Positions 1 through 64,000 of a stretch of DNA of 64,000 nucleotides are shown piece by piece. Position 1 is the first letter of the stretch; every line of letters begins with the position of its first letter. This DNA is from Brachyhypopomus gauderio (Eukaryota; Chordata; Actinopteri; Gymnotiformes; Hypopomidae). The translations under genes and the position numbers were made by a program. A model generated the notes under the pieces. That model had not been told where the DNA came from and made no database searches. It saw nothing but the letters and a program-made list of their open reading frames with translations. The stretch spans positions 12,232,503-12,296,502 of the forward strand of contig NC_135225.1 of assembly GCF_052324685.1 (NCBI RefSeq), written 5' to 3'.

Positions 1-42
1 TATAAGTGAAAAAAATCTTTCAATGATATCTTGGCTCTGTAG

Positions 43-1279
43 AACTTATTCAGCCGTGGTCAACACCAAACTCGAATTCAGCTCGTCCTCTCCCATCCCG
101 AGTGCGAGTGTGGTCCTCAAGGCTACAGACGATCTGCTGAATTCTCGACTTGCAAACATCACTACTTCTTTGAAAGTGCTCAACTACACCTGTCAGCGTG
201 GGTATCCTTTTTCAATTTGCTCAATATTACTAAAATCACTCTTTTCACTGTGCGAGCTGAATGGAATCTATATTCGTATCATTCACCCTGAATGACTTTT
301 TTTTCCACAGCAATTACAAATACCTCCTTTGCTGTCTTCATCATATTCAGTCTCAACAATGTCAGCATGCCAGACAGCACTAACCTCACCAACAATCCAT
401 ATGACATTTTGCAGAATCTTATCAACGACGCAGTGAGTATAGAATATTGTTCAAATAAGAATATTGCTGCAGTTACATTTATCAAGATTTTCTGTTGTCT
501 TTATAAATTTCCACATGTGATTAGCGGATGCAATACAAATATTACAAATTTTATATATTTTTTGATTATAATGTATTTTTACTGCCAAAGAAAACACTTT
601 AGAAGTATTAAATTGATAAAAAAAACATTTACAATTGTTCCAGTATTGATAACAATCTCAATTTCAAGTCGAGTGAACAGTTTTAAAACTCCAAATGTTT
701 ACAACTACCTATTATCGGAAGAATAACTCAGTGAGTCATTTTTATTTATCTCCAGCTAAATACACTTCTGAATGAACCTACTGCAACACCAATTAAACCC
801 CAGAACTCTTCCTTTGTGTAAGTTTCACTCACTGTACATTTTGAAAATAGCCTCTTTCTACTATTACCATACAGTCAATCTATATCTTTTTCCCCCATCT
901 TCTTTTATTAGAACTTTGGAAAATGAGATTAAAGGTAACATGGAGTACAGCTTCCAAGATGGAGATACCATTGTACCTGTCAGCTTCCTGAAAGAGCTCA
1001 AGAGTCAGAGTGGTAAGTTATATGACAGTAACTTTTATCTCCACTCGTCTTCCAAGAAATCATTTATTTTTATGTACTACCTGTCAGTAAATGTTCTTTG
1101 TTTGTAGTTTCACCTACACCAGTTCCTACAACGTCCACAAGCAGTCTGGTGGTGACTTCTGTAACAGCCCCCTCACTAATGTATGCGTATATTCTTATTT
1201 TTATTTTAATTTGCAACAGAATTGTTTGTTGTGAATTATAAGTGAAAAAAAATCTTTCAATGATATCTTGGCTCTGTAG
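43..1279 (+). repeat. Cassette 1 of the glycoprotein array (5 exons)
   Basis: Exons A 43-197, B 311-432, C 756-817, D 912-1012 and E 1108-1180. Their phases run 2-1, 1-0, 0-2, 2-1 and 1-2, and together they add 513 nt. Exon A starts after ctctgtag and ends at a gtgggt donor. Exon E ends in AT and joins the next exon A to encode ITYSAVVNTKLEF. Length 1,237 bp. Almost identical to cassette 5, introns included. Confidence 0.85.
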
Positions 1280-4200
1280 AACTTATTCAGCCGTGGTCAA
1301 CACCAAACTCGAATTCAGCTCGTCCTCTCCCATCCCGAGTGCGAGTGTGGTCCTCAAGGCTACAGACGATCTGCTGAATTCTCGACTTGCAAACATCACT
1401 ACTTCTTTGAAAGTGCTCAACTACACCTGTCAGCGTGGGTATCCTTTTTCATTTTGCTCAAGATTAATAAAATCACTCTTTTCACTGTGCGAGCTGAATG
1501 GAATCTACATTCGTATCATTCACCCTGAATGACTTTTTTTTCAACAGCAATTACAAATACCTCCTTTGCTGTCTTCATCATATTCAGTCTCAACAATGTC
1601 AGCATGCCAGACAGCACTAACCTCACCAACAATCCATATGACATTTTGCAGAATCTTATCAACGACGCAGTGAGTGTAGAATATTGTTCAAATAAGAATA
1701 TTGCTGCAGTTACATTTATCAAGATTTTCTGTTGTCTTTATAAATTTCCACATGTGATTAGCTGATGCAATACAAATATTACAAATTTTATATATTTTTT
1801 GATTATAATGTATTTTTACTGCCAAAAAAAACACTTTACAAGTATTAAATTGATTTAAAAAAAAACATTTACAATTGTTCCAGTATTGATAACAATCTCA
1901 ATTTCAAGTCGAGTGAACAGTTTTAAAACTCCAAATGTTTACAACTACCTATTATCGGAAGAATAACTCAATGAGCCATTTTTATTTATCTCCAGCTAAA
2001 TACACTTCTGAATGAACCTACTGCAACACCAATTAAACCCCAGAACTCTTCCTTTGTGTAAGTTTCACTCACTGTACATTTTGAAAATAGCCTCTTTCTA
2101 CTATTACCATACAGTCAATCTATATCTTTTTCCCCCATCTTCTTTTATTAGAAATTTGGGAAATGAGATTAAAGGTAACATGGAGTACAGCTTCCAAGAT
2201 GGAGATACCATTGTACCTGTCAGCTTCCTGAAAGAGCTCAAGAGTCAGAGTGGTAAGTTACATGACAGTAACTTTTATCTCCACTCGTCCTCCAAGAAAT
2301 CATTTATTTTTATGTACTACCGGTCAGTAAATGTTCTTTGTTTGTAGTTTCACCTACACCAGTTCCTACAACATCCACAAGCAGTCTGGTGGTGACTTCT
2401 GTAACAGCCCCCTCACTAATGTATGCGTATATTCTTATTCTTATTTTTATTTGCAGCAGAATTGTTTGTTGTGAATTATAAGTGAAAAAAATGTTTCAAT
2501 GATATCTTGGCTCTGTAGAACTTATTCAGCCGTGGTCAACACCAAACTCGAATTCAGCTCGTCCTCTCCCATCCCGAGTGCGAGTGTGGTCCTCAAGGCT
2601 ACAGACGATCTGCTGAATTCTCGACTTGCAAACATCACTACTTCTTTGAAAGTGCTCAACTACACCTGTCAGCGTGGGTATCCTTTTTCATTTTGCTCAA
2701 GATTAATAAAATCACTCTTTTCACTGTGCGAGCTGAATGGAATCTATATTCGTATCATTCACCCTGAATGACTTTTTTTTCAACAGCAATTACAAATACC
2801 TCCTTTGCTGTCTTCATCATATTCAGTCTCAACAATGTCAGCATGCCAGACAGCACTAACCTCACCAACAATCCATATGACATTTTGCAGAATCTTATCA
2901 ACGACGCAGTGAGTGTAGAATATTGTTCAAATAAGAATATTGCTGCAGTTACATTTATCAAGATTTTCTGTTGTCTTTATAAATTTCCACATGTGATTAG
3001 CTGATGCAATACAAATATTACAAATTTTATATATTTTTTGATTATAATGTATTTTTACTGCCAAAAAAAACACTTTACAAGTATTAAATTGATTTAAAAA
3101 AAACATTTACAATTGTTCCAGTATTGATAACAATCTCAATTTCAAGTCGAGTGAACAGTTTTAAAACTCCAAATGTTTACAACTACCTATTATCGGAAGA
3201 ATAACTCAATGAGCCATTTTTATTTATCTCCAGCTAAATACACTTCTGAATGAACCTACTGCAACACCAATTAAACCCCAGAACTCTTCCTTTGTGTAAG
3301 TTTCACTCACTGTACATTTTGAAAATAGCCTCTTTCTACTATTACCATACAGTCAATCTATATCTTTTTCCCCCATCTTCTTTTATTAGAAATTTGGGAA
3401 ATGAGATTAAAGGTAACATGGAGTACAGCTTCCAAGATGGAGATACCATTGTACCTGTCAGCTTCCTGAAAGAGCTCAAGAGTCAGAGTGGTAAGTTACA
3501 TGACAGTAACTTTTATCTCCACTCGTCCTCCAAGAAATCATTTATTTTTATGTACTACTTGTCAGTAAATGTTCTTTGTTTGTAGTTTCACCTACACCAG
3601 TTCCTACAACATCCACAAGCAGTCTGGTGGTGACTTCTGTAACAGCCCCCTCACTAATGTATGGGTATATTCTTATTTTTATTTTAATTTGCAACAGAAT
3701 AGTTTGTTATGAATTATAAGTGAAAAAAATCTTTCAATGATATCTTGGCTCTGTAGAACTTATTCAGCCGTGGTCAACACCAAACTCGAATTCAGCTCGT
3801 CCTCTCCCATCCCGAGTGCGAGTGTGGTCCTCAAGGCTACAGACGATCTGCTGAATTCTCGACTTGCAAACATCACTACTTCTTTGAAAGTGCTCAACTA
3901 CACCTGTCAGCGTGGGTATCCTTTTTCAATTTGCTCAATATTAATAAAATCACTCTTTTCACTGTGCGAGCTGAATGGAATCTACATTCGTATCATTCAC
4001 CCTGAATGACTTTTTTTTCCACAGCAATTACAAATACCTCCTTTGCTGTCTTCATCATATTCAGTCTCAACAATGTCAGCATGCCAGACAGCACTAACCT
4101 CACCAACAATCCATATGACATTTTGCAGAATCTTATCAACGACGCAGTGAGTATAGAATATTGTTCAAATAAGAATATTGCTGCAGTTACATTTATCAAG

Positions 4201-7200
4201 ATTTTCTGTTGTCTTTATAAATTTCCACATGTGATTAGCGGATGCAATACAAATATTACAAATTTTATATATTTTTTGATTATAATGTATTTTTACTGCC
4301 AAAAAAAACACTTTACAAGTATTAAATTGATAAAAAAAACGTTTACAATTGTTCCAGTATTGATAACAATCTCAATTTCAAGTCGAGTGAACAGTTTTAA
4401 AACTCCAAATGTTTACAACTACCTATTATCGGAAGAATAACTCAGTGAGCCATTTTTATTTATCTCCAGCTAAATACACTTCTGAATGAACCTACTGCAA
4501 CACCAATTAAACCCCAGAACTCTTCCTTCGTGTAAGTTTCACTCACTGTACATTTTGAAAATAGCCTCTTTCTACTATTACCATACAGTCAATCTATATC
4601 GTTTTCCCCCATCTTCTTTTATTAGAACTTTGGAAAATGAGATTAAAGGTAACATGGAGTACAGCTTCCAAGATGGAGATACCATTGTACCTGTCAGCTT
4701 CCTGAAAGAGCTCAAGAGTCAGAGTGGTAAGTTACATGGCAGTAACTTTTATCTCCACTCGTCCTCCAAGAAATTATTTATTTTTATGTACTACTTGTCA
4801 GTAAATGTTCTTTGTTTGTAGTTTCACCTACACCAGTTCCTACAACGTCCACAAGCAGTCTGGTGGTGACTTCTGTAACAGCCCCCTCACTAATGTATGC
4901 GTATATTCTTATTTTTATTTTAATTTGCAACAGAATTGTTTGTTGTGAATTATAAGTGAAAAAAATCTTTCAACGATATCTTGGCTCTGTAGAACTTATT
5001 CAGCCGTGGTCAACACCAAACTCGAATTCAGCTCGTCCTCTCCCATCCCGAGTGCGAGTGTGGTCCTCAAGGCTACAGACGATCTGCTGAATTCTCGACT
5101 TACAAACATCACTACTTCTTTGAAAGTGCTCAACTACACCTGTCAGCGTGGGTATCCTTTTTCAATTTGCTCAATATTACTAAAATCACTCTTTTCACTG
5201 TGCGAGCTGAATGGAATCTATATTCGTATCATTCACCCTGAATGACTTTTTTTTCCACAGCAATTACAAATACCTCCTTTGCTGTCTTCATCATATTCAG
5301 TCTCAACAATGTCAGCATGCCAGACAGCACTAACCTCACCAACAATCCATATGACATTTTGCAGAATCTTATCAACGACGCAGTGAGTATAGAATATTGT
5401 TCAAATAAGAATATTGCTGCAGTTACATTTATCAAGATTTTCTGTTGTCTTTATAAATTTCCACATGTGATTAGCGGATGCAATACAAATATTACAAATT
5501 TTATATATTTTTTGATTATAATGTATTTTTACTGCCAAAGAAAACACTTTAGAAGTATTAAATTGATAAAAAAAACATTTACAATTGTTCCAGTATTGAT
5601 AACAATCTCAATTTCAAGTCGAGTGAACAGTTTTAAAACTCCAAATGTTTACAACTACCTATTATCGGAAGAATAACTCAGTGAGTCATTTTTATTTATC
5701 TCCAGCTAAATACACTTCTGAATGAACCTACTGCAACACCAATTAAACCCCAGAACTCTTCCTTTGTGTAAGTTTCACTCACTGTACATTTTGAAAATAG
5801 CCTCTTTCTACTATTACCATACAGTCAATCTATATCTTTTTCCCCCATCTTCTTTTATTAGAACTTTGGAAAATGAGATTAAAGGTAACATGGAGTACAG
5901 CTTCCAAGATGGAGATACCATTGTACCTGTCAGCTTCCTGAAAGAGCTCAAGAGTCAGAGTGGTAAGTTATATGACAGTAACTTTTATCTCCACTCGTCT
6001 TCCAAGAAATCATTTATTTTTATGTACTACCTGTCAGTAAATGTTCTTTGTTTGTAGTTTCACCTACACCAGTTCCTACAACGTCCACAAGCAGTCTGGT
6101 GGTGACTTCTGTAACAGCCCCCTCACTAATGTATGCGTATATTCTTATTTTTATTTTAATTTGCAACAGAATTGTTTGTTGTGAATTATAAGTGAAAAAA
6201 AATCTTTCAATGATATCTTGGCTCTGTAGAACTTATTCAGCCGTGGTCAACACCAAACTCGAATTCAGCTCGTCCTCTCCCATCCCGAGTGCGAGTGTGG
6301 TCCTCAAGGCTACAGACGATCTGCTGAATTCTCGACTTGCAAACATCACTACTTCTTTGAAAGTGCTCAACTACACCTGTCAGCGTGGGTATCCTTTTTC
6401 ATTTTGCTCAAGATTAATAAAATCACTCTTTTCACTGTGCGAGCTGAATGGAATCTACATTCGTATCATTCACCCTGAATGACTTTTTTTTCAACAGCAA
6501 TTACAAATACCTCCTTTGCTGTCTTCATCATATTCAGTCTCAACAATGTCAGCATGCCAGACAGCACTAACCTCACCAACAATCCATATGACATTTTGCA
6601 GAATCTTATCAACGACGCAGTGAGTGTAGAATATTGTTCAAATAAGAATATTGCTGCAGTTACATTTATCAAGATTTTCTGTTGTCTTTATAAATTTCCA
6701 CATGTGATTAGCTGATGCAATACAAATATTACAAATTTTATATATTTTTTGATTATAATGTATTTTTACTGCCAAAAAAAACACTTTACAAGTATTAAAT
6801 TGATTAAAAAAAAAACATTTACAATTGTTCCAGTATTGATAACAATCTCAATTTCAAGTCGAGTGAACAGTTTTAAAACTCCAAATGTTTACAACTACCT
6901 ATTATCGGAAGAATAACTCAATGAGCCATTTTTATTTATCTCCAGCTAAATACACTTCTGAATGAACCTACTGCAACACCAATTAAACCCCAGAACTCTT
7001 CCTTTGTGTAAGTTTCACTCACTGTACATTTTGAAAATAGCCTCTTTCTACTATTACCATACAGTCAATCTATATCTTTTTCCCCCATCTTCTTTTATTA
7101 GAAATTTGGGAAATGAGATTAAAGGTAACATGGAGTACAGCTTCCAAGATGGAGATACCATTGTACCTGTCAGCTTCCTGAAAGAGCTCAAGAGTCAGAG

Positions 7201-10200
7201 TGGTAAGTTACATGACAGTAACTTTTATCTCCACTCGTCCTCCAAGAAATCATTTATTTTTATGTACTACTTGTCAGTAAATGTTCTTTGTTTGTAGTTT
7301 CACCTACACCAGTTCCTACAACATCCACAAGCAGTCTGGTGGTGACTTCTGTAACAGCCCCCTCACTAATGTATGCGTATATTCTTATTTTTATTTTAAT
7401 TTGCAACAGAATAGTTTGTTATGAATTATAAGTGAAAAAAATCTTTCAATGATATCTTGGCTCTGTAGAACTTATTCAGCCGTGGTCAACACCAAACTCG
7501 AATTCAGCTCGTCCTCTCCCATCCCGAGTGCGAGTGTGGTCCTCAAGGCTACAGACGATCTGCTGAATTCTCGACTTGCAAACATCACTACTTCTTTGAA
7601 AGTGCTCAACTACACCTGTCAGCGTGGGTATCCTTTTTCAATTTGCTCAATATTAATAAAATCACTCTTTTCACTGTGCGAGCTGAATGGAATCTACATT
7701 CGTATCATTCACCCTGAATGACTTTTTTTTCCACAGCAATTACAAATACCTCCTTTGCTGTCTTCATCATATTCAGTCTCAACAATGTCAGCATGCCAGA
7801 CAGCACTAACCTCACCAACAATCCATATGACATTTTGCAGAATCTTATCAATGACGCAGTGAGTATAGAATATTGTTCAAATAAGAATATTGCTGCAGTT
7901 ACATTTATCAAGATTTTCTGTTGTCTTTATAAATTTCCACATGTGATTAGCGGATGCAATACAAATATTACAAATTTTATATATTTTTTGATTATAATAT
8001 ATTTTTACTGCCAAAAAAAACACTTTACAAGTATTAAATTGATTTAAAAAAAACATTTACAATTGTTCCAGTATTGATAACAATCTCAATTTCAAGTCGA
8101 GTGAACAGTTTTAAAACTCCAAATGTTTACATTTACAACTACCTATTATCGGAAGAATAACTCAATGAGCCATTTTTATTTATCTCCAGCTAAATACACT
8201 TCTGAATGAACCTACTGCAACACCAATTAAACCCCAGAACTCTTCCTTCGTGTAAGTTTCACTCACTGTACATTTTGAAAATAGCCTCTTTCTACTATTA
8301 CCATACAGTCAATCTATATCTTTTTCCCCCATGTTCTTTTATTAGAACTTTGGAAAATGAGATTAAAGGTAACATGGAGTACAGCTTCCAAGATGGAGAT
8401 ACCATTGTACCTGTCAGCTTCCTGAAAGAGCTCAAGAGTCAGAGTGGTAAGTTATATGACAGTAACTTTTATCTCCACTCGTCTTCCAAGAAATCATTTA
8501 TTTTTATGTACTACCTGTCAGTAAATGTTCTTTGTTTGTAGTTTCACCTACACCAGTTCCTACAACGTCCACAAGCAGTCTGGTGGTGACTTCTGTAACA
8601 GCCCCCTCACTAATGTATGCGTATATTCTTATTTTTATTTTAATTTGCAACAGAATTGTTTGTTGTGAATTATAAGTGAAAAAAAATCTTTCAATGATAT
8701 CTTGGCTCTGTAGAACTTATTCAGCCGTGGTCAACACCAAACTCGAATTCAGCTCGTCCTCTCCCATCCCGAGTGCGAGTGTGGTCCTCAAGGCTACAGA
8801 CGATCTGCTGAATTCTCGACTTACAAACATCACTACTTCTTTGAAAGTGCTCAACTACACCTGTCAGCGTGGGTATCCTTTTTCAATTTGCTCAAGATTA
8901 ATAAAATCACTCTTTTCACTGTGCGAGCTGAATGGAATCTACATTCGTCTCATTCACCCTGAATGACTTTTTTTTCCACAGCAATTACAAATACCTCCTT
9001 TGCTGTCTTCATCATATTCAGTCTCAACAATGTCAGCATGCCAGACAGCACTAACCTCACCAACAATCCATATGACATTTTGCAGAATCTTATCAACGAC
9101 GCAGTGAGTATAGAATATTGTTCAAATAAGAATATTGCTGCAGTTACATTTATCAAGATTTTCTGTTGTCTTTATAAATTTCCACATGTGATTAGCGGAT
9201 GCAATACAAATATTACAAATTTTATATATTTTTTGATTATAATGTATTTTTACTGCCAAAAAAAACACTTTACAAGTATTAAATTGATAAAAAAAACATT
9301 TACAATTGTTCCAGTATTGATAACAATCTCAATTTCAAGTCGAGTGAACAGTTTTAAAACTCCAAATGTTTACAACTACCTATTATCGGAAGAATAACTC
9401 AGTGAGCCATTTTTATTTATCTCCAGCTAAATACACTTCTGAATGAACCTACTGCAACACCAATTAAACCCCAGAACTCTTCCTTCGTGTAAGTTTCACT
9501 CACTGTACATTTTGAAAATAGCCTCTTTCTACTATTACCATACAGTCAATCTATATCTTTTTCCCCCCATCTTCTTTTATTAGAACTTTGGAAAATGAGA
9601 TTAAAGGTAACATGGAGTACAGCTTCCAAGATGGAGATACCATTGTACCTGTCAGCTTCCTGAAAGAGCTCAAGAGTCAGAGTGGTAAGTTACATGGCAG
9701 TAACTTTTATATCCACTCGTCCTCCAAGAAATCATTTATTTTTATGTACTACTTGTCAGTAAATGTTGTTTGTTTGTAGTTTCACCTACACCAGTTCCTA
9801 CAACGTCCACAAGCAGTCTGGTGGTGACTTCTGTAACAGCCCCCTCACTAATGTATGCGTATATTCTTATTTTTATTTTAATTTGCAACAGAATTGTTTG
9901 TTGTGAATTATAAGTGAAAAAAATCTTTCAATGATATCTTGGCTCTGTAGAACTTATTCAGCCGTGGTCAACACCAAACTCGAATTCAGCTCGTCCTCTC
10001 CCATCCCGAGTGCGAGTGTGGTCCTCAAGGCTACAGACGATCTGCTGAATTCTCGACTTACAAACATCACTACTTCTTTGAAAGTGCTCAACTACACCTG
10101 TCAGCGTGGGTATCCTTTTTCAATTTGCTCAAGATTAATAAAATCACTCTTTTCACTGTGCGAGCTGAATGGAATCTACATTCGTCTCATTCACCCTGAA

Positions 10201-13200
10201 TGACTTTTTTTTCCACAGCAATTACAAATACCTCCTTTGCTGTCTTCATCATATTCAGTCTCAACAATGTCAGCATGCCAGACAGCACTAACCTCACCAA
10301 CAATCCATATGACATTTTGCAGAATCTTATCAACGACGCAGTGAGTATAGAATATTGTTCAAATAAGAATATTGCTGCAGTTACATTCATCAAGATTTTC
10401 TGTTGTCTTTATAAATTTCCACATGTGATTAGCGGATGCAATACAAATATTACAAATTTTATATATTTTTTGATTATAATGTATTTTTACTGCCAAAAAA
10501 AACACTTTACAAGTATTAAATTGATAAAAAAAACATTTACAATTGTTCCAGTATTGATAACAATCTCAATTTCAAGTCGAGTGAACAGTTTTAAAACTCC
10601 AAATGTTTACAACTACCTATTATCGGAAGAATAACTCAGTGAGCCATTTTTATTTATCTCCAGCTAAATACACTTCTGAATGAACCTACTGCAACACCAA
10701 TTAAACCCCAGAACTCTTCCTTCGTGTAAGTTTCACTCACTGTACATTTTGAAAATAGCCTCTTTCTACTATTACCATACAGTCAATCTATATCTTTTTC
10801 CCCCCATCTTCTTTTATTAGAACTTTGGAAAATGAGATTAAAGGTAACATGGAGTACAGCTTCCAAGATGGAGATACCATTGTACCTGTCAGCTTCCTGA
10901 AAGAGCTCAAGAGTCAGAGTGGTAAGTTACATGGCAGTAACTTTTATATCCACTCGTCCTCCAAGAAATCATTTATTTTTATGTACTACTTGTCAGTAAA
11001 TGTTGTTTGTTTGTAGTTTCACCTACACCAGTTCCTACAACGTCCACAAGCAGTCTGGTGGTGACTTCTGTAACAGCCCCCTCACTAATGTATGCGTATA
11101 TTCTTATTTTTATTTTAATTTGCAACAGAATTGTTTGTTGTGAATTATAAGTGAAAAAAATCTTTCAATGATATCTTGGCTCTGTAGAACTTATTCAGCC
11201 GTGGTCAACACCAAACTCGAATTCAGCTCGTCCTCTCCCATCCCGAGTGCGAGTGTGGTCCTCAAGGCTACAGACGATCTGCTGAATTCTCGACTTACAA
11301 ACATCACTACTTCTTTGAAAGTGCTCAACTACACCTGTCAGCGTGGGTATCCTTTTTCAATTTGCTCAAGATTAATAAAATCACTCTTTTCACTGTGCGA
11401 GCTGAATGGAATCTACATTCGTCTCATTCACCCTGAATGACTTTTTTTTCCACAGCAATTACAAATACCTCCTTTGCTGTCTTCATCATATTCAGTCTCA
11501 ACAATGTCAGCATGCCAGACAGCACTAACCTCACCAACAATCCATATGACATTTTGCAGAATCTTATCAACGACGCAGTGAGTATAGAATATTGTTCAAA
11601 TAAGAATATTGCTGCAGTTACATTCATCAAGATTTTCTGTTGTCTTTATAAATTTCCACATGTGATTAGCGGATGCAATACAAATATTACAAATTTTATA
11701 TATTTTTTGATTATAATGTATTTTTACTGCCAAAAAAAACACTTTACAAGTATTAAATTGATAAAAAAAACATTTACAATTGTTCCAGTATTGATAACAA
11801 TCTCAATTTCAAGTCGAGTGAACAGTTTTAAAACTCCAAATGTTTACAACTACCTATTATCGGAAGAATAACTCAGTGAGCCATTTTTATTTATCTCCAG
11901 CTAAATACACTTCTGAATGAACCTACTGCAACACCAATTAAACCCCAGAACTCTTCCTTCGTGTAAGTTTCACTCACTGTACATTTTGAAAATAGCCTCT
12001 TTCTACTATTACCATACAGTCAATCTATATCTTTTTCCCCCATCTTCTTTTATTAGAACTTTGGAAAATGAGATTAAAGGTAACATGGAGTACAGCTTCC
12101 AAGATGGAGATACCATTGTACCTGTCAGCTTCCTGAAAGAGCTCAAGAGTCAGAGTGGTAAGTTACATGGCAGTAACTTTTATCTCCACTCGTCCTCCAA
12201 GAAATCATTTATTTTTATGTACTACTTGTCAGTTAATGTTCTTTGTTTGTAGTTTCACCTACACCAGTTCCTACAACGTCCACAAGCAGTCTGGTGGTGA
12301 CTTCTGTAACAGCCCCCTCACTAATGTATGCGTATATTCTTATTTTTATTTTAATTTGCAACAGAATTGTTTGTTGTGAATTATAAGTGAAAAAAAATCT
12401 TTCAATGATATCTTGGCTCTGTAGAACTTATTCAGCCGTGGTCAACACCAAACTCGAATTCAGCTCGTCCTCTCCCATCCCGAGTGCGAGTGTGGTCCTC
12501 AAGGCTACAGACGATCTGCTGAATTCTCGACTTACAAACATCACTACTTCTTTGAAAGTGCTCAACTACACCTGTCAGCGTTGGTATCCTTTTTCAATTT
12601 GCTCAATATTAATAAAATCACTCTTTTCACTGTGCGAGCTGAATGAAATCTACATTCGTCTCATTCACCCTGAATGACTTTTTTTTCCACAGCAATTACA
12701 AATACCTCCTTTGCTGTCTTCATCATATTCAGTCTCAACAATGTCAGCATGCCAGACAGCACTAACCTCACCAACAATCCATATGACATTTTGCAGAATC
12801 TTATCAATGACGCAGTGAGTATAGAATATTGTTCAAATAAGAATATTGCTGCAGTTACATTTATCAAGATTTTCTGTTGTCTTTATAAATTTCCACATGT
12901 GATTAGCGGATGCAATACAAATATTACAAATTTTATATATTTTTTGATTATAATATATTTTTACTGCCAAAAAAAAACACTTTACAAGTATTAAATTGAT
13001 TAAAAAAAACATTTACAATTGTTCCAGTATTGATACCAATCTCAATTTCAAGTCGAGTGAACAGTTTTAAAACTCCAAATGTTTACAACTACCTATTATC
13101 GGAAGAATAACTCAATGAGCCATTTTTATTTATCTCCAGCTAAATACACTTCTGAATGAACCTACTGCAACACCAATTAAACCCCAGAACTCTTCCTTCG

Positions 13201-16200
13201 TGTAAGTTTCACTCACTGTACATTTTGAAAATAGCCTCTTTCTACTATTACCATACAGTCAATCTATATCTTTTTCCCCCATCTTCTTTTATTAGAACTT
13301 TGGAAAATGAGATTAAAGGTAACATGGAGTACAGCTTCCAAGATGGAGATACCATTGTACCTGTCAGCTTCCTGAAAGAGCTCAAGAGTCAGAGTGGTAA
13401 GTTATATGACAGTAACTTTTATCTCCACTCGTCTTCCAAGAAATCATTTATTTTTATGTACTACCTGTCAGTAAATGTTCTTTGTTTGTAGTTTCACCTA
13501 CACCAGTTCCTACAACATCCACAAGCAGTCTGTTGGTGACTTCTGTAACAGCCCCCTCACTAATGTATGCGTATATTCCTATTTTTATTTTTATTTGCAA
13601 CAGAAGTGTTTGTTGTGAATTTTAAGTGAAAAAAAAATCTTTCAATGATATCTCGGTTCTGTAGAAGTTATTCAGATGTGGTGAATACCAAACAGAAATG
13701 TTCATTCTGAATTGTCAGTGAAAATAACTTTCTGTGATATTTATGCAACATACATGTTCATTTCATGTAATTTCTGTGTAATAAATGAAGTATTGTCATT
13801 GAATTGTTTTCCCATGTTTGTTCCTCCAGGTCTGTCTTACCAGGCACTCCTTCCCCACCTACCTCAATTCCTCAGAACACTGCATTTTCGTAAGTATATT
13901 ATTCCTAAACTGGATCTCCCTTTTTTCATTTTTATTTACTACATATATGAAATTAGTCTGAGATTATTTTCATTGATATGAATGTTCATTCTGAATTATC
14001 AGTGAAAATAACTTTCTGTGATATTTATGCAACATATATGTTCATTTCATGTAATTTCTGTGTAATAAATGAAGAATTGTCATTGAAATGTTTTCCCATG
14101 TTTGTTCCTCCAGGTCTGTCTTACCAGGCACTCCTTCCCCACCTACCTCAATTCCTCAGAACACTGCAATTTCGTAAGTATATTATTCCTAAACTGGATC
14201 TCCCTTTTTTCATTTTTATTTACTACATATATGAAATTAGTCTGAGATTATTTTCATTATAATATGTTATTTCATTTTATGTTTGGCATCACTTTTTTAT
14301 GTATAGAATATTGAATACTAATTAATCTTGCTTTCGTCCTTCAGAAATATCAAAGTGGAGATTTATATTTCCGTGGCATTTATGAATGTACCGACTGTTC
14401 CTACTTATGATCAGATAAAAGCCGCCTATGCTAAGTTAGACTCAAGTGTCAGAGCAAAACAGGAAATCGCACCCCTAATGCTAAATGACCCTGTGATTAT
14501 CCAGAACCTTACCTACGAAAGTGAGTCTCTTTCCTGTTCTACTGTGTTGTATATAAACAAAACTGTCAGTGATCCTGAATAAGTTATGTGTAGGTTCTTT
14601 GTAGACATCCATTATTTACCAATGAATGACCTCAAATAACTAATACAATTTCAGAAGTCTGGACATCTCAGCATTTGTTTATCATGTGTTGTATTAATCT
14701 TCCTCCTCCCTTTTAGACACCAGCACCTCATTCAACATCACCTTTGATTTTGGAATCCACATGATCATGTCTAAGAGCCCTGAAGTGAGAAATGAAACAT
14801 ATACTTTCATTAATTCAACCTGCTATGACTTGGTGAGTGTCAGCCACATCTAATAATTATTATGCATCTTGGAATTTGCTTTTCATCAAAATAAAAATAT
14901 TGTTTATTGTATAAAATCATGTAATTAAATCTTACTTATTTTCAGCTGAACAAAATAATGAATGCCCGTAGTATACAGCCTACCTTTCCACAGCCCCGAT
15001 ACTTGTAAGTTATGCTCTATATGAATGGAATACTTCAATAACTCTATAAGAAGCTTAAAGAGATAAAAGCTTAACTGGATACTACATTCATGTGGCAGAG
15101 ATTGTCCAAAATTAATCTAGCAGATTAACACTTATCAAGAGCAGGCAATTCTTCTTTCTCTGAATATACAATCTATATAGCAGCATCAGTGTTACTACAA
15201 TACATGTGTAAACGGCACAAGATTTTAAAATGGCAACCACCGAGTGTAATGTTAAATGTTATTAAATGTTCTTAAAAAAGAAAAGATTACAAAAATACAT
15301 AAAGGAGTGAGATAATTATGGCAAGTGGCTGAAATGCGTAAGAGATAAAGGAGCCAAGGCCAAGTGCACCGTACAGCATCCATAATTTTCTATTAGGCTA
15401 GTTACGGTGGAATTTGTGACATCAAACAGCACACATTGGGAGAAATCATAGCGAGACACTACAAAGGAGACAGGGAGAGGGAGCACACTAAAAAGTTCCT
15501 TATGCATCTAACCCAGATCTGGTTGATAGGTACCAGGGATGCTTCTTTGAAAGCTACCAATTACCTCACACAGAGAAAAGCTGAACTACAGCAAAAATTA
15601 CTCAAATTACTCAAACTAGTTTTTACTACTTTGTGGAAGAAACTATCATGTTGAGTGTGTACATGCGATTTGAAATGACAATATAAGAATATTGTAACTT
15701 TCTGCGTGGCGCAGAACAGGGAGGCGGACACAAACGCTGAGAAGAGCGAGATTTATTCATGGGAATATCATACTCATCGTCACTTAACCAGTCCGGGTTC
15801 AACACGGGAGGGCAGTCCGAAAAACAAGCAAAGACGGGCATGACAAAACAGAAACATGTAACGAGCAAAGACTAAAACCGGGAAACAGACAACGGGCAAT
15901 AGAACAATAAAACATCCAACATCCAAAACAACCGACGAGGGACAAGGGACACTCAGGGACTATATATACAGAACTTTAAACAGGGAACAGGTGAGGGCAA
16001 TGACACGGGGGTGTGGTAACAAACAAGGAATCAAACGAGCAGGGCGGGATAAACAGGCGAGGAACACAGACACAAGGGAACCCGGAGTGACAGCTAGGAG
16101 AGGGGGCGTTGCCATACGTTACAAATATTATAAATAGAATATAAAGCAAAAACATGCCTGCAAAAGATGCCACAGTTGAGCTTATTCCAAACAGTGCCCA

Positions 16201-17381
16201 CTTTAATACATAAACTAAACAAACACATAAAATAAATAAAATGCAGGGCACACAAACAGGACACAGGCGTTTCATGCAGTTGACAAGCGCATACACATAC
16301 TCTGCTCTTGTCGATAAAACCTCACTCTGAACTGAATTCAAAACTTGAGAGCCCTGAAAGTAGTATTTATGGAAATGTAAGACAAATTTTCAAAACTTAT
16401 ATCCCATATTGCACGCACACACACACACACACATACAAATAGATAGATACACAGATTTTTTTTCATTTAAATTAAAATTATAATGCAGCATATTATGGTT
16501 CATACTGTATAATATAAATAGCAACATTTGCGTGTCACATAATACAGCATTTGTATATACTGTATATATGTGGTTTATTATACTTTATTATCATAAAGTG
16601 TTAAAACTATATATTTTAAATAGCCTAAATAAAACATTTTGATAATGTTCCTATGATGGTGTTCCATATGACCCATCATATTTCCTAAAGGTGAAACCCT
16701 ACCATTTGCTTTTTTTAATCAGGTCTTGTAGCTGTGTTAAACCGTTAACTTTAGTTTTGTTTATTTTTCCATTGCTTCCAGGCAAATTAATTCGACGATT
16801 TTGGCTACTTTGAATTACGTCTTTAACCGGGAAGATTTCAGCTCACCAAGTCCATTTCTTGATCTAATACTTAAAGAAAGTGGTCTAGCATTTATCATCC
16901 CACCTCCTACAACTACACCTGCCGAGTTCCCATTAGTCCTCAACACCACAAACCATGGAAACAGCACTGGGGGAGCCTGGTGGGCCCTGGGCATCATTAT
17001 CCCCTGTAGTATAGTCATCTTTCTTGTACCATGTTGGATTATACTCTGTGTAAGTATAATAAATAGCTTTTAAAGTCATTATCATGTAATCTATATGCAA
17101 GATAGATAATATATGGCATTAATTAAGATCTTACAAATCTTTTTTCCACAAATTTACATATGGATTAATACAAATTAAATAAACATTATTAAACAGTAAT
17201 ATTGAGAACCCACAGAATTGCTATGCTATATCATCTCACTGTTCTATCCTGTCTTTCTCCGTGTGTTTTTCACTGCATGTCTCAGTGTATACTGTGTGGT
17301 TGGTGTGCTGCTATAAGGAGGCGCTACAAAAGAAGACGTTCCTACAGTGTCCAGTACTCAACACGAAATGGACTCTTTTGA
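43..17381 (+). CDS. Giant repetitive type I membrane glycoprotein, 3' part (5' end outside window)
   Basis: Exons of eleven tandem cassettes, two linker exons and five 3' exons splice in one open frame with GT/AG sites. They encode about 2,160 residues and stop at TGA 17379-17381. Each 171-residue repeat has six N-X-S/T sequons, one cysteine and a Ser/Thr/Pro-rich end (VSPTPVPTTSTSSL). The C-terminal exons give a diverged repeat, a Pro/Thr linker (PPPTTTPAEFP), a hydrophobic helix of about 24 residues (ALGIIIPCSIVIFLVP onward), a Cys-rich juxtamembrane segment and a basic tail ending STRNGLF. This layout is that of a mucin-like, heavily glycosylated plasma-membrane protein with a large ectodomain. 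The strand-helix-strand pattern (for example FAVFIIFSLNNVSM then YDILQNLINDALNTLL) resembles SEA-type modules, which is my inference. I do not recognise the gene. No signal peptide or start is present, because transcription begins upstream of base 1. Confidence 0.75.
1280..2518 (+). repeat. Cassette 2 of the glycoprotein array
   Basis: Exons A 1280-1434, B 1548-1669, C 1996-2057, D 2152-2252, E 2348-2420. Exon D has the variant NLGNEIK in place of TLENEIK, shared with cassettes 3 and 6. The intron after E has a unique attcttattctta stretch. Length 1,239 bp. Confidence 0.85.
2519..3756 (+). repeat. Cassette 3 of the glycoprotein array
   Basis: Exons A 2519-2673, B 2787-2908, C 3234-3295, D 3390-3490, E 3586-3658. 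Carries the NLGNEIK variant. Its last intron has the signature aatagtttgttatg, which is also found at the end of cassette 6. Confidence 0.85.
3757..4992 (+). repeat. Cassette 4 of the glycoprotein array
   Basis: Exons A 3757-3911, B 4025-4146, C 4470-4531, D 4626-4726, E 4822-4894. Exon D is of the TLENEIK type. All splice sites are retained. The first half matches cassette 7. Confidence 0.85.
4993..6229 (+). repeat. Cassette 5 of the glycoprotein array
   Basis: Exons A 4993-5147, B 5261-5382, C 5706-5767, D 5862-5962, E 6058-6130. Same length as cassette 1 (1,237 bp). By eye it differs from it mainly at the Ala/Thr site in exon A (RLTNITTS versus RLANITTS). Confidence 0.85.
6230..7468 (+). 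repeat. Cassette 6 of the glycoprotein array (chimera of 2 and 3)
   Basis: Exons A 6230-6384, B 6498-6619, C 6946-7007, D 7102-7202, E 7298-7370. The 5' half carries cassette 2 markers (same 1,239-bp length, and eight A's in the leader before exon A). The 3' end carries cassette 3 markers (ctacttgtcag and aatagtttgttatg). Confidence 0.85.
7469..8713 (+). repeat. Cassette 7 of the glycoprotein array
   Basis: Exons A 7469-7623, B 7737-7858, C 8190-8251, D 8346-8446, E 8542-8614. Longest cassette (1,245 bp), because of a 6-bp duplication (tttacatttac) in the intron before exon C. The exon B end has AAT for AAC, shared with cassette 11 and synonymous. Confidence 0.85.
8714..9950 (+). repeat. Cassette 8 of the glycoprotein array
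   Basis: Exons A 8714-8868, B 8982-9103, C 9427-9488, D 9584-9684, E 9780-9852. The intron before exon D has one extra C in its C-run. Its 3' half matches that of cassette 9. Confidence 0.85.
9951..11187 (+). repeat. Cassette 9 of the glycoprotein array
   Basis: Exons A 9951-10105, B 10219-10340, C 10664-10725, D 10821-10921, E 11017-11089. The 3' half matches cassette 8 (extra C, gttgtttgtttgtag). The 5' half matches cassette 10 (acattcatc after exon B). Confidence 0.85.
11188..12424 (+). repeat. Cassette 10 of the glycoprotein array
   Basis: Exons A 11188-11342, B 11456-11577, C 11901-11962, D 12057-12157, E 12253-12325. Carries Thr in exon A (RLTNITTS). All splice sites are intact. Confidence 0.85.
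12425..13664 (+). repeat. Cassette 11, last full cassette of the array
   Basis: Exons A 12425-12579, B 12693-12814, C 13140-13201, D 13296-13396, E 13492-13564. It is the most diverged cassette. The exon A donor is gttggt instead of gtgggt, and exon E has Leu for Val (TTG for GTG). Edge position probably shields it from homogenisation. Confidence 0.83.
13665..13696 (+). pseudogene. Decayed start of a twelfth exon A
   Basis: After the usual leader and a gttctgtag acceptor, about 31 nt resemble the start of exon A (SYSDVVNTKQ versus TYSAVVNTKL). The similarity then ends where the 284-bp linker repeat begins. Read on, the frame hits a stop within a few codons, so this exon is presumably skipped. 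It marks the 3' boundary of the array. Confidence 0.6.
13697..14264 (+). repeat. Two 284-bp tandem copies, each with a 60-nt Pro/Thr/Ser linker exon
   Basis: Copies 13697-13980 and 13981-14264 are nearly identical. Each holds one exon (13830-13889 and 14114-14173) after a ttcctccag acceptor and before a gtaagt donor. Each exon encodes 20 residues (VLPGTPSPPTSIPQNTA core) and is phase 2 to 2, so it can be added or lost without breaking the frame. They look like an extensible mucin-like stalk between the repeats and the membrane-proximal module. Confidence 0.75.
15693..16123 (-). mobile_element. Solo LTR in the intron, 5-bp target duplication
   Basis: The element runs from TGTAAC to GTTACA and is flanked by AATAT on both sides (15688-15692 and 16124-16128). 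A minus-strand AATAAA (gatttattc on the + strand) sets its orientation. Its ends resemble those of the LTRs at 17989 and 20809 (TGTAAC...GTAACA), suggesting the same broad family. No internal retroviral or gag/pol sequence remains. Confidence 0.75.
16412..16433. repeat. (CA)n microsatellite
   Basis: An uninterrupted run of about ten CA dinucleotides in the intron. Confidence 0.85.
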
Positions 17382-17593
17382 AAAACTGTCAGATTGCCTT
17401 TTCTTTTTCTACTAAAGCAACTATAAGAATCTCTATCTAAATTAATTACAGTTTTCCTTGTTAATTAACAACTTATCTATTTTCATTTCTCAAATCTTCA
17501 GTGCTGGTATTTAAAAAAAAGATGTAACAATGTATATTTTTCTAGGATGACATTACTATATGTAATATATTGTTTTATTCTATAAGAATACAA

Positions 17594-17751
17594 AATAAAT
17601 TTGACTCCTCCCTTTGGGCATGTTGGTGTGAATGTCGTGTTGTTAATTTTATGTGTTGCACATGTATCTTATTTATGTTCTTATATTTAAGTTTGTGTGA
17701 AAGATACATTGTCTGCTATCTTATATGTATCACTGTATTGTCATAAATAAA
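17594..17751 (+). terminator. Polyadenylation signals of the glycoprotein gene
   Basis: AATAAA occurs at 17594-17599 and again at 17746-17751, 213 and 365 bases after the stop codon. The second, in cataaataaagg, is followed by sequence unrelated to the transcript and by the LTR element at 17989. Either could define the 3' end. Confidence 0.6.
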
Positions 17752-17988
17752 GGCTTGATATAGCCTACTCTCAACTCAGTGTCCTGCTTACTCACCATTG
17801 TTAGAGATAGCTCATTTATTACACCCCAGGGCCTCATCTTGCATAGATTTAACATCAAACATCGACATGAAGCACTGAAATTATAATGAACATTTCTGAT
17901 ATAAAAAAAACCATGTAAATGGATAGTTCTCAACGTCATAGTGAGCATAGATGCATGTGTAGTGGAGAAAGTAAATTTTTTGTACTCC

Positions 17989-18158
17989 TGTAACAAATCA
18001 AGGGGTTAGGCGTGACGCAAACGCAAGTTCTTAGGTAATTTATAAAACAAAGCAAGAGACAGACTACACTGACGAGAACTACAAAGCACAGGAGAATGTA
18101 CGCAACAGAACACCACCTAACACACACAACCAAACAGAGGGCGGAACTGGACGTAACA
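17989..18158 (-). repeat. Downstream LTR, internally deleted
   Basis: The first ~120 bp match 20809-20930 (aaggggttaggcgtgacgc onward). The sequence then jumps to the terminal gagggcggaactggacgtaaca, so about 500 bp present in the other LTR are missing. Confidence 0.7.
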
Positions 18159-18168
18159 GAACCCACCC

Positions 18169-20628
18169 TCAGGGCGTGCAACACCGGGGCACGCCAAACA
18201 GGGAGGGAGGAACGGACACCGGGGACAGGGACAAAATGACGTACACTGGGACCAGCGGGCGAGACCGGGACAGGGACGACAGGCCCGGGGCAGGACGGAC
18301 GCAACGGGCCACCGACCGGACGTAAGGGAGGACAGGGACAAGGGACGGGAGGCAACACGGGAACGGGACCAGACGGGACAGGGCAGGGAGCCGACACGGG
18401 TGGTGGGACCAAGGGCACAGGATTGGAAACAAGGGAAGACCGGGCTTCAGAAGACAACAGGCGGACGACAACGGAGATCGGGACGGGGACGAAGTGGGAA
18501 CCGAGACGGGTACAGGGACCTGGAGGAAACCACAAGAAACAGACACAGGGACGGACACGTGGACGCGAACAGACACACACACAGGGACCAACAGGAAACC
18601 AGGCACGGGACAGGGCAACAAAGGGAACACAGATAAGGGCAAAACAGGATCAACAGAAGGGCCGGCACATAAACAGGATGGCACAGACTCAGTCCCAGGC
18701 CCACAGGCGGGCAAAGCAGTCACTGTGGGGACCTGCGCAGTCAGACAAGCGTTCCTGGGAGCCTGTGGGCTAGGAGTCAGGCTGGGGCCTGCGGGGACCA
18801 GCAGGACAGGCTGACGGGGCACGGGGACTTGCAGAGACTGCCCGCGGGCAACGGGAACAGGCGGGGTCCGCCCGCGGGCAGCGGGAACAGGCAGGGTCCG
18901 CCCGCGGGCAGCGGGAACAGGCGGGGTCCGCCCGCGGGCAGCGGGAACAGGCGGGGTCCGCCCGCGGGCAGCGAGAACAGGAGGCAGAGGCGCCCAGTCG
19001 GCCCTGGAAAACTCGGGGGCCGAGGCGTCAGAGGAGACGTCGTCGGGGGCCGAGGCGTCAGAGGAGACGTCGTCGGGGGCCGAGGCGGCAGAGGAGACGT
19101 CGTCGGGGGCCGAGGCCGCCGGGCGGACGTCGTCGGGGGCCGAGGCAGCCGGGCGGACGTCGTCGGGGGCCGAGGCAGCCGGGCGGACGTCGTCGGGGGC
19201 CGAGGCAGCCGGGCGGACGTCGTCGGGGGCCGAGGCAGCCGGGCGGACGTCGTCGGGGGCCGAGGCAGCCGGGGGGACGTCGTCGGGGGCCGAGGCAGCC
19301 GGGCGGACGTCGTCGGGGGCCGAGGCAGCCGGGCGGACGTCGTCGGGAGCCGAGGCAGCCGGGCAGGCCACATCAGGAGCCGGGGACGCGGCCAACGGGC
19401 AGGAGTCGTCCGGGGACGCGGCCAACGGGCCGACCTCAACAGGGGCCGGAGCCGCCAGATGGACGTCATGGGGGGGCGGAGCCTCCGGGTCGACGTCATC
19501 GGGGGGCCGAGCCTCCGGGTCGACGTCATCGGGGGGCCGAGCCTCCGGGTCGACGTCGTCTGGAGCAGGCGGGTACGCCGGGCAGGCGTCGTCTGGAGCA
19601 GGCGGGTACACCGGGCAGGCGACGTCGTCAGCAGGCAGGAACGCCGGGCAGACGACGTCGTCAGCAGGCAGAAACGCCGGGCAGACGACGTCGTCAGCAG
19701 GCAGAAACGCCGGGCAGACGACGTCGTCAGCAGGCAGAAACGCCGGGCAGACGACGTCGTCAGCAGGCAGGAACGCCGGGCAGACGACGTCGTCAGCAGG
19801 CAGGAACGCCGGGCAGGCGACGTCGGGGGCCGGGGACGCCGGGCAGGCGACGTCGGGGGCCGGGGACGCCGGGCAGGCTACGTCGGGGGCCGGGGACGCC
19901 GGGCAGGCGACGTCGGGGGCCGGGGACGCCGGGCAGGCGACGTCGGGGGCCGGGGACGCCGGGCAGGCGACGTCGGGGGCCGGGGACGCCGGGCAGGCGA
20001 CGTCGGGGGCCGGGGACGCCGGGCAGGCGTCGTCTGGGGCCGGGGACGCGGCCAACGGGCAGGAGTCGTCCGGGGACGAGGCCAACGGGCCGACCTCAAC
20101 AGGGGCCGGGCAGACGTCATCAGCGTAATTGGGCCCCATGGCCGCCGGAACGTTGTCATCAGAGGGCGTGGCCACCGGAACGACATCATCAGAGGGCGTG
20201 GCCACCGGAACGACATCATCAGAGGGCGTGGCCACCGGAACGACGTCATCAGGGGGCGTGGCCACCGGAACGACGTCAGCAGGGGGCGTGGCCAACGGAA
20301 CGACGTCAGTAGGGGGCGTGGCCAACGGAACGATGTCAGCAGGGGGCGTGGAGACCTGGGTGATGCAGGCGGGTATGGAGACTTGAGGAACACCAGCACT
20401 AACCCCTGGGTTCACCCTCCTCCACACACTGCGCTGAAACGAGGGCCGGATGGCAGTACCAGCAAACCTAGTCCGCATTAGGTCACTGAAGCCCTTCACT
20501 GTCCATGCGTCACCCAAGCGTCTCGACAAGATTATGTCTGCCCACTCCAGTGCTTTGGACTTTAGTTGAGAGCGCATAAAAAGCACTAACACTAAAAATA
20601 AAATAATCAGCGGACATAGTTTCCCCAT
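18169..20628 (-). CDS. Repeat-rich open frame of the LTR element (819 codons, gag-like start)
   Basis: The frame opens MGKLCPLIILFLVLVLF. About 20 residues in, it reads SQLKSKALEWADIILSRRLG and then GFSDLMRTRF, a pattern like the end of Ty3/gypsy-type Gag domains (helical, with an ALEWA motif). From about residue 95 it becomes tandem peptides: DVVPVATPP, APDVACPASP, ADDVVCPAFLP, PDDVRPAASA, then Pro/Arg repeats (PVPAARGRTP). The tail is Val/Ser/Pro-rich and looks like translated non-coding GC-rich DNA. Because the DNA repeats are multiples of three, the opposite strand is open too, so ORF length is weak evidence for a protein. I read it as a gag remnant with an expanded minisatellite. Expression is unproven. 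Confidence 0.4.
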   Translation of the reverse strand: MGKLCPLIILFLVLVLFMRSQLKSKALEWADIILSRRLGDAWTVKGFSDLMRTRFAGTAIRPSFQRSVWRRVNPGVSAGVPQVSIPACITQVSTPPADIVPLATPPTDVVPLATPPADVVPVATPPDDVVPVATPSDDVVPVATPSDDVVPVATPSDDNVPAAMGPNYADDVCPAPVEVGPLASSPDDSCPLAASPAPDDACPASPAPDVACPASPAPDVACPASPAPDVACPASPAPDVACPASPAPDVACPASPAPDVACPASPAPDVACPAFLPADDVVCPAFLPADDVVCPAFLPADDVVCPAFLPADDVVCPAFLPADDVVCPAFLPADDVACPVYPPAPDDACPAYPPAPDDVDPEARPPDDVDPEARPPDDVDPEAPPPHDVHLAAPAPVEVGPLAASPDDSCPLAASPAPDVACPAASAPDDVRPAASAPDDVRPAASAPDDVPPAASAPDDVRPAASAPDDVRPAASAPDDVRPAASAPDDVRPAASAPDDVRPAASAPDDVSSAASAPDDVSSDASAPDDVSSDASAPEFSRADWAPLPPVLAARGRTPPVPAARGRTPPVPAARGRTLPVPAARGRTPPVPVARGQSLQVPVPRQPVLLVPAGPSLTPSPQAPRNACLTAQVPTVTALPACGPGTESVPSCLCAGPSVDPVLPLSVFPLLPCPVPGFLLVPVCVSVRVHVSVPVSVSCGFLQVPVPVSVPTSSPSRSPLSSACCLLKPGLPLFPILCPWSHHPCRLPALSRLVPFPCCLPSLVPVLPYVRSVARCVRPAPGLSSLSRSRPLVPVYVILSLSPVSVPPSLFGVPRCCTP
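18829..20345. repeat. Compound GC-rich minisatellite (30- and 33-bp units)
   Basis: Successive blocks are visible. About 5 units of a 30-mer with cccgcgggcagcgggaacag lie near 18835-18980. About 12 units with gtcgtcgggggccgaggcag lie at 19018-19380. Then come 3 units at 19486-19560, 33-mers (gacgtcgtcagcaggcag) at 19620-19815, 30-mers (gacgtcgggggccggggac) at 19816-20040, and 30-mers with gggcgtggccaccgga at 20155-20345. All periods are multiples of three. Confidence 0.85.
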
Positions 20629-20806
20629 GGTCTATATCCGGGCACGGAGCTAGAGAAGGCAAAGCAACGCATTTGCCAAAAGCGTCCTTGGTCAGGACTG
20701 ATTGTATATTATCCAGGCTAGCCCGAAAAGAATCCTCATCACGGGAAATTTCCTCTCTTTCAGGAGAACAAGTAACCTGCTGCATCACTTTAAATTGGTC
20801 GGTCAT
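20510..20806 (-). CDS. Gag-like N-terminal frame of the LTR element (98 codons)
   Basis: It starts MTDQFKVMQQVTCSPEREE a few bases inside the LTR boundary and overlaps the 819-codon frame in another phase. The acidic, charged N-terminus followed by SLDNIQSVLTKDAFGKC is plausible as a capsid leader. The ALEWAD segment lies in the other frame, so the original gag probably had one frame and has been shifted. The three copies (here, 22975-23271 and 25385-25681) keep the same break, so it predates the duplications. Confidence 0.35.
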   Translation of the reverse strand: MTDQFKVMQQVTCSPEREEISRDEDSFRASLDNIQSVLTKDAFGKCVALPSLAPCPDIDHGETMSADYFIFSVSAFYALSTKVQSTGVGRHNLVETLG

Positions 20807-20808
20807 TA

Positions 20809-21493
20809 GGTAACGAATCAAGGGGTTAGGCGTGACGCAAACGCAAGTTCTTAGGTAATTTATTAAACAAAGCAAGAGACAGACTACACTGACGAGAACT
20901 ACAAAGCACAGGAGAATGTACGCAACAGACGACAGAACCACTAAGAGACAGAACTAATCATGATAAACTACGAAGACACACACATACCATACGACAGAAC
21001 TAGAAACCACGGAGTACCAAACAAACAATTAGCTACAAACGCTCATGGTACAAATACAAAACAACTGTAAAGTCAAACAGACAGCATCTATCAATAAACG
21101 GTGAACATGACAAGAAAGACAAAGCTAAAGGACTAACTAAACACAGAAGCAAACACTGGCAGGTGAAACAAAACCACAGAAGGGAACTACCAAACACAGG
21201 GAGACTGAACAGGAGGCCAGAAACAGACACAGAGCACAACTAGAACATTAGCAGAAAGGAGAACCAAGTCAGGAAAAGGGGGAAACATGGAACTAGACCA
21301 CAGAGTACTCACGAAACACAATGACCGACACGGAGGACTGAAATAGATGGGATGATATACTCTGAACAGGGGAGTGAAACGAGATTCAGGTGTGGGCACT
21401 CAAGACGGGGGGGGGGGGGGGCAGACATGAGGGAAAGCACAGAAACAGGGAAACTAGGCGGGACCAGGGAGGAGGGCGGAACTGGACGTAACA
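20809..21493 (-). repeat. Upstream LTR of the element (first copy)
   Basis: 685 bp ending in ggacgtaaca, and near-identical to 23274-23969 and 25684-26373. It contains a poly-G run at about 21406-21421. The left terminus reads GGTAAC, where the other copies have TGTAAC, a point change. Confidence 0.7.
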
Positions 21494-21830
21494 ACTCCCT
21501 TGATCTGAGGACCTACAGATCACAATCACAGGAAGAACATCCCAGAATAAAGTTTGAGAAAATAACCGACTCTGGTCCCTTAATGTTTCTGCAGCATGAA
21601 GTGAAAAATGCCAAGAAAGGTTTTCTACCCAGCACCCTTCTGCTGGGGAGATCCAAAATTCACAACCCCCAGAAGGACAGTTCCTCATAAAATTTGAGGA
21701 ACAAATCTTATCTTGACTCTCCAGATTCACCACATACCGCCTTCTTTCTCTCTGAAATTCATTGATAACCAAGGAGATAAATTTTAGAGATTTTTACAAC
21801 TATGTTCCAAGACAGACACTGGATTATAAT
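21494..21830. other. Host DNA between the LTR element and the hAT end (first copy)
   Basis: About 340 bp beginning with the ACTCC target duplicate and ending in the ATTATAAT hAT target site. It recurs at 23970-24306 and 26374-26710. No gene is recognisable in it. Confidence 0.6.
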
Positions 21831-22244
21831 TAGTGATGGGCAAATGAGGCCTTATGAAGCTTTGAGGCTTTACTTAGAATTGTGCCAAAAATTATTTGAA
21901 GCTTCAATGCTTCAGTATAAGTAATAACAGTGACATCTGGTGGTAATCTGAAGCCATAGCAGCCACTCAAGCATAGGACCTCACTGTAACACTGAGACGG
22001 CTTCAAAAACCATTTCAACAATAAAGGTTTTAAAAATAGTATGGTTTGTTTGTTTTTTCATCACAATACATTACACAAAATTAAAATAATTATAAGCACT
22101 CCCCCAGAAATATAATAAATGGTGTTTCTATGAGTAACACAGACAAAAGATTTAGGCAAGATTTTTATTGAGAAATAAAAACAGATGTCTGTTTCAGTCA
22201 GCTCCTTTTTTGGCTGACTGGTTCTCCAGCTTTAGAAAAAATAC
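21831..22244 (-). mobile_element. Truncated 3' end of the hAT element (duplicate 1)
   Basis: It starts TAGTGATGGGCAAATGAGG after ATTATAAT and matches 26711-27124. At 22241-22246 (atacg/tcgtcagc) it breaks off into minisatellite. The short shared sequence acgt at the join suggests microhomology. Confidence 0.8.
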
Positions 22245-23093
22245 GTCGTCAGCAGGCAGAAACGCCGGGCAGACGACGTCGTCAGCAGGCAGGAACGCCG
22301 GGCAGACGACGTCGTCAGCAGGCAGGAACGCCGGGCAGACGACGTCGTCAGCAGGCAGGAACGCCGGGCAGGCGACGTCGGGGGCCGGGGACGCCGGGCA
22401 GGCGACGTCGGGGGCCGGGGACGCCGGGCAGGCGACGTCGGGGGCCGGGGACGCCGGGCAGGCGTCGTCTGGGGCCGGGGACGCGGCCAACGGGCAGGAG
22501 TCGTCCGGGGACGAGGCCAACGGGCCGACCTCAACAGGGGCCGGGCAGACGTCATCAGCGTAATTGGGCCCCATGGCCGCCGGAACATTGTCATCAGAGG
22601 GCGTGGCCACCGGAACGACATCATCAGAGGGCGTGGCCACCGGAACGACATCATCAGAGGGCGTGGCCACCGGAACGACATCATCAGAGGGCGTGGCCAC
22701 CGGAACGACGTCATCAGGGGGCGTGGCCACCGGAACGACGTCAGCAGGGGGCGTGGCCAACGGAACGACGTCAGCAGGGGGCGTGGCCAACGGAACGATG
22801 TCAGCAGGGGGCGTGGAGACCTGGGTGATGCAGGCGGGTATGGAGACTTGAGGAACACCAGCACTAACCCCTGGGTTCACCCTCCTCCACACACTGCGCT
22901 GAAACGAGGGCCGGATGGCAGTACCAGCAAACCTAGTCCGCATTAGGTCACTGAAGCCCTTCACTGTCCATGCGTCACCCAAGCGTCTCGACAAGATTAT
23001 GTCTGCCCACTCCAGTGCTTTGGACTTTAGTTGAGAGCGCATAAAAAGCACTAACACTAAAAATAAAATAATCAGCGGACATAGTTTCCCCAT
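22194..23093 (-). pseudogene. Copy of the gag-like/minisatellite frame, fused to hAT sequence
   Basis: It starts with the same MGKLCPLIILF and SKALEWAD segments and contains fewer repeat peptides. After ADDVFFLKLENQSAKKGAD it ends inside the hAT fragment, in a frame different from the transposase. The 299-codon frame is a by-product of the duplication joint. A 98-codon upstream frame lies at 22975-23271. Confidence 0.6.
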
Positions 23094-23273
23094 GGTCTAT
23101 ATCCGGGCACGGAGCTAGAGAAGGCAAAGCAACGCATTTGCCAAAAGCGTCCTTGGTCAGGACTGATTGTATATTATCCAGGCTAGCCCGAAAAGAATCC
23201 TCATCACGGGAAATTTCCTCTCTTTCAGGAGAACAAGTAACCTGCTGCATCACTTTAAATTGGTCGGTCATTA

Positions 23274-23969
23274 TGTAACGAATCAAGGGGTTAGGCGTGA
23301 CGCAAACGCAAGTTCTTAGGTAATTTATTAAACAAAGCAAGAGACAGACTACACTGACGAGAACTACAAAGCACAGGAGAATGTACGCAACAGACGACAG
23401 AACCACTAAGAGACAGAACTAATCATGATAAACTACGAAGACACACACATACCATACGACAGAACTAGAAACCACGGAGTACCAAACAAACAATTAGCTA
23501 CAAACGCTCATGGTACAAATACAAAACAACTGTAAAGTCAAACAGACAGCATCTATCAATAAACGGTGAACATGACAAGAAAGACAAAGCTAAAGGACTA
23601 ACTAAACACAGAAGCAAACACTGGCAGGTGAAACAAAACCACAGAAGGGAACTACCAAACACAGGGAGACTGAACAGGAGGCCAGAAACAGACACAGAGC
23701 ACAACTAGAACATTAGCAGAAAGGAGAACCAAGTCAGGAAAAGGGGGAAACATGGAACTAGACCACAGAGTACTCACGAAACACAATGACCGACACGGAG
23801 GACTGAAATAGATGGGATGATATACTCTGAACAGGGGAGTGAAACGAGATTCAGGTGTGGGCACTCAAGACGGGGGGGGGGGGGGGGGGGGGGGGGGCAG
23901 ACATGAGGGAAAGCACAGAAACAGGGAAACTAGGCGGGACCAGGGAGGAGGGCGGAACTGGACGTAACA
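23274..23969 (-). repeat. LTR copy in the second duplicate
   Basis: It runs from TGTAACGAATC to GGACGTAACA and holds the longest poly-G run (about 25 G at 23873-23897). Confidence 0.75.
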
Positions 23970-24306
23970 ACTCCCTTGATCTGAGGACCTACAGATCACA
24001 ATCACAGGAAGAACATCCCAGAATAAAGTTTGAGAAAATAACCGACTCTGGTCCCTTAATGTTTCTGCAGCATGAAGTGAAAAATGCCAAGAAAGGTTTT
24101 CTACCCAGCACCCTTCTGCTGGGGAGATCCAAAATTCACAACCCCCAGAAGGACAGTTCCTCATAAAATTTGAGGAACAAATCTTATCTTGACTCTCCAG
24201 ATTCACCACATACCGCCTTCTTTCTCTCTGAAATTCATTGATAACCAAGGAGATAAATTTTTGAGATTTTTACAACTATGTTCCAAGACAGACACTGGAT
24301 TATAAT

Positions 24307-24720
24307 TAGTGATGGGCAAATGAGGCCTTATGAAGCTTTGAGGCTTTACTTAGAATTGTGCCAAAAATTATTTGAAGCTTCAATGCTTCAGTATAAGTAA
24401 TAACAGTGACATCTGGTGGTAATCTGAAGCCATAGCAGCCACTCAAGCATAGGACCTCACTGTAACACTGAGACGGCTTCAAAAACAATTTCAACAATAA
24501 AGGTTTTAAAAATAGTATGGTTTGTTTGTTTTTTCATCACAATACATTACACAAAATTAAAATAATTATAAGCACTCCCCCAGAAATATAATAAATGGTG
24601 TTTCTATGAGTAACACAGACAAAAGATTTAGGCAAGATTTTTATTGAGAAATAAAAACAGATGTCTGTTTCAGTCAGCTCCTTTTTTGGCTGACTGGTTC
24701 TCCAGCTTTAGAAAAAATAC
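24307..24720 (-). mobile_element. Truncated 3' end of the hAT element (duplicate 2)
   Basis: Same structure as 21831-22244. It begins after ATTATAAT and breaks into minisatellite at atac/gtcgtcagc, the identical joint. Confidence 0.8.
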
Positions 24721-25503
24721 GTCGTCAGCAGGCAGAAACGCCGGGCAGACGACGTCGTCAGCAGGCAGGAACGCCGGGCAGACGACGTCGTCAGCAGGCA
24801 GGAACGCCGGGCAGACGACGTCGTCAGCAGGCAGGAACGCCGGGCAGGCGACGTCAGCAGGCAGGAACGCCGGGCAGGCGACGTCGGGGGCCGGGGACGC
24901 CGGGCAGGCGACGTCGGGGGCCGGGGACGCGGCCAACGGGCAGGAGTCGTCCGGGGACGAGGCCAACGGGCCGACCTCAACAGGGGCCGGGCAGACGTCA
25001 TCAGCGTAATTGGGCCCCATGGCCGCCGGAACGTTGTCATCAGAGGGCGTGGCCACCGGAACGACATCAGAGGGCGTGGCCACCGGAACGACATCAGAGG
25101 GCGTGGCCACCGGAACGACGTCATCAGGGGGCGTGGCCACCGGAACGACGTCAGCAGGGGGCGTGGCCAACGGAACGACGTCAGCAGGGGGCGTGGCCAA
25201 CGGAACGATGTCAGCAGGGGGCGTGGAGACCTGGGTGATGCAGGCGGGTATGGAGACTTGAGGAACACCAGCACTAACCCCTGGGTTCACCCTCCTCCAC
25301 ACACTGCGCTGAAACGAGGGCCGGATGGCAGTACCAGAAAACCTAGTCCGCATTAGGTCACTGAAGCCCTTCACTGTCCATGCGTCACCCAAGCGTCTCG
25401 ACAAGATTATGTCTGCCCACTCCAGTGCTTTGGACTTTAGTTGAGAGCGCATAAAAAGCACTAACACTAAAAATAAAATAATCAGCGGACATAGTTTCCC
25501 CAT
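24670..25503 (-). pseudogene. Third copy of the gag-like/minisatellite frame
   Basis: 277 codons with the same start and the same hAT-derived ending as the second copy, and fewer repeat peptides. The frame is preserved despite the copy-number changes because all units are multiples of three. The partner 98-codon frame is 25385-25681. Confidence 0.6.
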
Positions 25504-27124
25504 GGTCTATATCCGGGCACGGAGCTAGAGAAGGCAAAGCAACGCATTTGCCAAAAGCGTCCTTGGTCAGGACTGATTGTATATTATCCAGGCTAGCCCG
25601 AAAAGAATCCTCATCACGGGAAATTTCCTCTCTTTCAGGAGAACAAGTAACCTGCTGCATCACTTTAAATTGGTCGGTCATTATGTAACGAATCAAGGGG
25701 TTAGGCGTGACGCAAACGCAAGTTCTTAGGTAATTTATTAAACAAAGCAAGAGACAGACTACACTGACGAGAACTACAAAGCACAGGAGAATGTACGCAA
25801 CAGACGACAGAACCACTAAGAGACAGAACTAATCATGATAAACTACGAAGACACACACATACCATACGACAGAACTAGAAACCACGGAGTACCAAACAAA
25901 CAATTAGCTACAAACGCTCATGGTACAAATACAAAACAACTGTAAAGTCAAACAGACAGCATCTATCAATAAACGGTGAACATGACAAGAAAGACAAAGC
26001 TAAAGGACTAACTAAACACAGAAGCAAACACTGGCAGGTGAAACAAAACCACAGAAGGGAACTACCAAACACAGGGAGACTGAACAGGAGGCCAGAAACA
26101 GACACAGAGCACAACTAGAACATTAGCAGAAAGGAGAACCAAGTCAGGAAAAGGGGGAAACATGGAACTAGACCACAGAGTACTCACGAAACACAATGAC
26201 CGACACGGAGGACTGAAATAGATGGGATGATATACTCTGAACAGGGGAGTGAAACGAGATTCAGGTGTGGGCACTCAAGACGGGGGGGGGTGGGGGGGGG
26301 GCAGACATGAGGGAAAGCACAGAAACAGGGAAACTAGGCGGGACCAGGGAGGAGGGCAGAACTGGACGTAACAACTCCCTTGATCTGAGGACCTACAGAT
26401 CACAATCACAGGAAGAACATCCCAGAATAAAGTTTGAGAAAATAACCGACTCTGGTCCCTTAATGTTTCTGCAGCATGAAGTGAAAAATGCCAAGAAAGG
26501 TTTTCTACCCAGCACCCTTCTGCTGGGGAGATCCAAAATTCACAACCCCCAGAAGGACAGTTCCTCATAAAATTTGAGGAACAAATCTTATCTTGACTCT
26601 CCAGATTCACCACATACCGCCTTCTTTCTCTCTGAAATTCATTGATAACCAAGGAGATAAATTTTAGAGATTTTTACAACTATGTTCCAAGACAGACACT
26701 GGATTATAATTAGTGATGGGCAAATGAGGCCTTATGAAGCTTTGAGGCTTTACTTAGAATTGTGCCAAAAATTATTTGAAGCTTCAATGCTTCAGTATAA
26801 GTAATAACAGTGACATCTGGTGGTAATCTGAAGCCATAGCAGCCACTCAAGCATAGGACCTCACTGTAACACTGAGACGGCTTCAAAAACCATTTCAACA
26901 ATAAAGGTTTTAAAAATAGTATGGTTTGTTTGTTTTTTCATCACAATACATTACACAAAATTAAAATAATTATAAGCACTCCCCCAGAAATATAATAAAT
27001 GGTGTTTCTATGAGTAACACAGACAAAAGATTTAGGCAAGATTTTTATTGAGAAATAAAAACAGATGTCTGTTTCAGTCAGCTCCTTTTTTGGCTGACTG
27101 GTTCTCCAGCTTTAGAAAAAATAC
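24721..27124. repeat. Third copy of the ~2.4-kb tandem duplication
   Basis: 2,404 bp with the same order of parts, with the LTR at 25684-26373. Here the hAT end is not interrupted but runs on past 27,125, so this is the ancestral right-hand joint. Confidence 0.85.
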
Positions 27125-29463
27125 GTTCACAAGGTACAGACGATGCTGGTATGCACAATATGGATTGTTTGGATATATAGTCTTTTGTGCAGCCCAATAT
27201 TTTAGTGGGTCCTGTCCTCAAGCCAGATGTGGCTCTTTCAAATATATACAAGACAGAAAAAAGGTCATTGAATGACAGAAATACATTATTCTGCCGTTTC
27301 AACAGTAATTTTAACATGTAATACCTGTGGATCTCAACAGTGGCACTGGCAGATGCACTGCAAGTATGTTGCTGGGACTGAACATGATTGTCCAACAAAG
27401 CCCACAAGTTCTGTGATGGTTCTGGTTCAGGTACATTGACATTTCCTCTCCTTCTTGATCCATAAGTCCAGCACACTCCCGTGTTAGCCTGTCAACAGCG
27501 ACGTGTGCATTTGTAGAGTTGGTGAAAGCTATTTTCTTGAATCGGGGATCCTTTAGTGTCACCAAAGAGAAGGAGGTGACTTTTTCCTATCCACTGAATT
27601 TATCATTCAAATTGATTCTTTAAGTGCTAGCAATGCCTGGACCCATTCTTGCACATTGTACTGCAACCAAATGCTTCAACATTTTACAGATCGGAATTGC
27701 CTTTGAACCGGACACTCTTTTCTCCTCTGACAGTTCAACAGTTTCCTGATTTAAAGGTTGCAGTAGAGTCAGGCACTGGTTGATACTGACAATCATCAGT
27801 AGTGAAATGTTCACTGTCTATGTTAAGTGATGCCAAGCCAGCCCCCAATGGTTCTCTTTGCTCATACAGCCACTGTAGCATTGCATATGTGCTGTTCCAA
27901 CGTCCACTTCCTGAATCAACTTCATTTGTGGCAAACCCATGTTGATTTGAACAACTTCTCCATTGCAGTAGTGCAATTTAAAGTGTCCCACTATTTTACA
28001 GGCCCTACTTTGAATGTTTTCCAGCTCAGAGGTTTGACCAAGGGACTTTTTCACAATCAAATTCAGCATGTGGGCGAAACAATGAATATGTCGCAAATTC
28101 GGCTGGTTGATGCTTGCAACAACGTTGTGGGCCCCATCTGTAACTATGCCACAGACCTTTTCCCTGATTCCCCACACTGTCATCACATTTGCAGCAACCT
28201 CAGTGATATAATCTGCTGAATGGCTCTTTGGCAAATACGGTACCCCTAAGAGAACAGTTGCCAGATCCAAGTTCTCTGTGATATAATGGCATATTATTCT
28301 GAGGTAGACATCCATGCTAATGGAGGTCCACATATCTGCCATCAAGCTGACAGCTGAAAGCCTTTTCTTTGCCTGTGGTGTATCTGGCATCCACCGTTGC
28401 CTTAACAGCTTTGTGGCTTGGAATGATCTAGGATGGGTCAAAGATTTGGATACAATTCCTAAACTCTTCATCCTTGATCATCATGTCCACCAAGGCCTCA
28501 TCCAATCTGTCTTTTCTGGACACTGTGTAGGAGAAATTTGAGAGTAAGTTTCTACATAGAGTATATAGCAACAAAGCAATTTTATATAGTATGTATACAT
28601 ACTCATCAGCTTACCATCAGGAATTCCAGCATTTGCAGTGGCATGTGTTCCCTCGCCATCATGCTGAGCACACAAGTGTCTCAACATGGATGACGTGTAT
28701 TTGTTGTATGACAACTCTTGTGTATATAACAAACACTGTACCTATAATAATAGAAATAATAATAAATAATGTAACTGCATACTGTTTCATTATTTATACA
28801 TTTTCCAGGATATTCAATGCTTTGCACACAAGTAGTAGTAATTATTTCTGGGACTTGCATTAATTGTACAATAAAAATTTGAAACATACATTGATAAGTA
28901 CTGTTAGAAATTCGGCCTTCAGGAATCAGATTCAGGAGTCAGGAGACTGGACGGCTTCAGTGTTGACAAGTTTATTGACACGCAGAGCATGTAACATAAG
29001 GTGGAGCACGACCAGATCTACTGGGGTCTATGTGACAAGCCTTTTATACATTGTGGAATGAAAGAGGAGGAAGACGAGGAGTTTAAGGGGGGGTAAATTG
29101 GGGATGAAGGTGCAATCTACATTTGGTTGGGTAGTTGCACCTTAGGTTTAAGACATCAAAGCATATACAACAAAGGACATAGGATATACAAACAAAGGAC
29201 AGAGGTGCTGGGCATGCAAATGTGGGTAGCCATCACACTGGTTGCCCCCACCAGGGGTTGACAGACAGGAGACAATTAAGACAAAGGGGTGAGATCTGAC
29301 AGACAGGAGATGATTAAGACAAAGGGGTGAGATTTATAAGAAGCATATTTTCTCTCAGTACAAACCAGTAAAACACAAGAAAATATAATTACCTTATTTG
29401 ATGGAATGAGATCAAATTGATCCCAAACCTTGGATTTCAGTTTGCCAGCAGTAGCTAGCTATC
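27078..29463 (-). pseudogene. hAT transposase (BED finger, RNase H-like, dimerisation), decayed
   Basis: The first exon, ending at 29393 before a gtaatt donor, gives SKVWDQFDLIPSNK, typical of the start of a BED finger. Exon 28615-28716 gives LSYNKYTSSMLRHLCAQH, its His pair. The exon with the CxxC pair is not visible, and an LTR sits in that intron. Next come LDEALVDMMIKDEEF (about 28490), then LMADMWTSISMDVYLRII, WGIREKVCGIVTDGAHN, HCFAHMLNLIVKKSL and GLPQMKLIQEVD (28471-27840), the conserved blocks of hAT transposases. After that the frame is lost several times. The C-terminal SILCIPASSVPCERIFSKAG at about 27110-27170 is the hAT dimerisation motif. Frameshifts make it non-functional. Confidence 0.8.
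28902..29357 (-). mobile_element. Solo LTR inserted in the hAT, 4-bp target duplication
   Basis: It runs from TGTTAGAAATTC to TTTCTCTCA, flanked by GTAC at 28898-28901 and 29358-29361. AATAAA reads on the minus strand (caagtttattgac on the + strand). Its start resembles the solo LTR at 34071. No coding sequence is left. Confidence 0.82.
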
Positions 29464-29660
29464 ACAATCAAAACTCTACAAACTCACAAAAATGCAAACT
29501 CCTCACAACCCAACATTGCTAAGTTATAATGGTGCATCTTAAATACTGTGTTTAGTGACAAACTACTCACCTGTTGTCCAACTCTGAGCCAATGAAACGC
29601 ACAGGAAGAGTGACACAATCTCTGAAGCCTCGGTATCGGTTGCCCATCATTAATTATAAT

Positions 29661-30159
29661 CTATCCTAGAGGAAGTAATTTGCGAGACCAGTCTACAGAT
29701 ACCAAAATTGCCATCATTCTAACCAGGGGAAGGATCCCTATCAACAATATAAGGCTATCGAGTCTTATTCAACCGTTATCTCCTTAACAGAGTACAATTA
29801 ATAACTCTGGACTGAAGTTTGATGATCAGGCTAAATCCTTTGTCTATAGCATCTGAACATTGATTTGTATTTGTTATAAATGCACATCTTAGGATACCTC
29901 ATGTGTTAGGTATTAATGGGGCCTGCCTAAGTACCTTTTTCATTATATAATCATTTATGTTACCCATGCATTACCATGGGTCATATGTTAGCATGTGCTA
30001 TGTTATTTTGAGATTTATCCATATCCAGGTATTACCAGCAATACCAAAGCTGGTATTGATATTGAGTGTAAAAATATCGATACTTGAGATTTTTTTTTTC
30101 TCTTGCACGCACTGACGGCTGCGCACACAGATTCACCAAAGTCTACTCTCTGTCTTTAA
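29661..30159. other. Intergenic stretch, no gene seen
   Basis: About 500 bp of AT-rich DNA. The piece near 30020-30090 (aataccaaagctggtattg) looks like the edge of an old transposon but has no partner I can assign. Confidence 0.4.
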
Positions 30160-31699
30160 TGGCGCATTTCCACTAGGGCCTGCTTGGCGCGGTACGGTTC
30201 GGTACGGGTCGATTCGCAACGGAACGGTACGGTCGCGTTGTGTTTCCATTACAATGGTGAACCACCCCAATGTGGGTGGAGTCGCTGTTGGCGCGCGGGT
30301 TGTAGTGTCGTGACATCATTTGTATACGACCACAACACCGGTCGACGCCCCTTAACACATAGCATTATTGTATCTTATTTATCTTTATCTTCATTATTGT
30401 ATGTGGTTGCTCTAATTATTGATAATAATTTGGTATTACTCAAACAGGCTGAACACACCCTGCATAAAAAGCATCAGTCATACAATCAAATGAAATCAAA
30501 CTTTATTATGAAATATAGATATTTAAAGTACAACATATGTAAATAATATAGTTATAGTTTTAAAAAAGTGCAAAAAGCAAATATATACGTATAGCTTTAT
30601 ATGAAATAAATATTTATAGTACTACAAGCAACATTTTGTGTGCTTTTACTGGCGTCTGTCTCGCATGGTGTTCACAAGTTCGCCAAGCACCCCGAGGAAA
30701 GCCCGGTTGAAGGAAACATTTTCCGCCAACTCCGCTCGCCTCGTCAGTGGAAGGGGAATCTTGAACGTAAAAAATAACAAATATTAAACACAAGTATTCC
30801 TGTGAAGGAACAACGATATAGCGTAACTGCACAAAATGTGTAGCACGTCATCGTTGCTCGTGCTGTGTTTATGGCTACAGCTAACTAGCAACTAGCAAGG
30901 CTAAGAGCTAGCTATTGTACAGTAGTGACTGTGGTGGTAACATTAACTACACACACAGCTCTAAATTCCTGCGTTTACAATAGATGCGTTCATATTACGT
31001 TCATATTACATCTTTTACGAGCCTAGTAGTAAAACTGTGAAATCACAATACACTCACCATTCTCCGTGGCCTCCAGCACCGACATTGCCGTGTCTGTCCA
31101 GCTCTTTCTCTTCCGTTACTGGATGGCCGGTGACCGTATATGACATCCATTTGCTGGAACCATTTCCAGTCTTTGCGGTTTGCTCCGCTGCGTCCGTTAT
31201 GGTCCTTCACCACCCGGTAATCGCGTTAAGCTTTTTTAGCTTGGACCGACCGGCACTGCTGAACGGACCGCTGGTAGCCATGAGTGGCCATTAGCGCGGA
31301 AACCTCGCTAAAAACCTTTACATTTCTAGTGGCCCCGTCCAGTTCGCCCTGGATTTTTTTGATCGCTGATTATTAACAGAAAGGTTTGTACCTCGGCGTT
31401 TGACCAGGGAACAGACTTCGCTCCTTGGGTTTTAAAAATGGCTGAGGAGTCCATAGCATAGCGGAGGAGTCGCTCTCCTGACGCAACCTGTGACGACACT
31501 CCCTGGCCAATCAGTGTCATGCTGTTCCTCCACGTCACAGAACTGTACCGCTTCGGAACGGTTAGAACCTCGATCGAGTCGGTACGAAAAAAGTACCCAA
31601 AGGGGCCGGCTAAACGGGTCCTGGTACTAATGGAAACACTCACAAACCGACCCGTATCGAACCGTACCGCGCCAAGCAGGCCCTAGTGGAAATGCGCCA
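30160..31699. mobile_element. PIF/Harbinger-type element with TAA target duplication
   Basis: Long terminal inverted repeats begin TGGCGCATTTCCACTAGGGC. They remain alignable for about 60 bp (GGTACGGTTCG, CGGGTCG) and reappear inverted at 31640-31699. TAA flanks both ends (30157-30159 and 31700-31702), as is usual for PIF/Harbinger. It carries a Myb/SANT-like accessory gene but no DDE transposase, so it depends on a helper. Confidence 0.75.
30646..31473 (-). pseudogene. Myb/SANT-like DNA-binding protein gene of the Harbinger element, frameshifted
   Basis: On the minus strand, VPWSNAEVQTFLLIISDQK at about 31430-31365 is followed, after a frameshift in an A/T run, by IQGELDGATRNVKVFSEVSA. Next come HGYQRSVQQCRS and, after another shift, DYRVVKDHNGRSGANRKDWK and MDVIYGHRPS. 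This is the tri-helix Myb/SANT-like fold seen in fish Harbinger partners. A likely second exon at 30646-30759 encodes AELAENVSFNRAFLGVLGEL and stops at TAA 30646-30648. At least two frameshifts make it a pseudogene. The protein would have bound the element's ends. Confidence 0.65.
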
Positions 31700-31702
31700 T
31701 AA

Positions 31703-33140
31703 GAGTAGCGCTGCACCGTGTCTCATAGCACACAGCAGCGCACCCTCCACCTGTAAGGGAATTTGTGATTTATTGTCTGTGACTCTCAATCAGAACACTC
31801 TGACATTCAGTTTACTCCCTTATCTGTATGTCTGCTCATCAGTTAGAACTTCTCTCCTTCTCCAACTGTCAGCTGTGGCTTTTCTGTACAGGTCCTGGGT
31901 CCCAAGGTGCACCTATGGGGGAAGACCCGGTGACGATGAACCTGCAGGACTGATATTTATTAGTAAGCATACTTGGATTTAAAATCACTTAATGGGACAA
32001 AGTGATCACTTACATTTGTGGTGATAGAAGAACTGTCATGCATACACCTCACTCATAAGCTGTGTGTTTAAATGTTTCTCCTACCTATACCTGAGGTGGT
32101 AGTCCTCTGTCCATTTGAGGAGGGGCTAAAGGGTATATATGGGTGACTGGGGAAATAGAAAGGAAGCTTGATGTATAAGGGGGAGGTAATGGTCCCCTCG
32201 TTTTTAATACTCACAATGGTTTGTCTGCAAATAAAGAAAATTACTTTTGATTACTGAACAAGACTCTTGGAGACATTCTTGCGGCCCTTTCTGGGAAGGC
32301 TACTAACTACGCGTACTATTATTAAACTTTCCTGCTCTTTCCTGACACCCGTGTCTTGTGAACCGTGTTTCACAGTGCCTGTTACAAACTCTGAGGGCTG
32401 AAAAAATTTATAATCTTGATTAAGAAACCTGATGGTCTTGATCTACGTCTAGAGACAATTCCAAGAAAAACCTTAACATCTCATCTCCGCAGCACCAGCC
32501 AAACAGCCATGAAGGTTGGCTCAGCCTGGCCCGCCCACTCAGCACTCTCGACGCCACAGTACAGAGTGAGACACCACCGGAGTGTTAAAATGTCTGAGAG
32601 GATTTTGTTTTAAGTTGTGTTGAGTGATATATTTTTACACTTCTCTATTTAAGAAGAAAACATAATTGCACTGAAATTAAGAAAATTCCTTATTATTAAT
32701 TTTTCCTAAGAACAATTCTAATTGAAATGAAAAAAACAAAAAAGCTTTATTTTCCTAATGTAAAGATAAATTTTGTTTTGTTACTGTTCCATTGTTTCAA
32801 AACAAAAATTGTGATAATAAAGTATTTTGTTGTCATGTACACTGTTTGGCGTAATGCTATCCAAGGTCTTTGGATCCTTTGGATCAATGAAGCTTAAATA
32901 TTTAAAAAGTATCGGTGATACTTGCTCTGCATTTACTTGGATTGTATTGGATTGATAACAAAATTCCCAGTATTGCCCACCTCTAGCCAAGAGTGTCAAC
33001 TAGTTCCAACAGAATTGAGACCGTGTCTGTGCCCCGGGTTAAATTCAATTATAGGAAATTTTTAAGGTTAAGGTTTTAACTAATATTCACACCTCGTATC
33101 AAATTATTAGTAGCAATGATCGATTGGAAAATTGGCTTAC
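31703..33140. other. 1.4 kb without a recognisable gene; possible old LTR
   Basis: The part from about 32034 (TGTCATGC) to 32386 (GTTACA) contains a gggtatatatggg stretch and caaataaag, as in an LTR promoter/polyA region. I could not find a target duplication, so this is tentative. Near 32840-32995 the sequence ends in attgcccacctcta, like a hAT terminus. Confidence 0.3.
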
Positions 33141-33144
33141 TCAA

Positions 33145-35000
33145 TATTCAACTTCAAGTTCAAGAGGTTTTTATTGTCATTTCAACTACATACAAAGTAC
33201 ACAGTGGAACTAATCAACGTTCCACCAGGACCATGGTGCAACATAAAGACACAATGCCAACAGAACATAAGTGCAACACAAAGTGTGGACAGACAGTACA
33301 ACACAATACAGACAGTACAGTACACTAGACAGTGCAGACCGACACTGTAGTGTAAGATTGTAAGTGTAAGAGGTAGGTTTTGGTTTGTGCAGATTATGCC
33401 GTGTGCAATACGCAATATATGTGCAAAAGGAGTCCCTGTCGAAGTGAGGTAGTATGTTTAGTGCAAATGCCTTCACCTTGTCACGGATAACTGGTTGGGT
33501 GTGTGTGGATGAGTCTGGTCGTGTTGGACCGGATGCTGCGGTACCTTCTTCCTGATGGGAGGAGGGAGAACAGTTTGTGTGATGGGTGGGTGGGGTCATT
33601 CACAATGCTGGTTGCTTTGCGGATGCAGCGGGTGGTGTAAATGTCCATGACGGAGGGGAGAGAGACTCCAATGATCCTCTCAGCTGTCCTCACTATTCAC
33701 TGGGGGGTCTTTCGGTTGGAGAAATTGCAGTTCCCAAACCAGGCAGTGATACAGCTGCTCAGGATGCTCTCTATGGTGCCTCTGTAGAAGATGGTGAGGA
33801 TGGGTGGAGGGAGACATGTGGTCTGAGAATGCGAGGTGGGGGTGGTATGCGCTGGGGATGTTTGTATAAACAACATCCAGCGCGTTTGCTCCTCTCGTTG
33901 CAAAGTCCACTTGTTAATGGAATTTAGGGAGGACTGACTTCGGCAATAATGAATAGTCCATCTGGATGTTTATTTAGCAGATCCGCCTATCCGCTCTGAA
34001 CGCGGTTAGCCCTGCTAGCTGAATGGCGCTGTCTGGAATGTTGTCGCTAAAACACAGCAGTCTTTGAACTTGTGTTAGAAATTCTGAAACCCTTAAATGG
34101 TGAGCACAATAACAGTCAGAAGCAGTTGGGTTAGATAATAAAGTACAATGATTTATTTTAACAAAGCATGGATTAATCCAGAGATCTCAGTTACACACAC
34201 ATGGTGTCTGTTGCAGAGAGCTAATTCCCCACTCCGAACTCTCATCTTTTATACTTTCAATCATCAATACACACGGTGTCCACAAGGTGAACATGAGGTG
34301 ATCAACTAAATGTGATTGGACAACACATGAAATAATTAACACTGATTTGACAGATGCATAGGAGCCTCTCCCCCCGCATGCCCTCTCCACGCTCGGCATC
34401 CACGTGATGGCGTGACAGACTGGGTGTCGACGTAGTCCCTTCCAAGTGGAGATTAGGCGTCTCCAGCGAGGTCAGTTTAGGAACACCAGAGGAACATCAG
34501 ATTAGGACTAAGCCGAGGCCGTCCAGAGAGAACACAAACACATCTGAGGCCTACTGAAGCAACGAGGATGGCTTCAGTGCCATGATTAACACACGTATAT
34601 GTAAAAAGATCTCTAACACCTATATCTAATGTGTTTAATGTATACTAAGAAATCCTGACCTAAATGGAAATCATCAAATTTCCATCACAAACTCACACTG
34701 GGTAGTTCGCTGGAGTCTAATGTAGTCCAGTTTGTTGTCGAGGGAGCAAATGTTCACGAGGAATAGCAATGGTATAGCCGGGCTCTCTTTGCGATGAGAC
34801 TTCCGCCGGGCTTCACCATCAGGCAACGCTGCGGTCTGCAGGCCTGGGTCTCATAGCAGGCTGAGCTCTCGTAGCGTCTGCAGAACTTCATCTTGGAGCT
34901 TGTTTCCTGTCTAATTTCTCCACTGTGGAGGCGTGGAAGACTCACAGTTCGCTGTGATTGGTCAGTCCTACGCCCTACATTTGCCGCATCGGCGGGAACC
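33145..35000 (-). mobile_element. LINE (non-LTR retrotransposon) copy, internally deleted and split by an LTR
   Basis: Read on the minus strand from about 35,000 downward. NKLDYIRLQRTTQCE is interrupted by the solo LTR 34071-34689 and resumes as DNIPDSAIQLAGL and FRADR, an endonuclease-region pattern. DFATRGANALDVVYTNIPSA then joins directly to the end of the reverse transcriptase region (YRGTIESILSSCITAWFGNC, RTAERIIGVSLPSVMDIY, KATSIVNDPTHPSHKLFSLL). The RT catalytic core is missing. The 3' UTR near 33150-33420 (aagaggtttttattgtcatt on the + strand) is of a type common in fish LINEs. Frameshifts are present throughout. Confidence 0.75.
34071..34689 (-). mobile_element. Solo LTR inside the LINE, 4-bp target duplication
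   Basis: TGTGTTAGAAATTC...CCATCACA, flanked by AACT at 34067-34070 and 34690-34693. A minus-strand AATAAA is seen in tgatttattttaac. It starts like the 28902 LTR but differs in length, so it is a related subfamily. The coding interior has been lost by recombination. Confidence 0.82.
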
Positions 35001-35019
35001 AGCATTAAAAAAAAGTCAT

Positions 35020-35560
35020 TGTGTTGATTGGCAAAGGCGATCTATACGATTTCTCTAATTTGGTAGATTGCCTGCGATTCTCCACTCGTCCTCGCCATTC
35101 ACAATTTTATATCGTCAGATCTCACACTCCTAATTCAGTCAGACAGCTATTTGTTCTGAAACGAAATATAATTAAGTACTTTAGCCAAAATTCCAGCACT
35201 TTTCAAACCTGGAACACAATGCAACATAAAAATTTGTCAGGTAAATGTTCCTTCTCCTGTTTTTGAGGGGTATTTCTTTACACTACCACATATCGTTACG
35301 GAGAACACTGCAAAGAATGACGTGTAAAACGTGGTCGCTGCTCTCACAGGTTCGCGCGCAGCATGCAGATTCGAGCGCTACAGTCAGACGCAAAAGTATA
35401 ACTGAGCCAAGAAGAAAGCAAAAATATATATATTTTACTAAGGAAAATAAAAATAGGATAAGTAACTTTAATCTGATTACTGGACTGGAAATAGTAACTC
35501 GTTATATTACTCGTTACTGAAAAAAGTGCTAAGATTAGAGTAACGCGTTACTAACGCTTT
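35020..35560. repeat. Fragment of a dispersed repeat also found at 46.7, 50.6, 51.2 and 54-57.5 kb
   Basis: Shared blocks include gccaaaattccagcactttt, gtttttgaggggtatttctt and ccacatatcgtt, followed by GC-rich sequence and gcaaaagtataa. Only one half of the element is present. It has no coding potential that I can recognise. Confidence 0.6.
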
Positions 35561-35879
35561 ACAACTAACTGCAATTGTTGGGCCTTTGCACAAAGGCCCT
35601 TGCCCATAAACCTTTCAACTCCAGAGTGCTATATACTCTATGTTGGGATATGTGAAAAGAAACATTTCATTGTCCTGTACATGTACACATGCATGATCAA
35701 ACATAAGCATTCCATCGGGCCTAGAGGTTTGCCAAAAACTGACCAATCAAATCAAAAGTGATGCCATATTATCAGGGATACAAATCTAGGCTGCAACACA
35801 ACAATCCCAAGTACTTTTGTGCTTATATTGATCTTTTTGAAACACGTGAAAATGTTAAAATCAAGTAGCTACAAAGGTA

Positions 35880-36149
35880 GTGCAAAGGCCCCCTGCCGGT
35901 CGCCCCCGTCCACAGCGGCAGTTGTCCTGTTTTTGTTGCGTTGTGTTCGTGTTATCCACCTCACCTGATGGTCGTTTGTTTGTCTATATATGTCTTGTCT
36001 TTGTACCAGTTGACTGCTGGTTATTATATCCTTAATTCAGATCTAGTCACGGTTTTGTTTGTTTGCGCACGTTCTTCATTAAACCCTCCTTTTTCCCTGA
36101 GACTTGGCGTTATCGCTTCCATTTTATTTCGCAATCCCTGCCTGTCACA
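35880..36149 (+). mobile_element. Solo LTR fragment related to the 39366 element
   Basis: It matches 39375-39661 through landmarks ccccctgccggtcgcccccg, gtctatatatgtcttgtctt and gagacttggcgt, and ends cctgtcaca. About ten terminal bases at the 5' side are missing, and no target duplication is visible. Confidence 0.7.
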
Positions 36150-36348
36150 GGTAGAAACATTAAATATCTAATAAGTGTATTGCATCAGGGACCTTCAGAT
36201 GAAACAGGCACACTATATATCATTACTAAGTATTGCTAACAATTGCTGATCTGCCTGTAATAAATTTGTGTTTGTTTCTCCAGGTACAAAAATAAATAAA
36301 AAACAAAAATAAAAAGACTAAGGATCACATGCTACCATTAAGTCATTG

Positions 36349-36387
36349 TTTATTGGTGCGAAAACCAAATATTCAAAAACATTTATT
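36349..36387 (-). terminator. Candidate polyadenylation signals of the zinc-finger gene
   Basis: Minus-strand AATAAA occurs at 36382-36387 (+ strand tttatt) and again near 36348, some 450-500 bases after the stop codon. Other AATAAA matches lie nearby in AT-rich DNA, so the choice is uncertain. Confidence 0.4.
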
Positions 36388-36842
36388 GAAAAACATTGAT
36401 AATGGAAATTAAGTACATTATCTGTTAAAGCAGTAAAAACTATATCAAAGTTAAATTAGTCTCAGTTAAAATGTTTGACACATTGGGTTTAAATAAAAAC
36501 TTTGAACATGATACTTTTGTTCTAAAAAAAAAATATTTTATTTATGTAATTTTTGTCTACGCCTCCCAAATTCCACTGTTTATATGAATGTGCTATAAAA
36601 CAGACTACTGAAAAATCTATGGTAATTTCTTAAATCGATTGCAACAATAGAACATATGCACATACCTTGCATTTAATTCTTTAGCTATTATACCACCATT
36701 TCATCTGCTACAATAGCACATAATTTAATGAGCTGTCAAATGTACACAATTATTTATATACTTAATATCTAATGTAGGCTGCCATGACTTCAAAAATCTA
36801 AATCTCTTTGAAAATCCCTCTCCTCTGTTAGTAATCTGGAAT

Positions 36843-37624
36843 CTAAAACTGTCCAACTAGATTCTGATTACTCAGACAGTTCCTCTGTTGGTGTTTCAAC
36901 AAGCTGTTCTTGTATGCAAATATCTGACCACAACGTTCACAACCAAAAGGCTGCACACGCGTGTGGATCTTCATGTGTGTTTTGAGGTTGGATGATTGAT
37001 TGAAGGTCTTTCCACACTGAGTGCAGGCATATGGTTTTTCACCAGTGTGAACGTTCACATGCTTCTTGAGATTGCTCTGATCTGAAAACTGCTTGCCACA
37101 ATGAAGGCACCTAAAGGGTTTCTCACCCCGGTGAATGCTGTGGTGTTTCTTAAGACTAGACGACTGACTGAATCTCTTACCACAGAGGGTACAGCAGTAA
37201 GGCTTCTCCCCAGTGTGAACTCTCTGGTGTAAAATGAGAGCACTGGGATGAGGGAAGGGTTTTCCACAGTACTTACACACAAATCTCTCTTTCATCTGTG
37301 ATGCAAATACTGATGTGTATGGAGTTACCTCAGAATGTGATGCCATTTTCTCAGCCCCAGTTACTTCATCACTGTGTGCAAAAGTTCCATCCACATCAGA
37401 AAGAGAGGAATTGCTTATCTGTGTCCCAAAGGGACATGCGGAGTCTTCTGTGTCACCATGCATAAAGTACTCATTGAGGGAGGCCCCTGTGTTACAGTCT
37501 GGCCCAGAATAGGAGAGGCTGTGTGTGGCTGTCTCATATCTGCTGCTGTCCCATGAAGCATTAGCAGCAGAATGTAGGTCCGTTTCAGTTTCTGGTGTAG
37601 AACCTCCATCCTTAGGACAATTGC
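36843..37624 (-). other. Zinc-finger exon (last exon)
   Basis: The acceptor is gttttgtttccag, and the exon begins GC to complete the Gly codon of TFNGNCPKDGG. About 150 residues rich in Ser/Thr and Asp/Glu precede five tandem fingers spaced 28 residues apart. The finger-helix residues differ between fingers, so a composite DNA site of about 15 bp is expected. The stop TAG is at 36843-36845. Confidence 0.88.
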
Positions 37625-40600
37625 CTGGAAACAAAACCAATTTAAAAGCATTGATAACAATATCACATAGTTTATGCAATAGGCCAGAACAGTTTTGTAG
37701 TTTTATTATTTGTAGTTCATACAACAGTGCTAAAACTGATTCTGTAAAGGCTCATGAATTCACAAAATTGACAGAAACTTCCCATGTCCACTCTGCTATC
37801 AAGTATGCCTTAAAAGGCTATGCTTGATCAGGCTAGGCACCCTGCATCCACTGTGCTACCAATAGAAAAGAAACCCCTGATTGTATGCAATTTGGGGGAT
37901 TATGCTCTGAGGAAATCGATAACATGTATGTGACACTGCCTCTTTTCAGACTACAGGTACTGACATAATTTCCCAGGGACTACAGGTGCTGTCAAAATTA
38001 TAACTATATCAGCCATTCCGGATACGAGCATCTGACAAATGCCATAAATGTAAACACTGCAACGCCTTAAGATTTCACAATAAAAAGACAAAAAAATTAT
38101 AAACATGAACATGAAGTGTTTAAAGATATGAATTTTACTTGCATGCTAATTTGTCAATGAAAATATGTTTAAAAGCACTGTGGCTATGTTCAACGCTGTT
38201 ATGCCCCTGTGCTGTATATATGTGTGTATGCGTTCTCGTTCAAGATCTAGTCCAGGAAATTGGACTTCCATCGCACCCTAGGAGGACTCTGATCTGTGAG
38301 ACACACTGGATTTTGAATGTGGCCTGTCAATGATATAAAATCTCACAGTGGAGGAAGATGAAGAGAGCCGGGAGCTGAGAGAACAAGAGAGATTGATGCT
38401 GCCTTGCTCCAGGTAGTACTTGTACATTCTGCATCATACACCAATACATTTACATTTAGGGAATTTAGCTGACGCTCTTATCCAGAGCGACTTACAAAGT
38501 GCTTTGCATCTGTTCACAGAATGAATCCAAGACAGTTGCATAGATTGGTCAAATCTTGAACGACTTATTTTTGGGCTCTGATTGTGTTTTGAGCTCTTTT
38601 TTTGGTCATAACTGCTTCTGGGATGGATCGCCAAATGGGATGGGGCTGTCATGCTAATGGGAATTGGTCTTCGATTCATTCTGGTGGGTTTGATTCCCAG
38701 GTCCCAGGCCATGACTGAAGTGCTCTTGAGAAAGCCACTTAACCCCAACTGCTCCCCGGGCACTGGGCTAGGGCTGTCCACCACTCTGGGCATGCGTGTA
38801 CCTCAACCCCCTAGTGATCACTAATGCTCCTTTAATCGTCATTGCAGGAATCGCCCATTCTTCTTCTGAATCCACCAACCTTTTATCTCCACCCAGAGAT
38901 GACAAACTATACAAGTGGTATATGATGATCAATATTTTTCTTATTATTATTCATTATTATATGGGGCAGTCATAGCCTGGTGGTAGGGAACTGGTCTTGT
39001 GACCGGAGGTTCGTGAGTTCTATTCCCAGACCTGAGGCCATGACTGAGGTGCCCTTGAGCAAGGCACCTAACCCCAACTGCTCCCCGAGCGCCGGGCTAG
39101 GGCTGCCCACCGCTCTGGGCACGTGTGATCCACAGACCCCTAGTAATCACTAGCGTGTGTGTTCTAACTGCACAGATGGGTGAATAGCGGAGGACAAATT
39201 TCGATTGCAGTGTAAAAAATCACAATTGACAAAATATGGCACATTATTTACATGATTTTCTTGGCAAACCGATCAATGGATAATAATCCAAATCATTAAA
39301 TAACTGTTCTGTCCATGAAAAAATTTGCTCTGCTTATACGACTCCAAGACTACAAATATTGGTAATGTCACGGTACGGCGGCCCCCTACTGGTCGCCCCC
39401 GTCTACAGCAGCAGCTCGTCCTGTGGGTGTGGTGTTGTGTTCGTCCCTCAGGTGGGCGGAGCCCGCGATCCGTCTCACCTGAGGGTCGTTTGTTCGTCTA
39501 TATATGTCTTGTCTTTGTACCAGTTGACCGCTGGTTATTATATCCTTAATTCGGATCAGTTCACGGGTTTTGGTTTGCGCACTTTACATATTAAACCATC
39601 CTTTTTCCCTGAGACTTGGCGTGATCGCTTCCATTTATTTTCGCTCACCCTACCCGTCACAGAATAACCAGCCACTTTCGGAAGCCGCCAGTCTCCTTTA
39701 CTTTCTCCTTCGTTCGTGGTCATGTCTCGTGGTAAGTGTTTGTCTGCGTGGTGTTTTGTTTGAAGAGCTCCGCCGTGCTTTTGTGTTGTGTGTGTGTGTG
39801 TGTGTGTAGTACGGCGAGGACCAGGGCAGTCTGCCCTGAGACAGCTCTTCATGTCCGTTGTTTGTCTGTCTGAAGAGTTTCGCCGTGCGTTTGTTTTGTG
39901 TGTTGCACGGCGAGGACCAGGGCGTCTTCCCTGTTATACTCTTCATGTTTTGTGTGGGTGAAGTGTACGTGTGAATGGGCGTGTGGACCAGTGTGCGTGC
40001 TCGTGGTGTTATATGTTTAGTGTTTCGTGTGTGACGCGGGTGCCGCTCGTCACTGTCGCCTCGCTCCCCTGTTGTCTTGTGTTTTGTGTGGGGGAGCGAC
40101 TGCGAACCTGAGCGGCACGTCACAATACTACCGAGCGCGCATGTAAGAGTCCCGTTCGTTCATTGTTTGTACACTGTTTTTTGTTTGTCTAGTTTTTGCG
40201 TGTGTGTTGTTCTCGCGTGCCTGTGATATGTTGTATGTAATTCCACACATGCTCCTCCCCCTTGAGTGTGTGTTGGGGGTGGACCAGTGATGGTCTCGTG
40301 CCACGGGGAGTGGCACGGAGGGCATCGCTCCTGAGGGAGGCCCTGACCAGGAACGTGGGGGGTTCTCCTGAGCAGGTGAAAGTCCCCTGCTGAGAAGGAG
40401 ACCCCTCCCCCATTGTAAGGGGGATCAGGGCAGTGCGCGTCTGTGTTTTGTGTTGGTGTGTGTGTGCATTTGTGTTTTATGTGCAGGTGCTTCTCCCTGG
40501 TGGTGGATCGTAGCATTCCTGGGCCTTGTGGAGGTCTCCACCAGGCAGGAGCCCCCTTATGTTGTGGGGTGACCGGAGCCCGGTCTTAAAGAGCCCCTCC

Positions 40601-43600
40601 CTAGAGGGTTGGGGTCCCCGGATGTTTGGGGACCATGGGGCTCCGCTCTGAAGAGCTCCTGCACAAGACGGAGACCCTTCCACGGGGTCCAGGAGGTGAC
40701 GTAGCCACGCCCCAGGGAGGTAACCTGCACACATACACCCCGGACGGACAAGGAGCCGTGGCCCGTCGTCCTCGCACCTGTGGGGCTAAGCGGCTTAATG
40801 CCGGTTAGGGCGTGAGGGCCCTGTGACCGACCGGGCGTGGTTTTGTCTTGTTGACGGCCCAGTCGGTCCAGGGTCCCGCCCAGGTAGGTGAGCTAACCTG
40901 TGTTTGTGTTGTGTGTTACAGCTCCGGGACTACAGGGGGTGTCCCTTGTCCCTGCCTGCCTGTCCCTTTGTTTTGTGTGCTGCCGCTGTAGGCCGCACAG
41001 CCGGTGGAGGGGAGTGCGGCTTGGAGGGGGGATCTGTCACGGTACGGCGGCCCCCTACTGGTTGCCCCCGTCTACAGCAGCAGCTCGTCCTGTGGATGTG
41101 GTGTTGTGTTCGTCCCTCAGGTGGGACTGGTTGTATCAGTCAATATTTTGGATAAACCAATTAAAAACATTTTAAAAAGCAACAGTATTGCACATGCCCT
41201 GGACAATGGAGATTATGTTGGATTATGTTAGGCATAACAGTCTCTCACACATATACCATCAGACAAGCATTTATCTAAATGTTTCATAGATTGCCAAGAT
41301 GTGAGGACACCACATAGTGAAAACTTGATAAAAATGTGACCAATCACCATCATCATTATCACTATGTCTGGTTGATATCATCTTAAAACAGCCACAGTTT
41401 CTTTAGAACTCTTAAGATTAATCTGTTGAATTAGGGTAAACATTTATTCAGCACCTCTAAAACTGTGACCATAGTATAAGGGTGTATTCGGACAAGGGTG
41501 GAATGCCCTCTCTGGGTCGGGAATGAGTCCTTGCCTCAAGTGGAGGAGTTCAAGTATCTCGGGTTCTTGTTCACGAGTGAGGGAAGGATGGAAATTGACA
41601 GGTGGATAGGTGCTGCGGCTGCAGTATTGCAGACGCTGTACCGGACTGTTGTGGTGAAGAGAGAGCTGAGCCAAAAGGCAAAGCTCTCGACTTACGGGTC
41701 AATCTACGTTTCGACTCTTACCTAATGTCACGAGTTCTGGGTAGTGACCGAAAGAATGAGATCGCGAATACAAGTGGCCGAAATTAGTTTTCTCCGCAGG
41801 GTGTCCGTGCTCTCCCTTAGAGATAAGGTACGGAGCACGATCATCCGGGAGAGGCTCGGAGTAGAGTTGCTGCTCCTCCACATAGAGAGGAGCCAGATGA
41901 GGTGGTTCGGATATCTGGTCCGGATGCCACCTGGGCGCATCCATAGGGAGGCGCTCCAGGCATGTCCAACTGGGAGGAGGTCCCAGGGAAGACCCACGAC
42001 ACGCTGGAGAGATTATATCTCTCGGCTGTCCTGGGAACACCTCGGTATCCTCCCAAAGGAGCTTGAAGAGGTGGCTGGGGAGAGGGAAACCTGGGCCTCT
42101 TTGCTTAGGCTACTGCCCCCGCGACTCGATCGTGGATAAGCGGATGACAATGGATGGATGGATTTATTATACATAGTAATATAACTGCTGGTAATTTAAG
42201 TTTACCGTTAAATGTCTCTGTGTTTTTGTCTTCTTCTTCAACATGCTCCTCTTCTTCCTTGAGAAAGTCATGTGTTTCTTCATCACACTGAAATTATAAG
42301 GAACACAAACATGAACAAGAGTCGATACAAGAGATACAGAGTTAAAGACAGATGCAGAGTTAGGGACAAATACAGAGTTAGTGACAGATGCAAAGTTAGC
42401 CAAGCAGCTCAGCCAGTTTAGGGACTACAGTGGGTTTTACTAAAGCGACCAGAATCTCAAAGTGTAGCTAACAGCAAACAGCCCTTTTTGTGCCCCCCAA
42501 AACCAACATCATACCTAGATGCATGGCATGCACAACTGTCATTCAGTAATAGTATAACTCAATAATTATTATTATTGTAATAGTATAATTCAAAAAGTAT
42601 AATTCAAAGGTTAAGGTCAGTACCTCATGCTCCACAAACTTGGAACACAGTGGTAACAGAAAATCTGTTTAAATAAAATCTAAATATGTTGTTTCTTTTA
42701 TAGATGTTATTATGCTATCAAGCATTAAATGCAACCAAAACAACTACAGACCTCTTGTTGACAGAGTTGTTTGTTCTGCTCCAAGGACTTGTCTCTCTCA
42801 GCACCTGTGTAGAGTCTCTCCTCTTCATTTGCCGGAAAACAACGATTAACAAGAAAATAACCAAAACACAAACAGGTTGCTACACAGGCACCAATGTTAT
42901 TAGTGTTTATATAACGTCAAAAAAGGAGTGCAATATGCATGCACCGTGTATTCTCCGTGCGACTACACACACCTAACCATGACATTTTGGTACAAATACA
43001 CAAACTGTTACACCCCTATCAAATATGATAAAAAATTCTGTGTATTCACGGTAAAGTCTGCTTCTTTTCCTCCCATAGATGGTTTTTGAGCAGTGTTAGA
43101 TTTCTGTTCTGTTTTTCTAAACTGAAAATGTTAAGATTCATGTTTTTCTCAAATATGTATATGTTCAAGGAGTCTGAGTTTCGTCATGCATGGCACCGAT
43201 ACCTCATACCACATACAACACTCAAATCCAGAAGACAAGTAGCCTGCTTGTGTGCATAAATTGAGTAGCTATTCCCATCTTTATTAATGCAGAGATTTCT
43301 TATCCTGTACGAATGGGTCATAAATTTTACAGATGCCCTGTTGTAAAATTGAATTACTCCACTACGCCATGGCTGAAAAGAGCTCAATAAATTCCCTCAC
43401 TCTAAGCAATACAAATGGCTTTTTGTTTCTCACAAACAAAAAAAATGTTTCTCTATACCTAGTACCTTAAAGTCAGATGGTAATAGTAATAATAGTAAGA
43501 ATTCAAATAATAATAGTAATAATAATGATTTAAAAAACAGATCAATCCATATACTGAATGGAGAAAATAGTAAATATATTTACAATTTTAGAGGTGTCAC

Positions 43601-46600
43601 TGTATTTCACAGGTGTACACATTTAGAATGAAATATGCACTTGTAAAGAAAGAAAATACATAAACCTACGTTCCACTCCAAGGCTCAGCTCTAGGTCCAA
43701 TTCTTTGCTCCTTATGTCCACTATCTCTTCCTTAATAATGAGTATATCAGGCTCTCCATCTTCCATATTCTCCACCAAACACTGCTAAAAAAATAATAAT
43801 AATAATAAAAACAAGGGAATTTTGTAGGCACAGATATTACAGATATTACACATCTTGAATGTAAATTGAATTGTATACTAAATGATAAAAAAAACATAGC
43901 TATGTCTTATTTAGAATTTAGACCTTCTGCACTTTGAGAGACTCCATATCTTCTGTGGAACGCTCATTGTCAGATGAACTGATCTTTACATGAACCATTC
44001 GCCCTGGAAACAAACAGACTGCTTAAGCATATACAGTCAGTTCTACAGATCCAGACTTAAAGGAGCAGAAAGTAATTTTTACCATGAAAAATAGCAAACA
44101 AGATTTATGGAAGTGGTTGTCTTTCATTTTTACATTTTTTTCTATAAAGTGCAGCTTACATGATGAAGACTCAGATTGCTTTGTAGTCCTCAAATAAACC
44201 AGTTTATACTCCATAGAGCAAAACTCCCACATGCCATGTTAATAACTTTAGTACAGAATCATACAAACCTCTGGGTGTCAGTATAATGGCTGTTTGATAA
44301 TATGAAGAATCATCATTGGAAAAATTACATATTACTCCTTTAAGCCTTTTTTGATTTAAAATAAACTCCAATAGAAATATGCCATTGGTACTGCAATTTG
44401 ATCAAAGACTATACTTAACTCATGTCTGTGTAACAAAAATAGTTGACGCTGTAAAATATTGATGAATAAAGTTTGCACACATGCAATGTAGATACAACCC
44501 AATATCATGTATTAATTGGCATTCCTGATGTGCACTGCAGCACAAAAGTACTGTATATAGATAAAGAGTTATTACTTCATTATAAGCATTTGGCAAGCTG
44601 ATCCTGAACAAAAAACATGCTCAATTAATTTTACTAGCTAACCACAAAACTGGTTGCCAGATGCTCTGCTTGCCGCTAGGGTTGAGTATTGCTGCATCGT
44701 CAGAAGATGCTCACTGTTGATTAGCGGCAAGTACAAAAACTTGCATTATCCAGCAAGTCAAATGGTAAGTTCAATCTTTTGATAAACATTTGGCCATCTG
44801 TTTGCTCAGTGGATTATACAACTGACTTGTACAGGAGAACGCGTGTTTGAATCAGATTAGAGAGAAAATGTGAATGCAGCTCTACAATCTCTACTGTGAC
44901 CATCACAGAGACTATTAATCTGATATATTCCACGGTGATCCTTGAGATGATCAGCTATAAAATCAGAAAAACACCGTAGAGAGGCAAGACACAGTAGTTT
45001 GTTTTTTGTTTTATTTATAGTTGTTTTATTCCCCCTGCTCTAGTTTTTTTCCTAAATGCTCAGGTGATCTTCCAGAGGCCTGGAAGCTTTGGTGTCCTGC
45101 ACAGTATCTTAGCTGTTCCCAGGACAGCACTCTTATGGATGAAGATCTCTGTTGTTTCCAGGAACTGCTGGAGCCATTCTCCCAGGCTGAAGGTCACAGC
45201 CACTGTGCTATGATTAACTATGAGAACCAATGTTACCTTCACATTTTACATCTAGCTGTTCTCCCAGCCCTTGGTGTTTCCCATCTTTAAATCCAGCCTT
45301 TTCCAGCCTTTGGTAGCGTTTCTCCATATCAACTACTATTAGTATAGTTAACTATAGTAACTATTCAACTGATGGTACATACTCTACAGAGGTCTATCAT
45401 CATCTGATGGTGCCCATTTCTTCTCATTCCCATCCACCTCGGGTTTGTAAGTCTGAAGTACTCACTAAGGACTTTATCATTTGGGGCCATCTTCCTGGAA
45501 CACTCCTGGATCTTGAATATTTAATCCTGGATAGTGGCTTTGATAATTAATCCCCAGCCCCCCTCCTTCTGTTCAGTGTACAGTCTCATACAGCTAGATT
45601 TGTAAATTCTCAGGAATTTCCTTATTATCTGTACCTTGTGGTCTCTTGATTATTGCTATTTGCCTGTGGGATTCCAAGAAACATGTAGCTGTCCTCAACA
45701 TCTTATGTTTCCTTCAGGTAGTGTTATCCTTCAGTTCTGACTACCTTCCCCTCTTCCAACCAAACATATCCAGTCTGGTGAGGTGTAGGTCTCAGTGATA
45801 ACTGAGGTGTGGTGCTCTGAATTGTACACTTTCATATAGTCTATAGTCTATATGTGTAGTCTGTGTGTGTGTGTGTGTGTCCAAAGAAGATTCAAGGTGA
45901 ATAACTGCAGTGTACTGTATTAAAAGATATCAAGATAGAGATGTACACAAGGTTTCCAGAGAAACCGGATGTTTTGGACCTTTTGCACTTCACTGCCATT
46001 CTATATCTACGTCTATATATATTTTTTTCTTTTTGTTGGTTATCCATAGATGAATGTTATTTTTGTAAAACATAGATCAAGCTATAAACATGCAGTTAGT
46101 TAGTGAAATATTTTGAGAAAAAATATATATTGTTTTTAAGATTTATAACAATATTGCAAGCTCTTAACAGGTGTCATCAGTTTGGTGCCTCCATTTGTCG
46201 GTGTTTTACTGAATTAATATCAACTACTAGTGTTTCACTGAATTAAGCATTCTCCCTCCAAGTGCACTTTTAAACCAAGCTATACCTGTTTAAACCCAAA
46301 CTAGCCTCCCTGATGAATAAGGCTGTACCCAACCCCACTGACACTGTTAATGAAAGATCAGTGCCACCAAGTCCATGTGAGGTTTACACACTATGCTCAC
46401 TGAACACAACAGTGACTTCCAAAACCATACAATCCATATCGACCTGCCCAGCAACTATGGCCGTAACCAGTCACACTGGCAGTTAACCAGATCCTGCAGA
46501 AAGAGAGGATTTATTTCTGATCCTAGCAATAGAGATTTCTATTTTAAGGCTTTCACAATGAGTCTGGTTTTAATATATGAAAAACAGGCATGTCAGAATT

Positions 46601-49600
46601 TGAAAATGAACGCATGTAAATTAATGGCGTCTTTCACATCCAGTGAAAGCAAGGACCTTAAAAAGCTAGGTTTATACTTTCGCGAGTGACCGTAGCGCGC
46701 GACTCCGCACACCTCGCGCGAACCTCCGCAAACGGCGGAAGTGTTCATAATTGTCACATTCTTTGCAGTGTTGTCCGAAACGATATGTGGTAGTATAAAG
46801 AAACACCCCTCAAAACAGGGGAAGGAACATTTACCTGACGAATTTTAATGTTGCTTTGACTTTCAGGTTTGAAAAGTGCTGGAATTTAGGCTAACATACT
46901 TGAAAATGCTATTCCAAGAAGCGAGCTCATGAAAGCGACACTTATTAGAGTAAGCCTCGCTTGAGTTACCCAAACATTTAACTTCCGTCTAGTTCCGTTC
47001 CACAAATGAAATCCAGACACAACCTGTTCCCGCTAATTCAAGCCAGGCTTTTTAATCAGTGATCATGCGCGTGCACACAGTAATTACACAGCCTCACTAA
47101 TCGATATTCGAAAAGGCAAGAAAATGTCGAAAGAGCTGAAGGAACGAGCAGATATTTTGCTTCTTCTGCTGAACAGGAGCTACTTATACATCTGTATGAG
47201 GAATATAAATACATTATTACGAAGAAAGGCAACACGTCCTGTATTCATTAAGTCAGAGAAGCTGCGTGGCAGAATATTGCAGACAGATTAAATGCGTGAG
47301 CGTATAATTTAATCCATTCATTGGCATTTTAAAAGTGTTATAGTAAATTAATAATGTTAATTAATCATGCGGGGTGAAGAATGTGGCAGCAGGTCAAGGT
47401 GAAATATAAAAATATACTCCAGAATGGTAAGTACAGTTGATTAGTCTAATGTGCAGGAAAAGGTAAAACACCACATTAAATAACTGTATAAAATATTTTA
47501 GCAACCAGAAAGAAAACCGCTACTGCTGTTACTGGTGTTGGGCCTCCTGTAGCAGCTATCACTCCTGCAGAAGACCTTGCTTTAGAGCAAAATTGCAGAC
47601 GCCGCAAAATTGCAGACACCCTCATTTATGATCCAATGAGTTACTAGTTCGCTGTTACTGGCAATCGATCGACCCCCCCCGGTCAAAAACTTACGTTCGC
47701 CACCCCAAAATTTTCTGACGCCCCCCCCCCCCCCCCCCCCCCCCCCTGTATATGTCCTGGCGCCGGCCCTGCGCCCCATCATTGTGGAATGTGATGAATA
47801 TATTAAGGAAGCGCTTAAGCGCAAGGCAAACCTTTCGAATTTGGCGACAGACCGTTGCCTTACTAAGATGTTCTGCATTCCCAACGCTGTACAGAAATGC
47901 GCCACTGGCAGAGAAGCGCAAAGTGATCCAGACCGCTTGGGGTTTGGTAAGAGCTTTACTACGTCTAGTGGTCTTAATATATGGCCCCAAAACTTACAGA
48001 GATATATAATACTGTGTCTTCTGAACCTGCAGCACTCAAATAAGTAGTCATTCGGAAAGCCCAGTGGATCTGTCCTGTCCTGGAATGACCTTGGAGCTGG
48101 TAGCATGAATGCTCTGCACACTACACACGCTCCCTCATCTACTGGATTTTCTACAAATGGGCATGCCATGGTCAATCAGCCTTCAGCCTTCACTGTTAGC
48201 TGCTCTTTTTATAGCCTGCATTTTGGATTATTTGTATCACCTGTATGAAAACCTTGGTAAGGTAGTTGTCTGTATCCATTTCCTTTTTGCACCATTAAGT
48301 TAACCACACATTTATATTATTTATACTGAACATATGTGAATTGCGGAGTGATATCATTTGCTTGTAATTTGAACACAAAAGAGGAAGTATGGGGATAAAT
48401 ATATACCTAAAAGTATCTTCACCTAAATTACTCAGTTATTATTAATACTTAGGTACAAAGTTTTTTAAAGAATTTTATTTTTTGTGATAAAGTTTATGCT
48501 AATGTATGTTTGTGGACCATAACTGTATTCCATTTTACAATGACCTGAATTAAGATTAAACCAGTACATTGAAATGTGCAGAAACCTCACTGATTAACAA
48601 TGAATATGAAGATCGAAATATAAATAGCATTTGGAAATATAATTATTAAATGTTAATAATAACCTGCAATCATTCCAAACTAATAATTACAGTACTCAAT
48701 TAAATGTATAAAGATATGATATGCTACATCCACAGCAATGTAATGGATAGAACTGCAGCGGAACCTTGTTCTTCAATTTTGTTTCCCGGATGGTGAGACT
48801 GCTCAGCCAATAGAAGCGGTCCAGCTAAGCTAAGCCTCAACTCTAGCCTGGTACAGAGCAGGTTTGTACAAACGTATATGTTGCTGTAGTAACTGATCAA
48901 GGCTTAAGTCTAGCCTCTTTCGTGGAACCGAATTTGAGCAAAATGAGCCAGGCTTGTCTTAAAAAGCCCGGCTTACTGAGTTAGCTCGCTTTGTGGAATA
49001 GCCCCCAGTTCTCTTGTAATTCCAGGACGAAACATGAGAGAACGTGAAGACGTTAAGATTGGTTGTTCTGAAAATAAACAATCATTAAATAATGTGATAA
49101 AAAAGCGAATTATTTCGAATAATTTCGAGTATATGTATAAATATTTAACTTAATTAAGTTTAACATGCTGGGAAATATTGAAATGGACCTTGAAAGTGAC
49201 GTACAAGTGCTTGAATTCCACCTTGTAAAGGCAAACATGACTTTGTTCATTGCGCTGAGGCGCGCAAAGTTACAAAATTTGAGAGGTGCATGACCTCGCA
49301 AATCGACAGCGCGTGAGCCCCTCGCGCACACGCGGAGCCACTGCGATTACGTCATTTTCGCCAGTGATTTTAGTTTAGCCCAGTGGTTCTTAAACTTTTT
49401 CTATCATTCCCCACCTCAGAAGAACGGGAAATTCCATGCCCCACCTGTCCCATATCACCCAAACAAAATGGTAATAAAATACAAATGGGGGTGGTGAACG
49501 CAATTTGTTGACCGGGGGGGCTGGTACAAATTCATTAAAGGGCCGAATCTAGCCCTGGTTCACACTGTCCCGCAGACATTTTAAACATCCGGGGCTTATG

Positions 49601-52600
49601 AAAACCGAACAGGCATTAAAACGACAGGCTTAAAAAGGTTCATTTCTTCCAATTGCTTGCGCCCCACCTGCAATACCCATGCGCCCCACTAGTGTGGCGC
49701 ACCCCACACTTTGAGAAACACTGGTTTAGCCTTTTTTTAGTAAAAAAATTTGTTATGTCTGATGCACTTTCTGCCATTCTCACCGCTGTATGCTGAGTAG
49801 CTGAACCGGAGCGGAATCGCGCATGCACGGGTCAGTTTCAGTTTCTGGCTTGCCTTTAACCTATACTAAGCAAACGCACACGGTATGTTAACCGTGCATT
49901 TTAATACCGTGGTATACCGTGAAACCGGTTACCGCTGCAACCCTAATGGTGACTATGGATGACAGTAATGGGGACACTGTAGTGGCACCATCTTATAAAA
50001 ACCTAGAGCAGGGGTCGCCAACCTATGGCACGCATGCCACGCTGGCACGCCGAGGCATAATCACTGGCACGCGCCACACTGGACCAGCATCAGCAAAAAA
50101 ATAATAATAAAAAAAAATCTCAGACAGAGAGCACAATCCTCCAATCGAAATTGCTCCTCAACGCTCTGCACTCAACACCCGACACAGACCGATGTTTAAA
50201 TTTAGCCTAATACAAATCAATTAGCCTCCGGTTAAAAAAACAAACCGAGGGCATTTCAGCCCTGGATGGAAGACTATGGTTTGGTGTATGTCAAAGATCG
50301 TGCTGTGTTTACACTGTGCTATGACATCGTTGCATGCCCAACTTCCAGCATTAAGAAGCATTTCGAGACAAAACACGACAAGACGTATAAAGACCCCGCC
50401 GAAAGAGTCGTTAAATGTGCCGTGGCTAGGTATGGCAAACAGTCCAGCTCTCAAAAAAGTCCGTATTTCACGTCCAGTCCCGGGTTTTTTTTTATATAAA
50501 GTGAGGAAATGTCCTGGTTTTTATATTACCTCCATTGAACCATTTAAATTTTAATTTACAGGCACTACGGCTGCACGGCGCTGCGTGTGACATAATCCCT
50601 GAGCCGCGTCAAGGCTGGATTATTTATTACGGATTATACTTTCACGAGTGACCGTTTATACTTCCCGCATCACATTCTTTGCAGTGTTACCTGACCAATT
50701 TTAATGTTGCTTTGTGTCCCAGGTTTGAAAAGTGCTGGAATTTAGGCTAAAGTGAGGACAGCCATGTTCTTAATCAGAATGTAAACAGCGTGACTGTCAG
50801 TACGCAACATGCAGCACCCCCCCCCCCAAAAAAAAAATTTATTTGTTGATAGTGGCTAGAAAGAAATTTCTCATTGACTAGAAATAGGAGCATTTGGACA
50901 CGCACTAATTTATTATTTTTATAAATTTCAACTGAAGGTGCAAAGTTAATGAAATCGACATTTACTGGAAAAAGATAAATGGAACACTTTAAACCAGACC
51001 TGGCCAAACTACGGCCCGCGGCCCACATCCGGCCCGTTGTGCGCCCCTGTCCGGCCCGCGAGAGGCCAATCATAAATGAAACAAATATCTATGTCGTGCG
51101 TGCAATACAACTGTGACACTTTTATTTTGAAAGCGCTACGTTTGTGTTAATTCCGTGTGGACGTGTGAGCTGTGCAAGAAACACTGTAGGTGATCAGCGA
51201 CAAGTTAAGGCTGAATTTACTTTCGGGAGTGAACGTTGCACCTTGCGCGAACCTCTGCAAATGGCGGAAAATTTACGTGACGAATTTTAATTGTGCATTG
51301 TGTTCCAGTGAAGTGCTGGAATTTAGGCTAAAGTACTTGAAAATGCTTGAAATTGTAACTGTATTTCGATTCACAACAAATAGATGACTGAACAGGGGGT
51401 ATTCCAGAAAGCAGGTAAGTAAACTCAGAGTTAACAAAAACTCAGGTTTTCCATTCCAGATCCCGAGCTTAGAGAGAACCTGAGTCAGCTGGGAAATATT
51501 GAAATGGACCTTGAAAGTGCCGTAGAAGTGCTTTAAAGCTAGGTTTAAGCCAGGTTTGTACTTGACGCGGCGCGAGGGTTCGCTGATTATGCCTCGTCAT
51601 GCCAACGGTGGCCTGCGTGCCATAGATTGCCGACCCCTGCTGTAGAGCCTTTGAATATTAAAACCATTGTAGAAATTAAGCTCAGCAAGTAAAGTAAAAG
51701 GAGGACGCGATCACACAGTCTCATTGAAAATGTAGGAGTTAATGAATAAATTGCACCAACGCAAAACCCGTGACATAATCCAAATAAAGTTTGTAGACTA
51801 GTATTGTTTTGATATAATCAAATGACGATGGAGTGTTAGAGTTATCGGACAGAGTTGATCAAATCAGAGTTAATCCAACTCAATGACTCCAGCAAAGATG
51901 TAATTAAACTCTGCCCACGAATTTCTCTTGGCGAAAGATGTACACGGTGAGCATACGATAGCTAGCTAGCTCTCCATTATTATGACGATTAAAAGCAATG
52001 CCGGATTATATAAAAAAAATACTGGTCTTCAAACTTTGGATTTGGATTATATTACGGGTTTTGCGTTGGTGCACTTTATTCATTAACTTCTACATTTTCA
52101 ATGAGACTGTGTGATCGCGTCCTTCTTTTACTTGCGCTCCATTGCTGGTCACATCTGAACTTAATTTCAACAATGGTTTTAATATTCAAAGGCTCTACAG
52201 CAGGGGTCGGCAACCTATGGCACGCCGAGGCATAATCAGTGGCACGCGACACGCTGGACCAGCATCAGCAAAAAAATTAATAATAAAAAATAGAGCACGA
52301 TCCTCCAATCAAAATCGCTCCTCAACGCCCTGCTCGGTGGAGGCGTTTATACTTGGCGATCGATCGCGATATAATACTTAATTTGTGTCCATTTACACCT
52401 CCCCTCCGCTAACAATTTACACTCGCCACATATATATATGATGTAAATGATGCAATACGTGCAATAAAGGAAAAAAAAACATTAAAGTGCCGTTCCAGAA
52501 TAACAAGTGAGAAGTATTTTAAACTTTTATTTAAAAATGTCTAAAGTCATGGCTCTTCTAATGTTTTTATTCAGCTACTTTTGTGTAAGAGCAGCATATA

Positions 52601-55600
52601 CTTCTGTTTAAAGAGCTTCTCCGTGCAGTTTCCGCCTTCTTTTGGCAGATCTGTTAAGATGATTGGCTGCAGTAAAAAATGATTGACAGCTAACTCTGGC
52701 TGATAATTGGCTTAATAAAAATTGATTGACAACGAAAGTCTAGTATCTGATTGGCTGCATTCGAAAATGATTGACACATGCTCCGCCCAAAGCATAATTG
52801 ACCCCCCGCCATGCTTCACAGTAGGCAAGGTGTTCTTTTGTTCATAAGCCTGGTTCTTCCTTCTCCAAACATAGCGCTGGTCCATTGTCCCAAACAGTTC
52901 TAATTTAGTTTCATCTGACCACAGTACACTGTTCCAAAACCTTTGTGGCTTGTCCACATGACTTTTGGCATACTGCAGTCGACTTTTCTTGTTCTTTGGA
53001 GTCAGCAAGGGGGTGCGTCTGGGCGTTCTGGCATGGAGGTCTTCGTTATGCAGTGCGCGCCTTATTGTCTGAGCTGAAACTTCAGTGCCCACATCTGACA
53101 GGTCTTTTTTCAGTTCCTTAGCAGTCACGCGGGGATTTTTCTCCACATTACGCTTCAGGTAGCGCACAGCAGTCGCGGTCAGGATCTTCTTTCTGCCACG
53201 ACCAGGTAACGTTTCCACTGTGCCCTTTAACTTGAACTTGCGAATGATACTTCCGATAGTGTCTCTTGGAATATTTAACAACTTTGCAATCTTTTTATAT
53301 CCATTGCCATTCTTGTGAAGAGCAATAACCTCTTCTCTTGTCTTCTGGGACCATTCTCTTGCCTTCACCATGCTTGGAAACACACCAGTAGATGTCTAGA
53401 AGGAGCTGAGTATCACAGTCCTTTTAAATCTGCCTAATTGGTGCTTATCATGCTTGATTGCTGCTCGTTGACATCCACAGATGTTTTCAATACCTGATGG
53501 AAAACACTGGAATGAACCTCTGTTCTTAGGAGTGGTAGTCGTAAAGGGGTTGAATAATTGTGTCAATGAAGAAATCACAAAAAGGCCATTTAATACTTTA
53601 TGACAAAAAAAATTGATGCCATCTTAGTTGCATTTAGTTCTTTAACAAGTCCTTGTAAGATTTCATTATGAACACAATTACAAATGTGCACTGAATTCCA
53701 TAAAACCCTTCGCAGCATTGGGGGTTGAATAAATTTGATCACAACTGTATATGCCACCATTAGCGGAAGTTTGCGTGAGGTGGGCGGAGCCACTGTAATG
53801 ACGTCATTATTGTTTGTGTGGCCCTCTGACACAATTCAGGTTTCTCATGTGGCCCCTTGTAAAAATTAATTGCCCACCCCTGCTTTAAACATTCAAAACA
53901 AGCTCAATAATTTCAAATTGTTTTAAACCCCACAAAATCATGGACGGATTGTCCTGAGTGATAGACTGCATTAAATATCCCGCCTGCAGCAGAAACTAGA
54001 AAGGGATCTTTAAATTGAGAGTGATGTGCTGCATGTTTATACTTGATGCGTCGGGACCGGTGAGAGGGTACGCACGCCAAAAATGACGTAATTGCAGTGG
54101 CTCCGCCCGTGCGCAAGAGCCCCGTACACCGGCGCTTCGCTAGGTTATGCACCTCTCGAATTTTGCACTTCAGCACAACGAACAAAGTCATGTTTGCATG
54201 AGTTCGTACACCTTTACAAGGTGGAATTCAGTTAAATATTTATTAGGGGTGGGACACGATTAAAAAAATTAATCGAATTAATCGGAAGCTTTGTAATTAA
54301 TTAATCGAAATTAATCGCATTTTAATCGCATTTCAGTATTTAACATGAGAAATATTAATTTAAGTTTAAATGATGAATCAATCAATTAACATAATCATAA
54401 ACTTCAACATCTTGTTTATTTTTCCACCAGTCTACTACGAAGACCAATATATGTGTAGTGTGCAGAAAACAGTTCAGAACATTGGAAATTCTGACCAAAA
54501 ATGTTGTTTAATTTAGGGAGTTTTGCTCAGGATATTGGAAGAATTGAAGTAAATCAGAAGATGTTTTTTAATACCATTTTAGATGGTAGACTTTCTTTAA
54601 TTTCCCAGGCCTCTGCCATAGGCATCTTCATAGTGCCTAGAAGTGGTCTTCTGCATGCTCAAAGCAAATGACTGGATCTTCATCATCTATAGATTCATCA
54701 TCTATAATATGAGCTGTCACACCAAGATCATTCTTGTTGCTAACAGAGGTCCAGTGATCCCCAGTCAGAGCCACATTTGTGGCACTCTTCACAATAACCT
54801 GTTTTAATTCTTTCCTCATCATACAGCTGCTGGATTTTCTTCGACATTGTCTTTCTGGGGTGAGTTTCCCAAAACGTTCTTAGTGCCAAGTACTTCGTCA
54901 CCTCGTTCTTACGTACAAGGTTAAGAAGTACTTGGCGCTAAGAACGTTTTGGGAAACTCACCCCTGGACGGTAGTTCGTAACTTGCATCAGTTGACGCAA
55001 TTCGCAGCGCTTCTTGTAAGCATTTATCTTCGACCACAGAGAGCGGACAACACAAATAATGTGATGCATCATGTATAAACGCGTGCGGAGTCGCGCGCTA
55101 CGGCCACTCGCGAAAGTTTAATCCAGTCTTAATGGTCCAATGAAGGTCATTTAAAAACCAGGACGTTTCCTCACAGGATGTGAATTACGGACGTTTGGTC
55201 ACCCTATCGTACTAGGAATACATTTAGCAGCTAAATTATCATTACTGACCTGCGCGTTAAGCTGGGCGTACACTGCGATTTTTGGCCCATTTTCAGCCGA
55301 TTTTTCACTCGTTTCGGCTCAATCGCGTGTCGTGCATCGTATAGTTTACACAGGTAAACGAGGAGCGATTCACACCTCACGACCAACTCCCTATCAGAAA
55401 TCGCAGCGTCGCAAGAACATCAAACATGTTTGAAATTCAAATCGCTCCTCGTGAGAGTATCGCACTGTTGAAGCAGCTCCACGAGCCGACTCTCCCTGCG
55501 ATTTAGTCGTACAGTTTGAGCTGGAGCTGAGTACACGATTTAAAATATTGCACAGTGTACGCCCAGCTTTAGCTGCAACATGTTTTGCATTGATGTGGTA

Positions 55601-58600
55601 ACGAAGGGTGGAAGTGCTCCTGTGATAAGCGAACTCCTTCCTACATAAAGTGTAAATAACACTATTTTTGTTTGTACTTCCATCTGAAAGTTTCTTATAT
55701 TTAAATTTCCCATCCACCAGCGTAGCCTCTTCAGTCATCTCCATCATGATCATCTTATTGTGTGTCCATAATCTGTATGCCCGGAACTCGCGCACTGAGA
55801 AACATTCCACGGTGCAAAAGTGTCTCGTCCGTTAAATGCGTTAAAATGCGTTAATTTTTTTTAGTGCGTTAATTTTCCTGTAATTAATTAATCGAAATTA
55901 ACGCGTTAAAGTCCCACCACTAATATTTATACATATACTCAAAATGATTTCGAAAGAATTCATTTTATCACATTATTTAATGGTTGTTTATTTTCAAAAT
56001 GCCCAATCTTAACGTCTTTACTTTCTCTCATGTTTTGCCCTGGAATTACAAGAGGCTTGTATTTGTTAACGTAATACAAGAGAACTATTCAGTCAGATAG
56101 CTATTTGTTGTGAAACAAAATACAATTTCAAGCATTTTCATGTACTTTAGCCTAAATTCCAGCACTTTTCAAACCTGGAACACAATGAAACAATAAAATT
56201 CATCAGGTAGCCTAAATGTTCCTTCCCCTGTTTTTGAGGGGTATTTCTTTATACTACCTAGGGCTGGGTATCGATTCAAATTCCAAGAATCGATCCGATT
56301 CCGATTCTGAAGATTAAGAATCGATTTATTTCGATTTAATCCGATTTAATCGATTCGATCCGATTCGATCCAATTCGGGGTTTAGTGTTATTAAAAATGT
56401 ATTTATTTGAGCTGTTTCCTGACTATGTACAGAAGCAACATGTTAAAACTAGTATTATATCAATATTAATCAGCAAATAGTTACTGGTAGTTGGTAGTTA
56501 CTGATGGCTGGAAGACTGGTGAAAAGGGTAATCATAAATCTACCTTCAAGAAAGGTAATCCAGGACAATAAACAGAGGACATCTTTGAGGTGTCTATATC
56601 TGCAACAGTGGACTCCTACTGGGACACTAACCAGTGCATTATTATTATGATTGAAATAATTAAGAAGTCACCCAAAAGCTGTTGCTACCAAATGCATTTT
56701 TATTTTAAAAGTGCTCACACTTAATAAACTGAAAGTATAAAATGTAAACGTGTATTTTTCTTTAAAGTAAGAATATAATAACAGAACTGTCACGTTACGG
56801 TCCCCGACCCCTCCCTGTTGAGCGTGTGTTAACGTTGTCTGCGTCTACTCGTCTGCGTATCTCCGCGGGTGCGTCTTGTGATAATCCTCAACTGTGGCTC
56901 GTCTCGTCATCACGTGGGGTTTGTGTGGTTTGTCCATTTAATGTGCGTTCGCGCAGCATCCTGTGCTCGTCGTTGTTTGAGTCACACATGTTCTATGTAA
57001 ACGTGTTTTATGTGCACTGTCTGTGCTTCGGTAAATGTAATAAACATAACGATTTGGAAAGTGCAAAGGATTCTGTCTCGTCCATCGCCTTGCGCCCAAC
57101 GTTACAAGAGCATTTTTAACTTTTTTAAACTGTAAAAACACTGGGTAAACTGTCAGTGACATGGACTAAATGTAAATAGTCACTGACACTGGATAAACTG
57201 TCCTTCTGTTTTTAGATTGCCGATTTGACTATCGTCGTTACCGTCACTGTCCGTCGCCATGTTGTTTTACAGTTAGTTAGACCGAGCACGCCTGCGTGAA
57301 TTCAGTGACGAGGCGGGGGTAAAAGTTCACTAAAAAATCGATCTTTGGACGTACGAATCGATAATCAGATCATCATATGCGAATCGATTCTGAATCGGAA
57401 AATCGATTTTTTCAACACAGGCCTAATACTACCACATATCGTTTTGGAGAACTCTGCAAAGAACACGCCAAGTATAAAATGCTTCCGCCGTTCGTGTGAG
57501 GAGTGCGGAGTCACGTGCTACAATCACTTGCAAAAGTATAATCTAGCCTTTAATTAAGCTACTGTACCCCTGCTGTAGGGCTGAACGATTAATTGCATTT
57601 GCAATAATTTCGCGATTTTTTAAAACGCAATTGTCTAATCGCACAGGCTGCAATTTAAACTGGTCACGTGACTTGGGAGCGAGCCGAGGACGAACGGAGC
57701 AAACCCGAGCAGGAGGCAGAGAGGTGGAGAAGTGAAGTTAACACAGCGCACTTTAACTTGTTGCACAATGGCTTCAGGCTCGACAGAAGCTGACAACTGA
57801 AAGTCTAATACCAAAGAGGGGCAGCACATCAGTTGTGTGAAATTACTTTGGCTTTAAAAAAGATGCTGCTCAATGTCAGGTACTGTGCAAAACGTGCCTT
57901 GCTACTGTCGCTACGACGCGAGGTAACACTACAAACCTTCTTCAGCATAAAAAAAACACCACAAAGCCTTGTATGATATTTGTAAGGCTAAAATGCCAAC
58001 GACCAGTGTTGCATCTTCAAATACGCAAAAGTGTTTCTCTGAGCTTATACAGCTTTAGTATGCGGTGAGCAGCGAAATACCGTAAAATCACGCATATAGG
58101 CGCAATAAGATTTAAAGCGCGGATGAATCGCAAAAGCGCGGATAGCTTGACCGCGGTCCAGCAGACAGCCTTCACTGACCGAACCGTTTGAAAGCGTAAC
58201 TCCTTATGGATGTAATTCGAAGTGGCACGCTGAAATAACTCGGGAACTCGGGCAGTAACGGAGTTCATAGTGAAAGACATGATGCCCGTTAATGTAGTGA
58301 ACAAGCCCGGCTTCATGGCTTTGTTAAACACACTGGATATGCGCTACCAAATGCCCTCACGCACATATTTTAGCCAAGTTGCTATACTTGCAGGGTTGCC
58401 AACTCTCACGCATTGAGCATCTTAGACTAAAAAGTTAGTAGTTCACTCTGGCGCCAACCACAGGCGATCGATCACGATATAATAATAATACTTAAATTTA
58501 GTCCATTTTACACCCCCCCCCCTGCAACCCTGTATCTGAGCTGTATAAAAAAATGCCGAAACAGAGTTTCCTGAAAACAGTGGAAAAAAATCGCGATTTT

Positions 58601-60829
58601 AAATCGCTATCGCAATTTATAGATAAAAAATTGCAATTAGATTATTTTCCAAAATCGTTCAGCCCTACCCTGCTGTGCCTAAATGCACACATTGCGCTTA
58701 ATTAAAAGACGCTCCTCCAAACTTTCCATATGCATTTATTGCATAACAGTACAGAAACTGCCAACCTCTAAGCAGTAGCCGCTCGTCCTTCTGTTGATTG
58801 CTTGCTAGCGTAGTTTGCGTGCTTCGCAGTAAAGTGACGGCTGATTTTGTACTCTTTGAAACTGCAACCCTTTTTTGGCATATCAGACATACAGCTGTTA
58901 ATCGGACCTTTTCTTTGGTCTGCTATTTTTTACTGAAGAGCTAAAACGGCAGCGGGAAAGTTACAATCCAACAGAGGTTAATGTGTCTGGACTAGTCCGC
59001 CATCTATTGGGGAAGCGAGGGTATTGCAGGGGAAAGGGTGAAAAGGTTAAATGAATGAGGTTTTTACCTTAATTGGGACAAGTTCGGAGGGCCGGATTAA
59101 AAAGCCTAACTGGCCCGCTATATGGCCCGCGGGCCGTAGTTTGCCCATATCTGGGCTACATCCTCATCTGTGCTGCCAAGATACTAAAGGAACACTCCAC
59201 TATTCATCTTGCTCTTGATAGCTGGTAGATAAAACTAGACAATGCAAAGCTGGAACAGTAGACGCAGATGTATGCAGATGTTCTTCTAGAAGGCGTGTAG
59301 ATGGCTGCAGCAGAGGTGGCTTGTATAGTTCGACACTGATGGAGAAACGGGTAGCTGAATATTGCATAAATATGAACCATAGTAAGAAACTTGCTGGTGA
59401 TGGCATTACGCAGAGTGGGGAACAAAACAAACAACAACATGAAGTCGACACCATGCAACAACACAATGAATTACACCATGCAACAACACTGCAGCTACAT
59501 AGCCTTCGAGATAAATTCATATCGAAACTACAATCTGTTGTGCAGTTTAGACACTGCCATGCTGGTATTTGCCTCTCCTCCATCTTGAATTTATATTTTA
59601 CTTATATTAATACCTACCAATCCTTTATTCCTTTGGCTGATGTAAACTACATATTTCTAGCAGACTTTCGGGTTTGTTTCACGGCCAAACAGCCTGTACT
59701 TGCCTTTCCTTCTTGAAGTCTCTTCTGAAGACCTTATTTCAACAGTGATTTTTTACTTTAAATGTTGTTGCAATGTAAAGCAACCTTGGTTTTGTTAAAT
59801 AAACTACACAAATCATTATCATATATAAATAAATAGCAAATTATTTTAATAGTGATGTTCAAGGCATGCTAGCTAATAACTTGATAATCCAAGAGGAATA
59901 CCTGGAAGTATGAGAATTGATAACCAACCATATTTATAACAGTAATAGTAAATAACACAATGTTGTAATTAGTGGTTTAGGCAATTGTGCATTATAAACT
60001 AAACACTGTCAAATTCATTGACTATACTCTTGTAAATAGAAGCACCATAAACAAAAGTGTCTGTTGTATAATCATTCTTTATCTAGCTACATGCATTTTC
60101 ATCGACATTTCTTGCTTCCGCCCAGCACGGGGCTTCTGGCCCTATAAGGGGCTTTGTCCAACCAGAGACTTGTCTGCGGGGCCGCTGCTATATGGAGCCG
60201 CATCCATCAATGTAGCTACTCGGAATAAACAATTTAGCTAGGTAGCTAAAAGCGACTGAAAAGTTAAACTAGCTATCGTCAGCTTAGATTGTTAGCTAGC
60301 TTGCTTAACATATTCGCCAGAATCATTACTGTACACGTAACTATGCATGCTTGCTTGTTAGCTGCAAAAGGCTTTTGTTCGACGTCAACATTGTTTCGGC
60401 ACTGTCTATTTTGGTTACCTAGCTAACAATGTGAGAAACTGGTCCTGCCTTTATCTCGCATCAGTTTTTGACAGCGTCAACCATTTCGTTATGGCACTTA
60501 TATACAGTAACGTTTAGTTAGATGTGTATTTGATGGCTTGGTTAGCAGCTTCGCTTACCTCCCCCCTTGCTACAACCATCTCCTTTAAGCAGTCCGTCCG
60601 ATTTGTGTGCTCCTTTAAACTTATGTGCTCTTTTATAAAATGACTCTCGGACTTCGATCAATTTCAGCTTTCGTTTTAGTATATTATTCTCCTTCTGACT
60701 TTTTAGGATTTCTGTTTGCAATTCATTGTAGCTAACTTCAACAAGTTTACAGATCTCCGCTACAGCTGCGTTAGCAAATACCTCCATAACTGAAGCAATT
60801 TGAGTTTGAAATCCTAGAATGCTCGCCAT
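36843..60829 (-). CDS. C2H2 zinc-finger protein, six coding exons
   Basis: Exons in order: 60829-60559, 44003-43924, 43784-43670, 42822-42752, 42287-42206 and 37624-36843. They sum to 1,401 nt (466 codons plus TAG), and every junction keeps phase. Exon 1 (MASILGFQTQIASVMEVFAN, then a coiled coil SYNELQTEILKSQKENNILK) is the helical N-terminus common in teleost zinc-finger factors. Middle exons are acidic (MEDGEPDILIIKEEIVDIRS; HDFLKEEEEHVEEEDK) and likely regulatory. The last exon carries five fingers: four canonical with TGEKPY/RGEKPF linkers (FVCKYCGKPF, YCCTLCGKRF, FRCLHCGKQF, YACTQCGKTF) and a fifth ending HQQRNC, a C2HC variant. The protein should be nuclear and bind DNA. Its targets are unknown. 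The first intron spans 16.5 kb of transposons. Confidence 0.85.
38445..38835. mobile_element. SINE-type repeats (V-core plus tRNA-derived SINE copy)
   Basis: 38447-38510 (gctgacgctcttatccagag, cgacttac) is the widely conserved fish SINE core. 38600-38835 matches the next SINE through catgactgaagtgctcttga and ccccaactgctcccc. Confidence 0.65.
38960..39190 (+). mobile_element. tRNA-derived SINE
   Basis: An A-box-like tagcctggtggta and a B-box-like ggttcgtgagttc sit at the spacing of an RNA polymerase III promoter. They are followed by a tRNA-unrelated body ending in aatcactagcgtgtgtg. Confidence 0.65.
39366..41127 (+). mobile_element. Non-autonomous LTR retroelement with truncated 3' LTR
   Basis: The 5' LTR 39366-39661 (296 bp) runs TGTCACGGTACGG...CCCGTCACA, with tatatatg and a cattaaacc polyA-like region. 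The interior (39662-41034) is GT-rich with no gag or pol frame. A purine-rich tract (ggaggggggatc) lies directly before TGTCACGG at 41035, where a second LTR starts but breaks off near 41127. Lacking coding sequence, it is a LARD/TRIM-like derivative moved in trans. Confidence 0.75.
41470..42162 (+). mobile_element. LINE 3' end (reverse transcriptase C-terminal region), decayed
   Basis: NESLPQVEEFKYLGFLFTSE, then GAAAAVLQTLYRTVVVKREL, then after a frameshift RMRSRIQVAEISFLRRVSVL, IERSQMRWFGYLVRMPPGR and TRWRDYISRL. This is the well-known C-terminal stretch of a fish non-LTR reverse transcriptase. One frameshift near 41720 and loss of everything upstream make it dead. It ends in a short ggatggatggat tail. 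Confidence 0.8.
42206..42287 (-). other. Zinc-finger gene exon 5 (acidic)
   Basis: 82 nt between an aatttcag acceptor and a gtaaac donor. It encodes CDEETHDFLKEEEEHVEEED and then KNTETFN plus G in phase 1. Confidence 0.8.
42752..42822 (-). other. Zinc-finger gene exon 4
   Basis: 71 nt encoding ERLYTGAERDKSLEQNKQLC and then QQE. The acceptor is atgaag and the donor gtctgt, both weak, so the borders are less sure than those of other exons. The phases do fit exactly (1 in, 0 out). Confidence 0.6.
43670..43784 (-). other. Zinc-finger gene exon 3 (acidic, activation-domain-like)
   Basis: 115 nt from ttttttag to gtaggt. It encodes QCLVENMEDGEPDILIIKEE and then IVDIRSKELDLELSLGVE. An acceptor three bases later (agcag) would drop one Gln. 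DILIIKEEIVD recalls the short acidic exons before fingers in fish zinc-finger genes, including a possible SUMO site (IKEE). Confidence 0.78.
43924..44003 (-). other. Zinc-finger gene exon 2
   Basis: 80 nt between gtttccag and a gtctaa donor. It encodes RMVHVKISSSDNERSTEDME and then SLKVQK. It could also hold an alternative start (ATG at the fourth codon-equivalent position, MVHVKISS) if a different first exon is used. Confidence 0.75.
45055..45790 (-). mobile_element. Non-LTR retrotransposon reverse transcriptase C-terminus, decayed
   Basis: On the minus strand, VWLEEGKVVRTEG then FLGIPQAN at about 45780-45650, later LGEWLQQF and KSAVLGTAKILCRTPKLPGL at about 45200-45070. This is the end of a retrotransposon frame common in fish. 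Many stops and shifts are present. It is 5'-truncated, as is usual for LINEs. Confidence 0.65.
45862..45880. repeat. (GT)n microsatellite
   Basis: About nine GT units within a gtctatatgtgtagtct context. Confidence 0.8.
47124..47589 (+). pseudogene. Myb/SANT-like gene of the Harbinger element, broken
   Basis: SSAEQELLIHLYEEYKYIIT then KKGNTSCIH, a TAA stop, then VREAAWQNIADRLNA. After an intron comes MWQQVKVKYKNILQN before a gtaagt donor. After ttttag comes TRKKTATAVTGVGPPVAA, then TPAEDLALEQN. This is the NAIF1-like Myb/SANT family of Harbinger DNA-binding proteins. One in-frame stop, and a frameshift just after the ATG, disable it. Confidence 0.68.
47714..47746. repeat. Poly-C tract
   Basis: A run of about 30 C, next to tatatgtcctggcgccggcc, the end of another old element. 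Confidence 0.85.
49381..49723. mobile_element. hAT-type MITE with exact 8-bp target duplication
   Basis: Ends CAGTGGTTCTTAAAC and (reverse) CAGTGTTTCTCAAAG, flanked by GTTTAGCC at 49373-49380 and 49724-49731. 343 bp, non-coding, rich in ccccac. Confidence 0.85.
50013..50520 (+). mobile_element. hAT element 5' part with BED-type finger fragment
   Basis: It begins CAGGGGTCGCCAACCTATGG, a hAT terminus also seen at 52203 and 61684. About 250 bp on, an open frame from 50266 reads AVFTLCYDIV then IKKHFETKHDKTYKDPAERV, a zinc-finger N-terminus of hAT transposases. The rest is missing, replaced by other repeats. Confidence 0.6.
50640..50770. repeat. Short fragment of the dispersed TIR repeat
   Basis: ttatactttcacgagtgacc and aaaagtgctggaatttaggc match 46.68-46.89 kb. 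Confidence 0.55.
51588..52245. repeat. Inverted duplication, ~200-bp arms with ~250-bp spacer
   Basis: The left arm (~51588-51786, with cgacccctgctgtagagcc and gaggacgcgatcacacagtc) matches the reverse of the right arm (~52034-52245, with gactgtgtgatcgcgtcct and ggctctacagcaggggtcgg). Both outer ends are hAT termini. Confidence 0.75.
52712..53383 (-). pseudogene. Tc1-type transposase, 3'-truncated
   Basis: MVKAREWSQKTREEVIALHK then KIAKLLNIPRDTIGSIIRKF form the paired-like helix-turn-helix. GRGRKKILT is the GRPR-like linker, and FWNSVLWSDETKLELFG begins the DDE domain (first two blocks). After TVKHGGGSIMLWA the Tc1 match stops near 52795 and unrelated sequence follows, so the last catalytic block is absent and it cannot transpose itself. 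Confidence 0.85.
52795..53747 (-). mobile_element. Tc1/mariner element, truncated
   Basis: It begins at 53747 (reverse CAGTTGTGATCAAATTTATT), with TA at 53748-53749. It covers the 5' UTR and about two thirds of the transposase before breaking at 52795. The other inverted repeat is missing. Confidence 0.75.
54857..54964. mobile_element. Palindromic MITE (108 bp)
   Basis: ggggtgagtttcccaaaacg at the left and its exact reverse complement at the right fold into a near-perfect hairpin (cttagtgccaagtactt / aagtacttggcgctaag). Inserted in the hAT at 54244. Confidence 0.8.
55261..55567. mobile_element. MITE with GCTGGGCGTACACTG ends
   Basis: Inverted termini gctgggcgtacactg and cagtgtacgcccagc are flanked by TTAA on the left and TTTA on the right, suggesting a TTAA-type target (piggyBac/Kolobok-like). 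It interrupts the hAT transposase just after the BED finger. Confidence 0.65.
56259..57425. mobile_element. hAT-type element with 8-bp target duplication ATACTACC
   Basis: TAGGGCTGGGTATCGATTC... at the left and (reverse) TAGGCCTGTGTTGAAAAAAT at the right, flanked by ATACTACC at 56251-56258 and 57426-57433. No transposase is recognisable. Confidence 0.8.
57576..58667 (+). mobile_element. hAT element with 8-bp target duplication CCCTGCTG and BED-finger remnant
   Basis: Ends TAGGGCTGAACGATTAATTG and (reverse) TAGGGCTGAACGATTTTGG, flanked by CCCTGCTG at 57568-57575 and 58668-58675. About 150 bp in, the + strand encodes SVVWNYFGFKKDAAQ then LCKTCLATVATTRGNTTNLL, a BED zinc finger like ZBED1, with stops and shifts. 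The catalytic part is gone. Confidence 0.85.
58676..60558. other. Intron tail, mostly unassigned
   Basis: A hAT terminus (cgcgggccgtagtttgccca) lies at about 59118-59150, related to the end at 50995. The open frames around 59.2-59.7 kb have no domain I recognise. Confidence 0.4.
60559..60829 (-). other. Zinc-finger gene exon 1 with start codon
   Basis: ATG at 60829 in a good context (accatcATGG) and a gtaagc donor after 60559. The 90 codons give a predicted helical N-terminus with AEICKLVEVSYNELQTEILK and KENNILKRKLKLIEVRESF, likely a coiled coil, then a Lys/Gly-rich end. Confidence 0.82.
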
Positions 60830-61683
60830 GATGGTGCTGAGGTAGTTAGCTAGCTAACTAACCTAGGTAGGTAGCCAGTCGAGGTTTTTTTTTTAACCAG
60901 AAAAAATTATATCTAGGCAATATATGATGTCGATGCTAAAATAATTTTTAGAATTCGAAGATTTTTAAATCAAGTTTAGTTGACTGCTATTTCTTCCGCT
61001 CATCTTGCTAGATAACTGGCAACATCAGAAACGACAGAGGAAGCGATGTAAAACTGTGAAGACAGCAACACAAAGGAACGTAGCAGCAAGGCAGCCGGAA
61101 GTTCACTATTCAAAAGAAAAGCCTCGAATGAATAATAAAGAATAAACACATATAAAAAGTAATTACAGTAACCAGACATCCCAAGTCTCCCGGAAGCTGC
61201 TGGAGTCACATATAATCTCCCGGAATTCAGAACGAGTGACCCGCACACAGGCGACAGACTTTTTTTTCTCAAATCGCGAGTGGGAACCCAAGAGTACCTG
61301 GCTGCAGACCTCCAGCAGGAGGCAGCTCCAGGCTGGGGCAGGAAGTGACGTAACTCCAGCGTGGGGCCGGAAACGGGTGTCCATGTATGGATTTACGATT
61401 CAGATTATTCAGAATATTGTGCTTCGCGCTTATGTTGATCTATTTATCGATTTATTTTTATATATATTTTATAAAATAACTATGATATTAGCAGAGCCTA
61501 GATGAATGGAACTCAAGGCTAAAAATACAGATTAAAACAGCTAGCTAACTATCCATTGGGCAAGGACATTAATTTAATTTAGGAAAGCAGATGAACGTAT
61601 TGTGCTTAAAAGCAAAAAAACAACTTTCCTCTATATTTCAATTTTTCTACAGTAAACAGGTTTAGCCAGTAAAGACGCTAGTG
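60830..61683. promoter_or_regulatory. Likely promoter side of the zinc-finger gene
   Basis: This lies upstream of the minus-strand ATG. No TATA box is placed with confidence. Sequence at 61175-61330 (cccaagtctcccggaagct) resembles part of an old transposon, so the functional promoter may be short. Confidence 0.35.
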
Positions 61684-63809
61684 CAGGAGTCGGCAACCTA
61701 TGGCACGCGTGCCACCGTTGGCACGCCGAGGCATAATCACTGGCACGCGACACGCTGGACCAGCATTAGCAAAAAAATGAAATAATAAAAAAATAGAGCA
61801 CGATCCTCCAATCGAAATTGCTCCTCAACGCTCTGGTCGGCGGAGGCATTTAAACTTGGCGATCGATCGCGATATAATACTCTTGTGTCCATTTACACCT
61901 CCCCTCCGCTACAATTTATAACAATTTACACTCGCACCCCCCCTCAACAATTATTTAAACTCGCAACACAACTCCACCCCCTATGGGAGGTATTTCCTGC
62001 CAATAATAAAACTAAAATGAAAACACTAAAATGAAAATGAAAATACCGTTTTGCCATTTCTTTTTCCATACATGTGTGAAAATATTATGACAAAATTAAA
62101 AATAAAATGAAATCACTTAATTTGCAATTTAATTTTTCACTCGAGCACGGGTCATATGTGACAAATATAAAATGAAAATTAAAAAGGAGGACTGGCGCTA
62201 CCTGCTGGTGATTTTCTTTTTCATTTTCCACTTTTCATTTTCTTTTTCCACTTTTCATTTTCGTTTTCAACTTCACCAGCATGCAAATACATGTAAATGA
62301 ACAGTAGGCGGAGCTACAACTACAGTACCTCCCGTGAAATCCAGAGAGGGCAGCACACAGCGACATGGCTGACGTTTTACTAGAAACGGCAAATGAGATT
62401 GTGAGGTTGGCGAATTGCCAGATTATATATTGCTTAGATGTGAAGTAATCTTGCAGGTTAATAGTGTTGTATGTCGGAATATATGTGAAGTGGTAGAACG
62501 CTTAGGGTCTGGAACCATTTCACCTGTGTGCTTAACTACTCAATATGCCATGTTTCCAGTTAGATTTGAGGTATAAAATTATGTAGGTCAGGCTAAAATC
62601 AGGTTTCTCTTAGGGAGCGACCTGTTCTTTATGATTCATTTGTTATTTATCTGGTCCACTATAAATAAGGCCTTCAATAAGCCTCTGAACCTTCCCCTGT
62701 AAATTCGTTCACTGCTCAATATACCATGTTGTGTGCTTGTATATCTTCTTCCGATTGATTTGTGTTCTAGAACAGCATTTCTGTGTTTTTAGTTTTCAAA
62801 TCTAAGAATATGTTTCCTTACGTTAGAAATACTGACGAATTCCATAATCATGTACAAATTACATACAATTGTAACGACTTGAAATATAAACCATTTTACA
62901 AAAAGGAATGCTTTCCTTATATTTTAATATTTTTTTATACATTCACAAAATCAGTATGGGAAACAATAACCTCTTAATGTATGCTCCTAGCCTCCTATGC
63001 TCGTTTGTTTAATCTATCTCTTTTAAACAAAGTGCGCAGTAAACATGCATCGTGAACCGAATAAGGAGCTGCGAATAAGTAGCCAAACGAATCTGAAACT
63101 GCGAATAAGTAACCAACTTCAGCGTCGTCTCTTCGGCAACGTCCAACCTAGGCCGACCTCGCACTGAGCGGTTTTCCATGGTCCCCGATCCAGACCCTAA
63201 GCGTTCTACCACTTCACATATATTCCGACATACAACACTATTAACCTGCAAGATTACTTCACATCTAAGCAATATATAATCTGGCAATTTGCCAACCTCA
63301 CAATCTCATTTGCCGTTTCTAATAAAACGTCAGCCATGTCGCTTGTGCTGCCCTCTCTGGATTTCACGGGAGGTACTGTAGTTGTAGCTCCGCCTACTGT
63401 TCATTTACATGTATTTGCATGCTGGTGAAGTTGAAAACGAAAATGAAAAGTGGAAAAAGAAAATGAAAAGTGGAAAATGAAAAAGAAAATCACCAGCAGG
63501 TAGCGCCAATCCTCCTTTTTAATTTTCATTTTATATTTGTCACATATGACCCGTGCTCGAGTGAAAAATTAAATTGCAAATTAAGTGATTTCATTTTATT
63601 TTTAATTTTGTCATAATATTTTCACACATGTATGGAAAAAGAAATGGCAAAACGGTATTTTCATTTTCATTTTAGTGTTTTCATTTTAGTTTTATTATTG
63701 GCAGGAAATACCTCCCATACACCCCCCTCCCCGCTCCAATTTTATTTGTTGATAGTGGCACACTCATGTTAAAGTTGGCACTCCATGTCTCAAAGGTTGC
63801 CGACCCCTG
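61684..63809. mobile_element. hAT-type element with 8-bp target duplication CGCTAGTG, hosting another element
   Basis: CAGGAGTCGGCAACCTATGG at the left and (reverse) CAGGGGTCGGCAACCTTTGA at the right, with CGCTAGTG at 61676-61683 and 63810-63817. Most of the interior is the palindromic element 61984-63717. Confidence 0.85.
61984..63717. mobile_element. 1.73-kb element with ~530-bp inverted arms and TA flanks
   Basis: The arms 61984-62514 and 63189-63717 are near-perfect inverted copies starting TGGGAGGTATTTCCTGCCAA, flanked by TA on both sides. Each arm carries the same ATG-led stretch (MADVLLETANEIVRLANCQI), on opposite strands. A minus-strand frame continues as CEVVERLGSGSGTMENRSV then RGRPRLDV, resembling the N-terminus of a fish transposon-associated protein. 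No transposase core is present in the 674-bp centre. Confidence 0.7.
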
Positions 63810-64000
63810 CGCTAGTGTATTAGTGCTACTGTGAGCTCACTGGTTGGTGAGCTGGTGCTGGAGAGGCACCCAGATCATGTTAAGGTTTAAAACGATTAAA
63901 AACGTTAAATAATATGTTACTGAAACACTTTATATTGTTCTGTGTTGAGAAAATTGCTCAAACTAACCCATATGATTTTAAAAAGTGGGTATTCTCTTCT

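What the first reader, a model, noticed from the sequence alone, without database searches (positions are those of the whole stretch)
43..13664. Tandem array of eleven near-identical five-exon cassettes in one glycoprotein gene
A 1.24-kb block including five introns is repeated with almost no change. Exons and introns are equally conserved, so sequence homogenisation, not protein selection alone, keeps them alike. Each block adds exactly 171 residues, and the phases close, so any number of cassettes gives a working protein. This is a natural length-variable ectodomain.
Basis: seen in the sequence. Interest (0 to 1): 0.85.

Follow-up and report, generated by a model that had tools for sequence, protein, structure and literature searches.

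The report
Giant MUC16-like fish mucin cassette array
An electric fish has a giant membrane mucin gene in which a five-exon block, introns included, is copied about 20 times almost unchanged, so the protein could grow or shrink block by block, in a layout much like the human CA125 mucin.

Summary
The repeat is real. Eleven complete five-exon cassettes fill 43-13664; the window cuts the array and nine more lie upstream: 20 in the assembly, each 513 coding nt/171 aa, no stops, GT...AG at all 100 introns. Species: Brachyhypopomus gauderio (inferred). Upstream is one giant Ser/Thr/Pro exon, open for 11,434 codons; downstream are a diverged membrane-proximal copy, a transmembrane segment and a tail shared with gar. 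This is a giant membrane mucin (about 15,000 aa predicted) laid out like MUC16/CA125, whose repeats are also five-exon units. "Exons and introns equally conserved" is wrong: 13/513 exon sites vary against 49/726 intron sites. Cassettes are about 98.8% alike in DNA, yet unit 1 is at most 64% identical in protein to units of 27 other proteins compared, and another array of the same genome is homogenised separately. Variants are mosaic. Local unequal crossing-over/gene conversion plus purifying selection explains this. SEA homology is suggestive only: one profile's best PDB hit is a MUC16 SEA domain (E=0.037), but Pfam, two other profiles and fold searches do not confirm it. Copy-number polymorphism, splicing and MUC16 orthology were not tested. 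New variant of a known kind.

The parts
1..42 (+). 3' end of intron 5 of cassette c9, which lies upstream of the window; shows that the window cuts the array. c1-c9 occupy window -11109 to 42; the giant PTS exon (open frame window -45492 to -11191) lies 5' of them
1280..2518 (+). cassette c11: exons 1280-1434, 1548-1669, 1996-2057, 2152-2252, 2348-2420
2519..3756 (+). cassette c12: exons 2519-2673, 2787-2908, 3234-3295, 3390-3490, 3586-3658 (donor GTATGG)
3757..4992 (+). cassette c13: exons 3757-3911, 4025-4146, 4470-4531, 4626-4726, 4822-4894
4993..6229 (+). cassette c14: exons 4993-5147, 5261-5382, 5706-5767, 5862-5962, 6058-6130
6230..7468 (+). cassette c15: exons 6230-6384, 6498-6619, 6946-7007, 7102-7202, 7298-7370
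7469..8713 (+). cassette c16: exons 7469-7623, 7737-7858, 8190-8251, 8346-8446, 8542-8614
8714..9950 (+). cassette c17: exons 8714-8868, 8982-9103, 9427-9488, 9584-9684, 9780-9852
9951..11187 (+). cassette c18: exons 9951-10105, 10219-10340, 10664-10725, 10821-10921, 11017-11089
11188..12424 (+). cassette c19: exons 11188-11342, 11456-11577, 11901-11962, 12057-12157, 12253-12325
12425..13664 (+). cassette c20, last and most diverged: exons 12425-12579 (donor GTTGGT), 12693-12814, 13140-13201, 13296-13396, 13492-13564
13665..13693 (+). decayed, truncated copy of a 21st first exon; read in the cassette's frame it meets a stop at 13708-13710, so it should be skipped
   Evidence: match ends at 13693; stop read by eye
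13830..13889 (+). 60-nt linker exon (phase 2-2)
14114..14173 (+). second copy of the 60-nt linker exon, within a 284-bp tandem duplication (13697-14258)
14345..14520 (+). membrane-proximal diverged cassette, exon equivalent to E1 (phase 2-1)
14717..14832 (+). membrane-proximal cassette, exon equivalent to E2 (phase 1-0)
14946..15004 (+). membrane-proximal cassette, exon equivalent to E3 (phase 0-2)
16782..17049 (+). exon: end of the membrane-proximal domain, Pro/Thr-rich stalk and transmembrane segment
   Evidence: a helix covers the matching segment in the model of paralogue P0001
17286..17381 (+). last coding exon: basic cytoplasmic tail ending RRRSYSVQYSTRNGLF and stop; the tail is shared with gar protein P0085
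17746..17751 (+). AATAAA, candidate polyadenylation signal
   Evidence: read by eye

Best explanation
A giant membrane-tethered mucin gene of Brachyhypopomus gauderio. One very large exon encodes about 11,400 residues of Ser/Thr/Pro-rich, presumably O-glycosylated chain. Then come 20 near-identical five-exon cassettes, each a ~140-residue alpha/beta domain with N-glycosylation sequons plus a short Pro/Thr-rich linker; then a diverged membrane-proximal domain, one transmembrane helix and a short basic tail. Because each cassette starts and ends in intron phase 2, any whole number keeps the frame. Misaligned recombination between copies (unequal crossing-over and gene conversion) adds, removes and homogenises whole cassettes, introns included, separately at each locus, while purifying selection keeps the exons cleaner than the introns. 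The product should be an extended cell-surface barrier molecule that works like MUC16. Shown: sequence, frames, homology, array-specific homogenisation, mosaicism. Inferred: transcription, splicing, glycosylation, barrier role, population copy-number change.
For: 20 cassettes without stops; 100 of 100 donors GT and 100 of 100 acceptors AG, counting for c20 the acceptor of the decayed exon. PTS exon: 0 stops in 11,434 codons against 354 and 248 in the other two forward frames, 68.1% S/T/P, built mainly of 444-bp repeats. The C-terminal tail is present in 15 of 19 proteins of alignment A1 (by eye; two are truncated, two end differently) and in gar P0085. Mean within-array protein identity 0.990 over 10 of the 11 window units, against at most 0.64 for unit 1 to any unit of 27 other proteins; clustering of units by protein 22 changes vs 77.1 in shuffles, minimum 10; an array on contig C45 homogenised on its own. 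Four-gamete failures 173 of 595 site pairs, Rm 8; nearer copies more alike, Mantel p=0.0005; c20 the most diverged. Exon 13/513 vs intron 49/726 variable sites.
Against: No transcript, protein or population data. Copy number rests on one assembly. The first exon with a signal peptide was not found. c1 ranks third in divergence (17.3; c20 22.6, c11 17.6), so an edge effect is clear only at the 3' end. In the tree four of 11 groups need three or four changes, and within-array identity is as low as 0.30 in short models that mix unit types. SEA homology unproven.
Confidence: 0.86

Rival explanations
1. Assembly artefact: a few real cassettes were multiplied, or alleles were laid end to end.
For: Four pairs (c3/c4, c6/c7, c10/c14, c17/c18) differ at one aligned base (matrix); the longest exact repeat inside the array is 1722 bp.
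Against: No two of the 20 copies are identical and c20 has 9 private substitutions; variants are mosaic. Relatives hold comparable arrays, and another array with different sequence exists in the same genome. None of this proves the exact count.
Confidence: 0.07
2. Recent one-off burst of duplication without continuing exchange: copies are alike only because they are young.
For: Divergence is low, about 1.2%; neighbouring copies are more alike (rho 0.32, Mantel p=0.0005).
Against: Incompatible sites (173 of 595 pairs, Rm at least 8) point to exchange among copies, unless recurrent mutation made them. Arrays of the same unit occur in many ostariophysan proteins, and in most groups of the tree units cluster by protein, as expected for long-running turnover.
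Confidence: 0.1
3. Purifying selection on protein alone keeps the copies alike.
For: Exons are less variable than introns (13/513 vs 49/726).
Against: Introns are still about 98.4% alike (mean pairwise difference 0.016), although against a C45 unit of the same genome no blastn piece covers intron 1 or most of intron 2, and the piece spanning exons 3-5 with introns 3-4 is 67% identical.
Confidence: 0.02

Closest known systems
MUC16 / CA125
   Same: PTS-rich region, tandem SEA-domain repeats, more diverged membrane-proximal copies, one TM, short tail. Each human repeat (156 aa) is coded by five exons (PMC3431878, passages); the human array has 19 repeats (PMC10829539, passages); membrane-proximal SEA domains are more divergent (PMC10875768, passages); chicken Muc16 has a PTS domain and at least four SEA domains (PMC1552070, passages). 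Best PDB hit of a 28-unit profile is 1ivz, named as the Mucin 16 SEA domain in PMC3886910 (passages).
   Different: 171 aa per unit and 1.24 kb (human 156 aa, ~1.9 kb). No cysteine pair: human repeats have two conserved Cys; the window unit has one Cys, not conserved in relatives. Human MUC16 has the most degenerate repeat and almost no length variation (PMC13345508, passages); these cassettes are nearly uniform. Pfam SEA is not reached by the window unit.
LPA kringle IV type 2 array
   Same: A multi-exon cassette (5.5 kb, two exons) repeated inside one gene, copy number 12-63 in people (PMC10584998, passages).
   Different: Unrelated domain, two exons per cassette; population variation is measured there and unknown here.
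Uncharacterised fish proteins named mucin-5AC-like, serine-rich adhesin for platelets, LOC143476132 and the like
   Same: Direct homologues: unit, and in most complete models TM and tail.
   Different: 1 to 15 full-length units in the deposited models; I saw only the N-terminal 110 residues of 19 of them and cannot say how complete their PTS regions are; names are automatic.

Membership tests
Mucin (PTS-domain protein) | long domain rich in Pro, Thr, Ser | tested here: met
   11,434-codon open frame; 68.1% S+T+P over its last 11,386 residues. O-glycosylation itself not testable
MUC16-type membrane mucin | tandem extracellular domains each encoded by five exons | tested here: met
   20 of 20 cassettes, 171 aa; human comparison from PMC3431878 passages. 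Exons are predicted, no transcript
MUC16-type membrane mucin | repeat domain is a SEA domain | tested here: inconclusive
   28-unit profile: top PDB hit 1ivz E=0.037; A1 and A4 profiles do not list MUC16 and reach TMPRSS11D (a SEA protein, recalled) only at E 1.5 and 4.6; no SEA entry that I recognise in the 50 rows shown by Foldseek or VIA-align
MUC16-type membrane mucin | two conserved cysteines (C-loop) per repeat | tested here: not met
   one Cys per window unit, not conserved in relatives; feature from PMC10829539 passages
MUC16-type membrane mucin | single transmembrane segment and short cytoplasmic tail at the C terminus | tested here: met
   exons 16782-17049 and 17286-17381 read by eye; 42-residue helix at the matching place in the model of P0001; no TM predictor was run
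MUC16-type membrane mucin | orthology by synteny or domain phylogeny | not tested
   no tetrapod sequence was compared beyond the PDB profile search
SEA domain PF01390 | Pfam match for a single domain | tested here: not met
   window unit: no family at E<=10, and SEA is not among the 25 of 26 families shown for 28 units. P0032 reaches 35.2 bits only as a whole-protein sum, no stretch passing E 0.1 alone; 2 of 19 members of A1, best E 0.056. SEA searched in this genome: three matches, on C2, C23 and C30, none at an array locus
Multi-exon coding VNTR (LPA KIV-2 kind) | copy number differs between individuals | not testable with these tools
   only one assembly of the species is held

The most novel reading that the evidence does not exclude
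Ray-finned fishes back to gar carry an unrecognised, rapidly turning-over family of MUC16-type tethered mucins whose SEA-like domains escape Pfam. In this gymnotiform fish it has expanded to several separately homogenised arrays, and one gene reaches about 15,000 residues with a ~34-kb coding exon and a population-variable number of five-exon cassettes. The five-exon repeat of human CA125 would then be an ancient heritable recombination unit and not a mammalian peculiarity.
Probability: 0.35. Interest if true: 0.75.

Novelty: new variant of a known kind. Interest (0 to 1): 0.55.

Why it matters
It looks like a natural system in which a protein's reach from the cell surface is set by counting nearly identical multi-exon blocks, with introns as a built-in yardstick for separating homogenisation from selection. 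It may also offer a distant comparison for MUC16/CA125, whose repeat number was revised from 63 to 19 only with long reads (PMC10829539, passages), and it shows that automatic annotation can hide giant mucins under meaningless names.

Full report
What is there. The window begins inside a tandem array. BLAST and anchor searches find eleven complete copies starting at 43, 1280, 2519, 3757, 4993, 6230, 7469, 8714, 9951, 11188 and 12425; the last ends at 13664. Each holds five exons of 155, 122, 62, 101 and 73 nt, together 513 nt or 171 aa, with intron phases that close at phase 2. Forty kb fetched upstream from the same contig show nine more complete copies, so the array has 20 in this assembly. 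None of the 20 has a stop, they encode six distinct proteins, and all 100 donors are GT and all 100 acceptors AG; for the last intron of c20 the acceptor counted is that of a decayed exon.

Species. The window is at 12,232,503-12,296,502 of a 23,554,584-base contig in a 796.5-Mb genome. P0074, a Brachyhypopomus gauderio protein (LOC143476132), is listed with a contig of exactly that length, and ten stretches of it (only those at 90% or more were printed) map at 91-100% identity to DNA 194 kb upstream of the window. P0001, also B. gauderio, is listed with a contig of 2,069,636 bases, the length of C45. The identification is an inference from these matches; B. gauderio is a gymnotiform fish.

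The whole gene. Directly 5' of cassette c1 is an open frame of 11,434 codons (window -45492 to -11191) with no stop, while the other two forward frames hold 354 and 248. It is 68.1% Ser, Thr and Pro and built largely of 444-bp repeats, three runs of 10.2, 7.0 and 49.9 copies. By eye it ends in a phase-2 donor, like exon 5, so the junction is the same with any number of cassettes (sequence). The signal-peptide exon was not found. Downstream of c20 lie a decayed first-exon copy with a stop (13708-13710), a 60-nt exon doubled within a 284-bp tandem repeat, and a diverged membrane-proximal cassette whose first three exons (176, 116, 59 nt) keep the cassette's phases; then a TM exon and a tail exon. 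The predicted product is about 15,000 residues (sum of these numbers).

Homogenisation and selection. Over 20 copies the mean difference is 15.04 substitutions, range 1-29, and no pair is identical. Variable sites are 13 of 513 in exons and 49 of 726 in introns (Fisher p=8e-4); for the 11 window copies 7 of 513 and 44 of 728 (p=1.8e-5). In 35 informative sites, 173 of 595 pairs fail the four-gamete test, with at least eight exchange intervals per unit; divergence rises with distance in the array (rho 0.32, Mantel p=0.0005 from 2000 permutations); c20 is the most diverged (22.6), then c11 (17.6) and c1 (17.3).

Between genes and species. Searches returned 19, 35 and 41 proteins, together 85 different ones; being homology hits, all 85 carry at least one unit. 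The searches are limited by length and by the number of candidates scored, so absence elsewhere is not shown. A first unit scan covered the first 54 plus the window; 27 of the 54 plus the window were compared (units under 118 residues dropped), and 11 of these 28 entered the tree of 105 units. In that tree nine membrane-proximal domains (Metynnis two, Colossoma, Neoarius, Hemibagrus, Silurus, Electrophorus, P0001, window) form one starred group; those of the three cypriniform proteins fall outside it. Array units cluster by protein (22 label changes, minimum 10, against 77.1 in shuffles). Not all agree: Carassius needs four changes and Pimephales, Metynnis and Misgurnus three. Mean within-array identity runs from 0.30 (Paramisgurnus and Leuciscus, three units each of mixed type) through 0.54-0.66 (Pangasius, Sinocyclocheilus anshuiensis, Prochilodus, Acnodon) to 1.00 (Silurus); it is 0.990 in the window (10 of 11 units). 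The label Brachyhypopomus in the tree is a paralogue in the window's own species, so window against P0001 compares two genes of one genome. On contig C45 eleven first exons are seen; of the ten units compared, nine differ at 0-9 columns and the tenth at 19-25, and blastn aligns one of them to a window cassette in three pieces at 67, 74 and 76% identity. Homogenisation therefore acts within a locus.

What the domain is. AlphaFold2 on P0001 with 18 relatives gives the complete units a beta-alpha-beta-beta-alpha-beta-beta-alpha order (mean pLDDT 73.4, pTM 0.31). A profile of 28 units has as its best PDB hit 1ivz_A at E=0.037; a paper passage names 1ivz as the Mucin 16 SEA domain (PMC3886910). Against this, two multi-domain profiles do not list MUC16, Pfam SEA fails for the window unit, the SEA model finds three places in this genome, none in these arrays, and the fold-search rows shown hold no SEA entry that I recognise. 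I regard SEA descent as somewhat more likely than not, but not shown.

Comparison. The layout works like MUC16: mucin exon, five-exon repeats (PMC3431878 passages), 19 repeats in people (PMC10829539 passages), diverged membrane-proximal units (PMC10875768 passages). It fails one defining feature, the cysteine pair, and orthology is untested, so I do not file it as MUC16. Human MUC16 repeats are degenerate and nearly fixed in length, and about half of human mucins show more degenerate array ends (PMC13345508 passages); the fish array is the opposite extreme in uniformity. LPA kringle IV type 2 is a known multi-exon cassette array with measured copy-number variation (PMC10584998 passages).

Verdict. 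A real, correctly located feature, under-counted only because the window's edge cuts it, with one false statement about exons and introns. It belongs to a known kind (tethered mucins with tandem multi-exon domains) but is an extreme variant that I did not find described in the searches listed.

Noticed in passing
window -45492 to -11191 (in L009-L012 and L020): A single open frame of 11,434 codons, 68% Ser/Thr/Pro, made largely of 444-bp repeats: an exceptionally long coding exon just outside the window.
   Followed up: yes
13665-14258: Truncated 21st first exon running into a stop, next to a 284-bp tandem duplication that doubles a 60-nt linker exon (98% matches).
   Followed up: partly
C45:288001-308000 (L017, L018), C45:137001-147000 (L016), C195:154001-164000 (L019), C15:12037003-12047002 (L015), C15:12145003-12165002 (L013, L014): Further loci of the same family in the genome, with 11, 5, 4, 1 and 2 first-exon matches; the C45 array of ~1200-bp units is homogenised independently of the window's array.
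   Followed up: partly
18169-25506: GC-rich minisatellite arrays (30-33 bp units) inside an open frame of 820 aa on the minus strand, with two shorter frames at 22194-23096 and 24670-25506 that start with the same protein sequence and lie 2476 bp apart; no Pfam family for the 820-aa frame.
   Followed up: partly
36843-37751 (minus): C2H2 zinc-finger coding stretch with four zf-C2H2 matches.
   Followed up: no
52712-53395 (minus): Tc1/Sleeping Beauty-type transposase fragment (PF01498, PF25787).
   Followed up: no
P0085: Spotted gar homologue with two units and a very similar TM and basic tail, so the family appears to predate teleosts.
   Followed up: partly
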